From contig JANDLU010000004.1 in assembly GCA_024330215.1 (NCBI GenBank), forward strand, positions 1-64,000: a stretch of DNA of 64,000 nucleotides, in the 5' to 3' direction. The DNA is from Candidatus Gaiellasilicea maunaloa (lineage in GTDB: Bacteria > Actinomycetota > Thermoleophilia > Gaiellales > Gaiellaceae). Positions 1 through 64,000 of this stretch are shown one piece after another. Below the pieces are notes generated by a model. The model made no database searches. It saw only the letters and a list, made by a program, of their open reading frames with translations, and had not been told where the DNA came from. Within the stretch, counting starts at the first letter, position 1, and each line of letters starts with the position of its first letter. The position numbers and the translations under genes were made by a program.

Positions 1-50
1 CGACCTTCTGCATGGCAAGCAGACGCTCTAGCCAACTGAGCTACATCCGC
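1..50 (-). tRNA. tRNA-Gly(GCC), 3' part cut by window edge
   Basis: Read on the minus strand the sequence begins GCGGATGTAGCTCAGTTGG, a standard acceptor stem and D-arm. It continues into an anticodon stem-loop with loop TTGCCAT, so the anticodon is GCC (glycine). The T-arm and 3' acceptor strand lie outside the window. Confidence 0.9.
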
Positions 51-114
51 ACGGACGCGCAGTATAGCGGCGGGTCTCGGGTTTGACTCAGGCAGGGTCG
101 GGTATCCGAGCGCC

Positions 115-498
115 GTGGCGAACCTCCGCGTCCAGCCCCGCGAGACGCCCGGCGAGCGCGCGGATGCCGCCGTCGAGGTGGAGATTGCCGAGGAGCTCGC
201 GCTCTTCGCCGACCAGCTCGAGGAGTGGGCCGCGGGCAAGGAGCACTGGGAGGTCATCTTCCGCCAGGGCCACGACTTCGGGCGCTCGGGCAACGTCGAG
301 GCGCGGCTGCTCTTCGTCGGTGGCGACCACACCTGCTCGCTCACCTTCCGGCTCGATCAGCTCGAGTCGATCCAGGAGTTCGAGCAGGGGCTCTGGCTGA
401 CGCTCGACGAGCAGGACGGGATCGCGAAGGCCGCACATCTGAGCCCACTCGGGCTCGATGTCGAGCTGCATCACATCTCCGGCACGACCCAGCTCTAG
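115..498 (+). CDS. conserved hypothetical protein (127 aa)
   Basis: A 127-residue acidic soluble protein starting at GTG. It has no signal peptide or membrane segment. Short hydrophobic strands alternate with charged helices (for example EARLLFVGGDH near residue 63), suggesting a small alpha/beta domain. I do not recognise the family. The opposite-strand ORF over the same bases is Arg/Glu-biased and looks like a shadow. It is convergent with the RNase H-like gene, 3 bp from its stop codon. A standalone gene is likely; function unknown. Confidence 0.6.
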   Translation: MANLRVQPRETPGERADAAVEVEIAEELALFADQLEEWAAGKEHWEVIFRQGHDFGRSGNVEARLLFVGGDHTCSLTFRLDQLESIQEFEQGLWLTLDEQDGIAKAAHLSPLGLDVELHHISGTTQL

Positions 499-501
499 GG
501 C

Positions 502-903
502 CTAGGCGAGACCGTCCAGCGCCTCGTTGACGAGCCGGTCGGCGAGCGTGTTCTGCTCGCGTCTCACCGCGGTGTAGCGAACAGTCCCAGCCGCCCCCGC
601 GATCCGCTTGGCACGGAGCGAAAGCTGGCGAAGGGCCTCATTCTTGACCTTGTACTCGCCGCGCATCTGCTTGACCATCAGCTCCGAGTCGGAGACGACC
701 TCGAGCTCGCCGAGGCCGAGCTCGACCGCCCGCTCGAGCCCCGCGATCAGGGCGCTGTACTCGGCCACGTTGTTCGTCGCGATCCCGATCGACTCCCCGT
801 GCGCCGCCAACACGGTCCCGTCGTCGGCCTCGAGGACGTACCCGTACGCGGCAGGGCCGGGATTCCCGCGAGCGCCGCCGTCGGTGAAGAGGCGCGCTCT
901 CAC
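502..903 (-). CDS. RNase HI-like protein
   Basis: A 133-residue RNase H fold protein of the short bacterial RnhA/YpdQ type, expected to cleave the RNA strand of RNA-DNA hybrids. The N-terminal strand reads LFTDGGARGNPGPAAYG, with catalytic Asp8. Glu48 in NNVAEYSAL, Asp72 in VVSDSELM and Asp122 in NTLADRLVNEA complete the four-carboxylate active site. It lacks the basic handle insertion of E. coli RnhA, as do other short family members. The start is ATG, directly downstream of the cupin gene on the same strand, so it may end that operon. Confidence 0.88.
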   Translation of the reverse strand: MRARLFTDGGARGNPGPAAYGYVLEADDGTVLAAHGESIGIATNNVAEYSALIAGLERAVELGLGELEVVSDSELMVKQMRGEYKVKNEALRQLSLRAKRIAGAAGTVRYTAVRREQNTLADRLVNEALDGLA

Positions 904-908
904 TGAGC

Positions 909-1268
909 TCAGATTTCCTCTTCGGGCGCGGCTCCACGTTCAGTCGAGTCGCCCGTATTCGGCGTCCCGGTCTGCTCGATCAGCAGGACGTGCGCCTCAG
1001 GATCTGCTCGCGGACAGTGCTCGACACCGCGGGGTACGACGAAGAGGTCACCGGCGTCGAGCTCGATGTCCCGATCGCGCAGCTGGATCGTCAGGTGCCC
1101 CGATACGACGAGAAAGAAGTCGTCCGTCTCAGCGTGCGAGTGCCAGACGAACTCGCCACGCGTCTTCGCGACCTGGATCTTGTTCTCGTTGTAGTAGCCG
1201 ACGATCCTTGGCCGAAATGCCTCGTCGAACGAGGCGAGCTTCTCCGTCAGGTTGACCTTCTCGATCAT
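909..1268 (-). CDS. small cupin-domain protein
   Basis: A 119-residue single-domain cupin. Motif 1 is visible as GEFVWHSHAETDDFFLVVSG (His43, His45, Glu47) and motif 2 as LFVVPRGVEHCPRA (His84), the usual ligands for a metal such as Fe, Mn or Zn. The ATG overlaps the TGA of the upstream aldehyde dehydrogenase (ATGA), so translation of the two is probably coupled. The substrate cannot be read from sequence; small cupins of this kind are often described as mannose-6-phosphate isomerase-like without proof. A longer ORF in the same frame runs antisense through the dehydrogenase and is a shadow. Confidence 0.85.
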   Translation of the reverse strand: MIEKVNLTEKLASFDEAFRPRIVGYYNENKIQVAKTRGEFVWHSHAETDDFFLVVSGHLTIQLRDRDIELDAGDLFVVPRGVEHCPRADPEAHVLLIEQTGTPNTGDSTERGAAPEEEI

Positions 1269-2764
1269 TCGACGTTGTCGATCTGCGCGCGCTGGAGCCG
1301 GCCCGAGTAGTCGACGTAGATCGACTTCCACTCCGTGAAGACGTCGAGCGCCGCCTGGCCGGCCTCGCGGTGGCCGTTGCCCGTGTCCTTCGTGCCGCCG
1401 AAGGGCAGGTGCACCTCGGCGCCCGTCGTCCCGGCGTTGATGTACGTGATCCCCGAGGCGAGGTCGCGCATCGCGCGGAAGGCCTTGTTCACGTCGCGCG
1501 TGAAGATCGCGGTCGAGAGCCCGTACCGGATCCCGTTCGTGACACGAACGGCCTCGCCGAAGTCCTTGACCCGGATCAGCGCGGTCGTCGGCCCGAAGAT
1601 CTCCTCCTGTGCGATGCGCATCTGCGGCTCGACCTCCGAGAAGATCGTCGGCCGGTAGAAGAAGCCCTTGCCGAGGTCGCCGTCGGAGGCGATCTCGCCG
1701 CCGGTCAGGAGCTTTGCGCCCTCGTCCGAGCCGATCTCGGTGTAGGAGTGGATCTTGTCGAGCGCCTCGCGGTTGATCACCGGGCCGAGATCGGTCTCCG
1801 GATCCCAGCCCGGGCCAATTCGCATCTTCTCGGCGCGCGCGACGAGCCGTTTCTGGAGCTCGTCGTGGATCGCCTCGTGCGCGATCACGCGGCTCGCAGC
1901 GGTGCAGCGCTGGCCGGAGGTGCCGAACGCCGACCAGACGATTCCCTCGACGGCCAGGTCGAGGTCGGCGTCGTCCATCACGACGATCCCATTCTTGCCG
2001 CCGAGCTCGAGGTGGACGTGCTTCAAGTTGTCGGCAGCGTTCTTCGTCACCAGGACGCCCGTCTCGCGGGAGCCTGTAAACGTGATGATCGGGACATCCG
2101 GGTGGCGGACGAGGCGAGCGCCGGCTTCCTCGCCGTAGCCGTGGACGAGGTTGACGACGCCATCCGGCAGGCCCGACTCGGAGAGCAGCTCGATGAAGCG
2201 CTCCGCGAGGAGCGGCGTGTCCTCCGCGGGCTTGAAAACGACCGTGTTCCCGCAGACGAGCGCGGGCGCGAGCTTCCAGGCAGGGATTGCGATCGGGAAG
2301 TTCCAAGGCGTGATCGCGCCGACGACTCCGACGGGCATCCGCACGGACATCTGGAACTTGTCGCGCAGCTCGGATGGCGTGGTGTGGCCGAACATGCGCC
2401 GGCCCTCGCCGGCCATGTAGACCGACATGTCGATCGCCTCCTGGACGTCGCCGCCGGCCTCCGCGAGCACCTTCCCCATCTCCCGGCTCATCAGCTCGGT
2501 CAACTCCTGCTTCTCGTCCTCGAGCAAGCGCGCGAAGCGGAGCATGATCTGACCGCGCTCGGGGGCCGGCACGAGCCGCCATTCCTCGAATGCGTGCTTC
2601 GCCGCCGCGACGGCGCGGTCGACGTCCTCGGCGCCGGAGCGAGGGAAGCTACCGAGAACCTCGCCGGTCGCGGGAACGCGCGACTCGAACGTCTCGCCCG
2701 AGCTCGCGCCGACCCATTCACCGCCGATGTAGTTCTTGAACTCCTTCGCGCCCGTGACCGCCAC
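1265..2764 (-). CDS. NAD(P)+-dependent aldehyde dehydrogenase
   Basis: A 499-residue ALDH-superfamily enzyme oxidising an aldehyde or semialdehyde to the acid. The family landmarks are present: TPWNFP (residues 152-157, cofactor site), FTGSRETG (229-236), LELGG with general base Glu253, and the catalytic Cys287 in GTSGQRCTA. The C-terminal LPFGGTKDTGNGHREAG and the end WKSIYVDYSGRLQRAQID resemble semialdehyde dehydrogenases (ketoglutarate- or aminoadipate-semialdehyde type). The exact substrate is uncertain. It is the fourth gene of a minus-strand run from 3855 to 909 and is followed by an overlapping cupin gene. Confidence 0.9.
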   Translation of the reverse strand: MAVTGAKEFKNYIGGEWVGASSGETFESRVPATGEVLGSFPRSGAEDVDRAVAAAKHAFEEWRLVPAPERGQIMLRFARLLEDEKQELTELMSREMGKVLAEAGGDVQEAIDMSVYMAGEGRRMFGHTTPSELRDKFQMSVRMPVGVVGAITPWNFPIAIPAWKLAPALVCGNTVVFKPAEDTPLLAERFIELLSESGLPDGVVNLVHGYGEEAGARLVRHPDVPIITFTGSRETGVLVTKNAADNLKHVHLELGGKNGIVVMDDADLDLAVEGIVWSAFGTSGQRCTAASRVIAHEAIHDELQKRLVARAEKMRIGPGWDPETDLGPVINREALDKIHSYTEIGSDEGAKLLTGGEIASDGDLGKGFFYRPTIFSEVEPQMRIAQEEIFGPTTALIRVKDFGEAVRVTNGIRYGLSTAIFTRDVNKAFRAMRDLASGITYINAGTTGAEVHLPFGGTKDTGNGHREAGQAALDVFTEWKSIYVDYSGRLQRAQIDNVE

Positions 2765-2773
2765 GCGTCGAGT

Positions 2774-2989
2774 CTACTCAGGCACCTCGGTGGTCGGAAA
2801 GGTTCCCGGAAGCCGGGCGCGGCGCCGGTCCCGGATCTCACGGTCGCCGCCGTAGCCGCGACCGTGCCGGCGATCGTCACCCTCGCGACGGTCGACGATC
2901 ACGGTCACGTTCGGGTTGTCGGTGTAGTACTCGACCAGCTTGTCGTACAGCTCGGCCTCGAGCTCCCTTGGGACGACGCAGTAGATCAT
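2774..2989 (-). CDS. small conserved protein with Arg-rich tail (71 aa)
   Basis: A 71-residue protein. The first 33 residues (MIYCVVPRELEAELYDKLVEYY and then NPNVTVIVDRRE) form a plausible beta-alpha-beta unit. The rest is a highly charged Arg/Asp/Gly-rich tail. It sits 9 bp upstream of the aldehyde dehydrogenase and 5 bp downstream of the next small gene, so it is probably co-transcribed. Function unknown. Confidence 0.6.
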   Translation of the reverse strand: MIYCVVPRELEAELYDKLVEYYTDNPNVTVIVDRREGDDRRHGRGYGGDREIRDRRRARLPGTFPTTEVPE

Positions 2990-2994
2990 CGGCT

Positions 2995-3243
2995 TCAGTT
3001 TGAGGGATCCGCGGGGTCGGCGTCGTCCCCTAACCGGGGCACGTCTCGAAGATGATGCTCGTCCCAGCTCGACCGGAACGACTCCCGACGCAGCGCGCCA
3101 CCGGCGTCAGGCGCCACGTAGACATTCGCACCGAAGGCGGTCAGGCCGAAATAGTGTTGCAGCGGATGCCAGACGGGGTCGCCGGCCTCGTCGGGAGCGA
3201 TCGCGACGACGTCGGCGAGCGCCTTGGCGTACCAGCCCGACAC
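2995..3243 (-). CDS. small hypothetical protein, possibly an incomplete cupin
   Basis: An 82-residue ORF starting at GTG, 3 bp after the stop of the upstream zinc-ribbon gene. The stretch HYFGLTAFGANVYVAPDAGG resembles the first strands of actinobacterial cupin proteins, where an 'LGI.AFGvNAYTA..AG' pattern precedes the metal-binding motif. The ORF ends before a barrel could be completed and no His-rich cupin motif follows. It may be a truncated cupin or an independent small protein. Confidence 0.5.
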   Translation of the reverse strand: MSGWYAKALADVVAIAPDEAGDPVWHPLQHYFGLTAFGANVYVAPDAGGALRRESFRSSWDEHHLRDVPRLGDDADPADPSN

Positions 3244-3246
3244 GGC

Positions 3247-3855
3247 TCAGACCCGCGCGATGTCGGGCATCAGCCGCCCGTCGTCTGCGAGGCTCGCGTT
3301 CCAGCCCTGGAAGCTGCTCTCGAGCTCGCCGAGATCGTGGCCGCGCTCGGCGAGCCGGACCGGCTGGGCGGAGTCGGGGCTGACGCGGTACTGGTACCAG
3401 GAGATCTCCCAGGCAACCGAGACGATCATCTCGCCGCTGACGCCCGAGAGCGGCACGATCGAGGCCTTCGGCGCCCCGAGGCTCTTGGCGATCCCGGCGA
3501 CGGTCCGCCGGTACGGGCTCGCGTTGAAGAGATCGGCGGCCTCGACGAGGTCGAGCTCCAGATCCGATAGTCGGCGCAGGATCGGCTCGGCCGCGACCGG
3601 CGCCTCCGCGCTGCGCTGAGTCCCGAAGAGGCCCGCCCAGGGGAGCTTCCGCCGCCGCAGGTCCCTCGGCACGGTCGGCGTCGTTGGGCTCCCCTCCCGC
3701 ACCCAGCCGTGCTCGAGGGCGATGTCCTGGCAGAGCGGACAGACGTCGACGTAGTCGCCGCCGCCGGGCGAGAAGCGAACGGTGTGCTCCCCCATGAGCA
3801 GCGTGCGCTCGCAGATCGCGCACGTCCGCGTCGCTGCTGATCGCGTGACGCGCAT
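3247..3855 (-). CDS. conserved protein with N-terminal four-Cys zinc ribbon
   Basis: A 202-residue protein. The N-terminus carries CAICERTLL and later VCPLCQDIA, two CxxC pairs about 27 residues apart, which should bind one structural zinc. The C-terminal half has a helical stretch (DLELDLVEAADLFNASPYRRTVAGIAKSL) and then a strand-rich end. I do not know a characterised homologue. It begins a tightly packed minus-strand run that reaches the aldehyde dehydrogenase, and is 45 bp from the end of the EF-G-like gene upstream. Confidence 0.7.
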   Translation of the reverse strand: MRVTRSAATRTCAICERTLLMGEHTVRFSPGGGDYVDVCPLCQDIALEHGWVREGSPTTPTVPRDLRRRKLPWAGLFGTQRSAEAPVAAEPILRRLSDLELDLVEAADLFNASPYRRTVAGIAKSLGAPKASIVPLSGVSGEMIVSVAWEISWYQYRVSPDSAQPVRLAERGHDLGELESSFQGWNASLADDGRLMPDIARV

Positions 3856-3900
3856 GCCGCCGACCGTAGCAAACAGCCGGAGTTATCCACAGGGGCGCGA

Positions 3901-5955
3901 CTAATGAGCCCCGGCGGTCTCGCGCTCCCGCTTCGTGACCTCGATCACCTTCTGGGCGACGTGCGCGGGCACCTCCTCGTAGCGCAGGAAGTGCATCGAG
4001 TAGTCGCCGCGGCCGCCCGTCAGGGAGGTGAGCGACTGCGCGTAGGTGAGCACCTCGGACATCGGCACCTCGGCGTTGATCGTCGTCATCCCCGCGGCCG
4101 GCTCCATCCCGTGTAGGCGCCCACGCCTCGAGTTGAGGTCGCCGTTGACGGCGCCCACGGCTTCGTCGGGGACGGTCACCTCGAGCTCCATGATCGGCTC
4201 GAGCAGCACGGGCTCGGCCTTCGAGTACGCCTCCTTGAACGCCATCGAGCCGGCGATCTTGAACGCCATCTCGGAGGAGTCGACGGTGTGGTAGGAGCCG
4301 TCCACGAGAAGCACGCGGATCCCTTGCACCGGGGCGCCGGCGAGCTCGCCGTGGTGCATCGCCTCCTGGATTCCCTTGTCGACCGCCGGCCGGAAGCTCT
4401 GCGGGATCACGCCACCGACGATCTTGTCCACGAACTCGTAGCCGACGTTGCCCTCGATCGGCTCGAGCACGATCGTGCAGTCGCCGAACTGGCCGCGACC
4501 GCCGGTCTGCTTCTTGTAGCGAGCGTGGGAGCGCGACTCCTTGCGGATCGTCTCGAGATACGGGACGCGCGGCTGATGCAGCTCGACGTCGACCCCGAAG
4601 CGGCGCTTGGCGCGCTCGAGCGCGACCTCGACGTGCATCTGGCTCATCCCGGAGAGGATCTCCTCCCCGGTCTGCTGGTCGCGGCGCAGGCGGAGGGTCG
4701 GATCCTCCTCGGCGAGCCGGCGGATCGCGCCCGCGACCTTCTCCTCCTCGCCCTTGATCCGCGGCGTCACGGCGAAGCTCATCACCGGCTCGGGGAAGCC
4801 GATCTCGGGCACGTCGGTGGCGACCTCGCGGTCGAGCAGCAGGTCGCCCGTCTGCACCTCCTTCAACTTCGCGACCGCGCCGATGTCTCCGGGCCCGAAC
4901 TCCTCGGCCGCGATGTGCTCCTTGCCCTGCTGGAAGAGGAGGGAGCCCATCCGCTCCTTTGCGTGCGTGCGGGCGTCGACGAGCGTCTGGTCGGGCCGCA
5001 CGAAGCCCTGGAGAACGCGGAAGAGATTGATCCGGCCCGCGAAGGGATCGGCGATCGTCTTGAAGACGAAGGCCGCGGTCTCCGCCCCCTCGATGTGGGT
5101 GATCGATCCCATCTTTGCCGGCGACGGGATCCCCTCGACGATCAGGTCGAGCAAGGCATGCGTGCCGAGGTTCTTCGTCGCGATCCCGCACCCGACAGGG
5201 AAGACGAGTCCGCGCGTGACGGCGTCCTTGAGCGCGTGCGCGACCTCCTCGAGGTCGAGCTCCTGTCCGTCGAGGTAGCGCTCCATCAGAGCCTCGTCGG
5301 TCTGCACTACCTCGTCGAGCAGCTTCTCCCGGTATTCCTGGACGAGGTCGGCGATCTCCGCCGGGATCGGACCCGGCTCGGGCTCCTTGCCGCCCTCCGG
5401 GCTCGAATACGCGCACATGTGGAGGACGTCCACGATCCCGGTCAGCTCGTGCTCGCTCCCGATCGGGAGCTGGACGGCGACGCAGCGCTCCGAGAGCTGG
5501 CTCTGGAGCTGGGCGAGCGAGCGGAAGAAGTCGGCGCGCTCGCGGTCGAGCATGTTGATGAAGAGCACGCGTGAGAGCCCGAGCTCCTCCGCACGCTTCC
5601 AGACGCGTGTGGTCCCGACCTCGACGCCCATGACGCCGCTGAGGACGAAAACCGCGCCCTCGACCACCCGCAACGAGCAGCGTGCCTCGCCCTGGAAGCT
5701 CGGATCGCCGGGCACGTCGATCAGATTCAGCTTGCGCCCATGCCAGTCGAGATGGGTGAGAGCGAGCGAGATCGACATCCTCCGCTTCTGCTCGTCGTCG
5801 TCCCAGTCGCCGACCGTCGAGCCGGCGTCGACCGTGCCGAGGCGGTTCAGCTCGCCCGCCTGGAAGAGGAGCGCCTCGACCAGGGACGTCTTGCCGGTTC
5901 CTCGATGGCCGACGACGGCGACGTTGCGGAGCTTTCCGGGCTCGAGAGCGGGCAT
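3901..5955 (-). CDS. fusA2: EF-G-like translational GTPase, FusA2 group
   Basis: A 684-residue protein with the full EF-G layout: G domain, domain II and domains III-V (for example KKQTGGRGQFGDCTIVLEP in domain IV). The GTPase motifs differ from canonical EF-G. The P-loop is GHRGTGKTS (residues 16-24) instead of GHIDAGKTT. The G3 motif is DVPGD (80-84), so the catalytic His is replaced by Asp. The G4 motif is NMLD (134-137) instead of NKMD, and the switch region reads RRMSISLA where EF-G has a conserved RGITI. It is slightly shorter than typical EF-G. Such paralogues occur in many actinobacteria; their role in translocation or recycling is unsettled. It is a single gene, downstream of the WhiG-like sigma gene. 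Confidence 0.9.
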   Translation of the reverse strand: MPALEPGKLRNVAVVGHRGTGKTSLVEALLFQAGELNRLGTVDAGSTVGDWDDDEQKRRMSISLALTHLDWHGRKLNLIDVPGDPSFQGEARCSLRVVEGAVFVLSGVMGVEVGTTRVWKRAEELGLSRVLFINMLDRERADFFRSLAQLQSQLSERCVAVQLPIGSEHELTGIVDVLHMCAYSSPEGGKEPEPGPIPAEIADLVQEYREKLLDEVVQTDEALMERYLDGQELDLEEVAHALKDAVTRGLVFPVGCGIATKNLGTHALLDLIVEGIPSPAKMGSITHIEGAETAAFVFKTIADPFAGRINLFRVLQGFVRPDQTLVDARTHAKERMGSLLFQQGKEHIAAEEFGPGDIGAVAKLKEVQTGDLLLDREVATDVPEIGFPEPVMSFAVTPRIKGEEEKVAGAIRRLAEEDPTLRLRRDQQTGEEILSGMSQMHVEVALERAKRRFGVDVELHQPRVPYLETIRKESRSHARYKKQTGGRGQFGDCTIVLEPIEGNVGYEFVDKIVGGVIPQSFRPAVDKGIQEAMHHGELAGAPVQGIRVLLVDGSYHTVDSSEMAFKIAGSMAFKEAYSKAEPVLLEPIMELEVTVPDEAVGAVNGDLNSRRGRLHGMEPAAGMTTINAEVPMSEVLTYAQSLTSLTGGRGDYSMHFLRYEEVPAHVAQKVIEVTKRERETAGAH

Positions 5956-6023
5956 GCGGGCAGGTCCTCCTCGGCTGGCTGATCGGGCCGCTCATCCTAA
6001 CCAGTGGCCCGAGCAGAGCTCGG

Positions 6024-6905
6024 CTAGACGGTTGCGCGGGCGGCGCCGCCGAGGCGGGCCTTCAGGCGCAGGATCGCCTTCGTGTGCAGCTGCGAGACCC
6101 GCGACTCGGTGACGCCGAGCACCTCGCCGATCTCGCGCAGGGTCAGCTCCTCGTAGTAGTAGAGAGTGACCACGAGCTTCTCGCGCTCGGGGAGGCGTGC
6201 GATCGACTCGCCGAGCGCCTCGCGTAGCTCCGTCTGTGCGAGCGCCGTCTGGGGCTCGGGGCCGAGCGTGTCCTCGATCGTGTCGAGAAGCGCGATCTGG
6301 TCACCGCCGTCGGAGGCCGTCCAGAGCTCGTCGAGCGCGGCGATCGAGGAGCGGGAGATCTCCGTGAGACTGCTGTCGAGCTCGTCCTGCGTGAGCCCGA
6401 GCTTGCCGGCGATCTCTTCGTCTGTGGGGGCACGATGGAGCTTCTTCTCGAGCTCGGCGATCGCGCGCTCGATGTCGCGTGCCCGCGCCCGAACCGAGCG
6501 CGGCACCCAGTCGAGGGCGCGGAGCTCGTCGATGATCGCGCCCTTGATCCGCGTGATCGCGTACGTCTCGAACTTGATCTCCCGGTCCGGGTCGTAGCGC
6601 TCGATCGCCCCGATCAGACCGAGCAGGCCGTACGAGACGAGATCGCCCTCGTCCACGTGCGCCGGCAGGCCGCTCCCGAGCCGGCCGGCGACGAACTTGA
6701 CGAGCGGCGCGTAGGTGAGGATCAGTCGGTCGCGGACTGCTCGGTCGCGCGTGCGCCGGTACTCCTGCCAGAGCGCGCTCGTGTCCTCGGTCTTCGAGCT
6801 CACTTCAGGATGACGCTTCGTCGGCGGGGTGCGCTGGGTGGTGACGCAGGGAGCCTCGCTAGCGCGCTTATCGAGGCGACCGAGGACGCCGCGATCGCGC
6901 CGCAC
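6024..6905 (-). CDS. whiG: RNA polymerase sigma factor, FliA/WhiG family
   Basis: A sigma-70 group 3 factor. Region 2 includes YAPLVKFVAGRLGSGLP, GDLVSYGLLGLIGAIERYDP and the diagnostic IKGAIIDELRALDWVPRSVR of the FliA/WhiG family. Region 3 (ELEKKLHRAPTDEEIAGKLGL) and region 4 (LPEREKLVVTLYYYEELTLREIGEVLGVTESRVSQLH) follow. In actinobacteria this family directs developmental or motility genes; no flagellar genes lie nearby. Two starts are possible. GTG at 6905 has a GGGA upstream and gives 293 aa. GTG at 6803 gives 259 aa, closer to the usual length, and drops a low-complexity leader. The C-terminal domain is intact. Confidence 0.9.
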   Translation of the reverse strand: MRRDRGVLGRLDKRASEAPCVTTQRTPPTKRHPEVSSKTEDTSALWQEYRRTRDRAVRDRLILTYAPLVKFVAGRLGSGLPAHVDEGDLVSYGLLGLIGAIERYDPDREIKFETYAITRIKGAIIDELRALDWVPRSVRARARDIERAIAELEKKLHRAPTDEEIAGKLGLTQDELDSSLTEISRSSIAALDELWTASDGGDQIALLDTIEDTLGPEPQTALAQTELREALGESIARLPEREKLVVTLYYYEELTLREIGEVLGVTESRVSQLHTKAILRLKARLGGAARATV

Positions 6906-6991
6906 AGCGTGTCCCGACGGCTCGAGGCTTCATTCTGAAGCGAGCTCTTGGCGACCACGAAGAGAGAATACGCTGCGCCAGTGCGGTTTCC

Positions 6992-7195
6992 TCAGCGGCC
7001 GCGGTGTTTCGTTCCGCCTCGACGCAGCCCGCGCCACGACATCGAGGCGAGCCAGGCCGCGAGCGCCGCTGCCGCGAGCGCGATCACCGAGGCACCGGGC
7101 GTCTCGGCTGCGGCCCGCGCCGCCGAGATCGCGATCCCGAGAAAGCAGGCCGCCAGGAAGAGAAAGAGGAGCCCGAGCGCGTGCCGCTGCTGCAC
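6992..7195 (-). CDS. small membrane protein (67 aa)
   Basis: A short ORF with two hydrophobic segments: LGLLFLFLAACFLGIAISAA (residues 7-26) and SVIALAAAALAAWLA (36-50). It ends in an Arg/Gly-rich tail, consistent with a small two-helix inner-membrane protein. It lies just upstream of the divergently oriented tRNA-Trp. No family recognised. Confidence 0.5.
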   Translation of the reverse strand: MQQRHALGLLFLFLAACFLGIAISAARAAAETPGASVIALAAAALAAWLASMSWRGLRRGGTKHRGR

Positions 7196-7229
7196 GCTTG
7201 CCAGCCTACTCGCGGCCCGGAACGCCGAC

Positions 7230-7235
7230 TACAAT
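7230..7235 (+). promoter_or_regulatory. -10 element of tRNA-Trp
   Basis: TACAAT lies 12 bp before the tRNA 5' end, a good sigma-A -10 box. No convincing -35 is seen at 17 bp. Confidence 0.5.
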
Positions 7236-7247
7236 CCGATCCGACAG

Positions 7248-7320
<73 letters not shown>

Positions 7321-7334
7321 TCGGCACGATTGGA

Positions 7335-7363
7335 CGCAAACCCACCTCGTTAGCGGGGTTGCG
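7335..7363 (+). terminator. possible hairpin terminator after tRNA-Trp
   Basis: CGCAAACCC and GGGGTTGCG form a 9-bp stem with one mismatch around an 11-nt loop, 15 bp after the tRNA. There is no T tract, so this is tentative. Confidence 0.4.
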
Positions 7364-7479
7364 CCGCGGCGTCTGGAAAGGCGACGGGTCAGAGTGAATG
7401 AGGGGCGATCATCGGACGATGCGTATCGAGGCGACCCTGTTCCGTCAGAAGCGACGCACGGCCGATGCGCCTCACGTGC
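7364..7479. other. intergenic stretch with no clear feature
   Basis: Between the hairpin after tRNA-Trp and the first possible minus-strand ORF I see no convincing gene, repeat or promoter. Short ORFs crossing it are Arg/Ser-rich and look like GC-driven noise. Confidence 0.4.
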
Positions 7480-7656
7480 CTACGTGCCCGCGGGCACGAG
7501 ATCCCCGCTCCTCGAGTACGAGCCGTCCGGACGAGCCACCGCGCAGTCCCGCGTGTGCTCGGTCTGCCGGAGCCACGAAACGTCGACGCCCTTCCCCTCG
7601 GTCAGAAAGACGACCGCTAGTCGAGCGGGAGCATCGGACGCCGTCAGCCCTCGCAC
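7480..7656 (-). CDS. possible small protein overlapping the end of the thermonuclease gene
   Basis: A 58-residue ORF starting at a GTG that overlaps the thermonuclease stop codon region. The composition (AVVFLTEGKGVDVSWLRQTEH, then RDCAVARPDG) looks more protein-like than the neighbouring noise ORFs. It could be translationally coupled, or it could be part of a longer reading frame broken by the same indels as the gene upstream. No family recognised. Confidence 0.3.
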   Translation of the reverse strand: MRGLTASDAPARLAVVFLTEGKGVDVSWLRQTEHTRDCAVARPDGSYSRSGDLVPAGT

Positions 7657-8332
7657 CCGATGCCATCGTTGTCGCGGCCGTCGAACCCGTGGGGATCGCT
7701 GCCGACAACACGAATGTCTCTGAACGGGACATCGGCGCAATCGAGGTCGCCCACCTGGTCGTAGGGCGGGATGCATACATCTGGGTAAGACGAATCGCAG
7801 TTCGAGCGCGGCGGAGACGGCGACTTCACCGGTAGCTGCGCAGTTGCGGGGCCGCAGCGCCAGATGCTCCGGCTGAGCCGTCGTCCGGTCGCCTCTGCGG
7901 CCCGGTAGGCGGCGACGCGCTGAAACTCGCGTCCGTCGTAGACGTAGACCTTCGCGAAGCCGCCGGCGATCAACTGGTAGCCGAGGTCTTTGCCGTGCGG
8001 GAGCCATACGTAGGCGAGCAGCCGCCCGTAACGGTGCGTGTGTCCTGTGTCGGATCGCCGCGCAAGATGACTCGCTTCCCGTTGGCGAGGCGCTTCGCGG
8101 CGGCGGTGGCTGAATCCGCGTAACAGCCGCCGTGCTCGGGCGTGTCGATTCCGACGACCCGGACTCGCTCGGTTCTCAAGCCGATCTTCACATCGAGCGT
8201 GTCGCCGTCAACGACGTACGTAACCGTTCCGCTGTAGGTGAAGCTGCCTGACGTGGCCGCGGTCGCCGCGGCGACGACGACCATCGCGGCAGTGATCGCG
8301 GCGACGATAAACCGGAACCTCACGTACCCCAC
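7644..8332 (-). pseudogene. secreted thermonuclease (SNase-like) with excalibur tail, frameshifted
   Basis: The 5' frame encodes a signal peptide (FIVAAITAAMVVVAAATAA) and the SNase core VVDGDTLDV, RVRVVGIDTPEHGG and RVILRGDPTQDT. The reading frame is then lost and ends in 22 unrelated residues. The matching continuation (RYGRLLAYVWLPHGKDLGY, FAKVYVYDGREF, then an excalibur-like end with DLDCAD and DGIGCE) is in another frame. The break is at 8035-8045, where CGCACCG would read CGCGACCG with one extra G and restore DTRDRYGRLLAYV. All catalytic residues survive across the two frames. The ATG/GTG start could be the GTG at 8332 or an internal GTG. It is either a recent pseudogene or an assembly error. 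Confidence 0.8.
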
Positions 8333-8524
8333 ACTAGGTCGCCTTTGCCGAGCGTCAATGGGCCGCGTCGCTCATGTCACTGGGCCCGGCTCTGGCTTCC
8401 GCGACGGGACGGAAGCGGCGGGAGCGCGTGTCCCGGCTGCTCCGGCTGCGTCGCTTCGACTGCGATCTGTTCGGCCGCCGCAAGGCCGGAGAGCGTCGGC
8501 CGGAGCTCGGGCTACGATGGCCCG

Positions 8525-9295
8525 ATGTCCTCGTCGCGTATCCGGCTGACCCAGGGCTACCCGTATTTTGCCCGGGTCGTCTCGGTGGTTGCGGCCCGGC
8601 TCCCCCAGCACGTCCGGGACGAGTGCGAGTCGGAGGCGCTCTGCGCGATGGTCGAGGCGGCGGACGAGTGGCGAGACGGCGGCGCTCCGTTTCGACTGTT
8701 CGTCGCGGAGCGGATCAAGCAGCGGATGCTGGACGAGGCTCGGCGGGCCGATCGCGTGGACCGTTCGACGGGCAGCAGCCGGAACCCCTTGTCGCTCAGT
8801 TCGATCTTGATCGACGAGGAGGCCGGCGGCGAGACCCTCGCAGATCGTCTGGAGGCCACCGGGCCGGCCGCGGTCGATCCCCACTCGCGCGCGGTAGCCC
8901 TCGAGCGGCTCGAGGCGCTCGCCGCGCTCCCGGCGAGACTGAGGCTGGCGCTGACGCTCGACCGCGCGGACGCCTCGTCGGCGCTCGGCGTCTCGGTGGG
9001 ACACGTCGACAGGTTTCGCCGCACGGTTCGCGACGCGCTCGACGCGGAGAATCGGTCGCCGGCCGACGAGCTCGCGGCCTCCGGGATCGTCACGATCTCT
9101 CCGCGCGAGCTGACCGTACTCCGCTCGGTCTCGGGGGGCGCCACGAACGCCGAGATCGCCGACGATCTCGGCGTCTCGATCGAGACGATCAAGTCGCACG
9201 TCAAGCAGGTTCTCACCAAGCTCGAGGCACGCAGCCGAGCCCACGCCGTCCACCTCGCTTGGGAGGCGGACTGGTGGGACGTAGCGGCCGCGTGA
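8525..9295 (+). CDS. sigma-like protein fused to a LuxR-type HTH domain
   Basis: A 256-residue regulator. The C-terminus (about 190-250) is a LuxR/GerE DNA-binding domain: ISPRELTVLRSVSGGATNAEI, DDLGVSIETIKSHV, KQVLTKL. The N-terminal part resembles sigma region 2 of the FliA/WhiG type: DECESEALCAMVEAADEWR, then RIKQRMLDEARRADRVDRS at about 63-81. Residues 98-170 resemble a degenerate sigma region 4 (ETLADRLE, then LEALAALPARLRLALTL, then SALGVSVGHVDRFRRTV). There is no receiver domain. The ATG at 8525 was chosen because upstream codons look non-coding. It may be a sigma-derived regulator that has lost promoter-melting residues; its partners are unknown. Confidence 0.7.
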   Translation: MSSSRIRLTQGYPYFARVVSVVAARLPQHVRDECESEALCAMVEAADEWRDGGAPFRLFVAERIKQRMLDEARRADRVDRSTGSSRNPLSLSSILIDEEAGGETLADRLEATGPAAVDPHSRAVALERLEALAALPARLRLALTLDRADASSALGVSVGHVDRFRRTVRDALDAENRSPADELAASGIVTISPRELTVLRSVSGGATNAEIADDLGVSIETIKSHVKQVLTKLEARSRAHAVHLAWEADWWDVAAA

Positions 9296-9320
9296 CCCGA
9301 ACCGCGCTCGCGAGACCCGG

Positions 9321-10042
9321 CTAGGCTTCAGACGGCGATCGCGACCGGGTGGAACGACGGCCTCTCGGGCGAGCACCCGCTCGAGCGCCTCGACGCAGCC
9401 GGCGTCGAAGGCAGTGCCGGCCTCGCTCCGCAGGAGCGCGAGCGCGCGGTGGTGATCCCAGGCATCCCGGTCGACACGACGCGAGCGAAGCGCGTCGTAG
9501 ACGTCGCAGACCGTGAGGACGCGCGTTTCGAGCGGTAGCTCCGCGGCGGCCACGCCATGCGGGTAGCCGGCGCCGTCGAGCCGCTCGTGATGGTCTCGAA
9601 CGAGGCCGCGGACGCGGTGCGAGAACCCGAGCTCCCCGAGCAGCGCATGACCCGAGACCGGATGCCGGCGCACGATCTCGAACTCGCGCTCGTCGCGAGC
9701 TGGGCTTCTTCAGGATCTCGTCGGGGACGGACAGCTTGCCGATGTCGTGGAGGAGACCGTCGATCGCAAGCTCGCGCAGGCGCGAAGCCGGGAGCCCGAG
9801 CTCCTCGCCGACACGCACGGCAAGCAGAGCGACACGGCGCGTATGACCTTCGGTGTAGGAGTCCTTGTCAGCGAGGAGGCGAGTCAGGGAGCCGACCTGC
9901 GAGCCGAGGAACGCCTCCTCGGCGAAGACGAGCTCGGCGCCGCGGGGTCTCCCGCGAGAGGTCGAGAGGGCGCCGCACGCAGCAGGTCGAGCGCTAGGGC
10001 GCCGCCCGCCGCCAGAACCGGCACGTAGGTTTCTCGCCGCAC
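9321..10042 (-). pseudogene. HD-GYP domain protein (c-di-GMP phosphodiesterase-like), several frameshifts
   Basis: Pieces of one HD-GYP protein are spread over three frames. From GTG 10042 comes VRRETYVPVLAAGGALALDL. In a second frame follow ELVFAEEAFLGSQVGSLTRL, KDSYTEGHTRRVALLAVRV and GLLHDIGKLSVPDEILKKP, including the HD motif. In a third frame come EFEIVRRHPVSGHALLGELG and RDHHERLDGAGYPHG, the GYP signature, then FDAGCVEALERVL. The shifts lie near 9950-9990 and 9690-9700. The third frame has no stop until 8372, deep inside the opposite-strand sigma/LuxR gene, so its true end (9321-9330 in the other frames) is probably also shifted. The gene is almost certainly inactive. Confidence 0.8.
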
Positions 10043-10099
10043 GCGGTGACTATCGGCCGCTCGGCGACGCCTCTTGACCCCCGAAGGCAGGATCCCGGC

Positions 10100-10831
10100 A
10101 TGCAACTTCGATCCGAGACTGGCGAGGTGGCGGGCGTCCGTGTTCGCTGGCGGAGCACCGGCATGGGTCCACCGCTCGTCCTCGTGCACGGACTCGCAGG
10201 CTCGTGGCGGTGGTGGCGCCCAGTTCTCCCAGCGCTCGCGGCGGAGCACACGGTCCACCTGCTCGACCTGCCGGGCTTCGGCAGGATCCCGCAGGCGCGG
10301 GTCTTTCAGCTCGACCGTGCGCTCGACTGGCTCGCCGCCTGGGCCCGGGCCGCGACGCTCGGACCGGCGGACATCGTCGGTCACTCGCTCGGTGCCGTCA
10401 TCTGCGCGCGGCTCGCCGCGCGTCACTCCGAGACCGTGCGACGGCTCGTGCTCGTCGCGCCGGCCGGGGTTCCCGGTCGCACCGCGGCCGGGTCCGCGCT
10501 GCCGCTGGCACTCGAGCTCCTGCGTTCGCGGCCGCGCCTGCTCGCGCTGCTCGCGCGCGACTCGCTCCGCTCGGGGCCGCTCACGATCGGCACCGCCGCG
10601 CTCGCAGTCGTGGGCGCCGACCTGCGCTCCGACCTCCTGCGCGTCGAGGCTCCGACGCTCGTCCTGATGGGCGGTCGCGACGTGCTCGTTCCGGCCTGGC
10701 ACGGCGAGGAGCTCGCGCGCGCGCTCGCCGACGCGCGGGTCGTCGTGCTCGACGGTGCCGGACACGTGCCGATGATCGACGCGCCGGACGCGTTCAGTCG
10801 CGAGCTACTGGCCTTCCTAGGAAGCGACTGA
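10100..10831 (+). CDS. alpha/beta hydrolase
   Basis: A 243-residue alpha/beta-hydrolase fold enzyme. The oxyanion-hole strand is LVLVHGLAGSWRWWRPVLPA, the nucleophile elbow is VGHSLGAVI (Ser), the acid is in LMGGRDVLVPAW (Asp) and the base in DGAGHVPMID (His). No signal peptide. The ATG at 10100 was chosen over an earlier in-frame ATG because an AAGGCAGGA lies just upstream. Its 3' end overlaps the convergent hydrolase gene by 38 bp. The substrate (ester, lactone or haloacid) is not predictable. Confidence 0.85.
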   Translation: MQLRSETGEVAGVRVRWRSTGMGPPLVLVHGLAGSWRWWRPVLPALAAEHTVHLLDLPGFGRIPQARVFQLDRALDWLAAWARAATLGPADIVGHSLGAVICARLAARHSETVRRLVLVAPAGVPGRTAAGSALPLALELLRSRPRLLALLARDSLRSGPLTIGTAALAVVGADLRSDLLRVEAPTLVLMGGRDVLVPAWHGEELARALADARVVVLDGAGHVPMIDAPDAFSRELLAFLGSD

Positions 10832-11453
10832 GCTCTGCTGCGAGCTCGCGTGGGTGCGAGAAATGCACCGCGTGCCCGCCGCCCGCGATCGTCACGAGTC
10901 GGGCATTCGGGACCAGGGCCGTGACCTCCTCGCACCAGCGCGCGGGGCTGAGCGGATCGTGCTCGCCGCGGACGACGAGCGTCGGCGCCTCGATCCGCGG
11001 TAGCCGCTCCTCGATCCGGTCCTCGAGCGCGAAGCGCGCCTGCCGCATCAGCTCGACGGGCCCGATGCCGAAGTAGTCGCGCACGACGGTCGCGGTCAGG
11101 CGCGGCGGCTCGTACCAGCCGTCGAGCGCCAGTCTCAGCACGTGCCGACGGGCGCTGTGCGCCTGCGAATCGACGGTGGGGCCGACGAGGACCAGCGCCT
11201 CGACGAGCTCCGGCCGGCTGACGGCGAGGGCGGTCGCCACCTGGCAGCCCATCGAGTTGGCGACGAGCACCGCAGGGCCGGGGAGCGCCTCGCCGAGCCT
11301 GCGACCGAGCTCGGCGATCGGCTCCGGGTCGCGCAGCTCGGGACGGATCACCGCGCCCTCTAGCACCCGAGCCAGCGGCTCGAAATACGCCTGGCCGACG
11401 CCGAGACCGTGAACGAGGCAGAACACCGGCGGACCGTAGCGATACGCTCCCAC
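10794..11453 (-). CDS. alpha/beta hydrolase
   Basis: A 219-residue alpha/beta-hydrolase from the GTG at 11453; an in-frame start at 11492 is possible but would cross into the divergent carboxylase gene. Seen: the oxyanion strand [20 protein letters not shown], the elbow [11 protein letters not shown] (the first Gly of GxSxG replaced by Ala), the acid [11 protein letters not shown] and the base AGGGHAVHF. The protein lacks a large cap domain. The GTG starts of this gene and of the divergent carboxylase gene are 1 bp apart, so each promoter must lie inside the other gene or the true starts are internal. Function unknown beyond hydrolase. Confidence 0.8.
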
Positions 11454-11454
11454 C

Positions 11455-13020
11455 GTGGCTCTCCTCACCTCGACGCTCGAGCGCGACGGCACGTTCGCGG
11501 ATCGTGCGGCGCGGATGGAGGCGCTCGTCGCCGAGCTACGCGAGCGAACCGAGCTCGTGGCGCGCGGCGGCGGGGAGAGGTCGATCGAGCGGCATCGCTC
11601 GCGTGGGAAGCTGACCGCCCGCGAACGGATCGACCGGCTCGTCGATCCCGGTTCGGCATTCCTCGAGTTGAACGCGCTCGCCGCGTGGGAGCTCTACGAC
11701 GGCGCGGCGCCGTCGGCCGGGGTCGTCACGGGGATCGGCGTCGTCGAGGGCCGCGAGTGCGTGATCGTCGCGAACGACGCGACCGTCAAGGGCGGCACCT
11801 ATTTCCCCCTCACGGTCAAGAAGCACCTGCGCGCGCAGGAGGTGGCGCAGCAGAACCGGCTGCCCTGCATCTACCTCGTCGACTCGGGCGGTGCCTTCCT
11901 GCCCCTCCAGGACGAGGTCTTCCCGGACCGCGAGCACTTCGGCCGGATCTTCTTCAACCAGGCGCGGATGTCGGCGCTCGGGATCCCGCAGATCGCGGTG
12001 GTGATGGGTTCCTGCACAGCCGGCGGCGCCTACGTGCCGGCGATGTGCGACGAGACGATCATCGTCAAGGGGACCGGCACGATCTTCATCGGCGGGCCGC
12101 CGCTCGTGAAGGCCGCGACCGGCCAGGACGTGACTGCGGAGGAGCTCGGCGGCGCCGACGTCCACACGCGCCGCTCCGGGGTCGCCGACCACTACGCGAC
12201 CTCCGACGAGCACGCGCTGGCGCTCGCGCGCCAGATCGTTCGGCACGTACAACGGTGTACACCTACATCTACATCTCCCTGGGAGATCGCTCCACCCGAG
12301 CCACCGGCGCTCGACCCGTGCGACCTCTACGGGCTGATCCCGGAGGACTTCAAGCACGAGCTGGACCCGCACGAGCTGATCGCGCGGATCGTCGACGGCT
12401 CCCGCTTCGCCGAGTTCAAGGCGCTCTACGGCGAGACACTCGTCTGCGGCTTCGCGCGGCTCGAGGGCTACCCCGTCGGGATCCTCGCGAACAAGGGCGT
12501 CCTCTTCGCCGAGTCGGCGCAGAAGGGAGCACATTTCATCGAGCTCGCGTGCAAGCGGCGCGTGCCGCTCGTCTTCCTCCAGAACATCACCGGTTTCATG
12601 GTCGGCAAGGAGTACGAGGAAGGCGGGATCGCGCGCGACGGCGCGAAGCTCGTGATGGCGGTCGCCTGCGCAGACGTACCGAAGTTCACGGTCGTCACCG
12701 GCGGCTCGTTCGGCGCGGGCAACTACGCGATGTGCGGGCGCGCATACGCGCCGCGCCAGCTCTGGATGTGGCCGAACGCGCGGATCTCGGTGATGGGCGG
12801 CGAGCAGGCGGCGACGGTGCTCTCGCTGGTCGGCGACGCCGATCCGGAGGAGATCCGGGCCAAGTACGAAGCCGAGGGAAGCCCGTACTACTCGACGGCT
12901 CGTCTGTGGGACGACGGGATCATCGACCCGCACGACACGCGCCGCGTGCTCGCGCTCGGGATCTCGGCGGCGCTGAACGCTCCGATCCCCGAGTCCACGT
13001 TCGGCATCTTTCGAATGTAG
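11455..13020 (+). CDS. mccB: acyl-CoA carboxylase beta subunit (MccB/PccB family)
   Basis: A 521-residue carboxyltransferase subunit. The N-terminus has the typical [21 protein letters not shown] and [19 protein letters not shown]. The two crotonase-type halves hold [45 protein letters not shown] and, in the second half, [19 protein letters not shown] and [18 protein letters not shown]. This arrangement matches methylcrotonyl-CoA carboxylase beta (leucine catabolism) better than propionyl-CoA carboxylase. The biotin-carrying subunit is probably the MccA-like gene at 25532. A short unusual linker at residues 263-275 separates the halves. The small gene at 13034 is probably co-transcribed. Confidence 0.9.
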
Positions 13021-13026
13021 AGGAGG
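13021..13026 (+). promoter_or_regulatory. strong ribosome binding site for the 94-aa gene
   Basis: AGGAGG directly after the mccB stop codon, 7 bp before the GTG at 13034. It fixes this otherwise arguable start. Confidence 0.7.
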
Positions 13027-13033
13027 TACCGAG

Positions 13034-13318
13034 GTGTTGGCAGAAGACAGGCTGAGAACCCTCCTCCGCGTCGCGGAGAGCGCCTACGAGGCGGAGCGTG
13101 GCGAGCCAGACGACGACTGGCCCGCCTGGTACGCACGGTTCATCGTCGCGCGATGGCGCGCGGAACCGAACGGCGCCACTCACGAGCTTCTCCTCGACGA
13201 CGAGGAGCACCGGCTCCTCGAAGCGGCCGTGCACGCCCACCTCAACGACTTCGGGCACGACGAGGCAGACGTCCTGCGCAGTTTGAAGGAGCTGCACGCG
13301 AAGGTCCGAGCGGCGTAG
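13034..13318 (+). CDS. small protein downstream of carboxylase beta subunit (94 aa)
   Basis: A 94-residue acidic, mostly helical protein (LRTLLRVAESAYEAERGE, then DEEHRLLEAAVHAHLNDFG) with a GTG start and a good AGGAGG ribosome site. It lies 13 bp after mccB, so it is very likely in the same operon. Small acidic epsilon subunits accompany some actinobacterial acyl-CoA carboxylases. This one is longer and shows no clear similarity to them, so that role is only a guess. Confidence 0.65.
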   Translation: MLAEDRLRTLLRVAESAYEAERGEPDDDWPAWYARFIVARWRAEPNGATHELLLDDEEHRLLEAAVHAHLNDFGHDEADVLRSLKELHAKVRAA

Positions 13319-13322
13319 GCCC

Positions 13323-14882
13323 CTACCGGACGCGGAAGCTGCTCGAGCCGAGCACGCGGCCGAAGCGCGGCTGCTCGGGCGTCCCGTGGGCCGGAAAGAC
13401 GAACCAGCGATAGAGACCCGGGACGAGCAAGTGGCTCTTGCCGGCGAAGCTCCAGGTTCGCGCGAGGCGGGCCTTCGACACTCGCGGCCAGAAGCTGAGG
13501 ATCTTGACGCCCTTGCGATAGAGCTGGACGTTGTAGTAGCGCGCACCGCGGGCCGGCTCCCACTCGAGCAAGACCGGCGCCCGGACGACGGCGCCCTGTG
13601 CCGGCTGGTAGAGCGGCGGACGCGCTTCGGCCGTGACCGCTGTCTCCGTCGCGTTGCCGGCCTCGTCGGCCACGCGGAGCTCGTAGCGGTAGCGCACGCC
13701 CTTGCGCACGGTGCGGTCGACGAAGGTCTCCTTCGTGCCCCGGAAGACTTCGGTGCTGCGCCTGCCGTTCACGCCGGGGGAGCGGATGATCTGGACGCTG
13801 ATCGCATCGGCCGGCCGATCCCACGCGAGATGCGCGGCGCCCTTCGAGACCTCGGCCTTGACGGCCTTCAGCTTCGGCGCGGTCGCGTCGTACTTGAGCT
13901 CGAACGCGAGCTCACCGGCCGCGTTTCCGGCCACGTCGCGACAGCTCCCGGTCACGCTCGCGGCGCGCGCATCGGGTTTCTCGTAGCGCTTCGGGGCGGT
14001 GCACGACTCGACCCCGGACGTTCCGTCCGTGCCACTGAAACTGACGGTTACCGGCTTGCGGTACCAGCCGTTGCCATCGGGTGGCCGCTCGGCCGCGGCT
14101 CTGACCACCGGCGGACTCGCGTCGTACTTCAGTACAGCACTCGCAGGAGAGCTCGTGTTGCCGGCATTGTCGCGGCAGGTCACACCGACGGAAGCACCCG
14201 TGGTGTCCGGCCCCGCATAGGACGACGAGGTGCACGAGGCAACGCCCGAAACGCCGTCTGTGCCCGACCCGACCACCTTCACCGGAGAGCGGTACCACCC
14301 GCTTCCGTCCGCACCGCGCTCGGGCGAGGCGGTCACTGACGGCGCGGTCGCGTCGTACCTCAGGTTAGCCGAGCCGGTCGCGCTCGTGTTGCCGGCGTTG
14401 TCGGTGCACGTGCCCGAGACCGAAACGCTCGTCCCATCCGAGCCGCTGTACGTCGGGCTCGTGCACGAGGCGATTCCGGACGTCGCATCGCTGCCCGTGA
14501 AGGCCACCGCGACCGAGCGGTTGTACCAGTCGCCCGAGTCCGGGGGGCGTGAGGGCGAGCCGCCGGTGACCTGCGGCGGCGTCGCGTCCCGCTTGATCGA
14601 GACCGTGTTGCCAACGAACGGCGCGCCGTACCAGACCGTGCATGTGAAGGCTGCGCCAGTCGTGTCGGCGGAGACGGTGTTGACGTTGCAGCCTTGCGTC
14701 TGCGTGACACCGGCGGTGTCGTATGTCCACGAAACTGTCACGTCGGTCCGGAACCAGCCACCGCAATCGTCAGGGCCAGGCGAGCAATGAGCAGTCGGCT
14801 GGCTGGCGGCTAAACCTGGTTCGGGCGCAACGCCGAGCACCAATACGAGCGCAAGCAGCGTTCCGACCGCCAACCGCCTCAT
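13323..14882 (-). CDS. secreted multi-domain Ig-like/FnIII surface protein
   Basis: A 519-residue exported protein. The signal peptide is LAVGTLLALVLVLGVAPEPGLAAS (about residues 4-27). Then come about four tandem modules of 75-80 residues. Each opens with a 'RYDATAPSV'-like linker and carries 'WYRSPVKV..SGTDGVSGVASCTS' and 'C.DNAGNTS', with paired cysteines likely forming one disulfide per module. These resemble bacterial Ig-like (Big/HYR-type) domains. The C-terminal 190 residues contain an FnIII-like domain (AHLAWDRPADAISVQIIRS, then YRYELRVADEAGN) and a final beta-rich domain (LLEWEPARGARYYNVQLY). There is no anchor motif, so it is probably released or held by partners. Its ATG overlaps the stop of the anchored protein upstream (ATGA). 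Confidence 0.75.
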   Translation of the reverse strand: MRRLAVGTLLALVLVLGVAPEPGLAASQPTAHCSPGPDDCGGWFRTDVTVSWTYDTAGVTQTQGCNVNTVSADTTGAAFTCTVWYGAPFVGNTVSIKRDATPPQVTGGSPSRPPDSGDWYNRSVAVAFTGSDATSGIASCTSPTYSGSDGTSVSVSGTCTDNAGNTSATGSANLRYDATAPSVTASPERGADGSGWYRSPVKVVGSGTDGVSGVASCTSSSYAGPDTTGASVGVTCRDNAGNTSSPASAVLKYDASPPVVRAAAERPPDGNGWYRKPVTVSFSGTDGTSGVESCTAPKRYEKPDARAASVTGSCRDVAGNAAGELAFELKYDATAPKLKAVKAEVSKGAAHLAWDRPADAISVQIIRSPGVNGRRSTEVFRGTKETFVDRTVRKGVRYRYELRVADEAGNATETAVTAEARPPLYQPAQGAVVRAPVLLEWEPARGARYYNVQLYRKGVKILSFWPRVSKARLARTWSFAGKSHLLVPGLYRWFVFPAHGTPEQPRFGRVLGSSSFRVR

Positions 14883-15502
14883 GCCGCCAGCTCCCTCAGC
14901 GCGTGCCGCCCCGCGACCAACACGATCGTGCCGCCGAGCGCGGCGAGCGCGAGCACGGCTCCACCGAGCGCCAGCAGGCCGCGCTCGAGCGGCTCCGCAG
15001 CGGCGACGGCGCCGGCGAGCCGCGGCGCCAGAGGTTGATCGCGCGGCAGCGAGCGCGGCGCCGGAACGGTCTTCGCGATCGCCTTGGGCGTCGCCCGTCT
15101 CGCCGGCTTCGGCTTCGCCGGCTTGGGCTTCGCCGCCGGAGTCTTCGTTGCACGCGCGTCCACGTCTGGAGCCGCGCGCGGCGGCGCCGAGACCGCCGGG
15201 ACAACGACGGCCGGCGCAGGTTGCGAAATGCGAGGCTGCGCGGATCTGGCCGGAAGCTGGGCGGCTCTAGCCGGAGGCTGCGTCGTCGGAGGCTGCGTCT
15301 TCCGAGGCTGAGTCGTCCGAGGCTGAGTCGTCCGAGGCTGGGGCGTCTGGGCCGGAACCGGATCGGGAGCGACGGCGGATGGCGGCGGATCGGGCGTCGG
15401 CGACCCCGCGCCCGCGTTTCCGACCAGCGCGAGACAGAGGAGCAAGCCTCCGGTCGAAGCGCGCAATCGCCGCACTGACAACCTGTCCTGACGTGCTGGC
15501 AC
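14879..15502 (-). CDS. proline-rich protein with signal peptide and C-terminal membrane anchor
   Basis: A 207-residue protein. An N-terminal signal (STGGLLLCLALVGNAGAG) is followed by a long low-complexity Pro/Thr/Gln and Ala/Lys/Pro region, including five imperfect copies of a QPRTT pentapeptide. One membrane helix (LLALGGAVLALAALGGTIVLVAG) and a short basic tail (RHALRELAA) end the protein. This layout suits a wall-spanning tether. The gene starts at GTG and overlaps the next gene by 4 bp, so the two form one operon. Function is inferred from architecture only. Confidence 0.65.
   Translation of the reverse strand: MPARQDRLSVRRLRASTGGLLLCLALVGNAGAGSPTPDPPPSAVAPDPVPAQTPQPRTTQPRTTQPRKTQPPTTQPPARAAQLPARSAQPRISQPAPAVVVPAVSAPPRAAPDVDARATKTPAAKPKPAKPKPARRATPKAIAKTVPAPRSLPRDQPLAPRLAGAVAAAEPLERGLLALGGAVLALAALGGTIVLVAGRHALRELAA
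15271..15345 (+). repeat. 15-bp minisatellite, five units, in the proline-rich gene
   Basis: Five tandem 15-bp units with consensus TCCGAGGCTGAGTCG, the central ones identical. They encode the repeated QPRTT pentapeptide on the minus strand. The in-frame unit length allows copy-number change without frameshift. Confidence 0.8.
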
Positions 15503-15528
15503 CTCGCCCCCCTTGCTCCTTTCTCACG

Positions 15529-15557
15529 AAGCTACTGCGGTTTGCAGGTTGTGTCAA
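15529..15557 (-). promoter_or_regulatory. sigma-70-type promoter for the 15502-13323 operon
   Basis: On the minus strand TTGACA (15552-15557) and TAGCTT (15529-15534) are separated by 17 bp. This is the best -35/-10 pair seen in the region. It lies 27 bp upstream of the proline-rich gene. Confidence 0.65.
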
Positions 15558-15570
15558 TCGCAATGCCGGG

Positions 15571-15600
15571 CCGCAGGCCGGTCCCGGGACCGGCCTGCGG
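15571..15600 (-). terminator. perfect 30-bp palindrome, probable terminator of the repeat-protein gene
   Basis: CCGCAGGCCGGTCCC at 15571-15585 is followed at once by its exact reverse complement. It lies 15 bp after the stop of the 924-aa repeat protein and before the next promoter. There is no T tract. The stem is strong enough for a hairpin terminator, but a protein binding site is also possible. Confidence 0.6.
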
Positions 15601-15614
15601 ACTCGCACGTTCTC

Positions 15615-18389
15615 CTAGTTGTCGAGCCACCTCCCGTTCCTGGCGCCGAGCTGCAGCGCCGCCGACAGCGCAGCCGCAGCCTGGCGGTTCTTCGCCGACT
15701 GGCCGATCGCCTGGATCGCGATCCCGCCGCCGCCACCTTGAGCCTGGCTCGCACCCTGGCCGAGCCCGTTCAGGTTCGCGGCGGTCGCCGACGAGCCGAC
15801 GCTATTCGACTGGTTCGTCGAGCCGCCGGAGCCGTGGCTGCCGACGCCCACGGGCGTGTTGGAGTTACCGCCCGACAGGCAGCCGCACGTGTCGCGCCCG
15901 AAAGCCTGGATGGCCAACGAGGCGGCAAGCGCGCCCTGCTCGTTCTTTGCTTCCTGACCGATCGCCTGGATCCCGATCCCGCCGGCGCAGCCACAGCCGC
16001 CCGACTGGATCTGCCGGGCGGCCTGCCCCGTCAGGTTGACGTTCAGCGCCTTCGCATCCGAATCGACGCTGTTCGACTGCGATACGTCGCCGCCGTCGCC
16101 GTCACTTGCCACGGCCACCGGCGAGTTGCTGTTCGAGGCGCCGAGCTGGAATGCCCCGGACAGCGCGAGTGCCTCCTGTGCGTTCGACGCCGACTGGCCG
16201 ACCGCCTGGATCGCGATCCCACCCCCGCCGCCTTGAGCCTGGCTCGCGTACTGGCCGAGCCCGTTCAGGTTCGCGGCGGTCGCCGACGACGAGACATCGT
16301 TCGACTGCTCGACCGAGCCGCCGTTGCCGTCGCTCGCCACTCGCACCGGGGAGTTGTCGTTGCTCGCCCCGTCCTGGAGCGCGAACGAGAGGGCCGCGGC
16401 GCCCTGCACGCTCGTCGCCTGCTGACCGATCGCCTGGATGCCGATCCCGCTCGCGCAGCCACAGCCGCCCGACTGGACCTGCTCGGCACCCTGGCCGGTC
16501 AGGTTGACGTTCAGCGCGGTCGCATCCGACTCGACGCTCGACGACTGCGACACCTTGCCGCCGTCGCCGTCGCTCGCGACCCGCACCGGCGAGTTGCTGT
16601 TCGAGGCGCCGTACTGAAGCGCCGCCGACAGCCCGATCGCCGTCTGGTCGTTCGAGGCCGACTGACCGATCGCCTGGATGCCGCCCGAGCCGCCTTGAGC
16701 CTGGCTCGCGCCCTGGCCGAGGCCGTTCAGGTTCGCGGCGGTCGCCGACGAGGAGACGTCGTTCGACTGGTCGACCCAGCCGCCGTCGCCCTCGCTGTCC
16801 ACGCGGACGGGAGCGTTCGTGTTCCCACCCGAGCTGCAACCGCACTCGTCGCGACCGGGGGCCTGCACGGCCAGCGAACCCGCAAGCGCGCCCTGCGTGT
16901 TCGATGCGTTCTGGCCGATTGCCTGGATCCCGTTCGACCCACAGCGGCAGTCGCCGCCGCGCTGAGCCTGGCTCGCGCCCTGCTCGAGGCCGTTCAGGTT
17001 CGCGGCGGTCGCCGACGAGGAGACGTCGTTCGACTGCGTCACCTTGCCGCCGTCGCCGTCGCTCGCGACCCGCACCGGCGAGTTGCTGTTCGAGGCACCG
17101 TACTGCGGCGCCGCCGACAGCGCGATCGCCGTCTGGTCGTTCGAGGCCGACTGGCCGATCGCCTGCGTACCGCCGGAGCCACCCTGCCCCTGCCCGGCAC
17201 CCTGGCCGGTCAGGTTCAGGTTCCCCGCCGCCGCGGACGAACCGACGCTGTTCGACTGCGAGACGTTACCGTCGTCGCCGTCGCTGCCGACCCGGACCGG
17301 GGCGTTCGTGTTCGACGCACCGGATTGGGACGCACCCGAGAGGGCTGCTGCCGACTGCGTGTTCGCGGCATCCTGGCCGATCGCCTGGATTCCGCCCGAC
17401 CCGCAGCCGCAACCGCCGGCCTGAGACTGGCTCGCACCCTGCTCGAGCCCGTTCAGGTTCGCGGCCGTCGCCGACGAGGCGACGCTCGACGACTGCGAGA
17501 CGTTCCCGCCGGCCCCGGGGCTGAGAACCCGCACCGGGGTGTTCGTGTTGCTCGCGCCGTTCTGCCGAGCGGCGGAAAGAGCGCCCGCCGACTGGGCGTT
17601 GTCTGCATCCTGGCCGATCGCCTGGGTGCCACCGGAGCCACCCTGCGTCTGATCCGCGTCTTGCCCGGTCAGGTTCAGGTTTGCGGCCTTCGCGGACGAG
17701 TCGACGCTGTTCGACTGCTCGACCGAGCCGTCGTCGCCGGGGCTGAGAACGCGAACGGAGATGTTCGTGTTCGTCGCACCGCTCTGCTCGGCCGCCGACG
17801 CGGCTGCGGCTTCCTGCTCGCTGTCCGCATCCTGAGCGATCGCCTGCGTACCCGAGCCGCCGGCCGCCTGGTCGGCGTCCTGTCCCGTGGCGTTCAGATT
17901 CGCGGCGGTCGCGTCGGACTCGACGCTATTCGTCTGCGAGACGTCGCCGTCGTTCCCGGGGCTGAGAACCCGCACCGGGATGTTTGTGTTGCTCGCGCCG
18001 TCCTGCTTCGCGACGGAGAGCGCCTGCGCGGCCTGGCTCGAATCTGCCTCCTGGCCGATCGCCTGCGTGCCTCCCTCGCACCCGCACGGGCCGCTCTGCG
18101 TCTGGTCGGCCGACTGGCCGGTGAGGTTCGCGTTCGCCGCCGTCGCATCGGAAGCGACGGTGTTCGACTGCGAAACGTCACCGCTCGAGCCGGGACTCAG
18201 AACGCGAACGGAGATGTTCTGGTTCGTCGGTTGACTCTGCGAGGCGCCCGACAGGGTCCCCGCAGCCTGGCCGCTCGAGGCAGCCTGGCCGGCCGCCTGA
18301 GCGGCAGGATCTCCCGACTCGGCCGCCGCCTGGCCCGCGCCCACGAGGAGCCCGAGCGTCGCGGCGGCAACCGCGAGTATCCGTTTCAT
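15615..18389 (-). CDS. secreted Gln/Asn/Ser-rich protein with 11 tandem repeats
   Basis: A 924-residue exported protein. The signal peptide is ILAVAAATLGLLVGAGQAAAES. Then follow 11 repeats of about 73-88 residues. Each has a core like 'NTNxPVRVxSxGDxGxVxQSNxV', a second unit 'SxATAANLNxxGQxASQxQGG' and a third 'GIQAIGQxAxNxQxAxALSxAxQxGAS'. Regularly spaced Gln, Asn and Ser and alternating small hydrophobics suggest a beta-solenoid or a curli-like amyloid, as CsgA repeats also space Gln and Asn. CxC pairs (for example GGCGCGSGG) sit in loops of some repeats. There is no membrane anchor; the protein ends GRWLDN. The start has a strong AAGGAGAG. It is 76 bp downstream of the partner gene at 18466, so probably in the same unit. 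No named family recognised. Confidence 0.75.
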   Translation of the reverse strand: MKRILAVAAATLGLLVGAGQAAAESGDPAAQAAGQAASSGQAAGTLSGASQSQPTNQNISVRVLSPGSSGDVSQSNTVASDATAANANLTGQSADQTQSGPCGCEGGTQAIGQEADSSQAAQALSVAKQDGASNTNIPVRVLSPGNDGDVSQTNSVESDATAANLNATGQDADQAAGGSGTQAIAQDADSEQEAAAASAAEQSGATNTNISVRVLSPGDDGSVEQSNSVDSSAKAANLNLTGQDADQTQGGSGGTQAIGQDADNAQSAGALSAARQNGASNTNTPVRVLSPGAGGNVSQSSSVASSATAANLNGLEQGASQSQAGGCGCGSGGIQAIGQDAANTQSAAALSGASQSGASNTNAPVRVGSDGDDGNVSQSNSVGSSAAAGNLNLTGQGAGQGQGGSGGTQAIGQSASNDQTAIALSAAPQYGASNSNSPVRVASDGDGGKVTQSNDVSSSATAANLNGLEQGASQAQRGGDCRCGSNGIQAIGQNASNTQGALAGSLAVQAPGRDECGCSSGGNTNAPVRVDSEGDGGWVDQSNDVSSSATAANLNGLGQGASQAQGGSGGIQAIGQSASNDQTAIGLSAALQYGASNSNSPVRVASDGDGGKVSQSSSVESDATALNVNLTGQGAEQVQSGGCGCASGIGIQAIGQQATSVQGAAALSFALQDGASNDNSPVRVASDGNGGSVEQSNDVSSSATAANLNGLGQYASQAQGGGGGIAIQAVGQSASNAQEALALSGAFQLGASNSNSPVAVASDGDGGDVSQSNSVDSDAKALNVNLTGQAARQIQSGGCGCAGGIGIQAIGQEAKNEQGALAASLAIQAFGRDTCGCLSGGNSNTPVGVGSHGSGGSTNQSNSVGSSATAANLNGLGQGASQAQGGGGGIAIQAIGQSAKNRQAAAALSAALQLGARNGRWLDN

Positions 18390-18465
18390 CGATCCCTCTC
18401 CTTCTTCTTTCTCAGAGTTGGGTTGGGCGGCAGACTCCCGCCCGGACTGGGAAGCAGAGGGTTCG

Positions 18466-20091
18466 CTAGCCCGGCCGCTCTCGCCTCGAGCTCTCCACCT
18501 GCGCCACGACGCCGGAGACTCCGCGCGTGACGCGACGCGCGGTATCGGCGAAGGCGAAGGCGAAGGGAATCAGGAGCAGAAGCAGGAAACCACCGTCGCC
18601 GCCCGAGCTCGGCCCGATGCCTCCCAGGCCCATCGCGGCGGCCGGCACCCGTTCGGGCTCCGAAGGCAGCCGGACCGGCGGGTGGACGAGAGCGCGTTTG
18701 GCGTGCGCGCTGGCGGCCGGGGGTCGAGCCGCCGCGCCCGGGAGCTTGCGTGCCGGCGCGCTCACGGAATGCGTCCAGACGGACGCCATGACGACCGGCG
18801 TCGCGGCAGCGTCGGGAATCCTCCTCGCCGTGCGTCGGACGACGACAGCTCGATCCGGCGGGCTGCTCAGCAGGCCGATGCTCCTGCCGCGCACGGGCCT
18901 GTCCATTTCGAGCTCGACGACCTCGTCTCCCCAGACGAGCTCGAGCACCGTGGCGGCGACCGCGCCGGTCAACTCGACGAGTGCCATCGGTTCCATCGGC
19001 GGCGCGGTCGGCGCATCGTCCAGCGCAGAGCTCGAGGATGGCTCCGGCGGCACGAAGACCGCAGCCACGGCCGCTGTCGCAATCGTGGCGGCTTCTGCGA
19101 CGGCCGTGGCCGCAGAAACCGCGGCCACGGTGGCGACGGTGGCGACCGCCAGGTTCGCCTGCACCACCGGCCCGTTGTCACCCGGACTGCCGATCCGGAT
19201 CGAGACGTTGATATTGACAGGCTGATACCGCCTTGTACTCGTTTGATACTGGCCCGGTGATTGCGCGGCGATATTCTGAGTTGCCCGATCTTCTCCACCG
19301 CAATTCCAATCCCAGTTCCAGTTCCAGTTCGCTGGTATCGATCCACCGGGCGGGAGCTGCGAGAGAGAAACACCAGGGCCGGAATCGTCGCAACCCCAGG
19401 TCCACGTCCAGGTCTCGCCGTTCGGTAGCGGCTGCGCATCCGGGACGAGCTGCCCCGAGACGGCAGGTGCGGCAGCAGCCGACACCGCAGGCTTCGCCGC
19501 AGGCCCCGTCAGCGCTGGTGCGGAGCCGGGCGCGAGGACGGTCACCGGCGAGTCGGCCTGGCTCACATTTAGCTGCGCAACCGCGCCGTCGTTCCCCGGG
19601 CTCTCGACCCGGACGGACACGTTCACGTTGACGGGCCGCACCTGGGAAGCCGGCGTGGCGACTGTCGCCGGCTCGTCGGGACTAACAGCCATCGCCGGCA
19701 GCGCCTCGTCTTCGGCAGTATCAACCGGATCGGGCGTAGTATCAGGTGTTTGTGGCTCGGCGACATGCATCTCTACGGGCGGCGGCGCGGCTTCTGCCGA
19801 TGCGGGCTCTGCCGGTACGGCCGGCGTCGGCTCTGGGGAGTGCGCGACATGAGTCTCGACCATGGCCGACTCCGCAACTGCGACGACGGCAGTCGCGATC
19901 GCCGACGCCTCAGCTGCGACCGCCGCCGCTTCGGGGAGCGCCTGCGCCTGCGGCAGCACCGGCGTCGTCCCCTCCGCGGCAGCTCCGGACGACACGAACG
20001 ACGCGGCGATGACGAGAGTCATCGCTGCGATCGCCGCGCGCCGGAACCTCGAACGCGCTCGAACAGTGATCACAGGTAGTAAATACCCCAC
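18466..20091 (-). CDS. membrane-anchored surface protein sharing the repeat core
   Basis: A 541-residue protein starting at GTG. It has an Arg-rich n-region and signal/hydrophobic segment (AAIAAMTLVIAASFVSSGAAAE). Long Ala/Pro/Glu-rich linkers carry two copies of the core seen in the large repeat protein: VNVNVSVRVESPGNDGAVAQL and VNINVSIRIGSPGDNGPVVQ. Between them is a Trp/Asn-alternating stretch (TWTWTWGCDD and ANWNWNWDWNCGG) with two Cys. A Gly-rich spacer, a membrane helix (FLLLLLIPFAFAFA) and a 25-residue basic tail end the protein. It may anchor or nucleate the repeat protein. It is divergent from the sigma factor gene; the shared intergenic region is AT-richer than its surroundings. 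Confidence 0.7.
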   Translation of the reverse strand: MGYLLPVITVRARSRFRRAAIAAMTLVIAASFVSSGAAAEGTTPVLPQAQALPEAAAVAAEASAIATAVVAVAESAMVETHVAHSPEPTPAVPAEPASAEAAPPPVEMHVAEPQTPDTTPDPVDTAEDEALPAMAVSPDEPATVATPASQVRPVNVNVSVRVESPGNDGAVAQLNVSQADSPVTVLAPGSAPALTGPAAKPAVSAAAAPAVSGQLVPDAQPLPNGETWTWTWGCDDSGPGVSLSQLPPGGSIPANWNWNWDWNCGGEDRATQNIAAQSPGQYQTSTRRYQPVNINVSIRIGSPGDNGPVVQANLAVATVATVAAVSAATAVAEAATIATAAVAAVFVPPEPSSSSALDDAPTAPPMEPMALVELTGAVAATVLELVWGDEVVELEMDRPVRGRSIGLLSSPPDRAVVVRRTARRIPDAAATPVVMASVWTHSVSAPARKLPGAAARPPAASAHAKRALVHPPVRLPSEPERVPAAAMGLGGIGPSSGGDGGFLLLLLIPFAFAFADTARRVTRGVSGVVAQVESSRRERPG

Positions 20092-20158
20092 TCGCTTCTC
20101 GTTGATCCATTTTCTTTGCTTTGGCTCAATTCAGGAAATCGAAGTTGCATAGTTCAGC

Positions 20159-20192
20159 TTGGAATTCATGTGTCGACAAGTTATGTTCGACA
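20159..20192 (+). promoter_or_regulatory. promoter and operator of the SigB/SigF-type sigma gene
   Basis: TTGGAA (20159-20164) and TATGTT (20182-20187) are 17 bp apart. An inverted repeat TGTCGACA (20171-20178) / TGTTCGACA (20184-20192) covers the spacer and -10, as expected for a repressor site. Transcription would start at about 20194-20196, on the GTG itself, giving a leaderless mRNA. Confidence 0.55.
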
Positions 20193-20195
20193 TAC

Positions 20196-20918
20196 GTGAG
20201 CGACGGGATGCCAACCGAGACCGATCAGCTTCTGCAGGCATGGTGCGACGAAGGAGATGCCGATGCCCGCGCGCAATTGATCGAGCGGCACCTGCCGCTC
20301 GTCCGAGCGCTCGCGCGGCGCTTCTCGCACCGGGGCGAGCAGCTCGACGATCTCGTCCAGGCGGGGTCGCTCGGGCTGATCAAGGCGGTCGACCGCTACG
20401 ATCCCGGTCGCGGCTCGTCGCTGGCTGCCTATGCGATCCCGACGATCGTCGGCGAGATCCAGCGCTACCTTCGCGACAGTGCCTCCACGGTGAGGCTGCC
20501 TCGCCGACAGCAGGAGCTCGCCGTCGAGCTCGCCCGGCAGAGCGATGCGCTTGCGGCCGAGCACGGTCGGACCCCCACGCTCCGGGAGCTCGCAGCGGCG
20601 ACAGCGCTTCCCTCGGACGAGGTCGCCACTGCGCTCGCCGACGTCGCAGCCGCTCGGCCGGTGGCGCTCGATGAGAACACCGAGGAAGCCGAGGACGCAG
20701 GGGCCGCACACCGGCTCGAGCTCGGAGTCGAGCGCGTCATGCTCGCACGAGGACTTCGGCGGCTCGACCACCGCGAGCGCCGGATCGTGCAGCTGCGCTA
20801 CTTCGGGGGCCTCAGCCAGCGCGGGATCGCCGCCGAGGTCGGGCTTTCGCAAGTGCACGTCAACAGGCTGCTGACCCGGTCGCTCGGCAAGCTCCGCCGG
20901 GAGATCGGCCAGACGTAG
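20196..20918 (+). CDS. RNA polymerase sigma factor, SigB/SigF/SigG group
   Basis: A 240-residue sigma-70 group 3 factor. Region 2: IERHLPLVRALARRFSHRGE, LDDLVQAGSLGLIKAVDRYDP, and SSLAAYAIPTIVGEIQRYLRD. Region 3: RLPRRQQELAVELAR and GRTPTLRELAAATAL. Region 4: LDHRERRIVQLRYFGGLSQRG and AAEVGLSQVHVNRLL. The GTG at 20196 is preferred because the promoter places the transcript start there; an ATG at 20208 is the alternative. No anti-sigma or anti-anti-sigma gene lies beside it. Its neighbours suggest it controls the divergent surface genes, but no matching promoter motif is proven. Confidence 0.9.
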   Translation: MSDGMPTETDQLLQAWCDEGDADARAQLIERHLPLVRALARRFSHRGEQLDDLVQAGSLGLIKAVDRYDPGRGSSLAAYAIPTIVGEIQRYLRDSASTVRLPRRQQELAVELARQSDALAAEHGRTPTLRELAAATALPSDEVATALADVAAARPVALDENTEEAEDAGAAHRLELGVERVMLARGLRRLDHRERRIVQLRYFGGLSQRGIAAEVGLSQVHVNRLLTRSLGKLRREIGQT

Positions 20919-20951
20919 CGGCTCCGGCGCAGTGATACCACTCCGAAACGT

Positions 20952-20980
20952 TTGGCTGGATCGTTTCAAGGTCGTACAAT
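20952..20980 (+). promoter_or_regulatory. promoter for leaderless RHH-membrane gene
   Basis: TTGGCT (20952-20957), a 17-bp spacer, then TACAAT (20975-20980). The ATG begins 7 bp after the -10 box, so the transcript should be leaderless. Confidence 0.7.
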
Positions 20981-20987
20981 CCTCGGT

Positions 20988-21326
20988 ATGGGCAGCCGCG
21001 CAGCCCCTGCAGAGCTCATCGCCGCCGACGACCGTGAGAAAGCGCCGAGTGGACGGCTGCTGCTCCGGATGCCGCGGACGCTTCATGCCGAGCTCGCCCG
21101 CGCAGCCGAACGGGAGGGAACGAGCCTGAACGGGTTCATCACCGGCTCGCTCGCCAGCACGATCGGCTGGCGAGGCGAGGACGGCGACTCGCCGGCCCTC
21201 AGCTCTGCGCCGGCGGGACGGCGCCAGACGAGGCTCCTGCTGGCCGTGCTCCTTGCGAACGCCGTCGTCGTCGGCGTCGCCGCGGTCGCCGCGGTCGGGA
21301 TCCTGCTCCTCGCCTGGCTGGGCTGA
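20988..21326 (+). CDS. ribbon-helix-helix (HicB-like) protein with C-terminal membrane helix
   Basis: A 112-residue protein. Residues 21-60 (SGRLLLRMPRTLHAELARAA, then REGTSLNGFITGSLASTIG) match the ribbon-helix-helix fold of Arc/HicB-type DNA binders. After a polar linker, residues 83-110 form one strong membrane helix (LLLAVLLANAVVVGVAAVAAV). A membrane-tethered RHH protein is unusual, and there is no HicA toxin gene beside it. It lies 70 bp after the sigma factor gene on the same strand but has its own promoter. It may act on the operator in the nearby divergent region; this is inference. Confidence 0.75.
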   Translation: MGSRAAPAELIAADDREKAPSGRLLLRMPRTLHAELARAAEREGTSLNGFITGSLASTIGWRGEDGDSPALSSAPAGRRQTRLLLAVLLANAVVVGVAAVAAVGILLLAWLG

Positions 21327-21332
21327 ACCCTC

Positions 21333-22382
21333 CTACAGCACGAGCGTCTCGGGGAAGCCGACGCCCGCGGCAAAGCGGTCGAGTCGGTACGGACCGAGAT
21401 CGACCGACGGAGTCTCGCCGAGCAGCTCCGCGGCGACCGCCGCGCCGACAGCCGGGGACTGCATGAAGCCGTGGCCCGAGAAGCCGCAGGCGGCATAGAC
21501 GCCGGCCGCGACCTCGCCGATGATCGGGTGCGCGTCCGGGGTCATGTCGTAGAAGCCCGCCCAGGCTCGGAGGAGCGGCGCGCCCGCTGCGGGTGGGTAG
21601 CGATGCGCGATTCGCCGGCGCCAGTCAGCCACGAGATCGTCCCGAACCTCGGCGCGCCCGTCCCAGCGCGGCTCGGGCTCGCCCATCGCGAGCCGCAGGC
21701 CACCGCCCGTCGGCCGGAAGTGGAAGCCGCTCTCCTCGATCGTCATCGGGAGATCCGCGGGAAGCCGTGCGAGCGGGCCGACGTCGGCGAGCTGGCGGAC
21801 GAGCGGTCGGACCGGCAGCTCGACGCCCCTGGCCGCCGCCACCTCGGCCGAGGCAGCCCCGCAGGCGAGCACGAGCACGTCAGCGTCGAGCTCGAGCGCG
21901 TCAGTTCTCTCGCGCACCTCCACGCCGCCATCGACCGCCCGGCGGACGAGCTCGCGAGTCACGCCTGCCGGATCGGCGATCCCGTCCTCGCGGCAGATCA
22001 CGGCTCCGAGTACGTCGTCGACCCGTAGGCCCGTGACGAACGCGGGATCGACGCGCTCGACCGGCACGCCGAGCTCCCGCTGGATCGCACGCCGCTCCTC
22101 GAGCTCGGCGAGGCCCGACTCGCTCGTGGCGAGGAAGAGGTAGCCGACCTGCTCGAAGAGCGGCGGGCCGAGCTCCGAGAAGAGCCTGACGCTCTCCCGG
22201 GCGAGCCGCACCTCCGCCTCGGTCGTGAACTGCTGGCGGACGCCTCCCATCGCTCTGCCCGTCGCACCTCCGGCGATCATGCCCGTGTCGGCGAGCACGA
22301 CGTCGTCGGCTCCGGCCAGCGCGAGGTGGTAGGCGATCGACGCGCCGACCGCGCCCGCTCCCGCTATGACGATTCGAGCCAA
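21333..22382 (-). CDS. FAD-dependent amine/amino-acid oxidoreductase (DAO family)
   Basis: A 349-residue flavoprotein of the glycine oxidase / sarcosine oxidase / D-amino-acid dehydrogenase family. The FAD-binding dinucleotide fold is IVIAGAGAVGASIAYHLALAG, with LAD closing the second strand. MGGVRQQF is typical of the sarcosine-oxidase-like branch. The C-terminal GFYDMTPDAHPIIGE and GFSGHGFMQSPAVG bind the flavin. A TTG at 22382 is the only sensible start; it overlaps the end of the DHDPS-like gene by 19 bp, so the two are coupled. Together they could handle a cyclic amino acid such as 4-hydroxyproline; the substrate is not proven. Confidence 0.85.
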   Translation of the reverse strand: MARIVIAGAGAVGASIAYHLALAGADDVVLADTGMIAGGATGRAMGGVRQQFTTEAEVRLARESVRLFSELGPPLFEQVGYLFLATSESGLAELEERRAIQRELGVPVERVDPAFVTGLRVDDVLGAVICREDGIADPAGVTRELVRRAVDGGVEVRERTDALELDADVLVLACGAASAEVAAARGVELPVRPLVRQLADVGPLARLPADLPMTIEESGFHFRPTGGGLRLAMGEPEPRWDGRAEVRDDLVADWRRRIAHRYPPAAGAPLLRAWAGFYDMTPDAHPIIGEVAAGVYAACGFSGHGFMQSPAVGAAVAAELLGETPSVDLGPYRLDRFAAGVGFPETLVL

Positions 22383-23206
22383 CCGAGCAGCTCCGTCCGC
22401 TCGTCGTCGGTCAGGCCGCGCAGCGGTGCGCGGACGTCCTCTCGGACGGGGATCCCGCGGGCGCCCAGCACGCACTTCAGCGCTGCATGACGGGGGAAGC
22501 GCTCGATCGCGGCGCGAAGCTCTCCGAGCGCAGCCGAGGTGGCCGCCGACGGCTCGCGCACGGCTGCGGCGAGCTGCTCGGGAAACGCCGAGCCGAGCGC
22601 AGAGACCGCGCCGACCGCGCCCGCGCCGAGACCCTCGGCGATCAGCGCCTCCGGGCCGACGAAGACGTCGAGTCCCTCGACGAGATAGACCGAGAACCGG
22701 TCGAAGGGAGCGTCCGAAACCTTCAACCCGACGAGGTTCGGCGCCCGCTCGCGCAGCGCCGCCAGCACCGCGAGCGGCACCGCGTAGCCGCTCGCCCGCT
22801 CGAACTCGTAGACGTAGAACGGAACCGGCGCGCAGGCGGCCGCGGCGGCGGCGAAGTGGCCGAGCAGCGCGCGATCGTCGAACTGGAAGTACGGCGGCCC
22901 GATCACCGCCACCGCGTCGGCGCCGGTCTCGGCTGCATGCTCGGCGAGCGCAACGGTGTCGCGCGTCGTCTGCGCCCCACAGTGCGCCGCGACCTGGAGA
23001 CGTCGCGCCGAAGCCGCGACGTAGAGCTCGACGACGCGGCGCCGTTCGTCCGGCCGGAGCAGGATCCCCTCCCCTGTCGTCCCGAGCGCGAGGATTCCGT
23101 CCAGTCCGCCCGCGACGAGGAACTCGACGTAGGGCGCGAACGCGTCGTCGTCGAGCTCGTCGTCCCAGAGCGGCGTGATCGCAGCGGCAAGCGCTCCTCG
23201 AAGCAT
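22364..23206 (-). CDS. dihydrodipicolinate synthase / N-acetylneuraminate lyase family enzyme
   Basis: A 280-residue class I aldolase-type (beta/alpha)8 barrel. Seen: GTTGEG (42-47), the catalytic-site Tyr133 in PFYVYEF and the Schiff-base Lys162 in VGLKVSD. It differs from housekeeping DapA and is coupled to a flavin-dependent amino-acid oxidoreductase. Pairs of this kind occur in hydroxyproline catabolism, where the lyase-family member deaminates pyrroline-4-hydroxy-2-carboxylate. Other 2-keto acid aldolase or lyase roles remain possible. Confidence 0.82.
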   Translation of the reverse strand: MLRGALAAAITPLWDDELDDDAFAPYVEFLVAGGLDGILALGTTGEGILLRPDERRRVVELYVAASARRLQVAAHCGAQTTRDTVALAEHAAETGADAVAVIGPPYFQFDDRALLGHFAAAAAACAPVPFYVYEFERASGYAVPLAVLAALRERAPNLVGLKVSDAPFDRFSVYLVEGLDVFVGPEALIAEGLGAGAVGAVSALGSAFPEQLAAAVREPSAATSAALGELRAAIERFPRHAALKCVLGARGIPVREDVRAPLRGLTDDERTELLGWLESS

Positions 23207-23229
23207 CCCGCGACTCTAAGCTCCCCGAG

Positions 23230-23970
23230 GTGAGCGCGCTCCGGATTGAACGCGACAACGATCTGCTGCGGCTGACGCTCGCCCGGCCCGAGACGCGCAA
23301 CGCCTTCGACGCCGACCTGATCGCCGAGCTCGCAGAGGCCTTCGTCGACGTGGGCAGGTCGCGGGCGGTGCTGCTCTCGGGCGAAGGGCCGAGCTTCTGC
23401 GCCGGCGCGGACGTCGACTGGATGCGCGCCTCGGTCGACCTCGACTATGACGCGAACGTCGCGGACGCGAACGCGCTCCGCGGAATGCTCGACGCGATCG
23501 ACCGCTGCCCAGCCCCCGTCGTCGCCCGGGTTCAGGGCCATGCATTCGGCGGCGGGGCCGGACTCGTCGCCTGCTCGGACATCGCCGTCGTCCACTCGGG
23601 CACCGTCTTCGCCTTCTCGGAGGTCAAGCTCGGGATCGTCCCGGCCGTGATCTCGCCGTACGTGCTCGCGAAGATCGGGCCGAGCGTCGCTCGTCGCTAC
23701 TTCGTCACCGGCGAGCGCTTCGAGGCCGCGACGGCGCTGCGGATCGGGCTCGTCCACGAAGTCGCGACGGATCTCGACGCCACGGTCGACGCGATTCTCG
23801 GCGAGCTGAGGACGGCCGGCCCAAAGGCCGCGCGCCACGCGAAGCGGCTGGTGCTCGACCGGCCCGACGGCCCCGAGTCCGCCCGCCGGATCGCCGAGCG
23901 CCGCGCGAGCGACGAGGGTCAAGAGGGGCTCAACGCCTTCCTCGAACGGCGCAAGCCAAACTGGAGCTAG
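23230..23970 (+). CDS. enoyl-CoA hydratase family, probably methylglutaconyl-CoA hydratase
   Basis: A 246-residue crotonase. The N-terminal LTLARPETRNAFDADLIAEL, the oxyanion-hole segments FCAGADVDWM and GHAFGGGAGLVACSD, and FAFSEVKLGIVPAVISPYV are typical. The WM after AGAD, the N..DA..L..ML block and IVPAVISPYV are features of LiuC-type methylglutaconyl-CoA hydratase in leucine breakdown. It starts at a GTG 23 bp from the divergent lyase gene. The SpoIID gene is convergent and shares a hairpin with it. Carboxylase subunits for the preceding step are encoded at 11455 and 25532. Confidence 0.85.
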   Translation: MSALRIERDNDLLRLTLARPETRNAFDADLIAELAEAFVDVGRSRAVLLSGEGPSFCAGADVDWMRASVDLDYDANVADANALRGMLDAIDRCPAPVVARVQGHAFGGGAGLVACSDIAVVHSGTVFAFSEVKLGIVPAVISPYVLAKIGPSVARRYFVTGERFEAATALRIGLVHEVATDLDATVDAILGELRTAGPKAARHAKRLVLDRPDGPESARRIAERRASDEGQEGLNAFLERRKPNWS

Positions 23971-24008
23971 GAGGGTTGGCGACGAACGACGTTCCGTCAA
24001 ACCCTCCT
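23969..24008. terminator. bidirectional terminator between convergent genes
   Basis: AGGAGGGTT (23969-23977) and AACCCTCCT (24000-24008) form a 9-bp perfect stem, extended by partial pairing around a GACGAACGACGTTC-like loop. It overlaps the stop codons of both convergent genes. The same arm sequence recurs at 25346 and 25496. Confidence 0.7.
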
Positions 24009-25326
24009 AGAGCTTCTTACGCGGGCGGACGGTGACGGCGCCGCCCGCGACCTGCGGCGACGCGAGCCTGTAGCTCGTCGTCCGGAGCGGTGCGACGGCC
24101 ACCGCGAAGCGGCCGTCGACCCTCGTCCGGATCCGCTTCACGGTCGTCCAGGTGCCACCGTTCACCTGCTGCTCGAGCCGCACCTTCGTGAGTCCGCGCA
24201 CGAACCCCGTCAGACGAAGCTGACGGCTCGCGAGAGCGCTGAGAAGCGGCGGATCGAGATTCAGCACCCGCACCGAGAACCAGGTCGAGCGAAGGTTGAA
24301 ACTGCGACGGAAATCCTGCCCCTCGATTCGCTTGAGGCCGTCTCCCACCTTGACTGTGACCTCCGTGACGCGGCCCGAGGCGGTCCGCTCGACGAGCAGA
24401 TCGCGCACGTCGCGCGTTCCGGTCAGCGTCTCGACCTCGGCAGGCGTCATCCTGAAAGGACCCCAGCGGTGATGCTTGGAGATGTTGTCGTAGGGATCCG
24501 GAACCGAGACGAGGTAGGGCACCACCCTCGCCTTCGGCCAGACATCGGCAACGGATGCGGTGCGGCCGCCCGAGGTCGAGTGGTAGAACGTCGTCGCAAC
24601 GCGGTTCTGCCAGAGCAGGGCGCGGCCCGCGGTGGCGCCGATCGCGCGGTTGGTCGAGTCCTCCTCGGCGCGGATGCCCCCATAGACCTGGCTGCGCGTG
24701 TCGGCGTAGAGATCGAAGAGCTTGCCCGGTTTCAGCGTCGCGAGCGCGTAGGAACGCGCGACGACAGCCTGCGCCCTGAGCGCCGCCGGATGCCAGTCGT
24801 CGGGCATCTCCCAGGGCACGACGCCGCGCAGGTAGCGATCGAGGGGCAGGTCGTTGACGACGAGCAGCGAGCCGCCCTGGCGGTGGACGACGAGCGCGCC
24901 ACGATAGCCGGCTCCGTCGAGCTGAAGCGGCACAACACCGGCCTCGAAGCGGAGCGGCGCCCGCAACCCCCTCAGGAGCAGCCCCGAGGCGGCGAGCGTG
25001 CGTGCGCCCGGTTTCAGCTTCCGCACCCTGCCGGTGGCGTCGACGACCCTGAACGGCTTCGTGGACGAGATCTGCACGGCCGGCCTGCCCTCGACGAGCA
25101 GGACGCGCACCGGCCTCGTGGGGACGAGCCGGAGCTTCGTGCCCCGGTAGTAGTGGGCGAGGATGCGCGCGTGGCCCCAGCCGGCCTCCGCGTAGCCGCG
25201 CGCCCCGTACTGGCTCATCCCGACCCCGTGTCCCCAGCCGCGACCGTCGATCACGAAAACCGTGCCGGCGCTCGCCGGCGTTGCGCACGCGAGCGCAACG
25301 GCGAGGCTAATGAGAAGACGCCGCAT
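24007..25326 (-). CDS. secreted SpoIID/LytB-domain protein
   Basis: A 439-residue exported protein. The signal peptide is MRRLLISLAVALACATPASA. The SpoIID domain shows DGRGWGHGVGMSQYGARG, YRGALVVHRQGGSLLVVNDL, LDRYLRGVVPWEMPDDWHP, ALRAQAVVARSYAL and TSGGRTAS. SpoIID of Bacillus is a lytic transglycosylase, and homologues without sporulation remodel the cell wall. The unusual N-terminal placement of the WGHGVGMSQYGA motif is common in actinobacterial members. A C-terminal beta-rich region (about 330-439) may bind the wall. The ATG at 25326 starts the signal peptide; an upstream in-frame extension is not convincing. Confidence 0.88.
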   Translation of the reverse strand: MRRLLISLAVALACATPASAGTVFVIDGRGWGHGVGMSQYGARGYAEAGWGHARILAHYYRGTKLRLVPTRPVRVLLVEGRPAVQISSTKPFRVVDATGRVRKLKPGARTLAASGLLLRGLRAPLRFEAGVVPLQLDGAGYRGALVVHRQGGSLLVVNDLPLDRYLRGVVPWEMPDDWHPAALRAQAVVARSYALATLKPGKLFDLYADTRSQVYGGIRAEEDSTNRAIGATAGRALLWQNRVATTFYHSTSGGRTASVADVWPKARVVPYLVSVPDPYDNISKHHRWGPFRMTPAEVETLTGTRDVRDLLVERTASGRVTEVTVKVGDGLKRIEGQDFRRSFNLRSTWFSVRVLNLDPPLLSALASRQLRLTGFVRGLTKVRLEQQVNGGTWTTVKRIRTRVDGRFAVAVAPLRTTSYRLASPQVAGGAVTVRPRKKL

Positions 25327-25345
25327 CCGGCGCCCCACGCTACCA

Positions 25346-25508
25346 GGAGGGTTTGGCGAAATACGGCTGTGCCCGCCTCGGCACACTGGGCACGCCGTGG
25401 CGGCGTCCTCAGTCGCGTCCATACCTACAGGTATGAACGCTCCCTGCGTCCTTGCCACAGAGCACCCATCGCACCGATCCGGACGAGCGGCATTCCGCCA
25501 AACCCTCC
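25346..25508. repeat. inverted GGAGGGTTTGGCG repeats flanking the SpoIID/mccA intergenic region
   Basis: GGAGGGTTTGGCG at 25346-25358 and its reverse complement at 25496-25508 (13 bp perfect, 137 bp apart). The 9-bp inner part is also the terminator stem at 23969-24008, and AACCCTCCT occurs at 21326-21334. It looks like a dispersed element used at gene ends. Confidence 0.65.
25420..25435. promoter_or_regulatory. perfect palindrome upstream of mccA, possible operator
   Basis: CATACCT-AC-AGGTATG, 7-bp arms, 97 bp before the ATG of the carboxylase alpha gene, in a gene-free gap. Its size fits a TetR/GntR/MerR-type site. No regulator gene lies beside it. Confidence 0.4.
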
Positions 25509-25531
25509 CAGCGCTCTACGATCCCCACTCG

Positions 25532-27148
25532 ATGCCGATCGAGAAGCTCCTCGTGGCCAACCGTGGCGAGATCGCCGTCCGCATCTTCCGAACGTGCCGC
25601 GAGCTCGGGATCGCGACCGTCGCGGTCGCGGCGCCCGACGACGGCGGCGCCCTGCACGCGCGCTCGGCAGACGAGCTCGTCGAGATCGCGAGCTACCTCT
25701 CCGCGGAGGAGCACATCCGCGCGGCGAAGCAGGCCGGCGCCGACGCGATCCACCCCGGCTACGGCTTCCTCTCCGAGAGTGCCAACTTCGCCGAGGCGGT
25801 CGTCGGGGCGGGGCTCGTCTGGATCGGCCCACCGCCGGAGGCCCTCCGGCTCGGCGGGGACAAGCTCGCGGCAAAGCGGGCCGCGGCCGGGGCGGGAGTG
25901 CCCGTCGTACCGACCGGCGAGCCCGTAGAGCTCGGCTATCCGCTGCTCGTCAAGGCCGCCGCAGGCGGCGGTGGGCGCGGGATGCGCGTCGTCCGCGAGC
26001 CCGCGGAGCTCGAGGAGGCGCTCGAGGCCGCGAGTCGCGAGGCCGAGGCAGCGTTCGGCGACGGCGCCGTCTTCTGCGAGCAGTACGTCGAGCGGCCGCG
26101 CCACGTCGAGATCCAGCTCCTTGCCGACACCCACGGCACCGTCCTCTCGCTCGGCGAGCGCGAGTGCTCGGTGCAGCGCCGCCACCAGAAGGTGCTCGAG
26201 GAATCGCCCTCCCCCGCGCTCGATCCCACGCTCCGCGCTGCGATGGGCGACGCGGCCGTCGCCTTCGCCCGCGCCGTCGGCTACGTGAGCGCCGGCACAG
26301 CCGAGTTCATGCTCGACGGCCGCGACTTCTGGTTTCTCGAGCTGAACGGCCGGATCCAGGTCGAGCATCCGGTGACGGAGCTCGTGACGGGCATCGACCT
26401 CATCGCGGAGCAGATTCGCATCGCCGCCGGCGAACGACTTTGTGTTTCAGAAACACAAAGTCCGTTCGGCCACGCCGTCGAGGTCCGCCTCTACGCGGAG
26501 GATCCGCGAACGTTCCTCCCCCAGGCCGGGACGGTCGAGCGGCTGCGGCTGCCGACGCGCGTCAGGGTCGACGCAGGCGTCGCCGAGGGCGACGAGGTCG
26601 GGCTCGGCTACGACCCGATGATCGCGAAGCTGATCGCGCACGGACCGACGCGGGACGAGGCACTCGCCCGGCTCGCCGACGCGCTCGCCGAGACCGAGGT
26701 CGAGGGAATCGCGACGAACCTGCCGTTCCTGCGCTGGCTCGTCGCGCATCCGGCGCTGCGCGCGGGCGAGACGACGACCGCCTTCCTCGTCGAGCATCCG
26801 CCGCTCTCGGAGCCTCCGCTACGACTTCTCGAGCCCATCTGGCAGGGCGGATGGCGGCTGAACCTCCCATTCGCGCCGACCGCGTCGCCGCCTGACATCG
26901 ACGACGCGGCGCACGCCCAGGCCGCCGCCGGCAGCGAGAGCGCGCTGTCGGCTCCGATGCCCGGCACCGTCCTGCGCGTGCTCGTTCGGCCGGGCGATCG
27001 GGTCGTCACTCGACAGCAGCTGCTCGTGCTCGAGGCGATGAAGATGGAGACCCCGATCGTCGCGCCGTACGAGGCGACGGTGAAGGCGGTGCACGTCGAG
27101 GAGGGCGGCCGCGTCGCGGGCGGCGACCTCCTGGTCGAGCTCGAGTAG
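25532..27148 (+). CDS. mccA: biotin-dependent acyl-CoA carboxylase alpha subunit (biotin carboxylase + BCCP)
   Basis: A 538-residue protein. Biotin carboxylase domain: KLLVANRGEIAVRIFRTCRE, DAIHPGYGFLSESANFAE, KAAAGGGGRGMRVV, VERPRHVEIQLLAD, ECSVQRRHQKVLEE and FLELNGRIQVEHPVTEL. The C-terminal biotinyl domain has LEAMKMETP, with the biotinylated Lys. The linker between them is shorter than in many MccA/PccA proteins. It should pair with the carboxyltransferase at 11455, 14 kb away. An 11-bp perfect inverted repeat (26437-26461) lies inside the gene and encodes RLCVSETQS, at a loop before the conserved HAVEVRLYAEDP block. Confidence 0.9.
   Translation: MPIEKLLVANRGEIAVRIFRTCRELGIATVAVAAPDDGGALHARSADELVEIASYLSAEEHIRAAKQAGADAIHPGYGFLSESANFAEAVVGAGLVWIGPPPEALRLGGDKLAAKRAAAGAGVPVVPTGEPVELGYPLLVKAAAGGGGRGMRVVREPAELEEALEAASREAEAAFGDGAVFCEQYVERPRHVEIQLLADTHGTVLSLGERECSVQRRHQKVLEESPSPALDPTLRAAMGDAAVAFARAVGYVSAGTAEFMLDGRDFWFLELNGRIQVEHPVTELVTGIDLIAEQIRIAAGERLCVSETQSPFGHAVEVRLYAEDPRTFLPQAGTVERLRLPTRVRVDAGVAEGDEVGLGYDPMIAKLIAHGPTRDEALARLADALAETEVEGIATNLPFLRWLVAHPALRAGETTTAFLVEHPPLSEPPLRLLEPIWQGGWRLNLPFAPTASPPDIDDAAHAQAAAGSESALSAPMPGTVLRVLVRPGDRVVTRQQLLVLEAMKMETPIVAPYEATVKAVHVEEGGRVAGGDLLVELE
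26432..26467. repeat. inverted repeat inside mccA
   Basis: ACTTTGTGTTT (26437-26447), spacer CAG, then the exact reverse complement (26451-26461). The flanking GAACG and CGTTC extend the stem with one bulge. It is AT-richer than the gene around it. The TTTGTGTT core resembles the 23-bp palindrome found at 41384, 41765, 47906 and 48538, so it may be a divergent copy. Confidence 0.7.
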
Positions 27149-27226
27149 CTACTCGACCGCGACTTCGGCTCGGGCGCCCCTCGCGCTCGCTCATCGGGCG
27201 AGCTGGTCGCTCCGTGAGAGGCAGCG

Positions 27227-27577
27227 CTACTTCTTGACGGTCAGGACGGTCCGCATGCCGCGCGCGCGGTGGTCGGCGATCGAGCACCAGACCAGGAACC
27301 TGCCGGGAAGGAACTTGGCCTCGAGGTCGGCGATCTCACCGGCCTGGACGACGCCGATCGCGTAGGTCCGCGTGCCGCCGACGCGCCTCATGCGCAAATC
27401 GTGCGCGTCCTCGCCGAAGTTGGCGAGCTCCACGATCGCCGGGCCTGCCTTGATCGACTGGCGCGAGAGCGAGAACGAGAACTCCTGCGCGGCCACCTGC
27501 ACGCGAGCTGGCACCGACGCCAGAGCGGGCGCTGCCAGTGCGAGCACGAACGCCGCGGCTGCGAGGATGGCCCTCAT
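27227..27577 (-). CDS. exported cupredoxin (blue-copper-like) protein
   Basis: A 116-residue protein with signal peptide MRAILAAAAFVLALAAPALA. The mature part is a small cupredoxin fold. Likely type 1 copper ligands are His in FGEDAHDLRM and Cys, His and Met in VWCSIADHRARGM. Its ATG overlaps the stop of the DUF1501 gene, and that gene overlaps the DUF1800 gene, so it is the last gene of a three-gene operon. It may pass electrons to or from the DUF1501/DUF1800 pair, but no reaction is known. Confidence 0.8.
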   Translation of the reverse strand: MRAILAAAAFVLALAAPALASVPARVQVAAQEFSFSLSRQSIKAGPAIVELANFGEDAHDLRMRRVGGTRTYAIGVVQAGEIADLEAKFLPGRFLVWCSIADHRARGMRTVLTVKK

Positions 27578-28947
27578 TTCAGGAGCGTTGGCCGGGCGAA
27601 CGCGGAGGCGCCGGGGATGATTGCGCCTGCGTCGGCGCCGAGCCACTGCTCGATCAGCCCCGCGTAGATACCGCGGAAGTCGACTGTCGCCCGCAGGTTG
27701 CCGAGCGCGTCGAGGCCGCCAGGGCCGATGCCCGGGAACTCGCCGATCATGCGACCGCGGACGCGCGAGCCGATCAGGAAGCCGATCCCGGCGGCGCCGT
27801 GGTCGGTCCCGAGCGAGCCGTTCTCTCTCGCGCGCCGCCCGAACTCCGACCAGACGTGGACGAGCACGCGATCGGCGATGCCGCGCGCCTCGAGATCGCG
27901 TTGGAAGGCGAGGAGCGAGTCGGCCGTCGTCTGCAAGCCCTGCTGGAGGTCTTCAGCCTGGGTCGCATGCGTGTCGTAGTGGCCGGTCGCCGTCAGCGCG
28001 ACGCAGTGGAGCGGCAGGCCGGCGCCGAGCATCGCCGCGAGGCCGGCGAGGCGCCGCGGGAACTGATCGACCGAGCTCGGATACGCGACCGGGCTCGCGA
28101 TTGCGCCGAAGCCACGCAGCTCACCCGCGAGGTGCCGCGCCTGCTGAGCCGCCTCTCCGACCTGGCGCAGGCCCTGGTCGCGCGAGGCTGCGTGCGCAGC
28201 TCCGAGCTGTGCTGCTGCATCGAGCATCGGCCGCTCGAGCGGGTGCGGCTTGCGGTTCGCCGAGAAGCCGTAGCGGTCGGGCCCGTCGAGCGAGGCGATC
28301 GGCACCTTCGCCGTGGCGAGCGCGGGCTGGAGGCGCTTGTCGAGCGAGAGACCCTGGAGGGGGTTGTCCGCGGAGCCGGACCGATCGAGGTAGCGACCGA
28401 GCCACCCGGAGCGGACGTGGGGATCGGTCGCGCCGACCTCCCAGTAGTGGCGCGAGGTGAAATGGGAGTGATCGGGGCGGTTGTAGCCGATCGCCGGGAG
28501 AACCGAGACCTTACCCTCGGCGTGCAGCTGCGCCAGCGCGGCTGCGGCCGGGTGCCAGCGCAGGCGCGAGTCCTCCGAGAACGCGGCACCCACCGACTCC
28601 GGCAGCGCCAGCTTGGGGCGCAGCGTGTAGTACTCCGGATCGCCGGCCGGGAAGAGCACGGAGAGCGAGTCGATGCCGCCTTCGAGGAAGATCGAGACGA
28701 GCACCGGCGCCTGCTTGCCGGCCGCTGCGGCTGCGATGCCGTCGTCGAGCGCCCACGGCGTCAGCTTCGAGCCCCCGTACACTGCGAGCGCGATCCCCGC
28801 GGAGCGGGCGATGAACGAGCGGCGCGAGAGCCCTGTCCCGGCCGGAACTGGCATTCCCGGCTCGATCTCGGGGAGCCCGCGCCCGGCCTCGGCAACCGCG
28901 TCGCGGAGCAGCTTCGTCCGGGTGCAGTCGCGGCAATCGCTCATCAT
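27574..28947 (-). CDS. DUF1501 family protein with Tat signal
   Basis: A 457-residue protein. A twin-arginine signal is visible (LSRRSFIARSAGIALAVYGG, about residues 40-59), so it is probably exported folded. The body shows family features APVLVSIFLEGGIDSLSVLFPA, DHSHFTSRHYWEVG, GHYDTHATQAEDLQQGLQ and VWSEFGRRARENGSLGTDHG, which recall the alkaline-phosphatase/sulfatase fold metal ligands. DUF1501 and DUF1800 proteins are commonly encoded side by side; their function is not established. It overlaps both neighbours by 4 bp. Confidence 0.9.
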   Translation of the reverse strand: MMSDCRDCTRTKLLRDAVAEAGRGLPEIEPGMPVPAGTGLSRRSFIARSAGIALAVYGGSKLTPWALDDGIAAAAAGKQAPVLVSIFLEGGIDSLSVLFPAGDPEYYTLRPKLALPESVGAAFSEDSRLRWHPAAAALAQLHAEGKVSVLPAIGYNRPDHSHFTSRHYWEVGATDPHVRSGWLGRYLDRSGSADNPLQGLSLDKRLQPALATAKVPIASLDGPDRYGFSANRKPHPLERPMLDAAAQLGAAHAASRDQGLRQVGEAAQQARHLAGELRGFGAIASPVAYPSSVDQFPRRLAGLAAMLGAGLPLHCVALTATGHYDTHATQAEDLQQGLQTTADSLLAFQRDLEARGIADRVLVHVWSEFGRRARENGSLGTDHGAAGIGFLIGSRVRGRMIGEFPGIGPGGLDALGNLRATVDFRGIYAGLIEQWLGADAGAIIPGASAFARPTLLK

Positions 28948-30242
28948 GCGGCCTGGAGCTCGGGAGCGGTGGCGACGAGCTGGCGCAGCGCCGACTCGAC
29001 GAGGGCGGGGGAAGAGGAGCCGAGCTGCTTACGCGCCCACGCGGTCAGCACGCTGCGCGTCGTCCCGGTGATCTCGGGCGAGCCCCAGAACGAGATCGCG
29101 CGCGCAACGAGCCTTGCCGGGTCTCGCGGCGCAGAGCCTTCCTGCGCGCCACCGAGCGCGGTCATCGCGACGAACCAGCGGCCTCTGAACGTGGCCGTAT
29201 CGAGCCAGCGAGACTCGTCCCAGCCGGCGACGTCCGGCGGATAGAAGAGGCGCTGGCCGCTCGCGTCGTCGAGCTTCCACCATGCGGCGGTGTCGATGCC
29301 GCGGCCGCGCGCCCGCAGGAGACCTGCGGTGTAGACGACCGGCTGCTTGACCATCCTCGGGCCGGTGTGCAGGTCGGGGTGGAGCAGGATCGCCTCGACG
29401 ACCGGCTTCACGGCCCCACGCTTCGCCCGGTAGAGCTGCTCGAGCGCCGCCTGTGTCGATGTGCTCGGCATCGTCGGGACGAAGTAGCTCCAGAGCTTGC
29501 GGACGAAGAAGGAGGAATGACTCGGGTGCTCGAGGCAGAGCCGGCACGAGTCCTGCCAGTCGAAGGCGCCGCTCTTGCCGAAGATCGTCTTCTGACCCCT
29601 GTCGTGCAGCCGGGGGACGAAGGCGAAGTCGGTGGCGACCTTCTTCTTGACGTTGCCGCGCCAGCCGGTGAGGGCACGCGCCTGCTCGCGGACGTCCTGC
29701 TCGCTGTAGCCGCGGTCGGCGCCGAGGGTGAAGAGCTCCATCAGCTCCCGCCCGTAGTTCTCGTTCGGGGCGCGGACCGTGTTCTTGTTCCCGCTCAGCC
29801 AAACGAGCATCGCCGGATCCTTCGTCACGCCGAGCAGGAGGTCGCGGAAGGAGCCGAGGGCGTTCTCTCGGAAGAGCTTGTTCTGATCGAGCATCAGCGC
29901 TTGCGACTTGACCCCCTGCAGCGATGTCGCGAACCAGTCGTGCCAGACGAGCGTCATCCGCTCGACGAGCGGCTGGTTCGTGCGAACCATCCGGTCGAGC
30001 CACCACAGGTGGTCGTGGCCGAAGGCGTCGCGAGGCGCCAGCGGGTGGCCACGGTCGTCCTGCGCCTCCGGGCCCGAGAGCTGCAGCGCGGGGGGCTCGA
30101 CGAGTGAGCGGACGGCACTGCGCAGCCCTTGCTTTGCGAGCCGCGACGACTCGCCCGGACGCGGCCCGAAGCCCGCTCGCCAGAGCAGGCGCTCCGCCTG
30201 GGTAGGCCCGAAACTGCCTCGGTAGACAGGCGCGCCACTCAT
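28944..30242 (-). CDS. DUF1800 family protein
   Basis: A 432-residue protein starting at the ATG 30242. The N-terminus has the typical ERLLWRAGFGPRPGE; then VERMTLVWHDWFATSLQGV, RENALGSFRDLL, NENYGRELMELFTLG and ARALTGWRG. The C-terminal part has LFYPPDVAGWDESRWLD. No signal peptide is seen, so it may travel with the Tat-exported DUF1501 partner. First gene of the DUF1800-DUF1501-cupredoxin operon, with ATGA overlaps between genes. Enzymatic role unknown. Confidence 0.9.
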   Translation of the reverse strand: MSGAPVYRGSFGPTQAERLLWRAGFGPRPGESSRLAKQGLRSAVRSLVEPPALQLSGPEAQDDRGHPLAPRDAFGHDHLWWLDRMVRTNQPLVERMTLVWHDWFATSLQGVKSQALMLDQNKLFRENALGSFRDLLLGVTKDPAMLVWLSGNKNTVRAPNENYGRELMELFTLGADRGYSEQDVREQARALTGWRGNVKKKVATDFAFVPRLHDRGQKTIFGKSGAFDWQDSCRLCLEHPSHSSFFVRKLWSYFVPTMPSTSTQAALEQLYRAKRGAVKPVVEAILLHPDLHTGPRMVKQPVVYTAGLLRARGRGIDTAAWWKLDDASGQRLFYPPDVAGWDESRWLDTATFRGRWFVAMTALGGAQEGSAPRDPARLVARAISFWGSPEITGTTRSVLTAWARKQLGSSSPALVESALRQLVATAPELQAA

Positions 30243-30368
30243 CGGTCGTGTTATAGAGCCGGCCCGCGCCAGCTGCGGGTCTCGCGGCGACGTTTTACCC
30301 ACGCCTTACACGATGCGGGGCTGTCCGGCCGATGCGGCCGCGACACGTGGGACGCGATCAGGAAGCGG

Positions 30369-30677
30369 CTAGAACAGCTTCTGCAACTTCATCGCGGCGC
30401 CCATGTCGCCCTTGATCTTCAGCTTGCCGGTCATGTAGGCGGTCGTCGGGTTGAGCTCGCCGCGGGTGATCGAGAGGAAGTTCTCCTCCGTCGTCGTGAT
30501 GGTCGTATCCGCCTCGCCTTCCCCTTCGCTCACGTTCACCTTGCCATCCTCGACCGCGACGACCCACTTGCCGGCACCGTCGATGTCGAAGAAGTACGAG
30601 TTGCTCATCCCGGCCATCTTGGACTCGTCCACCCCGGCGGCGAGCCCGTCGAAGAACTCCTGCACGCTGTCTGCCAT
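30369..30677 (-). CDS. SCP2 sterol-transfer-domain protein
   Basis: A 102-residue single-domain SCP2 protein. The pattern FFDIDGAGKWVVAVEDGKV, then ADTTITTTEENFLSITRGEL and YMTGKLKIKGDMGAAMKL is diagnostic of the family, which binds fatty acyl or other lipids in a hydrophobic tunnel. It starts at ATG and lies alone between the DUF1800 operon and the broken nuclease-like gene. Confidence 0.88.
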   Translation of the reverse strand: MADSVQEFFDGLAAGVDESKMAGMSNSYFFDIDGAGKWVVAVEDGKVNVSEGEGEADTTITTTEENFLSITRGELNPTTAYMTGKLKIKGDMGAAMKLQKLF

Positions 30678-30724
30678 CTCGGTTCGCTCCTTGATTGAGG
30701 TCGCGCGAATCTATCGCGTTCGAC

Positions 30725-31936
30725 TCAATCCTCGGCGGGAAGGCCGCGGGCGGCGCGGGCGACCGCGTGCTCGACCACGGCCTCCGTCAGCTCGGCCGGA
30801 GCGTCGTAGAGCCCGCAAACGAGCCGCTCGACCTCCTCCACGAGCCGCCTGCCTTCGAGGAGGAAGGTCGTCGCGGCCGCCACCGCTTCGCCCTCGGCCG
30901 CCTCGAGCACGGCGAGATCGCGCGGGAGCAGGACGGCCCCGACGTCGTCGACCCGCGACGCGAGGAGCTGCTCGAGGAGGTCGAGCCGCTCGGTCGGGCC
31001 CGTGACGCGGCCCGTCTCGATCCGGCCTCTCCGGAAGGCGAGCGTCTGCGGGTCGAGACGCTTCGGCGTTCCCAGCTGCGTCTCGACGAGCTCGACGGTC
31101 AGGGTGGGGTTGGTGCGCACCGAGACGAGCTGCTGCGGCTCGAGGCTCGCGACGACAGCGCGTCGCTCGGCGACGACCGGGCCGGCGCGCCACGGATCCT
31201 TGATCGTCCGACCGAGCCCGCCGATCAGCGGTCGGAGAGGCAGGAGTGCCCGCCGGTTGGCGCCGATCGCGCGGACGAGCTCGGCGATCTCGTCGGCGCG
31301 CGAGTCGCCGTCCGGGCGCCGGTAGGGGATCTCGTTCATCCGCTTCGGCTCGTAGTTCCGCCGGACGTGCCACGGCGTTTTCCCGCGCACGAAGCGCTCG
31401 AAGCTCGCGACCTCGGGGCCGGCGATTGCGTCGCCTCGAGCGGCCTCCCAGAGAGGAAGCAGCTTGAAGGAGAGCGAGGGATCGTGCTGGGGCCTGCCGC
31501 GCGGATAGACGCGGATCTCCTCAGGTTGAAGAGCACGCCGTATCTGAGCGAACGCTGGTCGACGTAGCCACGGATCTGCGCCACGTGCTGCGAGAGGCTC
31601 TCGTCTGTGCCTTTGGCGTCGAGGACAAACGAGTGCGCGATCAAGTCGTTCGGAGTCAGATCCGGCTTGAGCCGGCTCTTGCCGAGCTGAGGGAAGTAGG
31701 CGTCTGCCGGAAAGCCAAGCACGCGCTCGACGATCCGTTGGAGCAGAGGCTCCGTGAGCGTCTGCTCGTCCGCCACCTTCAGCGAGCTCCCTATGCTTCA
31801 GCGAGCTCCCTATGTAGGCGCCGAAGCTCTCGGCATCCTTGAGCGCCTTGTATCTTCCGGCCATCTCGTCCAGGCAGGCGTGGAGCGCAGCCAGCCCGGA
31901 GCTGACGCCGTGCGTGTTCTGCTTGGCTTTCGCCAC
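30725..31936 (-). pseudogene. broken restriction-endonuclease-like gene
   Basis: The 5' part (LHACLDEMAGRYKALKDAES) reaches a 19-bp tandem duplication (31777-31814) that shifts the frame. Without one copy it reads AYIGSSLKVADEQTLTEPLL. The next part (LGKSRLKPDLTPNDL, SFVLDAKGTDESLSQHVAQI, RYGVLFNL) looks like a PD-(D/E)xK nuclease domain as in type I/IIG restriction enzymes. At about 31520 a second indel shifts back to EIRVYPRGRPQ and SLSFKLLPLWEAARGD. The C-terminal 300 residues run on open and end with LEEVERLVCGLY-like helices. No methyltransferase motif (NPPY) is present, so a catalytic middle part may have been deleted or never existed. Inactive as written. Confidence 0.7.
31777..31814 (+). 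repeat. 19-bp perfect tandem duplication causing a frameshift
   Basis: CTTCAGCGAGCTCCCTATG occurs twice without spacer (31777-31795, 31796-31814). As 19 is not divisible by 3, it breaks the nuclease-like gene. Removing one copy restores the frame at this site. Confidence 0.95.
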
Positions 31937-31979
31937 GGTACGTGACGATGACCTCCGACACGGCGGCTACCCTCGTACC

Positions 31980-32243
31980 ATGCCGATCGAGAGTGCCGTC
32001 CCAACGCACGTCGAGCCCTCGCAGCTCGGAGCGCTCACCGACGACGAGCGCCGCGCGCTCACCTCTGCGGCTACGTGGTACTTCAAGCGCCATGCGCGCA
32101 TCATCGCCGACGAAGCGGATGACGGATCGGCATTCGCGGTCACGCGGCGCGAGCGCTACTTCGAGTTGCACGCGGCGCTCTGGAAGCTCGGGATTCGACT
32201 CGCTCTCCCGGACGAGCTCGCGGCGCACCGAATCGCCAGCTAG
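31980..32243 (+). CDS. small hypothetical protein (87 aa)
   Basis: An 87-residue ORF from ATG 31980, divergent from the broken nuclease-like gene. Two helical segments are likely (LTDDERRALTSAATWYFKRH and RYFELHAALWKLGIRLAL). The composition is protein-like, with several aromatic residues. Its stop overlaps the convergent small gene by 4 bp. No family recognised. Confidence 0.5.
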   Translation: MPIESAVPTHVEPSQLGALTDDERRALTSAATWYFKRHARIIADEADDGSAFAVTRRERYFELHAALWKLGIRLALPDELAAHRIAS

Positions 32244-32458
32244 AGCGAGAGCTGCTCCTTCGGCACGGCGAAGTACGTCTTCTGCATCAGGGTCCGGCCG
32301 AGCAACTCGAGCTCGCGCTCGGCATCCGCGAGCGCTGCGACAAGATGCGGCTCGGCGTCGTCGCGCCGAAGCTCCTTGATCGCCTTCTCGGCCCGCTTGC
32401 GCGCCTCGGACACGTAGAGCAGCGTTTTCTCGATCTCGGCGAAGTGAGCCTCGTTCAC
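32240..32458 (-). CDS. small helical protein (72 aa)
   Basis: A 72-residue, mostly helical protein from GTG 32458: EAHFAEIEKTLLYVSEARKR, then HLVAALADAERELELLGRTL, ending QKTYFAVPKEQLSL. It could form a two-helix coiled coil. The regular heptad-like pattern and the lack of low complexity argue that it is a real gene. The longer ORF in this frame runs antisense through the acyl-CoA dehydrogenase and is rejected. Divergent from that gene by 36 bp. Confidence 0.55.
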   Translation of the reverse strand: MNEAHFAEIEKTLLYVSEARKRAEKAIKELRRDDAEPHLVAALADAERELELLGRTLMQKTYFAVPKEQLSL

Positions 32459-32494
32459 GCCGATCGATCGTAGCCGGGTAGCATCCCGCCGCGC

Positions 32495-33628
32495 ATGGAC
32501 CTCGATCTGACACCCGAGCAGGAGCTCGTCCGCGACACCGTGCGCGAGTTCGCGCGCGACCGGGTCGCGCCCGTCGCGGAGGAGCTCGACCGGGAGTCGC
32601 GCTTCCCCTACGAGCTCGTCCGAGAGCTCGGCGAGCTCGGGCTGATGGGCTTGCCGATCCCGGAGGAGTACGGCGGTGCGGGCGGAGACACCGTCTCCTA
32701 CGCCCTCGCGATCGAGGAGCTGACGCGGATCGACTCGTCGGTCGCGATCACGGTGGCCGCGCACACCTCGCTCGGGACGATGCCGATCTTCCTCTTCGGC
32801 TCGGAGGAGCAGAAGCGCAAATGGCTCCCCGAGCTCGCCTCGGGCACAAAGCTCGCCGCATTCGGGCTCACGGAGGCGGGCGCAGGCTCGGATGCGGGCG
32901 CCACCCGCACGACCGCCGAGCTCCGGGACGGCAACTGGGTCGTCGACGGCTCGAAGATGTTCATCACGAACGCCGGCACGGACATCAGCGGCTGCGTCAC
33001 GATCACCGCCCGCACCGGCGAGGACGAGATCTCGAACCTGATCGTCTCGAACGGAACCGCCGGCTACGAGATCTCGGCCCCGTTGAAGAAGCTCGGCTGG
33101 AAGGCCTCGGACACGCGCGAGCTCTCCTTCCGCGACTGCGCCGTCCCCGAGGGCAACCTGCTCGGTCCGCGCGGCCAGGGGTTCCACCAGTTCCTCGAGA
33201 TCCTCGACGGGGGCCGGATCTCGGTCGCCGCGATGGGGGTCGGGCTCGCCCAGGGCGCCTACGACCTCGCGTTCGCCTACGCTCAGGAGCGCGAGCAGTT
33301 CGGGAAGAAGATCTCGCGCTTCCAGGCGGTTCAGTTCAGGCTCGCCGATTTGGCGACGGAGATCGAGGCGGGCCGCGCCTTGACGCTCAGGGCGGCCTGG
33401 CTGAAGGATCGGGGCCGGCCGTTCGCGCGCGAGGCGGCGATGGCGAAGCTCTACACCGGCGAGCTCTCGAATCGGGCCGCGAACTGGTCGCTCCAGATCC
33501 ACGGCGGCTACGGCTACATGGACGAGTACGCGATCTCACGCCTCTATCGCGACCAGAAGATCCTCGAGATCGGCGAGGGCACGAACGAGGTGCAGCGAAT
33601 GGTGATCGCGAAGCACCTGGGTCTGTGA
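32495..33628 (+). CDS. acyl-CoA dehydrogenase
   Basis: A 377-residue FAD-dependent acyl-CoA dehydrogenase. Seen: LMGLPIPEEYGGAGGD, the signature AFGLTEAGAGSDAG, FITNAGTD, EREQFGKKISRFQAVQF and LQIHGGYGYMDEY. The catalytic Glu361 is in IGEGTNEVQRMVIAKHLG, the position used by short- and medium-chain enzymes. Isovaleryl-CoA dehydrogenase uses a different Glu, so a branched-chain substrate is less certain despite the leucine-pathway genes elsewhere in the window. The last codons are duplicated just after the stop (33611-33644). Confidence 0.92.
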   Translation: MDLDLTPEQELVRDTVREFARDRVAPVAEELDRESRFPYELVRELGELGLMGLPIPEEYGGAGGDTVSYALAIEELTRIDSSVAITVAAHTSLGTMPIFLFGSEEQKRKWLPELASGTKLAAFGLTEAGAGSDAGATRTTAELRDGNWVVDGSKMFITNAGTDISGCVTITARTGEDEISNLIVSNGTAGYEISAPLKKLGWKASDTRELSFRDCAVPEGNLLGPRGQGFHQFLEILDGGRISVAAMGVGLAQGAYDLAFAYAQEREQFGKKISRFQAVQFRLADLATEIEAGRALTLRAAWLKDRGRPFAREAAMAKLYTGELSNRAANWSLQIHGGYGYMDEYAISRLYRDQKILEIGEGTNEVQRMVIAKHLGL

Positions 33629-33644
33629 AGCACCTGGGTCTGTA
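33611..33644 (+). repeat. 17-bp tandem duplication at the acyl-CoA dehydrogenase stop codon
   Basis: AAGCACCTGGGTCTGTG (33611-33627) is followed directly by a copy ending in A (33628-33644). The first copy ends the protein KHLGL and gives TGA; the second repeats KHLGL then TAG. It changes nothing in the protein but is a clear slippage scar. Confidence 0.95.
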
Positions 33645-33648
33645 GCGG

Positions 33649-34518
33649 TTACCCCTCGGCGAGCGCGTGGCGGAGCTTGCGGCGGGCGGCCTTCCGCTCC
33701 TTCATTGCCCGCGGATCCGGGATCGGCACCGCCGAGAGAAGCGCCTTCGTGTAGTCCTCCCGGGGAGCGGCGTAGAGCTCCTCCGCTGGGCCGATCTCGA
33801 TCAGCTTGCCCTTGTTCATGACCGCGATCCGATCGCTCATCGAGCGCACCACGGCGAGGTCGTGCGCGATGAAAAGATAGGTGAGCCCGAAGTCCTGCTG
33901 CAAGTCCTTGAGCAGGTTGAGGATCTGTGCTTGGATCGAGACGTCGAGGGCGGAGACCGGCTCGTCGCAGACGACCAGCTTCGGGGAGAGCGCGAGTGCA
34001 CGCGCGATCCCGATCCGCTGGCGCTGCCCGCCCGAGAACTCGTGCGGATAGCGGTTCGTGAAGCCGGGATCGAAACCGACGACGTCGAGCAGCTCGCGCA
34101 CGCGCAGGGTGCGATCCCGTCTCGAGCCGATCGAGTGGACGACGAGCGGCTCGGCGACGATGTCGCCCACCGTCATCCGGGGGTCGAGCGAGGCGTAGGG
34201 ATCCTGGAAGACGATCTGCATCTCCCGGCGCATCCTCCGCAGCTCCTCGCGGCCGAGCGTCGTCAGCTCCTCCCCCTGGAAGCGGATCGAGCCGGACGTC
34301 GGCTTCAGGAGCTGGAGCACGCAGTAGCCGGTCGTCGACTTCCCCGAGCCGGACTCGCCGACGAGCCCGAGCGTCTCGCCCTCGGCGATCTCGAAGCTGA
34401 CGTCGTCGACCGCCTTGACATGATCGACGGTTCGCTCGATCAGGATTCCCGACCGCACCGGGAAGTGCTTGAGCAGGTTCGAGACCTCGAGTAGCGGCGG
34501 CTTCGGACTCGCGCTCAC
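33649..34518 (-). CDS. oppF: oligopeptide ABC transporter ATP-binding protein (OppF type)
   Basis: A 289-residue ABC ATPase. Walker [11 protein letters not shown]-loop [13 protein letters not shown], signature [16 protein letters not shown], Walker [13 protein letters not shown] and H-loop FIAHDLAVV. The C-terminal [18 protein letters not shown] is typical of OppF/DppF, although it lacks the Cys-rich iron-sulfur-type tail seen in the paired OppD. Last gene of the opp operon, 175 bp after oppD. That gap holds hairpins (for example GCCTGG-CTCT-GCCAGGC) that may stop or stabilise part of the transcript. Confidence 0.92.
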
Positions 34519-34693
34519 GCGCGCCCCTCGCCGGCACCGGCTCCCGCCTGGCAGAGCCAGGCTCCGCCGGCGCCTGACGCCGCTCGCAGCACCCGGCTCT
34601 CCGGGGCCGTACTAGGCGTACTGTCCCCTCCGGCCGGGCACTGCGAGCAACGCCCGAGGAACGCGCGAGCGTTCGAGGTTGACACAGGGCGTC

Positions 34694-35713
34694 TCACGCC
34701 TGCACCTTCTCCGGTTCCCTCGCTCCAGCCCGCTCGCACGCCGGGTGCGCCGTCCGCACCCAGTGATCCTTGCGGATCTCGCGAAGCTCGGGTATCACCG
34801 TCGCGCAGGAGTCATTCGCGTTCGCATAGGGACACCGCGGCGCGAAGCGGCAGGCCGGCGGCGGGTTCTTCAGATCCGGCGGGCGGCCCGGGATCGCGGT
34901 CAGGCGACCGGTGCGGATCCCCTCACCCTCGATCTGCGGCAGCGCCCCGAGCAGCGCCTCGGTGTACGGGTGCTCGGGCCGATCGAAGAGATCGTTCACC
35001 GACGCGTGCTCGACGATCTGGCCGCCGTACATGACGACGATGTCGTCGGCCGACTCGGCGACGACGCCCATATCGTGGGTGATCAGGATCATCGCCATCT
35101 CGTGTGCCTGCCGGAGATCGTCGAGGAGGTCGAGCACCGCGGCCTGGACGGTCACGTCGAGCGCCGTCGTCGGCTCGTCCGCGATCAGGAGCTTCGGGTC
35201 GCAGGAGAGCGCGATTGCAATCATCACGCGTTGACGCATCCCGCCCGAGAAGCGGTGCGGATAGTCGTCGAGCCGGTCTGCGGCGCGCGGGATCTGCACC
35301 TCCTCGAGCAGCTCGACTGCCTTCTTGCGGGCCTGCTGCTTCGGCACGTCGTAGTGGCGCCGGATCGTCTCGGTGATCTGCGTCCCGATCGTCAGCGTCG
35401 GATTCAGCGAGGTCATCGGATCCTGGAAGATCATCGCGATCTCGCGGCCGCGAACGTCCTCGAGCTGCTTCTCTGACAGCTTCGTCAGGTCGCGGCCCTC
35501 GAAGAGGACGTCGCCGCTCACGATCTCGGCGGGAGGCTTGGGGATCAGGCCCATGATCGAGAGCGCGGTCACCGACTTGCCGCTCCCGGACTCGCCGACG
35601 ATCCCGAGCGTCTTCCCCGGCTCGAGCGCGAAGCTGACCCCGTCGACCGCCCGCACGGTGCCTTCGCGGGTGAAGAAGTGCGTGGCCAGGTTGCGAACTT
35701 CCAGCAGCGCCAC
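34694..35713 (-). CDS. oppD: oligopeptide ABC transporter ATP-binding protein (OppD type)
   Basis: A 339-residue ABC ATPase. Walker [24 protein letters not shown], signature [16 protein letters not shown], Walker [14 protein letters not shown]-loop LITHDMGVV. The C-terminal oligopeptide_HPY region shows [20 protein letters not shown] and later Cys residues. Its GTG start overlaps the TAG of oppC by one base. Confidence 0.92.
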
Positions 35714-36645
35714 TAGCTCTCCTTCGTCCGCGGGTCGAGAGCGTCGCGCAGGCCGTCTGCGACGAAGTTCGCGCAGAGAACGAGGGTCGCGATCGCGATC
35801 GAGGGAACGATGATCGCCGTCGGATGGGTCCGGTAGACCGTGCGGCCCTCCTGCGCCATCGCGCCCCAGGAGGCGTCGGGCGGGCTGATCCCGAGCCCGA
35901 TGAAGGAGAGGAAGGCCTCACCGAGGATCACAGCGGGCAGCTCGAGGAAGATCGCGATGATCAGGACGCCGAGCGTGTTCGGGAGCAGGTGCCGTCCGAG
36001 GATCCGGTACCAGCGCGCGCCCACGGCCTTCGCGGCCCGGACGTAGTCGTTCTCCTTCAACGTGATCACCTGGCCGCGGACGATTCGCGCGGCGGTGAAC
36101 CAGCTCGCGATCGAGAGGGCGACCATCATCGTCCAGAGGTTCGTCTTGCCGATGATCGCGAGGGTGATGATCGCGAACGGCAGGTAGGGCAGCCCGTAGA
36201 GCGCGTCCAGGAAGCGCATCAGGCCGTTGTCGAGCCTGCCCCCGACGAAGCCCGAGATCGCTCCGTAGACGACGCCGATCGCGAGGATCGCGAGCGTCGC
36301 CCCGAAGCCGATCGCCATCGAGACGCGGCCGCCGAGCGCGGTGCGAGTGAAGAGATCGCGGCCGAACTTGTCGGTGCCGAACGGGTGCTCCCAGGTCGGG
36401 TTCTGGCTCGCCATCGCGAAGTCGACCGCGTTTGGATCGTGCGGCGAGAGGATCGGCGCGATCAGGCAGTAGAGGAGAACCAGCACGAAGATCGAACCGG
36501 CCACGACTGCGCCGCGATTGCGGATGTAGCGCCGCCAGGCGTCCCTCCACAGATTCGATTGCCGCAGCGGGGCACCCGAGGCCGGCGCGGCGCCGGGCTC
36601 GACGGCGATTCCCTCCTCACGGATGTCGGTGGGGTTCGCGACCAT
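35713..36645 (-). CDS. oppC: oligopeptide ABC transporter permease (OppC type)
   Basis: A 310-residue permease with the N-terminal OppC extension, a first membrane helix (GAVVAGSIFVLVLLYCLIAPIL), the periplasmic HPFGTDKFGRDLFTR and five further helices. The cytoplasmic EAA loop (ENDYVRAAKAVGARWYRILG and HLLPN) contacts the ATPases. The ATG at 36645 lies 5 bp after the oppB stop; the much longer ORF in this frame runs through oppB and is a shadow. Confidence 0.92.
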   Translation of the reverse strand: MVANPTDIREEGIAVEPGAAPASGAPLRQSNLWRDAWRRYIRNRGAVVAGSIFVLVLLYCLIAPILSPHDPNAVDFAMASQNPTWEHPFGTDKFGRDLFTRTALGGRVSMAIGFGATLAILAIGVVYGAISGFVGGRLDNGLMRFLDALYGLPYLPFAIITLAIIGKTNLWTMMVALSIASWFTAARIVRGQVITLKENDYVRAAKAVGARWYRILGRHLLPNTLGVLIIAIFLELPAVILGEAFLSFIGLGISPPDASWGAMAQEGRTVYRTHPTAIIVPSIAIATLVLCANFVADGLRDALDPRTKES

Positions 36646-36650
36646 CAGTG

Positions 36651-37586
36651 CTAGGTGCGCGCGTCCCGGGTGCGGGGATCCAGGATCCCGTACAGGATGT
36701 CGACCACGAGATTGGCTCCGATCACGATCACCGAGAGCAGCACGGTCAACCCCATCACGACGGAATAGTCGCGCGCGTTGACGGCGGTCACGAAGTACTG
36801 GCCGATCCCGGGCACGTTGAAGATCAGCTCGATGATGAACGAGCCCGTGATGATGAACCCGAGCAGCGGACCGGCAGCCGTGACGACGGGAATCAGCGAG
36901 TTGCGCAGGACGTGCAAACCGACGACCCGCCGATAGTGGAGGCCCTTGGCGCGCGCCGTCCGGACGTAGTCCTGCTGGAGGGTCTCGAGCATCGTGCCGC
37001 GGACGAGCCGGGCGAAGAGGGCCATCGGCCCGAGACCGAGGGCGATCGAGGGCAGGATCTTGTGCTCCCACGAGGACCAGCCGCTCGTCGGCAAGCCGGT
37101 CACGTCTCCCCACTGGAGCGCGAAGAAGTAGATCAGGAGGGTGGCCACGAGGAAGCTCGGGACGGCGTGGCCGACGTTCGAGAAGAACATGGCGCCGTAG
37201 TCGAGCGCGGTGTTGTGTCTGAGCGCCGCGATCATCCCGAGGGGGACCCCCGTGATGAGCGCAAACAGGAAGGCGTAGAGGCCGAGCTCGATCGAGACCG
37301 GGAAATGCTCCTCGACGATGTCGTTCACCGTCCGGCCGCGGAGCACGAGCGACGGGCCGAGGTCGTAGGTGGCGACGCCCTTCACGTAGTAGGCGTACTG
37401 GAGGTACCAGGGCTTGTCGAGGTTGAACTTGCGCTCGAGGTTCCGCTGGACGGCCTCGGGCACCGCGCGCTCCGACTTCCGAAATGGGTTGCCCTGGATC
37501 TGACGCATCATCGTGAACGTCAGCAGGATCACGAGGAGGATCACGGGGATCGTCCAGAAGAGCCGTCTGATGATGAAGGTCGTCAT
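36651..37586 (-). CDS. oppB: oligopeptide ABC transporter permease (OppB type)
   Basis: A 311-residue permease: N-terminal helix (FIIRRLFWTIPVILLVILLTF), the family loop FRKSERAVPEAVQRNLERKF, six membrane segments in total and the EAA loop QDYVRTARAKGLHYRRVVGL. The C-terminal DILYGILDPRTRDA is typical of OppB/DppB. Second gene of the operon, 100 bp after the binding-protein gene. Confidence 0.92.
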   Translation of the reverse strand: MTTFIIRRLFWTIPVILLVILLTFTMMRQIQGNPFRKSERAVPEAVQRNLERKFNLDKPWYLQYAYYVKGVATYDLGPSLVLRGRTVNDIVEEHFPVSIELGLYAFLFALITGVPLGMIAALRHNTALDYGAMFFSNVGHAVPSFLVATLLIYFFALQWGDVTGLPTSGWSSWEHKILPSIALGLGPMALFARLVRGTMLETLQQDYVRTARAKGLHYRRVVGLHVLRNSLIPVVTAAGPLLGFIITGSFIIELIFNVPGIGQYFVTAVNARDYSVVMGLTVLLSVIVIGANLVVDILYGILDPRTRDART

Positions 37587-37686
37587 CTGCTGAGTCTAGG
37601 TCGTGGTATCCCCGTGCGGAAGCGATTCCGAACGCGGACGGGGCGCGGATCGCGCCCCGTCCGTCGTCCGGGCGAGGTGGAGCCGT

Positions 37687-39366
37687 CTATTCGGTGACGG
37701 TCACCTGCGTGAGGTCGATCTGGTCGAGCAGGTTCACCTCGTAGGAGTCCTTGACCGACTCCTTCTCGAGCTGAACGTAGGTGTAGAAGTAGATCGGGAG
37801 GACCGGCATATCGCCGTTCTCGCCGAAGAGGATCTCTTCCGCCTGCCCGTACAGCTCGTAGCGGGCGTCGTTGTCCTCCGTCGCGCGAGCCTTCTCGATC
37901 AGCGCGTCGTACTCCTCGTTGCAGTAGTTCGTGCTGTTGTTGCCGGACTCGCACGTCCACAGCTCGAGGAAGTTGATCGCATCGACGAAGTCGCCGATCC
38001 AGCCGAGCCGGTAGACGTCGACGTCCTTGTTCGGGGGCGGCCCGAGGAACTCCAGGTACTGCTGGAACTCCTGCTGCTTGATCGTGCTCTCGATCCCGAG
38101 CTCCTGCCAGGCGGCCTGGATCGCAACCGCGATCTCACGGTGACCCGGTGAGTCGTTGATGTAGAGCGTGATGTCCGTCTTCGGGTTCGCCACCTCGTCC
38201 ATCAGAGCCTTCGCCTGCTCCATGTCGCCCTCGGCGGGCAGGAACGGGGACTCCGGGTTGATGGTGTCGTAGCCGGGCATGCCCTCGGGGGTGAAGCCCG
38301 TTGCCGGGAGCTGATCGGCCTGCGCGACGTTGTCGATGATCGACTGGCGCGGAATCGCGAGCGCCATCGCCCGACGCTGCTTCACGTCGGTGATCGTCTT
38401 CACGTTGACGCCGTAGTAGTAGGTGCCGAGACCGGCGTACTGGGCATATTCCGGAGTGTCCTTGAGGCGCGGGATCTCGTCCGGCGGCAGGCCGCTCGTG
38501 ACATCGATCTCGCCGGCCTCGAACGCCTGGACAGCCGTAGTGCCGTCCGAGATCATCCGACCGTTCACCTTCTCCAGGTTGACGCTGTCGGCGTCACGCC
38601 AGTCCGGGTTCTTCGTGATGTCGATCCGGGAGTTGTGCTGCCATGCCGTGAGCTCGAACGGCCCGTTGGTGACGATGTTCGCAGCCTCGGTCCACCTGTC
38701 GCCGAACTGGTCGACGGTCGGCTTGTGGACGGCGAGGAACGAGTGGTGTGCAGCCTGCTGGACGAACCAGGGCTGCGGCGAGGTCAGCTTGACCTCGAGG
38801 GTCTTGTCGTCGATGGCCTTGACGCCCATCTTGGCGCGAAGGGCCGCGCAATCGTCCTTCTTGGCGTCGCAGCCGTTGTAGTCCTGCGCGCCGACGATTC
38901 CGTAGAACTGGTACGCATAGTCGGCACCGAGCTCCGGAGAGACGGTGCGCTTCCACGAGTACTCGAAGTCCATCGCGGTGACCGGATCGCCGTTCGTCCA
39001 GGCGAGATCGTCGCGGAGCGTGAACGTGACGGTCTTGCCGTCCTCGCTCGTCTCGAAGCTCTCCGCAGCGCTCGGAACCGGGTTCAGATCGTCATCGAGC
39101 TTGACCAGCGGATCCATGATGTTGAGCAGGATGTTGGCCGAGGTGACGTCGCTCGCGAGACCAGGGTCGAGCGAGGGCGGCTCCGTTCCCCAGTTGACCG
39201 TAATCGTCTGGTCCGCAGCCTCGCCACCACCTTCTTCTGTTGTCGTGCCGCTCTCGGTGCCTGCCGCGTCGCCGCCGTCGTCGTCGCCCCCGCAACCGGC
39301 TCCAACCAAGGCGAGGCTCGCGACCATCATGGCCAGGAACAGCAACCAAGGGGTCTTGATCCTCAT
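37687..39366 (-). CDS. oppA: peptide ABC transporter substrate-binding lipoprotein (OppA family)
   Basis: A 559-residue extracellular binding protein of SBP family 5. The signal ends in a lipobox (LVGAGC, Cys25), followed by an acidic Gly/Asp/Glu/Thr-rich spacer, so it is a membrane-tethered lipoprotein. The mature part starts ITVNWGTEPPSLDPGLASDV and contains the family region RAMALAIPRQSI. Four Cys in two close pairs (NGCDAKKDDC and later WTCESGNNSTNYC) may form disulfides. Start at 39366, with a repeated GGAAGGAAGG ribosome site. First gene of the opp operon. Confidence 0.92.
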   Translation of the reverse strand: MRIKTPWLLFLAMMVASLALVGAGCGGDDDGGDAAGTESGTTTEEGGGEAADQTITVNWGTEPPSLDPGLASDVTSANILLNIMDPLVKLDDDLNPVPSAAESFETSEDGKTVTFTLRDDLAWTNGDPVTAMDFEYSWKRTVSPELGADYAYQFYGIVGAQDYNGCDAKKDDCAALRAKMGVKAIDDKTLEVKLTSPQPWFVQQAAHHSFLAVHKPTVDQFGDRWTEAANIVTNGPFELTAWQHNSRIDITKNPDWRDADSVNLEKVNGRMISDGTTAVQAFEAGEIDVTSGLPPDEIPRLKDTPEYAQYAGLGTYYYGVNVKTITDVKQRRAMALAIPRQSIIDNVAQADQLPATGFTPEGMPGYDTINPESPFLPAEGDMEQAKALMDEVANPKTDITLYINDSPGHREIAVAIQAAWQELGIESTIKQQEFQQYLEFLGPPPNKDVDVYRLGWIGDFVDAINFLELWTCESGNNSTNYCNEEYDALIEKARATEDNDARYELYGQAEEILFGENGDMPVLPIYFYTYVQLEKESVKDSYEVNLLDQIDLTQVTVTE

Positions 39367-39510
39367 GTAGTCGTCCTTCCTTCCTTCGCTTTTGTCTGCG
39401 CGTGCATACCCTGAAGGCACTCAATGGTTGTAGCCAGGTTTATCACTCCCAAACGCCGCGAACGGGCATGCTTACGTTGCCTTAATCGTGCCGCAACGAT
39501 TCGCCGGCCG

Positions 39511-39960
39511 GTGATTCTCGTCACGGCTGTCGCGATTCTCGTCCTGCCGGGAGCCGCCCTCGGTCACCTGAGCGTCCGGCCCGGCCTGCTCGAGTCCGGA
39601 CGGGAGCAGACGCTGGAGATCGAGCTTCCGGAGCTCCGTCTCGGCCGCCGGCCGTCGGCTCTCGTCGTGTCGGGCCCGGGAGTGCGAATGCTCGCCCGCA
39701 ACCTCACCGGACGCCGTGGCGAGGAGTCGCGCTGGCGCGTTCGCGTGGACGTCCAGACCGAGCCCGGACCGGTAGTGCTCCTGCTGCGGGCCGAGTTCAC
39801 GGACGGCCGCTCGGTCACGCTTCGCCAGGCCATGACGGTGCTCCCTGCGAGCGACCCGCCGGCATCGTCCCGACCCGGCCTGGTCGCGGGCATCGGCGTC
39901 CTCGGCCTCCTGACCGGCGGCGCAGCTCTCGTGCTCCTCCGTCGTGCGCGCTTCGAGTAG
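39511..39960 (+). CDS. exported protein with N-terminal signal and C-terminal membrane helix
   Basis: A 149-residue protein from GTG 39511; an ATG at 39424 would add 29 basic residues ahead of the signal and looks less likely. The signal is VILVTAVAILVLPGAALG. The mature part begins HLSVRPGLLESGREQTLEIE and is beta-rich, like a small copper-resistance or Ig-type domain with an N-terminal His. One membrane helix (GLVAGIGVLGLLTGGAALVLL) and RRARFE end it. The combination of mature N-terminal His and C-terminal anchor resembles YcnI/CopC-like proteins, but the match is weak. Confidence 0.65.
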   Translation: MILVTAVAILVLPGAALGHLSVRPGLLESGREQTLEIELPELRLGRRPSALVVSGPGVRMLARNLTGRRGEESRWRVRVDVQTEPGPVVLLLRAEFTDGRSVTLRQAMTVLPASDPPASSRPGLVAGIGVLGLLTGGAALVLLRRARFE

Positions 39961-39991
39961 GAGGCTCGAAACCGTGCTAGCGTCAGGAACC

Positions 39992-41326
39992 GTGCTCTTC
40001 CAGCAGTTCCTGGACGACGATCTCGGCTGTGCGTCGTACCTGATCGGCGACCAGGATGCGGGCGTTGCGACGGTCGTCGACCCGCCATTCGCGATCGAGC
40101 CGCTCCTCGGCGCCGCCGAGCGGCACGACGTGCGCATCGTGCGCTCGCTCCTGACGCACAACCATGCCGACCACCTCTCCGGTCACGGTCGGCTCGCGCT
40201 CGAGCACGGCGTGCCGGTCTCGATCCACTCTGCCGCCGAGGCTGCGTACGCGCACGATCGCCTCGAGGACGGACAGGAGGTCACGGTCGGGGAGGTCGTC
40301 CTGCGCGCGGTCCACACCCCGGGGCACCGACCCGAGCACCTCTGTCTCGTCGTTCTCGATCGCTCCCGGGGCGACGAGCCGTGGCTCGTCCTGACCGGCG
40401 ACTCCCTCTTCGTCGGCGATGCAGCCCGCCCCGATCTCGCGGTCGGAGCGAAGGAGGGTGCCGAGGACCTCTTCCGCTCGTTGCGGCGGCTGCTCGAGCT
40501 CGCCGACGGCGTCGAGGTCTTCCCCGGGCACGTCGCGGGCTCGCTCTGCGGCAAGGGAATGAGCTCGAAAGCATCGTCCACGATCGGCTACGAGCGACTC
40601 TTCAACCCGGCGCTGCTGATCGAGAACGAGCTCGAGTTCGTCACCGATGCGGCGGGTATCGGTGCTCCGAAGCCGCCGAACATGAGCCGGATCGTCGAGT
40701 TGAATCGCGGTCCCTTCGTTGCTGCGGCAGCGCCGCTGACGGAGCTGCCCGCACCCGGCGAGGCGACGGTGCTCGACGTGCGGCCGGTCCGGGACTACCT
40801 GACCGGGCACCGCCCCGGGGCATTGAGCGTTCCGGTCTCCGGGAGCTCGTTCGCGACGAAAGCCGCGTTCGTGCTCGACCCGGACCGGCCGATCGTCGTC
40901 CAGGCGGCGAGCGCTGCCGAGGCGGAACACGCGATCCGTGGCCTCCGATCGGTCGGCTTCCTCGAGCTCGAGGGCTACGTGCTCGGCGGTGACGGCGAGC
41001 GGATCGAGCCCGTCGAGCTGGGCGAGCTGGAAGCACTCCTCGAGGACGGCGCAGAGCTGATCGACGTGCGAGAGCGAGACGAGCGCGACAATGGCTACAT
41101 CGCCGGCAGCCGCAACGTCCCCTACCGGCTACTGCCGGTCTGCGGCGCCGACGTGCCCACCGATCGGCCGGTCGTCACGATCTGCGAATCGGGAGCCAGA
41201 GCGGGCATCGCCGCGTCGATCCTGGCTGCGCAGGGGATCGACGCCCGACCCGTGCTCGACGGCGGTGTCTCGGACTGGGCGGCCCGCGGCGGCCGCACCG
41301 TCGAGTTCCGTCGCTGCGGGAACTAG
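39992..41326 (+). CDS. MBL-fold hydrolase with two rhodanese domains (persulfide dioxygenase-like)
   Basis: A 444-residue protein. The N-terminal metallo-beta-lactamase domain has THNHADH (55-61), the His in VHTPGHRPEH, GDSLFVGDAARPDL and FPGHVAGSLCG, as in ETHE1/persulfide dioxygenases. Two rhodanese domains follow. The first lacks the catalytic Cys: the loop reads VVQAASAAEAEHA. The second is complete, with active Cys398 in TICESGARAG. A role in sulfide or glutathione-persulfide oxidation is likely. The GTG at 39992 was chosen for its AGGA ribosome site. A strong hairpin follows the stop. Confidence 0.88.
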   Translation: MLFQQFLDDDLGCASYLIGDQDAGVATVVDPPFAIEPLLGAAERHDVRIVRSLLTHNHADHLSGHGRLALEHGVPVSIHSAAEAAYAHDRLEDGQEVTVGEVVLRAVHTPGHRPEHLCLVVLDRSRGDEPWLVLTGDSLFVGDAARPDLAVGAKEGAEDLFRSLRRLLELADGVEVFPGHVAGSLCGKGMSSKASSTIGYERLFNPALLIENELEFVTDAAGIGAPKPPNMSRIVELNRGPFVAAAAPLTELPAPGEATVLDVRPVRDYLTGHRPGALSVPVSGSSFATKAAFVLDPDRPIVVQAASAAEAEHAIRGLRSVGFLELEGYVLGGDGERIEPVELGELEALLEDGAELIDVRERDERDNGYIAGSRNVPYRLLPVCGADVPTDRPVVTICESGARAGIAASILAAQGIDARPVLDGGVSDWAARGGRTVEFRRCGN

Positions 41327-41357
41327 GCCGAGCTTCCCTGACGGGAACCTCGGCCTA
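41324..41357 (+). terminator. hairpin terminator after the MBL/rhodanese gene
   Basis: TAGGCCGAG-C-TTCCC-TGAC-GGGAA-C-CTCGGCCTA: a 14-bp stem with one C:C mismatch, a 4-nt loop, and one arm that includes the TAG stop. No T tract follows. Confidence 0.7.
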
Positions 41358-41383
41358 GGCAAAGGCGCCGCGCCGACAAAGGC

Positions 41384-41406
41384 GCTTGTGTTCATTGCAC
41401 ACAAGC
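41384..41406. repeat. 23-bp palindromic element, copy 1
   Basis: GCTTGTG-TTCATTGCA-CACAAGC in the gap between the MBL/rhodanese gene and the 109-aa gene. Same length and arms as the copies at 41765, 47906 and 48538. Confidence 0.85.
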
Positions 41407-41465
41407 TTCTCTTTCTTGACGATCTCGTGAAGCTCCCGTGACAGGTCTTCGGGCACGCTGGGCGC

Positions 41466-41795
41466 ATGCGCTTTGCGGTCGTTGCCAACGATCCCCGGCT
41501 GGTCGATCTCGTCCGCTTACTCGATCGCGACGAGGTGTCGGCGGCACAGACCTGGAGAGCGGTTGGAGAGGGCGCGGAGCGGCTTGGGCTAATGCGACCC
41601 GGCTACGGGCTGATCCGGGAGCTCGTGCGGCTCGAGCGCCGGCGCCGCGAGCTCCGGGCCCAGACGATCGAGGTGCTGAAGACGGCCGCGTCGGGTTTCG
41701 CAGCCGGCCGCGCCCCGTTTCGGCCGCTGCTCGACGACCTCGAGCGGATCCGCTGCCGAAGAGCGCTTGTGTTCGATGAGCACAAGCCGCCGTAG
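41466..41795 (+). CDS. hypothetical protein ending in a palindromic element (109 aa)
   Basis: A 109-residue, largely helical basic protein: VANDPRLVDLVRLLDRDEVS, then GYGLIRELVRLERRRRELRA. The last ten residues (RALVFDEHKP) and the stop region come from copy 2 of the 23-bp palindrome, so the element now supplies the C-terminus. ATG start. No family recognised. Confidence 0.55.
   Translation: MRFAVVANDPRLVDLVRLLDRDEVSAAQTWRAVGEGAERLGLMRPGYGLIRELVRLERRRRELRAQTIEVLKTAASGFAAGRAPFRPLLDDLERIRCRRALVFDEHKPP
41765..41787. repeat. 23-bp palindromic element, copy 2
   Basis: GCTTGTG-TTCGATGAG-CACAAGC, inside the 3' end of the 109-aa gene, 381 bp from copy 1. Confidence 0.85.
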
Positions 41796-41799
41796 CGTT

Positions 41800-42996
41800 T
41801 CAGCGGAGGCGCTCGACCTCGTAGCCGCGGTCGCGAAGCACGTTGAGGAGCTCGTCGCAGTGGGCGGCGTCGCGCGTCGAGAGGGTCAGCTCGACCTCGG
41901 TCTGCGAGATCGGCAGAGCCATTCCCTCGCGGTGGTGCTCCACCGAGACGACGTTGCCGCGCTCCTCCGCGACGAGCTCGAGGAGCTTGATCAGCTCGCC
42001 CGGTCGATCCGAGAGCCGGGTCCGCAGAACGAGATATCGGCCCGCCCTCGTCAGGCCGTGTCGCATCACCTGGATCAGCAGGGTCGGATCGATGTTCCCC
42101 CCGGAGAGGATCGCGCAGGCCTCGTCTTCGCCTGGCACCTTGCCCTCGAGGAGGGCCGCAACCGAGGCAGCGCCGGCGCCCTCGACGAGCAGCTTCGTCC
42201 GCTCGAGCAGGAGCACGATCGCGTGGCTGATCTGCTCGTCGGTCACGGTCACGATCTTGTCGAGTCGGTCGCGGAGGATGGCCGATGTCAACGTTCCCGG
42301 CTGCTTGACCGCGATCCCCTCGGCGATCGTGAATCCGTGCTCAGTGCCGCCGGCGAACGGACACACCGCAGCGGCCTGGACGCCGACGAGACGCACTTCG
42401 GGCCGCAGCTCGCGCATCGCAATGGCGACGCCTGCCGCGAGCCCGCCGCCGCCGATCGGGATCACGAGCGTCCCGAGCGAGGGAAGCTGCTCGACGAGCT
42501 CGAGCCCGATCGTTCCCTGCCCGGCGATCACGCGCTCGTCCTCGAAGGCGTGCAGGAGGGTCGCGCCGGTCTCCTCCATCCGGGTCTCCGCGGCTGCCAT
42601 CGACTCGTCGAAGCCGGCGCCGGAGAGCTCGACGTCCGCGCCGTAGTTCCGGGTCGCGTCGACCTTCGCCATCGGGGAGTCCTGCGGCATGAAGACGGTC
42701 GCCTCGATCCCCGCCTCGCGTGCCGCCCAGGCGACCGCCTGTCCATGGTTCCCTGCGCTCGCGGCGACGACGCCCGCCCGCCGCTCGTCGGCGGTGAGCG
42801 TCGCGATCGTGTTGACGGCGCCGCGGATCTTGAACGCGCCGGTGCGCTGGAGGTTCTCCGCCTTCAGCTGCACCGTCCGCCCGCAGAGTCTGGAGAACGT
42901 CTCCGACGCATAGATCGGCGTCACCTGTGCGATTCCCGCGATCCGCTCGCGCGCCGCCTCGATCTCGCCGAGCGTCGGTGCCGTCAACGTCTTCAC
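41800..42996 (-). CDS. ilvA: threonine ammonia-lyase (PLP-dependent) with ACT domain
   Basis: A 398-residue type II PLP enzyme, converting threonine (and serine) to 2-oxobutyrate. Seen: LKAENLQRTGAFKIRGA with the PLP Lys, ASAGNHGQAVAWAA, and the phosphate-binding IPIGGGGLAAGVA. A C-terminal ACT domain (about 325-398, YLVLRTRLSDRPGELIKLLE) suggests allosteric control, as in the shorter IlvA/TdcB-like enzymes with one ACT domain. The GTG start overlaps the TGA of meaB (GTGA), so translation is coupled. Confidence 0.92.
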   Translation of the reverse strand: MKTLTAPTLGEIEAARERIAGIAQVTPIYASETFSRLCGRTVQLKAENLQRTGAFKIRGAVNTIATLTADERRAGVVAASAGNHGQAVAWAAREAGIEATVFMPQDSPMAKVDATRNYGADVELSGAGFDESMAAAETRMEETGATLLHAFEDERVIAGQGTIGLELVEQLPSLGTLVIPIGGGGLAAGVAIAMRELRPEVRLVGVQAAAVCPFAGGTEHGFTIAEGIAVKQPGTLTSAILRDRLDKIVTVTDEQISHAIVLLLERTKLLVEGAGAASVAALLEGKVPGEDEACAILSGGNIDPTLLIQVMRHGLTRAGRYLVLRTRLSDRPGELIKLLELVAEERGNVVSVEHHREGMALPISQTEVELTLSTRDAAHCDELLNVLRDRGYEVERLR

Positions 42997-43979
42997 AGGG
43001 GCAAGGTCCGGCTGTCGCCGATCCCGTAGACCTTTTCCAGGATCTCTCGCACGGCGGACAACGGATCGAGCTCTCGCGCCTGGACCTCCTCGAGCAGCCG
43101 GAGCAGCTCCGAGTCGTCGGCGACCGCCTCCTGGAGGTGCGTCTTGGCGCGGCTGGAGGCGACGGCGAACACCTCGCCCGCGAGATTCCGGCGCCGGCGC
43201 TCCTCCAGCAGACCGTCCGCTTCGAGGAAGACTCGATGCTCCTCGATCCGCTCCCACAGCTTCGCCACGTTCTCGCCTCGCATCGCCTCGGTCAACACGA
43301 TCGGCGGCTTCCACTCGCGGTCGCGGTCGAGCGAGAGGATCGAGCGAACCTCGCTCTGCATCGTCTTCGCGGCCGGATGATCCATCTTGTTGATCGCGAT
43401 CACGTCGGGAATCTCCATGATCCCCGCTTTCAGCGCCTGCACGGAGTCGCCCGAGCCGGGCATCAGGACGAGCAGGACGGTGTCTGCGATCCCGATCACC
43501 TCGACCTCGCTCTGGCCGGCCCCGACCGTCTCGAGGAAGACGAGCTCCTTGCCGGCGGCGTCGAGCAGCAGAGCCGCCTGGAGCGTCGCCTCGGCGAGGC
43601 CGCCGAGATGACCGCGCGTCCCCATCGAGCGGATGAAGACGCCCGGATCGAGAAAGTGATCGGAGAGCCGGATCCGGTCGCCGAGGAGTGCGCCGTGCGT
43701 AAACGGGCTCGAAGGATCGACCGAGATCACGCCGACCGTGCGCTCCTCTCCGCGCACGTGCCGGACGAGCGAGCTGATCAGCGACGACTTCCCGACCCCG
43801 GGCGGCCCGGTGACGCCGACCACGAAGGCGTTCCCCGTCTCGGGGTACAGCTCCCGTACGAGCTCGTAGGAGGTAGGGTCGCCGTTCTCGACGAGCGAGA
43901 TCGCGCGCGCGAGCGCGCGCCGGTCACCGGCCCGGACGCCGGCCGCAAGCTGCTCGAGCGTCCAATCCGCGCGCGCCAC
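42993..43979 (-). CDS. meaB: MeaB/ArgK-type GTPase, B12 mutase chaperone
   Basis: A 328-residue G3E GTPase. Walker A VTGPPGVGKSSLIS, switch region VDPSSPFTHGALLGDRIRLS, HFLDPGVFIRSMGTRGHLGG, FLETVGAGQSEVEV and base motif INKMDHPAA. MeaB proteins protect and reload methylmalonyl-CoA mutase with adenosylcobalamin. No mutase gene is in this window. The GTG at 43979 gives the standard N-terminus. It overlaps ilvA by 4 bp; 2-oxobutyrate from IlvA leads to propionyl-CoA and then methylmalonyl-CoA, which could explain the pairing. Confidence 0.93.
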   Translation of the reverse strand: MARADWTLEQLAAGVRAGDRRALARAISLVENGDPTSYELVRELYPETGNAFVVGVTGPPGVGKSSLISSLVRHVRGEERTVGVISVDPSSPFTHGALLGDRIRLSDHFLDPGVFIRSMGTRGHLGGLAEATLQAALLLDAAGKELVFLETVGAGQSEVEVIGIADTVLLVLMPGSGDSVQALKAGIMEIPDVIAINKMDHPAAKTMQSEVRSILSLDRDREWKPPIVLTEAMRGENVAKLWERIEEHRVFLEADGLLEERRRRNLAGEVFAVASSRAKTHLQEAVADDSELLRLLEEVQARELDPLSAVREILEKVYGIGDSRTLPL

Positions 43980-43990
43980 GGTCTTGGACT

Positions 43991-45226
43991 CTAGAGGCTC
44001 GATGCGGCGACAGGGTCTTCGAGCTCCACCACCGCGCCCGGATCGACGTTGCGGGCGAGCAGTGCCGCCGTCCCCGCAGCGAGGAGGAAGGCGACGCCGG
44101 CGCCGCCCCAGAGCCAGCGCGCGCCGAACTCGTCCACGAGCGGCCCCGCGGCGGCCATCCCGAGTCCGAAGACCGCGTAGTTCGAAGACATGATCACGGT
44201 GAAGACGCGGCCGCGAAGCGCGTCCGGAGCACCGCGCTGGACGAGCAGCGCGTTGCAGACGACCGCGATCCCATTGCCGACACTGCCCACCAGCACGCCG
44301 GCCATTGCAACGGCGAGTGTCGGAGCCACGGCCGCGAGCCCGAAGCCGACTCCCATCAGCGCGATCGAGCAGGCATAGCCGGCCCGCGTCCCGAACCGGT
44401 CGAGCAACGAGGTCGCCGTGAGGCTCCCGATCGTGAGGCCGAGGCCGGACATGCCGACGAGGAAGCCGAAGCCGACGTTGCCCGCACCGAGCGAGACCTT
44501 GGCGAGCACGATCTCGCCCACGTTGACCGCCGCATTGCCGAGGAAGACGATGTTCCAGACGACGAGGACGGCGAGGAGAATGCGCGTCCCGAGCACGAAC
44601 CGGATCCCGTCGCCCAGGTCCTGCCAGTGGCCGCGACTCTCGATCGTCCCCGCCTGCAGCCGGTGGGCCGGGATCCGGGCGAGGAGCACCGCCGAGATCA
44701 CGAACGAGGCCGCGTTGAGCCAGTAGGCGAGCTCGGGGCCCTGGGCGGCGATCAGGACGCCGCCGAGGACGGGTCCGATCATCCACGTCAGATTCTCGGC
44801 CGCCTGGAGGATCGAGTTCGCGTTCGGCAGGTCGTCGTCGGAGACGAGGTTCGGCATTCCCGCGTAGACGGCCGGGCGGAAGAAGCCGGTGGCTATCCCC
44901 GACAGAGCGGCGAGCACGACGATCGCGGTCGCGCTACCCGCAAACGGCAGCGCCGCAAAGACGAGGACACGCGCGAGGTCGGACGCGATGAGCAGCCGCC
45001 GCCGGGAGAAGCGATCGACGAGCGGCCCGAGCAGGAGCCCGATCAGGATGATCGGCAGGAAATCCGCGATCAGGAGCGCGCTCACCCATTTGCCGGAGCC
45101 GGTCCGGTCGAAGACGTCGACCGTCAGCGCGATCGCGGCAAGGTAGGTACCGGCGCCCGAGCCGAGCGTCGCAAGCAGGAGGCGGCGGTAGTCGGGTTCG
45201 CGCCGGACGAGACCCAAGCGACTCAT
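43991..45226 (-). CDS. MFS transporter (EntS/MFS_3-like)
   Basis: A 411-residue membrane protein with about 12 hydrophobic segments. The loop after helix 2 reads LLLGPLVDRFSRRRLLIASD and a second PAVYAGMPNLV-SDDDLPNAN segment is typical of the EntS-like MFS_3 group of exporters. The second half has LDRFGTRAGYACS and the conserved LRGRVFTVIMSS. It may export siderophores, lipids or drugs. It lies 11 bp upstream of meaB on the same strand. Confidence 0.9.
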   Translation of the reverse strand: MSRLGLVRREPDYRRLLLATLGSGAGTYLAAIALTVDVFDRTGSGKWVSALLIADFLPIILIGLLLGPLVDRFSRRRLLIASDLARVLVFAALPFAGSATAIVVLAALSGIATGFFRPAVYAGMPNLVSDDDLPNANSILQAAENLTWMIGPVLGGVLIAAQGPELAYWLNAASFVISAVLLARIPAHRLQAGTIESRGHWQDLGDGIRFVLGTRILLAVLVVWNIVFLGNAAVNVGEIVLAKVSLGAGNVGFGFLVGMSGLGLTIGSLTATSLLDRFGTRAGYACSIALMGVGFGLAAVAPTLAVAMAGVLVGSVGNGIAVVCNALLVQRGAPDALRGRVFTVIMSSNYAVFGLGMAAAGPLVDEFGARWLWGGAGVAFLLAAGTAALLARNVDPGAVVELEDPVAASSL

Positions 45227-45248
45227 CGCTGCGACGCTAGCAGGCTTC

Positions 45249-48200
45249 TCAGACCGACTCGTCGGGATCGGGCTCGTAGCCGAGGTTCGGGCGAAGCCAA
45301 CGCTCGGCGTCCCGGACGTCGATCCCCTTGCGCGCGGCGTAGTCCTCCACCTGATCTCGGCCGATCCGGCCGACGGCGAAGTAGCGCGAGCGCGGATGCC
45401 CGAAGAGAAGGCCGCTGACGCTCGCTGCGGGTGTCATTGCAAATGACCCCGTCAGCTCGATCCCGGTCTCGGGCGCGTCGAGGAGGGCGAAGAGCCGCTC
45501 CTTCTCGGAATGGTCGGGGCACGCCGGATAGCCGAAGGCGGGCCGGATTCCGCGGTAGCGCTCGGCGGCGAGCTCCTCGCTCGTCGGATTGGCATCCGGC
45601 TCGTACCAGGCTCGACGCGCCTCCAGGTGGATCCGCTCGGCGAAGGCCTCCGCCAGCCGGTCGGCGAGCGCCTTGACCATGATCGAGCTGTAGTCGTCAT
45701 GCTCGGCTTCGTAGCCTGCGGCGAGGACGTCGGCGCCGTGGATCGCGACGGCGAACGCGCCGATGTGATCCCCGGCCGGCGCGACGAAGTCGGCCAGCGA
45801 GCGATTCGGCCGCGAGTCGCCCCACGCGGCCTGCTGGCGCAGCATCGGGAAGCGCACGCCGTTCTCCAAGACGAGATCGTCCTCCTCGGCGTGCGCCGGC
45901 CAGAATCCGTAGGCGCCCCGAGCCTGGAGGAGGTCGCCCTGGACGAGCTCGTCGAGCTGCGCGACCGCATCGTCGTAGAGCTCGCGGGCGGCGGGCTGCT
46001 CGAGGATCGCCGGAAACTTGCCCTTCAGCTCCCAGGCGTGGAAGAAGAACTGCCAGTCGATCAGCTCGCGGAGCGCTGCCAGCCCAGGCTGGAAGAGGCG
46101 CGTACCCGTGAACGCAGGTACCCCGAGGTCGCCGAACTCGAGCCGCTCGGCATTCGCTCGGGCGTCGGCGAGGCGCAGCAGCGGCCGCCGCTCCTTCTCC
46201 GCGTACTGGTCGCGCAGCCGCTCCTGCTCGTCGCGGTTCTCACGGTCGAGCTCGCCGGCGCGCACGGGGTCGAGCAGGTGCGAGACGACGCCGACGACCC
46301 GCGACGCATCGATCACGTGCACCGTCGGCTGCGCGTAGGCGGGGGCGATCCGCACGGCGGTGTGCTGCCGCGACGTGGTGGCTCCGCCGATCAGAAGCGG
46401 CAGCTCGAGCCCGCGCCGCTCCATCTCCTTCGCCACGTTGACCATCTCGTCGAGCGACGGCGTGATCAGACCCGAGAGCCCGACGGCGCTCGCACCCTCG
46501 GCGACAGCGGTGTCGAGGATCGTCTCGCCCGGCACCATCACCCCGAGATCGATCACCTCGTAGTTGTTGCAGCCGAGAACGACGCCGACGATGTTCTTGC
46601 CGATGTCGTGCACGTCTCCCTTGACTGTCGCGAGCACGATCTTCCCCTGCACAGTGCTTCTTCGCGTCGGGCCGCCATTCGTCCGTCCCTCGAGCAGCGC
46701 GAGCTCCTTCTCGGCCTCCATGTAGGGCTCCAGGTAGGCGACGGCGCGCTTCATCGCCCGCGCGCTCTTCACGACCTGCGGCAGGAACATCTTCCCGGCC
46801 CCGAAGAGGTCGCCGACGATCTTCATTCCGTCCATCAGCGGCCCCTCGATCACGTCGAGCGGCCGCTCGGCGACTGCGCGCGCCTCCTCGGTGTCCTCCT
46901 CGATGAAGTCGACGACACCGTGGACGAGGGCGTATGACAGCCGCTGCTCGACCGGAGCCTCGCGCCAGGAGAGATCGAGCTCGCGGCGGGTGCCCTCTCC
47001 TCTCACCGACTCGGCGAACGCGACGAGGCGGTCGGTCGCGTCGGGCCGGCGGTCGAAGATCACGTCCTCGACGCGCTCCAGTAGATCCGGCGGGATGTCC
47101 TCGTAGACGACGAGCTGGCCGGCGTTCACGATGCCCATGTCGAGGCCGGCTCGGATCGCGTGGTAGAGAAACGACGAGTGCATCGCCTCGCGGACGATGT
47201 CGTTGCCGCGAAAGGAGAAGGAGAGATTCGAGATCCCGCCGCTCGTGTGCGCGCCCGGGCAGCGCTCCTCGATGCGCGGCAGCGCCTCGATGAACGCCTT
47301 CGCGAAGCCGTTGTGCTCCTCGATCCCCGTCGCGACGGCAAGCACGTTCGGATCGAACACGATCTCCTCAGGGTCGAAACCGACCACTTGCGTCAGGAGG
47401 TCGTAGGCGCGCCCGCAGATCGACACCTTGCGCTCGACCGTCTCAGCCTGTCCCTGCTCGTCGAACGCCATCACGACGACGCCGGCGCCGTAGTCGCGGA
47501 CCCGCCGGGCCTGCGCGAGGAACGGCTCCTCCCCTTCCTTGAGGCTGATCGAGTTGACGATCCCCTTGCCCTGGACGCACTTGAGCCCCGCCTCGAGCAC
47601 GGTCCAGCGCGAGCTGTCGACCATGATCGGGATCCGGGCGACCTCCGGCTCGGTCGCGATCAGGTTCAGGAAGGTCGTCATCGCGAGCTCGCCGTCGAGG
47701 AGGTCGGCGTCCATGTTGACGTCGAGGAAGTTCGCGCCACCGCGTACCTGCTCGAGCGCGACATCGACCGCGCCCTGGTAGTCGCCCGCCTCGATCAGTG
47801 CCCTGAAGCGCGCCGAGCCGGTCAGGTTCGTCCGCTCGCCGATCATCACGAAGCCGGTGTCGGGCCCGAGCTCGAACGGCTCGAGGCCGCTGAACCGCGT
47901 CCGGCGCTTGTGTTCATTGCGCACAAGCTCGCGCGGTGCGAGCCCCGCGACCGCAGCCGCGATCCGCTCGACGTGCGCCGGCGAGGTACCGCAGCAGCCA
48001 CCGACGACGTTGACGAAGCCCGCCTCGGCGAACTCGCGCAGGAGACCGGCCGTATCGTGCGGCTGCTCGTCGTAGCCGCCGAACGCGTTCGGGAGCCCGG
48101 CGTTCGGATGGCAGCTCGTGAAGGTGTCGGCAAGGCGCGAGAGCTCCGCAACGTGCGGTCGCATCTCCTTCGCCCCGAGCGAGCAGTTGACCCCGACGAG

Positions 48201-48905
48201 CAGCGGCCTGGCGTGCTCGACCGAGGCCCAGAACGCCTCGACCGTCTGACCGGAGAGCGTCCGGCCGCTGAGATCGACGATCGTGACCGAGATCCAGAGC
48301 GGCAACTCCGGCGCGACCTCGCGCGCAGCCGCGATCGCAGCCTTCGCGTTCAGCGTGTCGAAGATCGTCTCCACGAGCAGGAGGTCGACGCCGCCCTCGG
48401 CGAGCGCCGCGATCTGCTCGGCATAGGCGGCGCGCACCTCGTCGAACGAGACCGGCCGAAACGCGGGGTCGTCGACCTTCGGCGAGAGCGAGAGCGTCAC
48501 GTTCAGCGGCCCGAGCGAGCCCGCGACGAAACGCGGAGTTTGTGTTCTTTGCGCACAAGCATCCGCGGCCTCGCGCGCCAACCGAGCGCCTTCGAGGTTC
48601 AGCTCGCGGACGAATCCTTCGAGCCCGTAGTCGGCCTGGCCGATGCTCGTCGCCGTGAACGTGTTCGTGGTCGTGATGTCGGCGCCGGCGTCGAGATAGC
48701 GGCGGTGCACGTCCAGGATCACATCCGGTCGGGTCAGATTGAGCAGGTCGGGATCGCCGGCGACGTCGCGGGGATGGTCGCGGAAGCGGTCGCCGCGATA
48801 GTCCGCGGCCGTGAGCCCGGCATCCTGGAGCATCGTCCCCCAGGCCCCGTCGAGCACGAGGATTCGCTCGCGGAGTAGCTCTCTCAGCTTCGCCTCTTTG
48901 CTCAC
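45249..48905 (-). CDS. metH: cobalamin-dependent methionine synthase
   Basis: A 1218-residue protein with all four MetH modules. Homocysteine-binding barrel: [10 protein letters not shown], and zinc Cys in GVNCSLG and GGCCGTSP. Folate-binding module: [15 protein letters not shown]. Cobalamin domain: [20 protein letters not shown] with the B12 His. Activation domain: [11 protein letters not shown]. Start GTG 48905, with a GGAGG 6 bp upstream; an upstream in-frame ATG is less likely. Two copies of the 23-bp palindrome lie inside the gene, encoding [10 protein letters not shown] and [10 protein letters not shown] at variable loops. A hairpin upstream masks the ribosome site. Confidence 0.95.
47906..47928. 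repeat. 23-bp palindromic element, copy 3, inside metH
   Basis: GCTTGTG-TTCATTGCG-CACAAGC. Read on the coding strand it supplies [10 protein letters not shown], in the linker between the homocysteine and folate modules of MetH. Confidence 0.85.
48538..48560. repeat. 23-bp palindromic element, copy 4, inside metH
   Basis: GTTTGTG-TTCTTTGCG-CACAAGC (one arm mismatch). It supplies ACAQRTQTP in the loop before the conserved FVAGSLGP of MetH. Confidence 0.8.
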
Positions 48906-48907
48906 AA

Positions 48908-48934
48908 CGTCCTCCGTACGGCCGAAAGAGGACG
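48908..48934 (-). promoter_or_regulatory. hairpin masking the metH ribosome binding site
   Basis: On the minus strand CGTCCTC pairs with GAGGACG around a 13-nt loop. The second arm contains the GGAGG ribosome site of metH. It could regulate translation, alone or as the expression platform of a riboswitch. I see no cobalamin or SAM-I riboswitch core in the remaining 85 bp. Confidence 0.45.
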
Positions 48935-49019
48935 GAGCGAATCTGCTCGCGGGCTCTTTAGGCGTTTTTCTCCTGGTCGCCAAGCTGCCTTCAAAGCTCT
49001 CCAGGTGGACGAAGCGTAG

Positions 49020-49403
49020 CTACCAGAGCGTCCGGTCCGGATCGTAGGCGCGCAGCAGTCGATCCTTCGTCACGAGTGTCCGATGTTCCGCGAGTGCCGT
49101 GGAATAGACGACCCGATCCGCAGGATCAAGTGGGAATCGCTGTCGGTCGAGCATCGCAGCCGCGAGAGCGACCGTGGGCGACACAGGTAGAGGCTCGACC
49201 CGCTCGCGCGTAAGCGCTTGATCGACCCAGACTCGGACGTCGCGGTCGAGCGCGAGTCGTCCCCGCGCCACCAATGTGCCCACTTCCCAGCAGCTGATCG
49301 CCGACACGCCGATTCGATCGGCCGTCTCGATTGCCGTCCGCGCTCGCTGCGACAGCCGCCTCGGATCGTCCACCCACCAGATCCACGCGTGGGTGTCCAG
49401 CAC
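49020..49403 (-). CDS. vapC: PIN-domain toxin, VapC family
   Basis: A 127-residue PIN ribonuclease. The acidic site is complete: Asp3 in VLDTHAW, Glu40 in SCWEVG, Asp96 in DPADRVVYSTA and Asp114 in TKDRLL. The LDTHAWIWW start is typical of the VapC subgroup that pairs with Phd/YefM-like antitoxins. The GTG at 49403 is just past the stop of the antitoxin gene; a CTG at 49409 overlapping that stop is the alternative. The C-terminus is complete. Confidence 0.85.
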   Translation of the reverse strand: MLDTHAWIWWVDDPRRLSQRARTAIETADRIGVSAISCWEVGTLVARGRLALDRDVRVWVDQALTRERVEPLPVSPTVALAAAMLDRQRFPLDPADRVVYSTALAEHRTLVTKDRLLRAYDPDRTLW

Positions 49404-49405
49404 GA

Positions 49406-49648
49406 TCAGGTCGGATCGGCTTTCCAGGGCTCGTCGAGGGGAGCGATGAACGTGTCTTCGTCGACGAGATAGGTCACGCTGCCGCGCAACGACGGCGGAG
49501 GCTCCATCGCGACAACCCGGGCAACCGGCTTGCCGCGCTTCGTCACGACGATCGGACGTCCGGTTACGGCGACCTCGTCGAGTAGCGCCAGGCACTTGGC
49601 CTTGAATTCCCCCGCTGCGATCGTCCGCTCGCTCATGACCATGGACAC
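49406..49648 (-). CDS. Phd/YefM-type antitoxin
   Basis: An 80-residue antitoxin (start GTG 49648; ATG at 49642 or 49636 are equally possible). The N-terminal DNA-binding fold reads IAAGEFKAKCLALLDEVAVT, then RPIVVTKRGKPVARVV. The C-terminal tail (DEDTFIAPLDEPW) would neutralise the toxin. It is upstream of and coupled to the VapC-like gene. Confidence 0.85.
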   Translation of the reverse strand: MSMVMSERTIAAGEFKAKCLALLDEVAVTGRPIVVTKRGKPVARVVAMEPPPSLRGSVTYLVDEDTFIAPLDEPWKADPT

Positions 49649-49675
49649 GTTACCATGATCCAGTCAGAAACCGGG

Positions 49676-50383
49676 CTAGTAGCCCGAGAACTTGTCCGCG
49701 AGCACGCTCTGCTCGGAAAGCCCCGCAGCGTGGAGCGAGTCGACGACGGCTTGCGCCATCGCGGGCGGCCCGGCGACGAGGAAGCGGTAGGCGTCGAGCT
49801 CGCCGAGGTGGTCGCGCAGCATCGCGGCGTCGATCCGGCGGGTCTCGCCCTCCCAACCCTCCTCGTCGGTCATCGTCAGCACGAGCTTCAGCCTGGGCAC
49901 CTCGCGCTCGAGCTCGCTCAGCTCGTCGAGAAAGGCCGCAGACCCACGGTCGCGATTGGAGTAGACGAGGGTGATCTGGTACGGGAGCCGCTCATCGCGG
50001 ACGTAGCGGAGCATGCTCCGGAAGACCGTGATCCCGATTCCGCCTGCCACGAACACGTAAGGGACGTCCGTCGCTTCCGGCAGGAGGAAGCTCCCCTTCG
50101 GTTCCTCGACCTCCACGGCGTCGCCCACCTCGAGCTCGGCCAGCGAGCGCTTGAAAGCGGTGTCGCGCAGCCGCGTGCAGAGGCAGAGCGCGCCGCGCTC
50201 GGTCGGCGAGCTGCAGACGGAGATGTGTCGCCGCGGTCCTTTCTCGTCGACGTAGGGTGGGTCGAGCAACTCGACCCAGAAGTATTGGCCGGGCCGGAAG
50301 TCCACCGCGGCTCCCTGAAGATCGAACGCGACGAACAGCGTGCCTTTCGCGACCTCGCGTTTCTCGGCGACGATCGCCCGCAC
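49676..50383 (-). CDS. ferredoxin-NADP reductase-type flavoprotein
   Basis: A 235-residue FAD/NAD(P)-binding reductase. FAD binding: GQYFWVELLD and RRHISVCSSP, the RxYS-like motif. Pyridine nucleotide binding: VFVAGGIGITVFRSMLRYV. The C-terminal CGPP-like motif reads LVAGPPAMAQAVVDSL, with Ala where many members have Cys. It is a stand-alone reductase lacking the ferredoxin domain. It lies 3 bp after atpC on the same strand, an unexpected neighbour. Confidence 0.85.
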   Translation of the reverse strand: MRAIVAEKREVAKGTLFVAFDLQGAAVDFRPGQYFWVELLDPPYVDEKGPRRHISVCSSPTERGALCLCTRLRDTAFKRSLAELEVGDAVEVEEPKGSFLLPEATDVPYVFVAGGIGITVFRSMLRYVRDERLPYQITLVYSNRDRGSAAFLDELSELEREVPRLKLVLTMTDEEGWEGETRRIDAAMLRDHLGELDAYRFLVAGPPAMAQAVVDSLHAAGLSEQSVLADKFSGY

Positions 50384-50386
50384 GCG

Positions 50387-50818
50387 CTAGCCCCTGCCAG
50401 AGACCGTGAGCTGATTCTCGGCGTGCTTGATCCGCTGCTCGAGCTGCCAGCGGTCGGCTGTCGATTCGCCGGCGTCGATCCGCTCGAGCTCCGCCTTCGC
50501 GGCCTCGAGCTGCTCCTGGGCCCGTGCGTCGTCGACCTCCTTCACGTCGACGGCGTCGTCGACGAGCGCGATCGCGCGGTCGAGCTCGACCTTGAAGAAG
50601 CCGGGGCCGGTTGCGAGCTCGACGACGTTGTCGGCTTCCCGGTCGAGGTAGACACGGGTCGAGCCCGCGCGGAGCGTCGCGACGAGCGGCGCGTGGCGGG
50701 CAAGCACGCCGATGTCGCCGGCCGCTCCGGGGACGACGAGCATCTCCGCCTCGCCCCGGAAGGCATCGCCCTCGGGAGTGACGACCGCGACGTCGAATTT
50801 GGGGTGGGTCTCGGCCAC
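50387..50818 (-). CDS. atpC: ATP synthase F1 subunit epsilon
   Basis: A 143-residue epsilon subunit. The N-terminal beta domain reads FDVAVVTPEGDAFRGEAEML and GDIGVLARHAPLVATLRAG. The C-terminal helical part (RAQEQLEAAKAELERIDAGE) can act as inhibitory hairpin. It is 8 bp downstream of atpD. Confidence 0.93.
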   Translation of the reverse strand: MAETHPKFDVAVVTPEGDAFRGEAEMLVVPGAAGDIGVLARHAPLVATLRAGSTRVYLDREADNVVELATGPGFFKVELDRAIALVDDAVDVKEVDDARAQEQLEAAKAELERIDAGESTADRWQLEQRIKHAENQLTVSGRG

Positions 50819-50826
50819 CGCTGTGC

Positions 50827-52482
<1,656 letters not shown>

Positions 52483-52515
52483 TCACCGAGCTCGGCGAGA
52501 CGAGCACGACGACGA

Positions 52516-53091
52516 TCAGCCGCCGTCGATCGCGGCCGGCACCGGGATCGACGAGCGAGGCGCCCAGTAGTTCACGCGCCAGGCCTTCTGCTCGCCCGAG
52601 CCGCTGGCCTTCACTCCCATGTCGAAGACCTGCGGCTTCACCTTCGACCCCTTCTTCGGCACGAGCAGCACCCGCAGGAAGATCTCGTTCGGCGTCAGCT
52701 CGTCGATGTCGAAGCTCGCGGTATCGATGTCGTTCGGCGGGTAGTACTGCACGGGGATGTCCCCCGTCAGCCAATGCTTGTACGAGCACCCGCACTGAAC
52801 CCGGAGCTCGGGATGGGTGAGCGTCCAGGCCTTCTCGAGATCCTCCCGTCCGGCCGCCGCAAGGATGAACTCGCCCGCGACCCGGCGCACGTTCTTGGGG
52901 AGGTCTGCCGCCGTGTACTTCGGGGTCGTGACCGGAAGCTCGAAATCGCGCCCGTAGGTCGTCGTGTTCGTCCGCGGCGAGGGGTTCGGACGCGACTGCA
53001 CGAACGCGACGATCCCGATCACGAGGAGCATGGCCGAGACCGCGCTGAACGCACGCAACACCCATGGGTTTCCAACGATCCTCCGCATCAC
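52516..53091 (-). CDS. membrane-anchored conserved protein (191 aa)
   Basis: A 191-residue protein with one N-terminal membrane helix (VLRAFSAVSAMLLVIGIVAFV) and an extracytoplasmic domain. The motif VQCGCSYKHWLTGDIPVQYY and NYWAPRSSIPVP suggest a conserved fold with two close Cys. It could be the last gene of the MoxR operon, 23 bp after the VWA gene. Function unknown. Confidence 0.7.
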   Translation of the reverse strand: MMRRIVGNPWVLRAFSAVSAMLLVIGIVAFVQSRPNPSPRTNTTTYGRDFELPVTTPKYTAADLPKNVRRVAGEFILAAAGREDLEKAWTLTHPELRVQCGCSYKHWLTGDIPVQYYPPNDIDTASFDIDELTPNEIFLRVLLVPKKGSKVKPQVFDMGVKASGSGEQKAWRVNYWAPRSSIPVPAAIDGG

Positions 53092-53114
53092 TCAAGAGTA
53101 GACGAACCGTGGGA

Positions 53115-54074
53115 CTAGAAGTTGCGGCGCAACAGGAGGAGCGCGAGTGGCAGCGCCGCCACGGCGACGGCGTACGGCGCGAGCGGGACGGCCCGGAGCT
53201 CGCGGCCGCTCGGGGCGACGGCGCCCTCGCCGAGCCTGCCCCGAACGGCCGCAAGCGCGGCCGGGAGCTCCCGCTCGCTGAAGACACGACCGCCGATCTC
53301 GCGGGCGACGCGCTCGAGGAGGTCGCGGCTCGTCGAATCGGGCCGGTAGCTCTCCACCTCTCCCCTCCGCCCGTACACGCGATCCTCCGGGTGCCAGACG
53401 TGTACGAAGTATGTGGCCACCCGTCCTCGCAGGAGCAATGACCGGAGCTCGCCGAGATTGAACGGCACGCTTTCGCCGTCGGTGAAGACGACGGCGACGC
53501 GGACGCGCGCTCGCGAGCCGAAGAAGTTCTGCCGGCCGAGATCGCCGAGCGCCGCAAGTGCCGTGGCGCGGCTGGCGCGCCGCTCCGGCGGTGGCCGGTC
53601 GATCTCCACCGCCCGGTCGACGATGGCGGTGAACGCGGTCGCGCTCAGGGTCGGGAAGAGGTGCGGGAGCAGCCGGTCTGTCACCGACGCGACCCCGACG
53701 GGCACCTCGACGAGCCCGAAACGCAGCTCCTTGGCGAACGCGCGTGCGCGCTCGATCCGGGCCGGCGCCGACCGGGAGGGCCGCGCCAACATCGACCGCG
53801 AGACGTCGAGGACGGCGATGGCCTCGACATCGGTGCGCCCTTCGGTCTCCTGCACCCTGGAGACGACCGGCTGCGCCGCTCCGAGACCGAGCAGCAAGCC
53901 AATGGCGACGAGCGCGGCCGCCTCGAGCCCGAGCATGCCCGTCGGCCGCGGCTCGAGCCCGAGCACGGCGCAGAGTCGGCGCGAGCGCCGCTCGGAGGCG
54001 ACGAGGGCCCCGACGCCGAGAAGCGCGAGGACGCCGACCGCGGCGGCCCACGGTGTCAGGAAGGAGACGCCCAC
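53115..54074 (-). CDS. VWA-domain membrane protein (BatA/BatB-like)
   Basis: A 319-residue protein: two N-terminal membrane helices (VGVLALLGVGALVAS and LVAIGLLLGLGAAQPVV), a von Willebrand A domain with MIDAS motif VLDVSRSM and later VVFTDGE, and a C-terminal helix (APYAVAVAALPLALLLL). Such proteins work with MoxR ATPases in metal-dependent folding or envelope complexes. GTG start 54074, 4 bp after the previous stop. Confidence 0.85.
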   Translation of the reverse strand: MGVSFLTPWAAAVGVLALLGVGALVASERRSRRLCAVLGLEPRPTGMLGLEAAALVAIGLLLGLGAAQPVVSRVQETEGRTDVEAIAVLDVSRSMLARPSRSAPARIERARAFAKELRFGLVEVPVGVASVTDRLLPHLFPTLSATAFTAIVDRAVEIDRPPPERRASRATALAALGDLGRQNFFGSRARVRVAVVFTDGESVPFNLGELRSLLLRGRVATYFVHVWHPEDRVYGRRGEVESYRPDSTSRDLLERVAREIGGRVFSERELPAALAAVRGRLGEGAVAPSGRELRAVPLAPYAVAVAALPLALLLLRRNF

Positions 54075-54078
54075 CGCG

Positions 54079-54714
54079 CTAGTAGCCGCCGCCGGACGAC
54101 GCGGCGCCGGCGCCCGAGGCGGGTGTGGCTGCGCGCTCGCCGCTCCCGGCCGAGCTGCTCGCGGCACTCGCGAGGAGTCGGAGTGCGAGCTCGAGGTTGA
54201 ACCGAGCGTCGTCGTGCCCCGGGTCGAGCTCCACCGCGCGGCGGAAGTGACCCGCAGCCCGGCGGAGCGGCGGCCCCGAGCCCGTGCCGAGCCGTGCCTC
54301 CTCGAGCGCGAGCACGCCACGCAGGTTCGAGAGCATCGACCCCCGGCGCCGGTCGGCGTTCCCGGCGGCCCGAGCGAGCACGCGCTCGGCCCCGCTTCTC
54401 ACCGCGAGCTGGGAGAACTGCGTGACCTCCTCTCGCGGCCGTGCGAGCCGGAACCGCTGGACGGCTGCACGGAACTCGAGGTCGTCCGCCACATCGAGCA
54501 ACGAGCGGCTGGCGGCGGCCGGAAGCACCGCCTCGGCCGTCCACATGCCCTGTGTGCCGGCGACGCCGGCGAAGCGGGCGTCGCCGCGCTCGAGCGCCTG
54601 CTGCGAGCGCATCACGTCGACGGCGAGCAGGGCGAGCAGCGTCGCAACCGCGAAGGAGAGCGCGACGGCCAGGATTCCGATCAGGGGTCGTCCGGCGATC
54701 CGCGCGGGCCTCAT
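54079..54714 (-). CDS. membrane-anchored TPR-like protein of the MoxR operon
   Basis: A 211-residue protein with an N-terminal helix (IGILAVALSFAVATLLALLAVDV). A C-terminal TPR-like unit (RRAAGHFRRAVELDPGHDDA and RFNLELALRLL) precedes a Ser/Gly/Ala-rich tail. It occupies the BatC position in Bat-type operons. The ATG overlaps the stop of the VWA gene upstream (ATGA). Confidence 0.78.
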   Translation of the reverse strand: MRPARIAGRPLIGILAVALSFAVATLLALLAVDVMRSQQALERGDARFAGVAGTQGMWTAEAVLPAAASRSLLDVADDLEFRAAVQRFRLARPREEVTQFSQLAVRSGAERVLARAAGNADRRRGSMLSNLRGVLALEEARLGTGSGPPLRRAAGHFRRAVELDPGHDDARFNLELALRLLASAASSSAGSGERAATPASGAGAASSGGGY

Positions 54715-55586
54715 GCCCGCCGCCAGGAGACGCGGCCGCAGAACCGCTCATTGAGAGCGAGAAGCGCCAGGAGAGCGGCGGCGGCGGCGACCAGCGCCGC
54801 CGGGAACGAGCCGACCAGCGTCTGGCGCTCCTCGATCGCGGTGTTGCCGAGCAGCTCGCGATTCTGCACGAACGCCTCCTCACCGACCAGCTGCTCGAAG
54901 AGATCCCGGTCCTCGTTGAAGGCGAACAGCGGCACGACCCGGAGGTCGATCCCGTCGGCCTCGTAGCGAATCAGCTCCTGCGTCAGCCGCTCGGTGTCCA
55001 GCGCCGAGTCGTCGAGATCGCTGATCAGCAGCACGGCGGGCTCGATCCCATCGCGCTCGATCACCCGCCTCGCCTCGCCGAGCCCCACGGAGATCTTCGT
55101 CCCGCCGCGGAACGTGCCGGTCCAAGGATTCGCGCGGCCGAACGAGGGGAGTTCCTGGGAGCCTCCTCGTGAGCGCCCGGAGCGCCTGACGATGGGCGAT
55201 GCCGGTGGCGGCTCGAAGAAGAGCAGCAGGGGACGCAGCTCGTCGCCGCGCGTGCCCGGCGTGAGCATCTCGTACGCGTCGTCCGAGAAGACGACGAGGC
55301 CGACGCGGGTCGACGTCTGGGCCAGCGAGCGCAGCACTCGCTGGATGCGCCGGTACTTCGCCGGCTCGACGCTCGTCGACAGGTCGAGCACGATCACGCC
55401 TCCGCCACCCGACGCGAAGTAGCTCGTGGGCCTGGCGCCGAGGCGAGTCGAGAGCAGCACGGCCACGGCGAGTACCGCCACGGCACAGAGCGCGAGTCCG
55501 ACGTGCCGGACAAGCGTTCGCCTCGCGGTCTGCTCGAGCTCGCGAACAGCCGACGTGGGCAGCCCGGAACGGCGAACGCCGGTCAC
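54711..55586 (-). CDS. VWA-domain membrane protein
   Basis: A 291-residue protein: an N-terminal membrane helix (VGLALCAVAVLAVAVLLST), a VWA domain with MIDAS motif VLDLSTSVEPAK and LLISDLDDS, and a C-terminal membrane helix (AALVAAAAALLALLALNE). GTG start overlaps the preceding TGA (GTGA). It should form an envelope complex with the other VWA, TPR-like and DUF58 proteins. Confidence 0.82.
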   Translation of the reverse strand: MTGVRRSGLPTSAVRELEQTARRTLVRHVGLALCAVAVLAVAVLLSTRLGARPTSYFASGGGGVIVLDLSTSVEPAKYRRIQRVLRSLAQTSTRVGLVVFSDDAYEMLTPGTRGDELRPLLLFFEPPPASPIVRRSGRSRGGSQELPSFGRANPWTGTFRGGTKISVGLGEARRVIERDGIEPAVLLISDLDDSALDTERLTQELIRYEADGIDLRVVPLFAFNEDRDLFEQLVGEEAFVQNRELLGNTAIEERQTLVGSFPAALVAAAAALLALLALNERFCGRVSWRRA

Positions 55587-56500
55587 CCGGAGCCTCCGTT
55601 CGCCGTCCGGGCGTCGCGCGCGAGGTCCTCGATCGCGTCGGGATCGGCGGCGCCGGACGCCCACGCGAGGGCTCTCGCCCGATCTGCAAGCTCGGCGAGT
55701 CCCCGGCCGCCCAGCTCGCGAGCGACGCGTTCCAGTGCCCGGCGCCGGTCGGGCGAGTCTCCATTCCTCGATGCCTCGCGCGCGAGCTCGAGCGCTCGCT
55801 CGAGCGGAGCCAGCGTGGGCACCAGCTCCAGGCCCGCCTCGACCGCCGGCGCGCGCCGCCGCGAGAGCCGCCCGGCAAGCCCAACGCCGAGACCGGCGAA
55901 CCCCGCCGTGCCGACGAGCAGCGCGGCCGCCAGGGTGCCGGGGGCCCAGCGATAGGACGGTGCGGGAACGGCGCTCACGTCTCCCCGCCACGCACGCTGC
56001 GCGAGCGCCGCATCGTCGACCCGCGCCGTCACCTGGAAGCGCGGCCACTCGACGATGATGCTCGCCGGGCCGGGACTCAGCTGGAATCGGTACGCGACGC
56101 TCGCCAGGGGAAACTCGAAGGTCCGACGGTCGCCGGCGGGCGCGCAGCCTTCGCGGAGGCAGCGGAGCGGGTAACGGAAGCGCCAGCGGACGCTCGAGCC
56201 CGCAGCAATGCGCTCGACGTGTCCGGGCCCGGCCGCCTCGTAGGGCGCGAAGTCGGGATCGATGCGAACGGTTTCCGGCCGCACGACCTCGGCGTCGCCG
56301 ACGAGCACGAGCTCCGCTACGACGGGCTCGCCGAACGCATGCACCGAAGGCCGAACCGATGAGCTGACGATCGTCAGCGACTGCCGCAGCGGTCGTGGGT
56401 CGTCCCCATCGCCGCCCCGCGAGGCGAGCACGAGCGCGATCCCGCCGCCCGTGACAGCGAGCGCCGCGAGCAGCGCAAGCGGAACCGCGAGCCGCCTCAT
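55583..56500 (-). CDS. membrane protein of the MoxR operon (BatD-like position)
   Basis: A 305-residue protein. An N-terminal signal anchor (LAVPLALLAALAVTGGGIALVLA), a beta-rich domain (SVRPSVHAFGEPVVAELVLV), a second membrane helix (TLAAALLVGTAGFAGLGVGL) and a C-terminal helical cytoplasmic domain. Two Cys (LRCLREGCAP) may form a disulfide. The layout resembles BatD-type oxygen-tolerance proteins, but similarity is weak. ATGA overlap with the DUF58 gene. Confidence 0.7.
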   Translation of the reverse strand: MRRLAVPLALLAALAVTGGGIALVLASRGGDGDDPRPLRQSLTIVSSSVRPSVHAFGEPVVAELVLVGDAEVVRPETVRIDPDFAPYEAAGPGHVERIAAGSSVRWRFRYPLRCLREGCAPAGDRRTFEFPLASVAYRFQLSPGPASIIVEWPRFQVTARVDDAALAQRAWRGDVSAVPAPSYRWAPGTLAAALLVGTAGFAGLGVGLAGRLSRRRAPAVEAGLELVPTLAPLERALELAREASRNGDSPDRRRALERVARELGGRGLAELADRARALAWASGAADPDAIEDLARDARTANGGSG

Positions 56501-57426
56501 CGCCAGTTCCGTCCGTGCTCGAGCTCTCGGCCCGCCGCCCACGCGAGGAGCGCCGACAGGACGTGATCGCGATCGCTCGCCGAGAGCGACACAGGCTCGA
56601 TCCCCAGGTCGAGGAAGCCACCGAGCAGCTCAGCCCGGCGCTGCTCGTGCTCGCGCCGCCGCTTCGCCGACTCACCCGCGCGGAGCCTGACGAGCCGCAC
56701 GCGCCCGTCGGCGCCGGTGAGCGGGACGACGATCCCGTCGACCGGGGGAAAGCTCTGCTCCCAGAGCGGGTCCTGGATCACGAGCGGGACGATGTCCCAG
56801 CGGTGCTCGACAGCCCGCTCCCAGATCTCGCGCGCGGGCGAGACGAGGAAGTCGGAGATGACGAACAGGAAGCTGCCGCCCGGCACGGCCCGGCGGTGGC
56901 CTTCGAGGAACTCGAGCGCGAGCGTGAGGTTGTCCTCGGGAGCCATGAAGGTTGGGTGGCGCAGATGCCTGTCGCGAATCGACCACGGCTCGCGATTCGA
57001 GGATGGCGGTCGCCAGAACGGGGTGTCGGCGCCCTCCGCGAGATCGAGGTAGCCGACGAGGCCGCGCGCCTCGGCGACGCTGTCGGCGATCAGGCCCGCT
57101 GCAGTGCGCAGCGCCTCGTGCTTGCGCAGCCAGGGCACGTCGGGCGACGAGAGAGCCATCTCCGGCCTTCGGTCGACGACGATGACCACGCGAGGGGCGT
57201 CGTCGGCGTAGTTCTCGCGGACGACGAACTCATCCGACGCACGGGCGGTAGAGAGACGCGCCGTCGCGGCCCAGTCGATCGAATCGCGGTCGTCTCCGGG
57301 CCGATAGGGACGCGACCCGGCGACATCGGTGCCGAGGCCGCGGCGGACTCCGTGGATGACGCCGAAGGAGAGGCCGAGCAGCCGCTGGCGCGGCACCAGC
57401 GGGAAGACGTCGCGGCGGCCGCTCAC
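56497..57426 (-). CDS. DUF58 family protein
   Basis: A 309-residue protein with the DUF58 signature SRPYRPGDDRDSIDWAATAR, followed by a VWA-like fold (VVIVVDRRPEMA and FLFVISDFLVSP). It is soluble and acts with MoxR ATPases. GTG start overlaps the TGA of the moxR gene (GTGA). Confidence 0.9.
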   Translation of the reverse strand: MSGRRDVFPLVPRQRLLGLSFGVIHGVRRGLGTDVAGSRPYRPGDDRDSIDWAATARLSTARASDEFVVRENYADDAPRVVIVVDRRPEMALSSPDVPWLRKHEALRTAAGLIADSVAEARGLVGYLDLAEGADTPFWRPPSSNREPWSIRDRHLRHPTFMAPEDNLTLALEFLEGHRRAVPGGSFLFVISDFLVSPAREIWERAVEHRWDIVPLVIQDPLWEQSFPPVDGIVVPLTGADGRVRLVRLRAGESAKRRREHEQRRAELLGGFLDLGIEPVSLSASDRDHVLSALLAWAAGRELEHGRNWR

Positions 57427-58451
57427 GATCCTGCGAGGAGCGTGTCGGAGTCGAAGACCGTCGCCGGTGAAGGAGCGAGCTCGATCGAGGCGTCCCTGAA
57501 CTCCGCGAGCGCGACCTCCCAGCCCACCCGGCGCGCCTCGGCAAGCGTCCTCGGCGTGAAGACGACGCGGTGTCCGAGCACCGGCAGGAACAGGCGCTCG
57601 ACGTCGACAGGGGTCACGTACGTCCGATCGTGCAGCAACGCCCACGCGCGCGCGGCCTTCTCGAGCGCCAGGCTGCCCCGCACCGAGGCGCCCACTGCCA
57701 CGGCGGGCAACTCGCGCGTTGCGCGCACGAGCTCGACGATCCAGCGCCCGAGCAGCGGGTCGAGATAGATGTCCCCGACAGCGGCGGTCAGCGCGGCGAC
57801 CTCCGCGATCGTCACGACCGGGCGCAGGTCGGCCAGCGGATGATGCTCGCGCTGGTCGTCGATGATCTGCAGCTCCTCGTCGAGCGACGGGTAGCCCAGC
57901 GAGGTTTTCAGGAAGAAGCGATCGAGCTGCGCCTCGGGAAGCGGGAACGTGCCTTCGTACTCGATCGGGTTCTCGGTGGCCAGCAGCAGGAACGGGTGCG
58001 GAAGCGGGCGCGTGACGCCGTCGCTCGTGACTTGCTGCTCCGCCATCGCCTCGAGCAGGGCCGCCTGCGCCTTCGGCATCGCCCGGTTGATCTCGTCTAC
58101 GAGCACGACGTTCGCGAAGATCGGCCCCGGCTGGAACTCGAAGTCCCTGGTCTTCTGGTTGTAGATCGAAAGTCCGGTCACGTCCGTCGGTTGCAGGTCG
58201 GGCGTGCACTGGATCCGCGCCGGCACGGCGCCCGCCATCGACTGGGCGATCGCGCGGGCAAGCACGGTCTTGGCGGTGCCGGGCACGTCCTCGAACAACA
58301 CATGCCCACCGCAGGCGAGCGCCGTGAGCACGAGCCGGATCTCCTCGCTCTTTCCGTGGACGACCTTCTCGATGTTCGCGCGGAAGCGGTCGGCGACCGC
58401 GGTCGCGGACGCGAGCCGCTCCTCGGCGCCGACCTGCACCGCAACCGTCAT
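57423..58451 (-). CDS. MoxR family AAA+ ATPase
   Basis: A 342-residue MoxR ATPase: Walker A EDVPGTAKTVLARAIA, Walker B VLVDEINRAMPKAQAALLEA, sensor 1 LLATENPIEYEGTFPLPEA, and the arginine-finger region QLDRFFLKT. It heads a run of six to seven overlapping genes down to about 52516 and would act as a chaperone on the VWA/DUF58 proteins. Confidence 0.93.
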   Translation of the reverse strand: MTVAVQVGAEERLASATAVADRFRANIEKVVHGKSEEIRLVLTALACGGHVLFEDVPGTAKTVLARAIAQSMAGAVPARIQCTPDLQPTDVTGLSIYNQKTRDFEFQPGPIFANVVLVDEINRAMPKAQAALLEAMAEQQVTSDGVTRPLPHPFLLLATENPIEYEGTFPLPEAQLDRFFLKTSLGYPSLDEELQIIDDQREHHPLADLRPVVTIAEVAALTAAVGDIYLDPLLGRWIVELVRATRELPAVAVGASVRGSLALEKAARAWALLHDRTYVTPVDVERLFLPVLGHRVVFTPRTLAEARRVGWEVALAEFRDASIELAPSPATVFDSDTLLAGS

Positions 58452-58470
58452 GAGCTGAACGCTAGCGGCG

Positions 58471-58956
58471 CTACGGCGTCGGCGCCAACGCGGGCTTGTA
58501 CGCCCCGATTCCGCCCGAGCCGAATGCGATCGCCTGGTTCTCGCCTCGGACGAGCGTCCGCACGCGAACTCCGATCAGGAGCTCGTTCGTCGTGATCGCC
58601 GGCTCGAGCGGCGCCACGGCGAACACCTCCTCGTCGGCCAGCGATCCGCGCTCGGGTGCGTTGAGCAGCCCGAGCGAGATCAACGAGACGATCACCGCGG
58701 CGGCCGCCGATCCGACTCGCGTCACAGCAGTCGGCGAGCTCCAGGCGACCCGGCGGCGCACCGGCAGATAGAGATCCCGGCTCATTCTCTCCGACGGCGA
58801 GCTGCGAACGACGGCCGTGACGGCCCTGGCGCTCTCCTGGAACGAACGACAGTCGGCGCAGCGCGCGAGGTGATTCTTGACGAGGGCGCTCTCGAACTGC
58901 GAGAGCTCGCTGTCGAGCGCCACGGAAACCCACTGCCGCGTGCGCTCGCATTCCAT
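58471..58956 (-). CDS. zinc-finger anti-sigma-factor-like membrane protein
   Basis: A 161-residue protein with an N-terminal ZAS/zf-HC2 domain (ALVKNHLARCADCRSF; H-x3-C-x2-C), a membrane helix (SAAAAVIVSLISLGLL) and a short extracytoplasmic tail. Such proteins hold ECF sigma factors. No ECF sigma gene is next to it. The ATG at 58956 has an AGGTAAG ribosome site; ATGs at 58974 and 58977 are alternatives. Confidence 0.8.
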   Translation of the reverse strand: MECERTRQWVSVALDSELSQFESALVKNHLARCADCRSFQESARAVTAVVRSSPSERMSRDLYLPVRRRVAWSSPTAVTRVGSAAAAVIVSLISLGLLNAPERGSLADEEVFAVAPLEPAITTNELLIGVRVRTLVRGENQAIAFGSGGIGAYKPALAPTP

Positions 58957-59017
58957 TGTTCTTACCTCGTGCATCATCACCTCAGACGAACACGTCGGGC
59001 CCGAAGTTAGTCCCGAG

Positions 59018-59395
59018 CTAGAAGAGCTTGACCGAAGTGTCGGCAGTAACGCCGAGCAGGATGAGCCAGGCGCCGACGGCAAGGAAGATCGCAGCGGTGG
59101 CCAGCGAATCCCGCTGCTCCCCCCGGCTTGCGCGTCGAGCGCCTCGAAGCCCGAGGCCCGTGCCGAACATTCCCGCGATCGGAGCCTCCTCGTCGGCGAT
59201 CTTCGTGCGGAGCGGGCCACGATTGCCCGCGAAGAAGCCGAGCACGATCAGGAAGGCGCCGACCACGTAGTACGTGACCGAGACGGCGCGTGCGATCGAG
59301 GCGCCGGTCGCGAGGCCGAACAGCAACGCAACCGCGCCCAGGCCGACGGCGGTAGACGCCAGCAGGACGGCCAGCCGCCGGAGAGCCTCTAGCAC
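59018..59395 (-). CDS. small integral membrane protein (125 aa)
   Basis: A 125-residue protein with about three membrane helices: LAVLLASTAVGLGAVALLFGL, VSVTYYVVGAFLIVLGFFAG and AAIFLAVGAWLILLGV. A charged loop (NRGPLRTKIADEEAP) lies between the second and third. GTG start. It precedes the anti-sigma-like gene by 61 bp. Function unknown. Confidence 0.7.
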   Translation of the reverse strand: MLEALRRLAVLLASTAVGLGAVALLFGLATGASIARAVSVTYYVVGAFLIVLGFFAGNRGPLRTKIADEEAPIAGMFGTGLGLRGARRASRGEQRDSLATAAIFLAVGAWLILLGVTADTSVKLF

Positions 59396-59493
59396 GATGA
59401 CGCCTCGGCACAGAGCTTCATTGTGTTAGGGGCCTGTAGCCCGGCGAGTCGCCGCAGCAGCGCGAGCTACCGCGTGCCCGTTGCGTCACGCCG

Positions 59494-60543
59494 TTACGAG
59501 CCGACCGCTGCCGTCCGTGAGCGGTCATACCGAATCTCTTGGGGCGTCATCGGCCACTTCTCGAGCGGGTAGTGACAGGCGGTCGTATGGGCATGACCGG
59601 CGACGTTCCGAAGCTCGGGCGTTTCGACGTCGCAGTGCCCTTCGTGGAAGCGCGGACAGCGCGGGTGGAAGTTGCACGCGGCCGGTGGGTTGATCGGATT
59701 CGGCACGTCGCCCTCGAGGACGACGCGCTGCCGCAGGCGTCCGAGCGCGGGATCCGGGATCGGCACCGCGCCCAGGAGCGCCCCCGTATACGGGTGCTTT
59801 GGAGCCGTGTACAGCTCGGTGCGCGAAGCCAACTCGACCGGCTTGCCGAGATACATCACCATCACCCGGTCGGAGATATGGCGAACGACGTTCAGGTCGT
59901 GCGCGATGAAGATGTACGTGAGCCCGAACTCCTTCTGGAGATCCTTGAGCAGGTTCAGGATCTGGGCCTGCACCGAGACGTCGAGCGCAGACACGGGCTC
60001 GTCGCAGACGATCAGCGTCGGGTTGATCGCGAGCGCCCGTGCGATCCCGATCCGCTGGCGCTGGCCTCCCGAGAACTCGTGCGGAAAGCGGTTGTAGTGC
60101 TCGGGATTGAGCCCGACCACCTCGAGCAGGGACTGGACTCGCCGCTTCCGCTCGGCGGGGGTGGCGATGCCGTGCACCTCGAGTGCCTCGGCGACGATGA
60201 AGCCGACGCGCTTACGGACGTTCAGGGATGCGTAGGGATCCTGGAAGACCATCATCATCTCGCGCCGCAGAGGCCGCATCTCGCGCCGCGAGAGCTTGGA
60301 GATGTCCCGGCCTCGGAAGACGATCTTGCCCTCCGTCGGCTCGATCAGCTTCAGGAGACAGCGCGCCATCGTCGACTTGCCGCACCCGGACTCGCCGACG
60401 ACGCCGAGGGTCTCGCCCTCGTTGATCGTGAAGCTGACGCCATCGACTGCCCTGACGGCGTCGATCTGCCGCTGGAAGATGATTCCGCGCGTGACCGGAA
60501 AGTGCTTCTTCAGGCCTTCGACGACGAGCAGCTCGTCCGCCAT
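59494..60543 (-). CDS. peptide ABC transporter ATP-binding protein (DppF/OppF type)
   Basis: A 349-residue ABC ATPase. Walker [23 protein letters not shown], signature [16 protein letters not shown], Walker [14 protein letters not shown]-loop FIAHDLNVV. Cys-rich oligopeptide_HPY end: [18 protein letters not shown]. It lies 4 bp after the DppD-type gene. Confidence 0.92.
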
Positions 60544-60547
60544 CGCC

Positions 60548-61579
60548 CTACCCGCTCGTCCCGGCAGCCATCGTGGCCGCGAACAAGCGTGCCGCCTCTC
60601 GGGTCTTCGTCTCCTCGTCCAGGAAGCAGGCCTGCTCGTGCGCCGCATCGTGCGAGACCCCCATGAGCTCCGGCACCTTCTCCCTGCACACATCCATCAC
60701 GTAGGCGCACCGCGGATGGAAGCGGCAGCCTCGCGGCGGATTCAGAAGCGATGGCGGCTGGCCCGGAATCTGCGCCAGCCGGTCGATCTCGGCGTCCAGA
60801 CGGGGCAGCGAGCCGAGCAGACCCCACGTGTACGGGTGCTGCGGCGCGGTGAAGATCGCGTCCACCGTGCCGCGCTCCACCACCTTGGCCGCGTACATGA
60901 CGACGACCTCGTGCGCCGTCTCGGCGACGACGCCGAGATCGTGGGTGATCATCACGATCGCGGTTCCGTGATCCTCCTGCAGCTTCTGCATGAGCGAGAG
61001 GATCTGCGCCTGCGTCGTGACGTCGAGGGCCGTCGTCGGCTCGTCGGCGATCAGGAGCTTCGGGTCGTTGATCATCGCCATCGCGATCATCGCCCGCTGC
61101 CGCATCCCGCCCGAGAACTGGTGGGGGTAGTCGTCGACCCGCTGCTCCGCGCGCGGGATCCCGACCTCCTTGAGCGCCTCGCGGGCTCGCGCCCGGGCCT
61201 CCGCCTTCGAGATGTCGTTGTGGAGCAGGACGGTCTCGACGAGCTGGCGGCCGACCGTGTGCACCGGGTTCAGCGAGGTCATCGGATCCTGGAAGATCAT
61301 CGCGATCTCCTTGCCGCGCAGCGATCGCAGCCGCGAGCCGCTCGCTCCGAGAATCTCCTCGCCGTTGAAGAGCACCTCCCCGGACGAGGTCGTGTTGCGG
61401 CGCTCGTTCAACCCCATGATGGTCAGGCAGGTGACGCTCTTGCCACAGCCGGACTCACCCACGATCCCGATCGTCTTACCGGACTCGACGGTGAAGTCCA
61501 CTCCGTCGACCGCCTTGACGAAGCCGTCCTCGGTCTGGAATTGCGTGCGCAGGTCTCGAACCTCGAGCAGTGCAGTCAT
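60548..61579 (-). CDS. peptide ABC transporter ATP-binding protein (DppD/OppD type)
   Basis: A 343-residue ABC ATPase: Walker [24 protein letters not shown], signature [16 protein letters not shown], Walker [14 protein letters not shown]-loop [10 protein letters not shown]-terminal [20 protein letters not shown]. The ATG at 61579 is preferred over a longer ORF running antisense into the permease gene. Confidence 0.92.
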
Positions 61580-61593
61580 GCCGGTTTCCCTTA

Positions 61594-61623
61594 GGTCTAA
61601 ATGCGGTGGGTCTAGATGCGGCG
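61594..61623 (+). repeat. 15-bp tandem repeat where a DppC gene would be expected
   Basis: GGTCTAAATGCGGTG is followed by GGTCTAGATGCGGCG (two mismatches), in the 65-bp gap between the DppB- and DppD-type genes. Confidence 0.8.
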
Positions 61624-61644
61624 GGGTCTCGGGCGGGCGGGATG

Positions 61645-62616
61645 CTACGTGAGCCGGATCCGCGGGTCGACCCAAGCGTAGACGAGGTCGACGATCAGCG
61701 TGAAGAGGATGATCGCCACGGCCCCGAAGATCACGACGCCCTGCAGCACAGGCAGGTCGAACTGGCCGATCGAGCGGATGGCGGTGCCGCCGAGACCGTT
61801 GAGCCCGAAGACCGTCTCGATGAAGATCGCGCCGCCGAGCAGCAGGCCGATGTCCATGCCGAGGATCGTGATCACGGGCAGCAACGCGTTGCGCAGGATG
61901 TGATCCTTCATCACCTTCCGCTCCGGTGCGCCCTTGGCGCGTGCGGTGCGGACGTAGTCCTGCGTCATCGTGTCCATCACCTCCGCGCGCACGAAACGCA
62001 CGTAGATCCCGGCCTGGACGATCGCGAGCGCGAGCCACGGCAGCACCATGTGGTAGGCCCAGTCGCCGAACCCGCCGCAGTTCGCCGCCTGCGGCACGCT
62101 GACCACCTCGCAGTAGCCGGCAATGGGCGTCCAGCCGAGCTTGAATCCGAAGATGTAGGACAGCACGAGCGCGACCCAGAAGGAGGGCAGCGAGATGCCC
62201 AGCAAGACGTAGGTCATGGCCACTCGGTCGAGAACCGAACGTGGTCGCAAGGCGGAGAGGATCCCGATCGGGACGGAGATGACGAGGACGAGGATCATCG
62301 CGCCGAAGACGAGCGACGCCGTGATCGGCGCGGCCCGGAAGATCTCGTCGTTCACCGAAGAGCGGTCGACGAACGACTCGCCGAGCGATCCATCGAAGAC
62401 GAGTCGTTTGAGGAAACCCCAGTACTGCTCGTAGATCGGATCGTTGAGCCCCAGTCGCTCCTCCACGAGGGCGACCCGCTCCGGTGTCGCCGCTTGTCCG
62501 GCCGCGAGCCGCGCCGGATTCGCCGGCACGAGGAAGAAGATCACGTAGGTCACAATGGTCACCGCCAGGAAGAGGACGACCGCCCAGAGGAGACGCCTGA
62601 CGAGATACTGGACCAT
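61645..62616 (-). CDS. peptide ABC transporter permease (DppB/OppB type)
   Basis: A 323-residue permease. N-terminal helix (WAVVLFLAVTIVTYVIFFLV) and the family segment NPARLAAGQAATPERVALVE. EAA loop: QDYVRTARAKGAPERKVMKD. The C-terminal DLVYAWVDPRIRLT is complete. A 54-residue insert with GYCEVVSVPQAANCGGFGDW between helices carries two Cys. No second (DppC-type) permease gene follows. Confidence 0.92.
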   Translation of the reverse strand: MVQYLVRRLLWAVVLFLAVTIVTYVIFFLVPANPARLAAGQAATPERVALVEERLGLNDPIYEQYWGFLKRLVFDGSLGESFVDRSSVNDEIFRAAPITASLVFGAMILVLVISVPIGILSALRPRSVLDRVAMTYVLLGISLPSFWVALVLSYIFGFKLGWTPIAGYCEVVSVPQAANCGGFGDWAYHMVLPWLALAIVQAGIYVRFVRAEVMDTMTQDYVRTARAKGAPERKVMKDHILRNALLPVITILGMDIGLLLGGAIFIETVFGLNGLGGTAIRSIGQFDLPVLQGVVIFGAVAIILFTLIVDLVYAWVDPRIRLT

Positions 62617-62694
62617 TGGTGGGAGCTTACTCCTCCAGGTAGTTCAGCGAGGGGCGCCGGAACGGCGCCCCTCGCTGATTGACGGACGAGTGGA

Positions 62695-64000
62695 TCAGGT
62701 CTTGCAGATGTTCACGATCACGGTGCCAACCTGCCCGTTCGCAACGTAACAGCCCACCTCGGGGCCGAAGAGGCGACGGGACGTGCCCGAGATATACGGC
62801 GCGGTCGGAGCGGCGTTCGCCATCACGTCGCGATCGAGCGCGGCATAGAGGTTCAGACGCTCGGCGCCCGACGCGGAGTAGGCCGCATCGAGCTTCTGCG
62901 TCCAGTTCTGCACTCCGGCACCCGAGAAGTACGACGTGTTGACGTTGTTCTCGGCCTGGAGCCGGCGACCGTCGAGCAGCACGTTGATGAAGTTCGCCGG
63001 ATCCGGATAATCCGCGTGCCAACCCTCGTGCGTGATGTCGAAGGCCTCGCCACGGGTGGCTGCCTTCGTGTTCTGGACGACGCGGTCGAACAGCTTGATC
63101 TCGACGTCCAGGCCGATCTGCTTGAGGTTGAACTGCACGGACTGTGCCACGGGCGGGCCCTGGGCGCGGTTGAAGGCGTAGAAGACCGCCTTGCCGCCTC
63201 GGAGGGCGCCCGGCGTAGCGAGGCTCTTGGCCTTGGCGTAGTTCGGGCCCTTGAGCGAGTAGATGTCGTGCTCCTTGAAGCCGCCCATCCCGTACGGGAT
63301 GAACTGGTCGGTGCGCTTACCGGCCAGGAAGCCGTGCTGGGCCGTCATGAACCGACGGTCGAGCGCGTGCAGGACGGCCTTGCGCAGCGGCGCGTTGTTC
63401 TTGAAGAGCGGCTGCTCGTTGTTCAGGTCGACACGCCAGACGAGCAGGTCCTGGTCGACCTGGAAGCGGCCCTTGTTGACGCCGTACTTGTCGGCGAGCT
63501 CCTTCGCCTGAGTGGTCGGGAAGCCGCAGAGGTCGGCCTCGTTCCGCTCGCACTGGAGCCGGTGGGTCGCCAGGTCGCCGCCGATGCCGCTGTAGGTGAT
63601 GCGGTCGACGTTGTTGGCGAAGCCGAGCGACTTGAACGGCTCGACGTTGTTCTTCCAGTTCGGGTTGCGAACTGCCAGGGCGGACGTCTTCTTGTTCCAC
63701 TCCTGGACGTAGTACGGGCCTGCGGAGGCGATCGGGCCCTTGTCGACCTCGGCGTCGAGCGGGAAGCTCGTCGGCACGGCCGAGAAGAACGGCATCGTGA
63801 TCCGCGCGAGGAAGTCCGGGGCGACCCGCTTCAGGGTGATCTGGAGCCCCAGGGCGCCTTGCGTCCGGACGCTAGCCAGGTCGTCGAGGAACGACGATGC
63901 AGGCGACTGCAGCTTCGCGTTCACTGCCCGGTCGAACGCCCGCTTGAAGTTCGCGGCGGTGACGTTCTGCCCGTTCGAGAACTTGAAGCCCCTCTTGATC
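62695..64000 (-). CDS. peptide ABC transporter substrate-binding protein (SBP family 5), 5' end cut off
   Basis: The last 434 residues of an SBP family 5 protein; the frame stays open to the window edge. It includes FKFSNGQNVTAANFKRAFDR, the family-typical TSFPLDAEVD-GPIASAGPYY, APLRKAVLHALDRRFM and WHADYPDPANFINVLLDG. Two Cys near the C-terminus (GCYVANG and NICKT) could pair. It leads the second peptide transporter cluster. Confidence 0.92.
   Translation of the reverse strand, partial: IKRGFKFSNGQNVTAANFKRAFDRAVNAKLQSPASSFLDDLASVRTQGALGLQITLKRVAPDFLARITMPFFSAVPTSFPLDAEVDKGPIASAGPYYVQEWNKKTSALAVRNPNWKNNVEPFKSLGFANNVDRITYSGIGGDLATHRLQCERNEADLCGFPTTQAKELADKYGVNKGRFQVDQDLLVWRVDLNNEQPLFKNNAPLRKAVLHALDRRFMTAQHGFLAGKRTDQFIPYGMGGFKEHDIYSLKGPNYAKAKSLATPGALRGGKAVFYAFNRAQGPPVAQSVQFNLKQIGLDVEIKLFDRVVQNTKAATRGEAFDITHEGWHADYPDPANFINVLLDGRRLQAENNVNTSYFSGAGVQNWTQKLDAAYSASGAERLNLYAALDRDVMANAAPTAPYISGTSRRLFGPEVGCYVANGQVGTVIVNICKT

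Follow-up and report, generated by a model that had tools for sequence, protein, structure and literature searches.

The window analysed here, a 64-kb stretch of DNA, carries on its forward strand a gene encoding a protein of 256 amino acids (ATG at 8525, stop codon at 9293-9295), hereafter the window protein, in which a sigma region 2, a region-4-like domain and a LuxR-type helix-turn-helix (HTH) follow one another. The features of the locus are as follows:

6024-6905, reverse strand: complete FliA/WhiG-type sigma factor, kept across the taxonomic family at 75-85% identity
7248-7320, forward strand: tRNA-Trp, adjoining the WhiG-type sigma gene
8513-8518, forward strand: TACGAT, a -10-like hexamer 6 bases 5' of the ATG, seen in the sequence
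8525-9295, forward strand: gene with the order sigma 2, sigma-4-like, LuxR HTH (open frame, codon statistics, homologues)
8525-8770, forward strand: sigma-70 region 2, residues 1-82, three helices, FliA/WhiG-like (profiles, shuffles, AF2 pLDDT 85-95, structural matches)
8771-8878, forward strand: linker, residues 83-118, of low model confidence, with a stretch, GGETLADRLEATGP, that resembles region 3.2 by eye
8879-9052, forward strand: shortened region-4-like domain, residues 119-176 (profile bits against shuffles, AF2 pLDDT mostly 78-92)
9086-9265, forward strand: LuxR/GerE HTH, residues 188-247 (Pfam GerE, AF2 pLDDT 93-97, structural match)

Judged from base composition and codon usage, 8525-9295 looks like a coding gene. 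The GC content per codon position in its frame is 0.72/0.52/0.88, and the codon-usage score per codon is +0.37 in the gene frame, compared to -0.66 to -0.77 in the other two forward frames and at most +0.01 in the frames of the opposite strand. The TACGAT hexamer supports 8525 as the probable true start, because the gap between hexamer and ATG is the spacing typical of leaderless actinobacterial transcripts; only 6 such TANNNT-N6-ATG arrangements occur in the whole window, both strands included.

The assignment of the N-terminal part to sigma region 2 is secure. The NCBIfam model FliA_WhiG matches residues 15-83 (E 3.5e-7), and Pfam Sigma70_r2 matches residues 18-77 (E 1.8e-4) at 21.7 bits, slightly below its curated cut-off of 24. 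The NCBIfam sigma70-ECF superfamily model spans residues 18-234 (E 1.6e-10; 40.9 bits against a curated cut-off of 42.9), reaching residue 234 by taking the GerE HTH as region 4, which recalls how alike the two HTH types are; the NCBIfam cut-offs for full-length sigma subfamilies are far from reached. For shuffle tests, in which the same residues were permuted 2,000 times, profiles were built from other sigma factors of the same taxonomic group, taking in the fused and split relatives described below and leaving out the window protein. Against such a region 2 profile, residues 1-100 scored 31.7 bits and the best of the 2,000 shuffles 14.7, and the score of region 2 falls to 12.1 bits once all fused and split relatives leave the profile. 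The window protein has E, F, F, R and K, respectively, at the RpoD-numbered positions 403, 427, 430, 434 and 436, which we take to contact the core or the -10 strand; at such positions its residue types are mostly those of its WhiG-type relatives or conservative changes. Two glycines of region 2.2 are changed to alanine. Alignment with the WhiG-type sigma of the window revealed no region 3 domain in the window protein.

The middle of the protein is more worn. Against a region 4 profile that takes in the fused and split relatives, residues 95-180 scored 15.1 bits, where the top score among 2,000 shuffles was 8.7; without those relatives in the profile, the score was 5.2 bits. Approximately 6 residues are absent between helices 1 and 2 of this domain, so that the window protein has a shortened rather than a complete region 4, with a score of 5.2 to 15.1 bits depending on the profile. 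By sequence alone, the region 4 assignment is weak; the relatives, the modest excess over the shuffles and the structure model together support it.

At the C-terminus, Pfam GerE matches residues 191-245 (E 1e-16; 60.7 bits against a cut-off of 23.5), and the recognition helix, ETIKSHVKQVLTKL, is standard. Residues 188-251 match LuxR HTHs with Z values of 10 to 13 in VIA-align, including the HTH of the response regulator spr1814 for the GerE domain (Z 12.9, rmsd 1.0 over 63 residues). No receiver, autoinducer or other known sensor domain was found N-terminal to it, where the Pfam and NCBIfam matches are sigma factors only.

AlphaFold models were obtained with four sequences (mean pLDDT 61) and with 13 sequences from the relative loci (mean pLDDT 82), the latter showing three helical domains joined by flexible linkers. 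In the 13-sequence model, sigma 2 comprises helices 3-23, 28-48 and 56-82 (pLDDT 85-95), and the middle domain comprises helices 119-133, 137-144, 147-154 and 158-176, which is the usual four-helix order of region 4 (mostly 78-92). The GerE helices lie at 193-247 (93-97), a confidence that is not fully independent evidence because region 4 of the split sigma rows sat over the GerE columns of the 13-row alignment. In Foldseek, the matches listed for the four-sequence, low-confidence model were essentially all sigma factors or transcription complexes, and those listed for the 13-sequence model (best E 3.9e-3) were partly sigma factors, partly LuxR proteins. Residues 1-89 match domain 2 of several sigma factors with Z values of 7 to 9 in VIA-align; these values, like those of the HTH, are for such small helical domains supportive rather than proof. 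A profile of the four known fusions, searched against solved structures, found FliA region 2 at E 1.8e-19 and matched SigA/SigB region 4 and LuxR HTHs, each in a separate stretch.

These results agree with the original prediction of a single protein built from a FliA/WhiG-type region 2, a degraded form of region 4 and, at its end, a standard LuxR HTH: the profiles, shuffles and model confirm the architecture as a whole, with the N-terminal part (FliA_WhiG E 3.5e-7) and the C-terminal end (GerE well over its cut-off) clear and the middle modest by sequence. The prediction was to fall if residues 1-175 gave no sigma match, and matches are present there in Pfam, NCBIfam, the shuffle-tested profiles and the model.

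The fusion is not a one-off. The original prediction had proposed a survey, and when 103 genomes of the taxonomic family were searched with a profile, four fusions, the window protein included, and two split pairs were found. The three others, P0003 (G262), L062 (G187; 51% identical to P0003) and L063 (G289), have the same sigma2-sigma4-LuxR order in one open reading frame; these three also came to light through queries with the full protein and then with P0003. In P0003, Sigma70_r2, Sigma70_r4 and GerE each exceed the Pfam cut-off. In the split pairs, from G015 and G284, a clear sigma gene is followed by a LuxR HTH gene with a 4-base GTGA stop/start overlap. A third pair, found in G135 through its LuxR domain rather than by the profile search, has a more diverged sigma, and the start of its LuxR gene overlaps the sigma stop codon as ATGA (4 bp). 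The split pairs are probably translationally coupled, and as the two parts are fused in some genomes and probably coupled in others, they may well work together. A split-type LuxR domain with no sigma frame seen upstream (L075; G176, contig C29, 38384-38578, reverse strand) is possibly the orphaned half of such a pair.

A query with the sigma part gave no orthologue among the 60 nearest genomes, where the identifiable matches were plain sigma factors. The window protein, searched against the contigs of its own genome, matched only an unrelated LuxR protein. Searches of 399 class-level and 396 phylum-level genomes yielded no further case at the threshold, apart from LuxR-only matches and one plain sigma factor; with only six candidates scored for each genome, their sensitivity was reduced and diverged fusions may have been missed. 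Absence from one genome also means little, because several genomes are incomplete assemblies. In the phages, plasmids and viral contigs searched, no fusion was found, and the viral matches were plain sigma factors. One further candidate, L120 in G432, proved to be a plain WhiG-type sigma without a LuxR gene behind it.

To compare the erosion of the sigma part, we scored regions 2 and 4 with a sigma profile that leaves out the whole fused and split set. The split sigmas gave 84/34 (L067), 75/33 (L065) and 45/17.5 bits (L071) for regions 2/4, and the fused proteins gave 68/20 (L063), 32/16 (P0003), 31.5/20 (L062) and, for the window protein, 12/5 bits. The split pairs thus show the highest sigma likeness and the window protein, the most eroded of the set, the lowest. 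This bears on the proposal that the promoter-reading domain had been replaced: it is plausible for the window protein only, where region 4 is that worn, and does not extend to the three fused relatives, which keep region 4 with the LuxR domain added behind it, nor to the three genomes in which LuxR is a gene of its own overlapping the sigma stop codon. The original prediction also called the sigma part a "remnant"; that it is non-functional is not established.

The sigma tree places the window protein, on a long branch, with P0003 and L062 (support 92/88). The GerE tree unites the LuxR domains of the other three fusions with those of the split pairs in a single clade (98/93); the window LuxR domain falls outside it, nearer to response-regulator HTHs than the LuxR domains of the other fusions are. 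The tree hints at a separate origin of this domain, but the test does not reject a single clade (p-AU 0.295) and gives a separate origin no advantage over a shared one. Most simply, the sigma and LuxR modules became associated once, long ago, and the window lineage then diverged fast; its LuxR domain may also have been exchanged later on. Short LuxR HTH proteins of 115-125 aa with an AERxxILxRY N-terminus are common in the taxonomic family; they are not supported as the source of the HTH, as the window domain groups apart from them.

The window gene sits in a variable part of the genome. The WhiG-type sigma gene and tRNA-Trp are kept as a pair in 10/10 relative loci (L229-L238), and the DNA beyond the tRNA differs in each relative genome examined. 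A mobile island beside tRNA-Trp was considered: the far side is variable, but a search of the window for exact copies of the tRNA end found none above 12 bases, which leaves an integrated element unproven. Behind the tRNA of G003 lies an integrase-like frame, its SAM-like domain slightly below cut-off. Directly downstream of the window gene, and convergent with it, an HD-GYP-like gene (9321-9900, reverse strand) has its HD motif and its later part in different frames with a break near 9690, which points to a pseudogene or a sequencing error. The genes beside the window gene include no anti-sigma factor, sensor or conserved target, none of them points to a regulon, and no shared neighbourhood among the fusions was seen at the loci compared.

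Large exported Fn3/Ig-type proteins are encoded near the sigma/LuxR loci of G289 and G284, and none beside the G135 pair. One, with a phosphoesterase domain, lies by a fused locus (L127:1192-4489), where the next frame overlaps the 3' end of the fused gene; another, with CBM96/metallophosphatase domains, lies by a split locus (L128:1411-5268).

Region 2 of the window protein is most like that of FliA/WhiG (sigma-28 type) in NCBIfam and PDB, and the protein differs from these factors in having no region 3, an eroded region 4 and an additional C-terminal LuxR HTH. Sigma-I comes nearest in design and is, to our knowledge, the sole clearly comparable solved case. SigI of Bacilli and Clostridia likewise combines a sigma 2 domain with an HTH that is not a region 4; region 2 is present, region 4 is absent and the -35 element is read by an unrelated HTH domain (PMC10575876). 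The C-terminal domain of sigma-I is however unrelated to LuxR/GerE, whereas the window protein has a plain GerE HTH with the region-4-like domain still there. SigI models match residues up to 119 only (E 4e-6 to 2e-5, far below cut-off), and a SigI-type C-terminal domain is not found in the window protein.

ECF factors with C-terminal extensions (ECF41, sigma-J) similarly consist of sigma 2 and 4 plus a fused C-terminal domain. In the available portion of an ECF review, the fused domains are SnoaL-like, YCII-related, transmembrane or anti-sigma parts, and LuxR is mentioned once, as a separate regulator (PMC8999054). The overlapping sigma/LuxR pairs recall SigO-RsoA of Bacillus subtilis and T4 gp55/gp33, in which sigma roles are split over two cooperating proteins and the second protein gives the missing sigma part or co-activates (PMC10141391; available portion of PMC7892883). 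Different from these systems, the partner here is a LuxR HTH, and the adjacent sigma gene keeps regions 2 and 4. With LuxR-type regulators of the NarL/FixJ/GerE kind, the window protein shares the C-terminal HTH, but it has a sigma-derived N-terminus in place of their receiver or ligand domain. A 2012 survey of 991 actinobacterial LuxR proteins uses "sigma" once only, for another protein (PMC3466318). Searches of the open-access literature turned up no account of a sigma/LuxR fusion.

Taken together, the window protein belongs to a small, fast-evolving lineage of the sigma-70 family, so far in one taxonomic family, that joins a group III-like sigma without region 3 to a LuxR-type HTH. Sigma factors and activators are normally separate proteins meeting at a promoter. 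Our leading, still tentative reading is that the window protein is a sigma-derived, polymerase-binding regulator that reads upstream DNA by its LuxR HTH, which is favoured by the mostly kept contact residues of region 2, the shortened region 4 and the standard LuxR recognition helix. Region 2 would dock on the beta' clamp helices of RNA polymerase and help with the -10 region, and the LuxR HTH would bind a specific upstream site, probably as a dimer as other GerE domains do, taking over or supplementing -35 reading by the worn region 4. The protein would then act as a sigma factor, or as a co-activator resembling one, that brings along the DNA-binding domain of an activator; we infer polymerase binding, promoter activity, dimerisation and targets of the window protein. 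This reading has to face the weakest sigma signal of the set (12.1/5.2 bits against 84/34 in a split relative), the two region 2.2 glycines now alanine, the lack of a nearby anti-sigma, sensor or conserved target and of a neighbourhood shared among the fusions, the position of the LuxR domain outside the fused/split clade (with a single clade still compatible, p-AU 0.295), and the fact that no close orthologue was found with which to measure purifying selection on the gene.

It is conceivable, though on balance doubtful, that in this protein, as a sigma factor, a dimeric LuxR/GerE activator domain has assumed the role of the -35 reader, with recruitment via region 2 and operator reading via LuxR, and that the likely evolutionary steps, from overlapping genes to a fusion with intact region 4 and on to a fusion with eroded region 4, are visible in one family. 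If true, this would show region 4 promoter recognition handed over to another DNA-binding domain and would supply a small, naturally occurring scaffold on which programmable sigma factors could be built. The presence of the sigma/LuxR pair, joined or as overlapping genes, in a few related genomes suggests a little-described way of steering RNA polymerase.

An alternative nearly as likely as polymerase binding makes the window protein a DNA-binding regulator of the ordinary LuxR type, its sigma part serving off the polymerase as a vestigial scaffold or as a new sensing or dimerisation domain. The sigma part shows the steepest erosion of the set, with region 4 short by about 6 residues, and the LuxR domain, nearer to response-regulator HTHs, is the best conserved (GerE E 1e-16). 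A purely vestigial part is harder to reconcile with region 2: it stands at 31.7 bits against 14.7 for the best shuffle, its model reaches pLDDT 85-95, and most of its residue types at core-binding and melting positions are preserved. We regard it as unlikely that the protein is a sigma competitor or adaptor whose region 2 would hold the clamp helices or mimic the WhiG-type sigma for its anti-sigma, while the LuxR domain tethers it and polymerase is repressed or redirected. A complete WhiG-type sigma is indeed encoded 1.6 kb off, and region 2 is kept while region 4 is worn; but the WhiG gene also occurs in relatives without the window protein, and region 4 is better preserved in the other fusions. 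Least likely is a decaying gene or a functionless chance or assembly fusion, for which the long branches in both trees, the absence of an orthologue from the 60 nearest genomes (sigma-part query), the variable segment beside the tRNA gene and the adjoining frameshifted HD-GYP-like gene are outweighed by a 256-codon open frame with coding-type base composition, the same fusion in three other genomes from separate assemblies and the good model confidence of all three domains.

Some further observations concern the window and the family. At 15615-18389 (reverse strand), the window encodes an exported-looking protein of 924 aa with many similar Asn/Ser/Gln-rich repeats (NxNxPVRVxSxGxxGxVxQSNxVxSxA) and no convincing Pfam match. 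A third sigma gene of the window (20277-20483, forward strand; 270-aa frame) is SigB/SigF-like by its position in the tree. At six loci (L051, L053, L068, L069, L076 and L111), a gene for one of the short LuxR HTH proteins with the AERxxILxRY N-terminus lies 112-142 bp behind a primary-type sigma gene, which makes another sigma/LuxR pairing within the taxonomic family.

What the first reader, a model, noticed from the sequence alone, without database searches (positions are those of the whole stretch)
13323..21326. Candidate undescribed surface-fibre or matrix system with its own regulators
Four secreted or anchored proteins lie together: an Ig-like/FnIII protein, a Pro-rich tether, an 11-repeat Gln/Asn protein, and an anchored protein sharing the repeat core. 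Next to them are a divergent SigB/SigF-type sigma factor and a membrane-tethered RHH protein. Seen directly: the signals, anchors, repeats and shared motif. Inference: a regulated surface structure, possibly amyloid-like, perhaps made under stress or in a developmental state.
Basis: partly seen in the sequence, partly recalled or inferred. Interest (0 to 1): 0.85.

Follow-up and report, generated by a model that had tools for sequence, protein, structure and literature searches.

The report
Regulated amyloid-like surface fibre locus
A group of soil actinobacteria carries an undescribed, conserved gene cluster that probably builds a repeat-protein fibre or matrix on the cell surface, seeded by a membrane anchor and run by its own sigma factor, which in some species is fused to a membrane-anchored DNA-binding domain.

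Summary
The 11 repeats average 65% identity and are real coding sequence. No Pfam, NCBIfam or PDB-sequence family covers the repeat, anchored or tether proteins. Fifteen have a divergent SigB/F-type sigma gene, 13 of them with the HicB/RHH protein. In four genomes sigma and RHH are one reading frame. AlphaFold2 models three repeats as long beta strands (pLDDT 80); the best PDB hit is the functional amyloid FapC, by local geometry only. Conserved Gln/Asn/Ala lie on one face of each strand. CsgG and curlin repeats are absent. Best reading: a new functional-amyloid-like surface fibre, with the anchored protein as nucleator. Amyloid state, secretion route, regulation, and any stress or developmental role are untested. 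Interest 0.70; new variant of a known kind.

The parts
15615..18389 (-). Repeat (fibre/matrix) protein P0001, 924 aa, signal sequence, 11 imperfect 73-89-residue units (units span 15618-18224)
   Evidence: profile repA E 2e-259; 86% identical ortholog in L047
17247..17990 (-). Three-unit stretch (residues 134-381) modelled by AlphaFold2 as long beta strands, pLDDT 80.3, pTM 0.68
18466..20091 (-). Membrane-anchored partner P0002, 541 aa: signal, two copies of the repeat core, two Trp-rich segments, C-terminal TM and basic tail ending ERPG; likely nucleator/anchor
   Evidence: 59% identical ortholog in L047
19567..19629 (-). First copy of the shared core, NVNVSVRVESPGNDGAVAQLN
19153..19215 (-). 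Second copy of the shared core, NINVSIRIGSPGDNGPVVQAN
18469..18543 (-). C-terminal tail TARRVTRGVSGVVAQVESSRRERPG after the TM; ends PG like the anchored partners at other loci
   Evidence: no other TM-plus-PG ORF end among the pattern sites fetched from G000
20121..20918 (+). Divergent SigB/SigF/SigG-type sigma factor P0003 (likely start ATG 20208)
   Evidence: cluster sigmas fall outside the main chromosomal SigBFG paralog clade
20952..21326 (+). HicB/RHH protein P0004 with C-terminal TM (likely start ATG 20988); an Asn in the TM is present in 19 of 19 relatives aligned
14879..15502 (-). Pro-rich tether P0006: signal, Pro-rich spacer, C-terminal TM; overlaps the fn3 gene by 4 bases
   Evidence: matches to relatives are low-complexity and weak
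13323..14882 (-). Ig-like/FnIII secreted protein P0005 with a conserved C-terminal domain
   Evidence: present at 12 of 25 repeat loci

Best explanation
The locus encodes a dedicated cell-surface fibre or matrix system. (1) Inferred from the signal sequence: P0001 is exported by Sec. (2) Predicted: each 73-89-residue repeat folds as one layer of two long beta strands plus a short one, and layers stack as a cross-beta fibre held by inward-facing Gln/Asn/Ala ladders, as in the functional amyloids FapC and CsgA. (3) Inferred: the membrane-anchored protein P0002, which displays two copies of the same core, seeds the fibre and holds it on the membrane, the part played by CsgB/FapB plus an anchor. 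(4) Inferred: the Ig/FnIII protein and Pro-rich tether are accessory surface parts. (5) Inferred from divergent gene order and natural fusions: the sigma factor transcribes the locus, and the RHH-TM protein holds the sigma factor or its operator DNA at the membrane, so that transcription is tied to the envelope. Shown: gene content, repeats, anchors, conservation, fusions. Not shown: fibre formation, nucleation, promoter control.
For: Conserved core: an anchored partner lies just upstream on the same strand in 22 of 25 repeat loci (G104 counted by hand). Of 20 low-Arg ORFs of 150 aa or more ending in PG among 279 in the fetched loci, 19 are such partners. Regulators: sigma at 15 loci, RHH at 13 of those; single-frame sigma-RHH in G236, G249, G283 and L049, with Pfam sigma and HicB domains in one ORF for L049, G249 and G236. 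Fold: pLDDT 80.3, pTM 0.68; best PDB hit FapC 9u4u, E 2.3e-4, prob 0.66, with CsgA structures at ranks 5 and 15. In type A units all 14 conserved non-Gly positions of the two long strands lie on one face; type B 15/16 and 10/12. FapC is held by conserved Asn/Gln networks (PMC12392863). CsgB and FapB share repeats with the major subunit and nucleate it (PMC12822426).
Against: The FapC match is local geometry only: TM-score 0.15, rmsd 32.6, and the other PDB hits are weak. The type B repeat model failed (pLDDT 45.7), though its strand pattern is similar. Repeat-window alignments can bias AlphaFold2 towards stacked models. No sequence link to any solved structure. Sigma/RHH and fn3 are missing at several loci with long flanks (G004 C200, G028, G066, G263, G249b, G283b), so the regulators are optional. 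RHH-TM plus fn3 occurs without repeat or sigma in G209. No clear SigB-type promoter was found in the divergent gap.
Confidence: 0.55

Rival explanations
1. A repeat-built surface adhesin or stalk with a soluble beta-solenoid fold (like filamentous adhesins or ice-binding proteins), accompanied by P0002 but not self-assembling as amyloid.
For: Beta-rich model; weaker PDB hits include ice-binding proteins, pectate lyases and adhesins; one relative (G023) ends in an LPFTG-type sorting signal, i.e. wall anchoring.
Against: The only PDB hit below E 1e-3 is an amyloid. A separate anchored protein bearing the same core fits nucleation better than a self-contained adhesin. The conserved face is Gln/Asn/Ala rather than bulky hydrophobic.
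Confidence: 0.25
2. A low-complexity, disordered Gln/Asn/Ser/Gly-rich matrix protein; the beta model is an artefact of stacking repeat windows.
For: Composition A 18, G 16, S 14.5, Q 10, N 8%; failed type B model; low Foldseek TM-scores.
Against: Strict alternation of conserved residues with one face conserved in two repeat types, and 65% unit identity, are not expected of a disordered spacer; pLDDT above 70 over most of three units.
Confidence: 0.12
3. The sigma and HicB/RHH genes are neighbours by chance (HicB as a toxin-antitoxin remnant), not regulators of the surface genes.
For: HicB-type RHH proteins are common in the class (58 of 299 genomes at E<=1e-4); sigma/RHH absent at several repeat loci.
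Against: Same divergent order in many genera; sigma-RHH single ORFs in four genomes; the TM version with its constant Asn is a distinct family found mostly at these loci.
Confidence: 0.08

Closest known systems
Fap system (FapC/FapB, Pseudomonas)
   Same: Imperfect repeats with conserved Asn/Gln/Gly; a second protein with the same repeats (FapB) nucleates; best PDB hit of the model is FapC 9u4u (PMC12392863, PMC12822426)
   Different: Units of 73-89 residues (11 in P0001) instead of three of 38-39; no sequence match to PDB chains, which include FapC; no fap-like partner genes recognised; partner held by a TM; Actinomycetota
Curli (CsgA/CsgB)
   Same: Secreted Q/N-rich repeat subunit plus a surface-held minor partner sharing the repeat; weak Foldseek hits to CsgA
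   Different: No CsgG and no Curlin_rpt match in 13 repeat-bearing genomes; Gln spacing in the second strand is 10 (Q49/Q59/Q69; type B Q64/Q74/Q84), not the QX10Q of CsgA
Chaplins of Streptomyces
   Same: Secreted actinobacterial surface amyloids with anchored and free forms (general knowledge, not tested)
   Different: No ChpA-C match, though no control genome rang, so inconclusive; chaplins are short (general knowledge)
SigB/SigF stress and sporulation sigma factors
   Same: P0003 is TIGR02980-like with regions 2, 3 and 4
   Different: Below the family cut-off; paired or fused with RHH-TM; outside the main paralog clade
HicB antitoxins
   Same: RHH domain, in some relatives with an N-terminal HicB/UPF0150-like domain
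   Different: C-terminal TM with a constant Asn; next to or fused with sigma

Membership tests
Curli system | Curlin repeats (PF07012) in the fibre subunit | tested here: not met
   (E. coli control rings)
Curli system | CsgG secretion pore (PF03783) | tested here: not met
   0 of 13 repeat-bearing genomes; controls ring
Fap system | FapC/FapB repeat by sequence | tested here: not met
   profile of the repeats finds no PDB chain at E<=5, although FapC structures are in the PDB; the published FapBC HMM itself was not on hand
Fap system | fapA, D, E, F partner genes | tested here: inconclusive
   none recognised among neighbours with local models and Pfam scans; no Fap models were run
Functional bacterial amyloid (as a kind) | Secreted imperfect-repeat subunit predicted to stack as cross-beta layers | tested here: inconclusive
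   type A model pLDDT 80 with FapC as best hit but TM-score 0.15; type B pLDDT 46
Functional bacterial amyloid (as a kind) | Surface-held partner sharing the repeats | tested here: met
   (sharing and anchor seen in sequence; surface location inferred)
Functional bacterial amyloid (as a kind) | Fibres, ThT/Congo red binding, cross-beta diffraction | not testable with these tools
   needs purified protein
SigB/SigF/SigG sigma factors | TIGR02980 above cut-off | tested here: not met
   217.6 against 234.35 bits; still the best family, E 1.8e-64
HicB antitoxin family | HicB RHH domain above Pfam cut-off | tested here: met
   36.5 against 21 bits
HicB antitoxin family | Adjacent HicA toxin | tested here: inconclusive
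   none noticed among ORFs of 80 aa or more beside P0004; HicA proteins can be shorter and no HicA model was run
Chaplins | ChpA-C domain (PF03777) | tested here: inconclusive
   no match, but no control rang

The most novel reading that the evidence does not exclude
A new lineage of functional amyloid, specific to Thermoleophilia, whose membrane-anchored nucleator carries a dedicated C-terminal (E/D)RPG-type tail, and whose expression is driven by a sigma factor that is itself membrane-tethered, through a HicB/RHH partner or by direct sigma-RHH-TM fusion: a class of regulator for which I found no description.
Probability: 0.35. Interest if true: 0.88.

Novelty: new variant of a known kind. 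Interest (0 to 1): 0.7.

Why it matters
If right, it adds an amyloid-like fibre system to a class of abundant, little-cultivated soil actinobacteria; a recent GTDB-wide survey of curli and Fap operons does not mention Actinomycetota (PMC12822426). It would be a separate solution to the same fibre problem. The sigma-RHH-TM fusions would be a direct, testable case of a sigma factor held in the membrane by its own chain.

Tried and rejected
SigB-type promoter search in the divergent gap and its relatives gave no clear site. The first ERPG pattern search in the own genome missed TAG stops and was repeated. Curli and chaplin membership. Sequence search of PDB with both repeat profiles: nothing. Weak Pfam hits to P0001 and relatives (OST_P2, EB1_binding, Agd3_C and others) rejected as composition-driven. 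Viral structure library: only weak hits, some named 'Curlin associated'. The second AlphaFold job, on type B repeats, failed. A phylum-wide search found one weak hit outside the class (G483, E 3.8e-7), not followed. The long antisense ORF 15513-18530 (+) was set aside as a mirror of the GC-rich repeats. Literature searches for sigma-HicB fusions, membrane-tethered sigma factors or Thermoleophilia amyloid found nothing relevant, in an open-access library only.

Full report
What is there. Gaps suggest two transcripts from one short divergent region (P0002 start 20091; likely sigma start 20208); this is inference. P0001 has 11 units at 73-89-residue spacing, mean identity 65%. P0002 holds two copies of the same core. 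Codon-position differences from the nearest relative show a constrained coding gene.

Families. Pfam and NCBIfam know the sigma (SigB/F/G type, below cut-off) and the HicB/RHH domain, and give weak Ig-like hits to P0005. P0001 has one sub-threshold, composition-type hit and P0002 and P0006 have none. Relatives of the repeat and anchored proteins likewise give no convincing family.

Recurrence. In Thermoleophilia, 18 of 299 sampled genomes carry type A repeats (NxNxxVRVxSPG...) and 13 of 299 carry type B (NxNxPVxIxGG...GCGG); a phylum-wide sample found one weak hit outside the class. Named records include Gaiella sp. FR_16, a Thermoleophilaceae and a Solirubrobacteraceae MAG. I scored neighbours with local profile HMMs over 25 repeat loci.

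The core pair. At 22 of the 25 loci a protein with a late membrane helix, a basic tail and a C-terminal Pro-Gly lies just upstream of the repeat gene on the same strand (G104 was added by hand, its helix scoring just under my cut-off). I searched for the PG end, so the ending itself is a selection criterion; the point is that such ORFs are rare otherwise: 20 of 279 low-Arg ORFs in the fetched loci end in PG, and 19 of the 20 are these partners. Fourteen of the 22 end in (E/D)RPG. Among (D/E)RPG-stop-like sites fetched from G000, G135 and G249, only the window gene and the G249 cluster gene are ends of such ORFs. The exceptions are second repeat loci in G249 and G283 and a contig-edge case, G258.

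Optional modules. Fifteen loci have sigma, counting L047 where only part of it lies on the contig. RHH accompanies it at 13; it is missing in G025 and beyond the contig end in L047. Fn3 is present at 12. A LuxR-type response regulator appears at five (G004 C141, G006, G199, G204, G258). Several loci with long flanks have none of these.

Sigma-RHH fusion. In G249, G283, L049 and G236 sigma and RHH lie in one ORF. Pfam finds sigma regions and HicB in the same protein for L049, G249 and G236; G283 was read from its translation and local profiles. The ORF continues into a TM in G249, G283 and L049. In G236 the contig ends inside the RHH domain, and another contig of that genome (L062) carries the matching RHH and TM. 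In L049 an internal ATG before the HicB part could also give a separate product. The RHH-TM family keeps an Asn in the TM helix in 19 of 19 sequences. Searching from the RHH side also finds sigma plus HicB-RHH-TM in G262, G235 and G021, and RHH-TM beside fn3 without sigma or repeats in G209. On a tree, cluster sigmas fall outside the main chromosomal SigBFG paralog clade (94/98) but are not resolved as one clade, and some paralog rows are fragments on long branches.

Fold. Three P0001 units modelled with 31 aligned windows give long strands at pLDDT 80.3, pTM 0.68. Foldseek's only PDB hit under E 1e-3 is FapC (9u4u); CsgA structures come at ranks 5 and 15 with weak scores, among SufB/D and others. 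TM-scores are low, so this is likeness of local geometry, not of whole fold. The type B model is unreliable. [quoted passage not shown] FapC is reported to be held by conserved Asn/Gln networks (PMC12392863), and in curli and Fap a minor subunit with the same repeats nucleates (PMC12822426). CsgG and curlin repeats are absent from 13 repeat-bearing genomes.

Promoter. A SigB-type consensus scan of the divergent gap in the window and relatives gave no convincing site, so sigma control of the surface genes rests on gene order and fusion only.

Verdict. Most likely it is an amyloid-like surface fibre with a membrane-held nucleator and a dedicated, membrane-linked sigma switch. The structural and regulatory steps are predictions that ordinary bench tests can settle.

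Noticed in passing
window 6024-6905 (-): A second sigma-factor-like gene in the window (profile E 5e-35), distant from the cluster sigma.
   Followed up: partly
window 8345-9295 (+): ORF with similarity to the LuxR-type response-regulator profile (E 9e-8).
   Followed up: no
window 15513-18530 (+): 1005-aa antisense ORF mirroring the repeat gene; looks like an artefact of high GC and regular repeats.
   Followed up: no
G000 contig C65 (L026:3-2528): The same genome has a second, large anchored protein of this kind (841 aa, ends DTRPG) on a 4.6 kb contig whose edge cuts it.
   Followed up: partly
L028 (G023) 4110-6593 (-): A type B repeat protein ends in an LPFTG-like sorting signal with TM, suggesting sortase anchoring in that species.
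   Followed up: no
L068 (G209) 6081-12176: Two sets of fn3 protein, TM tether and HicB-RHH-TM without sigma or repeat protein, so RHH-TM may also serve fn3/tether modules.
   Followed up: partly
window 24007-25458 (-): Protein with a SpoIID-like opening (GWGHGVGMSQYGA) near the cluster; recognised by eye only.
   Followed up: no
L101 (G483:C137:11779-11931): Only hit to the type A repeat outside Thermoleophilia in the phylum sample (E 3.8e-7).
   Followed up: no

Follow-up and report, generated by a model that had tools for sequence, protein, structure and literature searches.

What does a tryptophan-rich stretch do in a membrane-anchored protein that also carries copies of the repeat core of the secreted protein encoded next to it? 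The question arises from a 64,000-nucleotide stretch of DNA from Candidatus Gaiellasilicea maunaloa (contig JANDLU010000004.1, positions 1 to 64,000), referred to here as the window. The original prediction had placed the protein at 18466-20091, coordinates that proved exact for an open reading frame of 541 aa on the minus strand, and had proposed that its Trp strands would suit a role in templating or docking. We refer to the protein as P0001, to its Trp-rich segment as the W module, and to the neighboring secreted repeat protein as P0002. The locus contains the following genes.

13323-14882, minus strand: secreted Ig/Fn3-like protein, with weak matches to Big_3_2 and Big_13 below cut-off
14879-15502, minus strand: Pro-rich protein, hydrophobic toward its C terminus, of uncertain membership in the P0001/P0002 gene string
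15615-18389, minus strand: P0002, a secreted Q/N-ladder repeat protein of 924 aa and presumed fibre subunit, with 11 repeats of 73-89 aa and one core in each
18466-20091, minus strand: P0001, the anchored W-module protein, with a GTG start and near-full-length orthologues in genomes G359 and G044
20121-20918, plus strand: divergent SigB/F/G-type sigma factor, its true start probably an ATG near 20208, syntenic in most loci
20952-21326, plus strand: ribbon-helix-helix (HicB-like) protein with a C-terminal TM helix (RHH-TM), assigned by domain match and syntenic

Sequence and profile searches found no relative of P0001 or P0002 in Pfam, NCBIfam, PHROG or PDB and no match in a plasmid collection; an OST_P2 match to P0002 falls below cut-off. 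From its N terminus, P0001 runs through a signal peptide, a Pro/Ala linker, a first core, a further linker, the W module and a second core, after which a long linker leads to the TM helix and its basic tail. These parts lie on the minus strand as follows.

19972-20091, minus strand: N-terminal signal peptide region, residues 1-40, VRARSRFRRAAIAAMTLVIAASFVSSGAAA, read from the sequence and 76% identical in G359
19564-19638, minus strand: core copy 1, residues 152-176, RPVNVNVSVRVESPGNDGAVAQLNV, repeat-core profile 20.1 bits, omega 0.26
19291-19419, minus strand: W module, residues 225-267, ETWTWTWGCDD, then 20 aa, then ANWNWNWDWNCGG, conserved in homologues
19390-19413, minus strand: Trp strand 1, TWTWTWGC (Cys 234), read from the sequence and a low-confidence predicted strand
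19300-19329, minus strand: Trp strand 2, NWNWNWDWNC (Cys 264), read from the sequence and a low-confidence predicted strand
19150-19224, minus strand: core copy 2, residues 290-314, QPVNINVSIRIGSPGDNGPVVQANL, repeat-core profile 15.4 bits, omega 0.27
18469-18603, minus strand: TM helix at the C terminus, then a basic stretch and a conserved tail ending in RRERPG, omega 0.31

The Arg-rich signal peptide, for which a GTG start seven codons downstream is also possible, and the C-terminal TM helix with its basic tail bear out the prediction that P0001 is anchored. No LPXTG-like motif precedes the TM helix in the P0001 sequence. Like the GlyGly-CTERM and MYXO-CTERM types, the C terminus combines a Gly-rich stretch, a TM helix and basic residues, but the P0001-type tail differs from them in being conserved at the very last residues (RLERPG or a variant) and in occurring in few proteins per genome, and the NCBIfam sorting models did not match it. 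RPG was invariant across a 10-sequence alignment of anchor C-termini. A profile of the tail gave 12 matches at E<1e-10, spread over 11 genomes, and the tail thus marks the P0001-type anchor family and not surface proteins generally. A simple anchor would not usually be conserved at its final residues, which are presumably cytoplasmic here and may act as a sorting or regulatory tail. We note that (R)LERPG or a variant, following a TM helix and basic residues, terminates anchors in several families of the class (18469-18480; L200-L218). The window's genome also encodes a second anchor (contig 65, L030:3-2525) with three core-like stretches, Q-rich repeats and a TRPG tail, in which the W region is looser (WTWD, WTWNWE and WIWN, with four Cys). 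In G001, of the same genus, the 3′ part of an orthologue of this second anchor precedes a gene for a secreted protein rich in Gly, Ser and Asn (L236).

The two cores of P0001, VNVNVSVRVESPGNDGAVAQ and VNINVSIRIGSPGDNGPVVQ, both fit the pattern NxSxRxxSPGxxGxVxQ. A profile built from the 11 P0002 cores scored P0001 at 21.8 bits, whereas 5,000 shuffles reached 7.5 bits at best. Across anchors, the same profile scored 21.8-41.9 bits, including 24-29 bits for the anchors of G009, G057 and G006, which lack a W module. It indicated two cores each in P0001 and the anchors of G359, G044, G076, G064 and G006, and one or two in those of G009 and G057; it did not match the anchors of G051 and G367, and the G277 anchor has one looser core that is readable by eye. 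The claim that the cores match those of the secreted repeat protein therefore held as homology but not as a shared strict pattern, which fits only repeats 1 and 3 of P0002, the others having P for S, or SDG, SEG or SHG for SPG. We conclude, from sequence comparison, that the P0001 cores are homologous to the cores of the adjacent secreted repeat protein.

The anchor cores are closest to P0002 repeat 1, the preceding QP/RP included, and in the window their similarity declines across the 11 repeats from first to last (rho -0.88, permutation p 0.0006). The gradient in G359 (rho -0.94) is orthologous to that of the window and so is not independent, and with few repeats G076 and G009 gave rho -0.70 (p 0.12) and rho -0.63 (p 0.24), such that the gradient is significant in G000, the window's own genome, and its close orthologue only. 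A simpler cause may be that the later, C-terminal repeats of P0002 are recent, divergent duplications. P0002 itself contains nine occurrences of the ladder QxNxVxSxAxAxNxN (none in 500 shuffles), the alternating conserved residues of which are as would be expected of long beta strands. Its 924 residues include 2 Trp, and its 14 Cys are found in seven C-x-C pairs in loops of some repeats. Such C-x-C pairs are also present in the repeat proteins of G359, G076, G051 and G367, a tally that leaves out G044, where the repeat frame is not cleanly readable.

Trp accounts for 16% of the W module and 0.4% of the remaining P0001. As predicted, Trp alternates (residues 228/230/232 and 256/258/260/262), an arrangement that would turn every Trp to the same side of a strand, and the stretch is flanked by Cys, with Cys 234 and Cys 264 directly following their respective Trp blocks. 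The mature protein contains three WxWxW motifs, whereas any occurrence was seen in just 33 of 20,000 shuffles of the mature protein, and of the 4 occurrences of the DNA motif TGGNNNTGGNNNTGG in the window, against 0.10 expected, 3 fall within the P0001 gene. A W-module profile searched against 399 genomes of the class identified five at E < 1e-10, namely, G000, G044, G051 (two modules), G076 and G359; those matches at E 0.001-0.01 that were read were unrelated proteins. In 396 genomes drawn from the phylum, the window's own genome was the sole match. Whole-protein searches of relatives returned a full-length relative in G044 that was 36% identical, plus further ones. Moreover, the G359 orthologue is 61% identical overall though its GTDB family differs from the window's, and a misbinned contig in G359, where the contig is short, or in G000 (5% contamination) could explain so close an orthologue across families.

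The original prediction had been made contingent on conservation of the Trp/Asn stretch in homologues, and conservation was found. In the G359 orthologue all 7 Trp and the two Cys are retained even as the neighboring residues vary (WTWTWG to WTWTWS, NWDWN to NWNWN), and the pattern is kept in G044, in G076 and twice in G051. Between P0001 and G359, dN/dS was 0.20 for the W module, 0.26-0.27 for the cores, 0.31 for the TM helix and tail, and 0.40-0.83 for the linkers. The stretch could alternatively be low complexity or spurious, a chance reading of a GC-rich repeat, and TGG repeats did often arise from low-complexity DNA in other frames in a DNA pattern scan of the genome contigs. The protein pattern, however, is conserved with synonymous changes (pS 0.56 versus pN 0.18 relative to G359), orthologues occur across several genera, and HMM scores are strong. 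A chance or low-complexity origin is refuted by this conservation and retains a vanishingly small probability. That scan was for two WxWxW blocks; the in-frame ones among the at least 120 matches listed were low-complexity or other-frame readings, and none was accompanied by a core. We conclude from the substitution pattern that the W module is under purifying selection.

The W module and the cores are separable. The predicted placement of the module between two cores holds in G000, G359 and G044 but not in G076, where both cores precede the module, nor in G051, where there is no core. Similarly, only part of the homologues keep both elements: the G051 anchor has two W modules without a core, and G009, G057, G064, G006 and others have cores without a W module, the four named genomes encoding repeat proteins as well. 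Many of the genomes are incomplete metagenome-assembled genomes, in which a single-genome absence is weak evidence. Anchors of both kinds argue against the proposal that the W/N strands themselves template or dock P0002 through heterotypic beta pairing with the core. In favor of that pairing, Trp strands and core are both predicted beta strands in a low-confidence model, and the W strands share a protein with the cores and adjoin the repeat gene. Against it, P0002 is nearly devoid of Trp, and the conserved Cys pair suggests pairing inside the module. Heterotypic pairing of W strands with the core was thus unsupported, and we consider it quite improbable.

AlphaFold models were obtained for residues 145-325 of P0001 from a single sequence (pLDDT 41.1), with strands at both Trp blocks (pLDDT under 60), and for three P0002 repeats from a 9-row internal alignment (pLDDT 47.5), with strands only and at low confidence. 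Because the models are of low confidence and no database match was found, we infer fold and function for both proteins. We propose, as a reading that stands about an even chance of being right, that P0002 builds a surface fibre whose base, an adaptor or nucleator anchored in the membrane, is P0001, and that the W module is a disulfide-stapled accessory. Secreted P0002 would assemble into a Q/N-ladder beta fibre, and P0001 would be held in the membrane through its C terminus with Pro/Ala linkers spanning the wall. The P0001 cores would pair homotypically, by beta pairing, with the N-terminal repeats of P0002, holding or nucleating the fibre at the cell. By displaying the fibre's first repeat in copy, P0001 would play the part that CsgB plays for CsgA. 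The cores are the probable docking sites and better candidates than the W strands if templating or docking exists. Core-based docking would not be universal, as the anchors of G051 and G367 have no detectable core.

The W module is regarded as an accessory because many anchors lack it. It would be a compact beta module rich in Trp, made up of two amphipathic strands that turn Trp to one side and Thr/Asn/Asp to the other. Cys 234 and Cys 264 would form one intramolecular disulfide within it, and the module would brace or stiffen the stalk or offer an aromatic face to a wall glycan or partner. Designed tryptophan zippers, which consist of alternating W-x-W beta strands (Cochran et al. 2001, as cited in PMC7915549), resemble the module in having such strands with Trp on one face, two of which are found here. 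The module differs from them in being natural, in having 28-33 residues between Cys, and in having a Cys after each strand. As a short antiparallel hairpin would keep the two Cys far apart, strands running the same way would fit better than a classical antiparallel Trp zipper, and an internal bond would favor parallel adjacent strands or a three-strand meander over a plain hairpin. The meander would make use of the V/S/I-rich middle stretch (VSLSQL, IVSSISS, HVTTISMS). In all W-bearing anchors, about 22-26 residues separate the third Trp of block 1 from the first Trp of block 2. In the same anchors, Cys beyond the signal peptide are confined to the module (two; four in G051) and lie 28-33 residues apart, whereas most W-less anchors have no Cys past the signal peptide, although G064 has a pair and the frame of G301 is uncertain.

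Two other roles for the module were weighed against that of a stapled accessory to a fibre base. In the first, the module would be an aromatic platform for glycans or the wall, binding peptidoglycan or extracellular polysaccharide in the manner of a small carbohydrate-binding module and tying anchor and fibre to it. A solvent-facing Trp row with polar Thr/Asn/Asp partners on a disulfide-stabilised beta scaffold would suit this role, as would the extracellular position between signal peptide and TM helix and the presence of the module in only some anchors, as expected of a ligand-specific add-on. No carbohydrate-binding family was matched in Pfam or NCBIfam, however, nor any PDB sequence, and the i/i+2 Trp spacing of ~7 Å is shorter than usual for flat polysaccharide binders; we regard the platform as unlikely, if worth keeping in view. 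The other role has the module Cys forming intermolecular disulfides, either in an anchor dimer or with the C-x-C loops of P0002. The seven C-x-C pairs of P0002 and those of the G359, G076 and G051 repeat proteins would offer partners, but C-x-C repeats co-occur with a Cys-less anchor in G367, and the Cys-Cys spacing within the module is kept at 28-33 residues, as for an internal bond. Intermolecular disulfides accordingly seem improbable to us.

The fibre-base reading finds its closest parallel in curli, in which surface-anchored CsgB shares repeat units with Q/N-rich CsgA and the regulator is encoded divergently (PMC4551309, PMC9900396). CsgB anchors or seeds the CsgA fibre (PMC4551309). P0001 and P0002 likewise pair an anchored minor protein with a neighboring secreted Q/N-rich repeat protein with which it shares repeat units, next to a divergent regulator, the putative nucleator thus sharing repeats with a subunit encoded alongside; the likeness is an analogy of arrangement and not homology. 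P0002 differs from curlins in its repeats of 73-89 aa, in having 0 matches to the consensus S-x5-Q-x4-N-x5-Q, and in giving no match to Curlin_rpt in a Pfam search up to E=1. P0001 differs from CsgB in being a TM protein with long linkers and in its W module, which has no counterpart there, and a sigma factor and RHH-TM protein stand at its locus in place of CsgD. An outer-membrane pore of the CsgG type is not expected in a monoderm. In the monoderm Bacillus subtilis, TapA is an assembly and attachment protein encoded beside the TasA fibre protein (PMC4551309), and the P0001 and P0002 genes adjoin in like manner. Unlike that pair, P0001 and P0002 match no named Pfam or NCBIfam family, and repeat sharing with TasA is not described for TapA in PMC4551309. 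A literature search on actinobacterial curlin-like fibres and on natural WxWxW zippers found nothing relevant.

The sigma factor and RHH-TM genes are divergent from the anchor gene, and the repeat, Pro-rich and Ig/Fn3-like genes lie downstream of it. By tblastn, the set of sigma factor, RHH-TM protein, anchor and repeat protein was found in G044, G076, G051 and G009, while G277, G301 and G367, which belong to other families of the class, have a sigma factor, an anchor with the RLERPG tail and a repeat protein. The Ig-like gene is syntenic in G044, G076, G051, G009, G277 and G301, whereas the Pro-rich protein had no family match and no tblastn match in relatives. The sigma factor matched TIGR02980 at E 2e-64, just under the cut-off of that model, and the RHH-TM protein had matches at E <= 1e-4 in 34 of 399 genomes of the class. 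It is possible that the RHH-TM protein beside the sigma factor is a membrane-tethered regulator of the fibre locus.

We suggest, tentatively and with more doubt than confidence, that this actinobacterial-type class has a surface fibre system in two parts that is as yet undescribed, encoded at the locus. Its membrane-anchored nucleator would combine copies of the fibre's first repeats with a novel disulfide-stapled Trp-strand domain, and its control would lie with a dedicated sigma factor and a DNA-binding regulator bound to the membrane. If so, a soil-type, mostly uncultured class would own a nucleator-plus-fibre system that is curli-like in its working without detectable homology, and would provide a second case for testing fibre seeding by a cell-anchored repeat copy. 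Designed tryptophan zippers would then have, in the W module, a counterpart that is natural and evolvable.

A GGGTAT box, which we take to resemble a SigB-type -10 element, is conserved upstream of the anchors in G000, G359 and G051 and absent from G044, G076 and G009; no -35 match was found. The box lies in a block conserved in G359 (20060-20110) and overlaps the annotated GTG start of P0001. Should it indeed be a -10 box of the SigB type, P0001 would be translated from a start further downstream, for example, the GTG at residue 8. We also note that in G057 a gene for a NarL/LuxR-type response regulator lies between the anchor and the sigma factor (L200:5600-6366).
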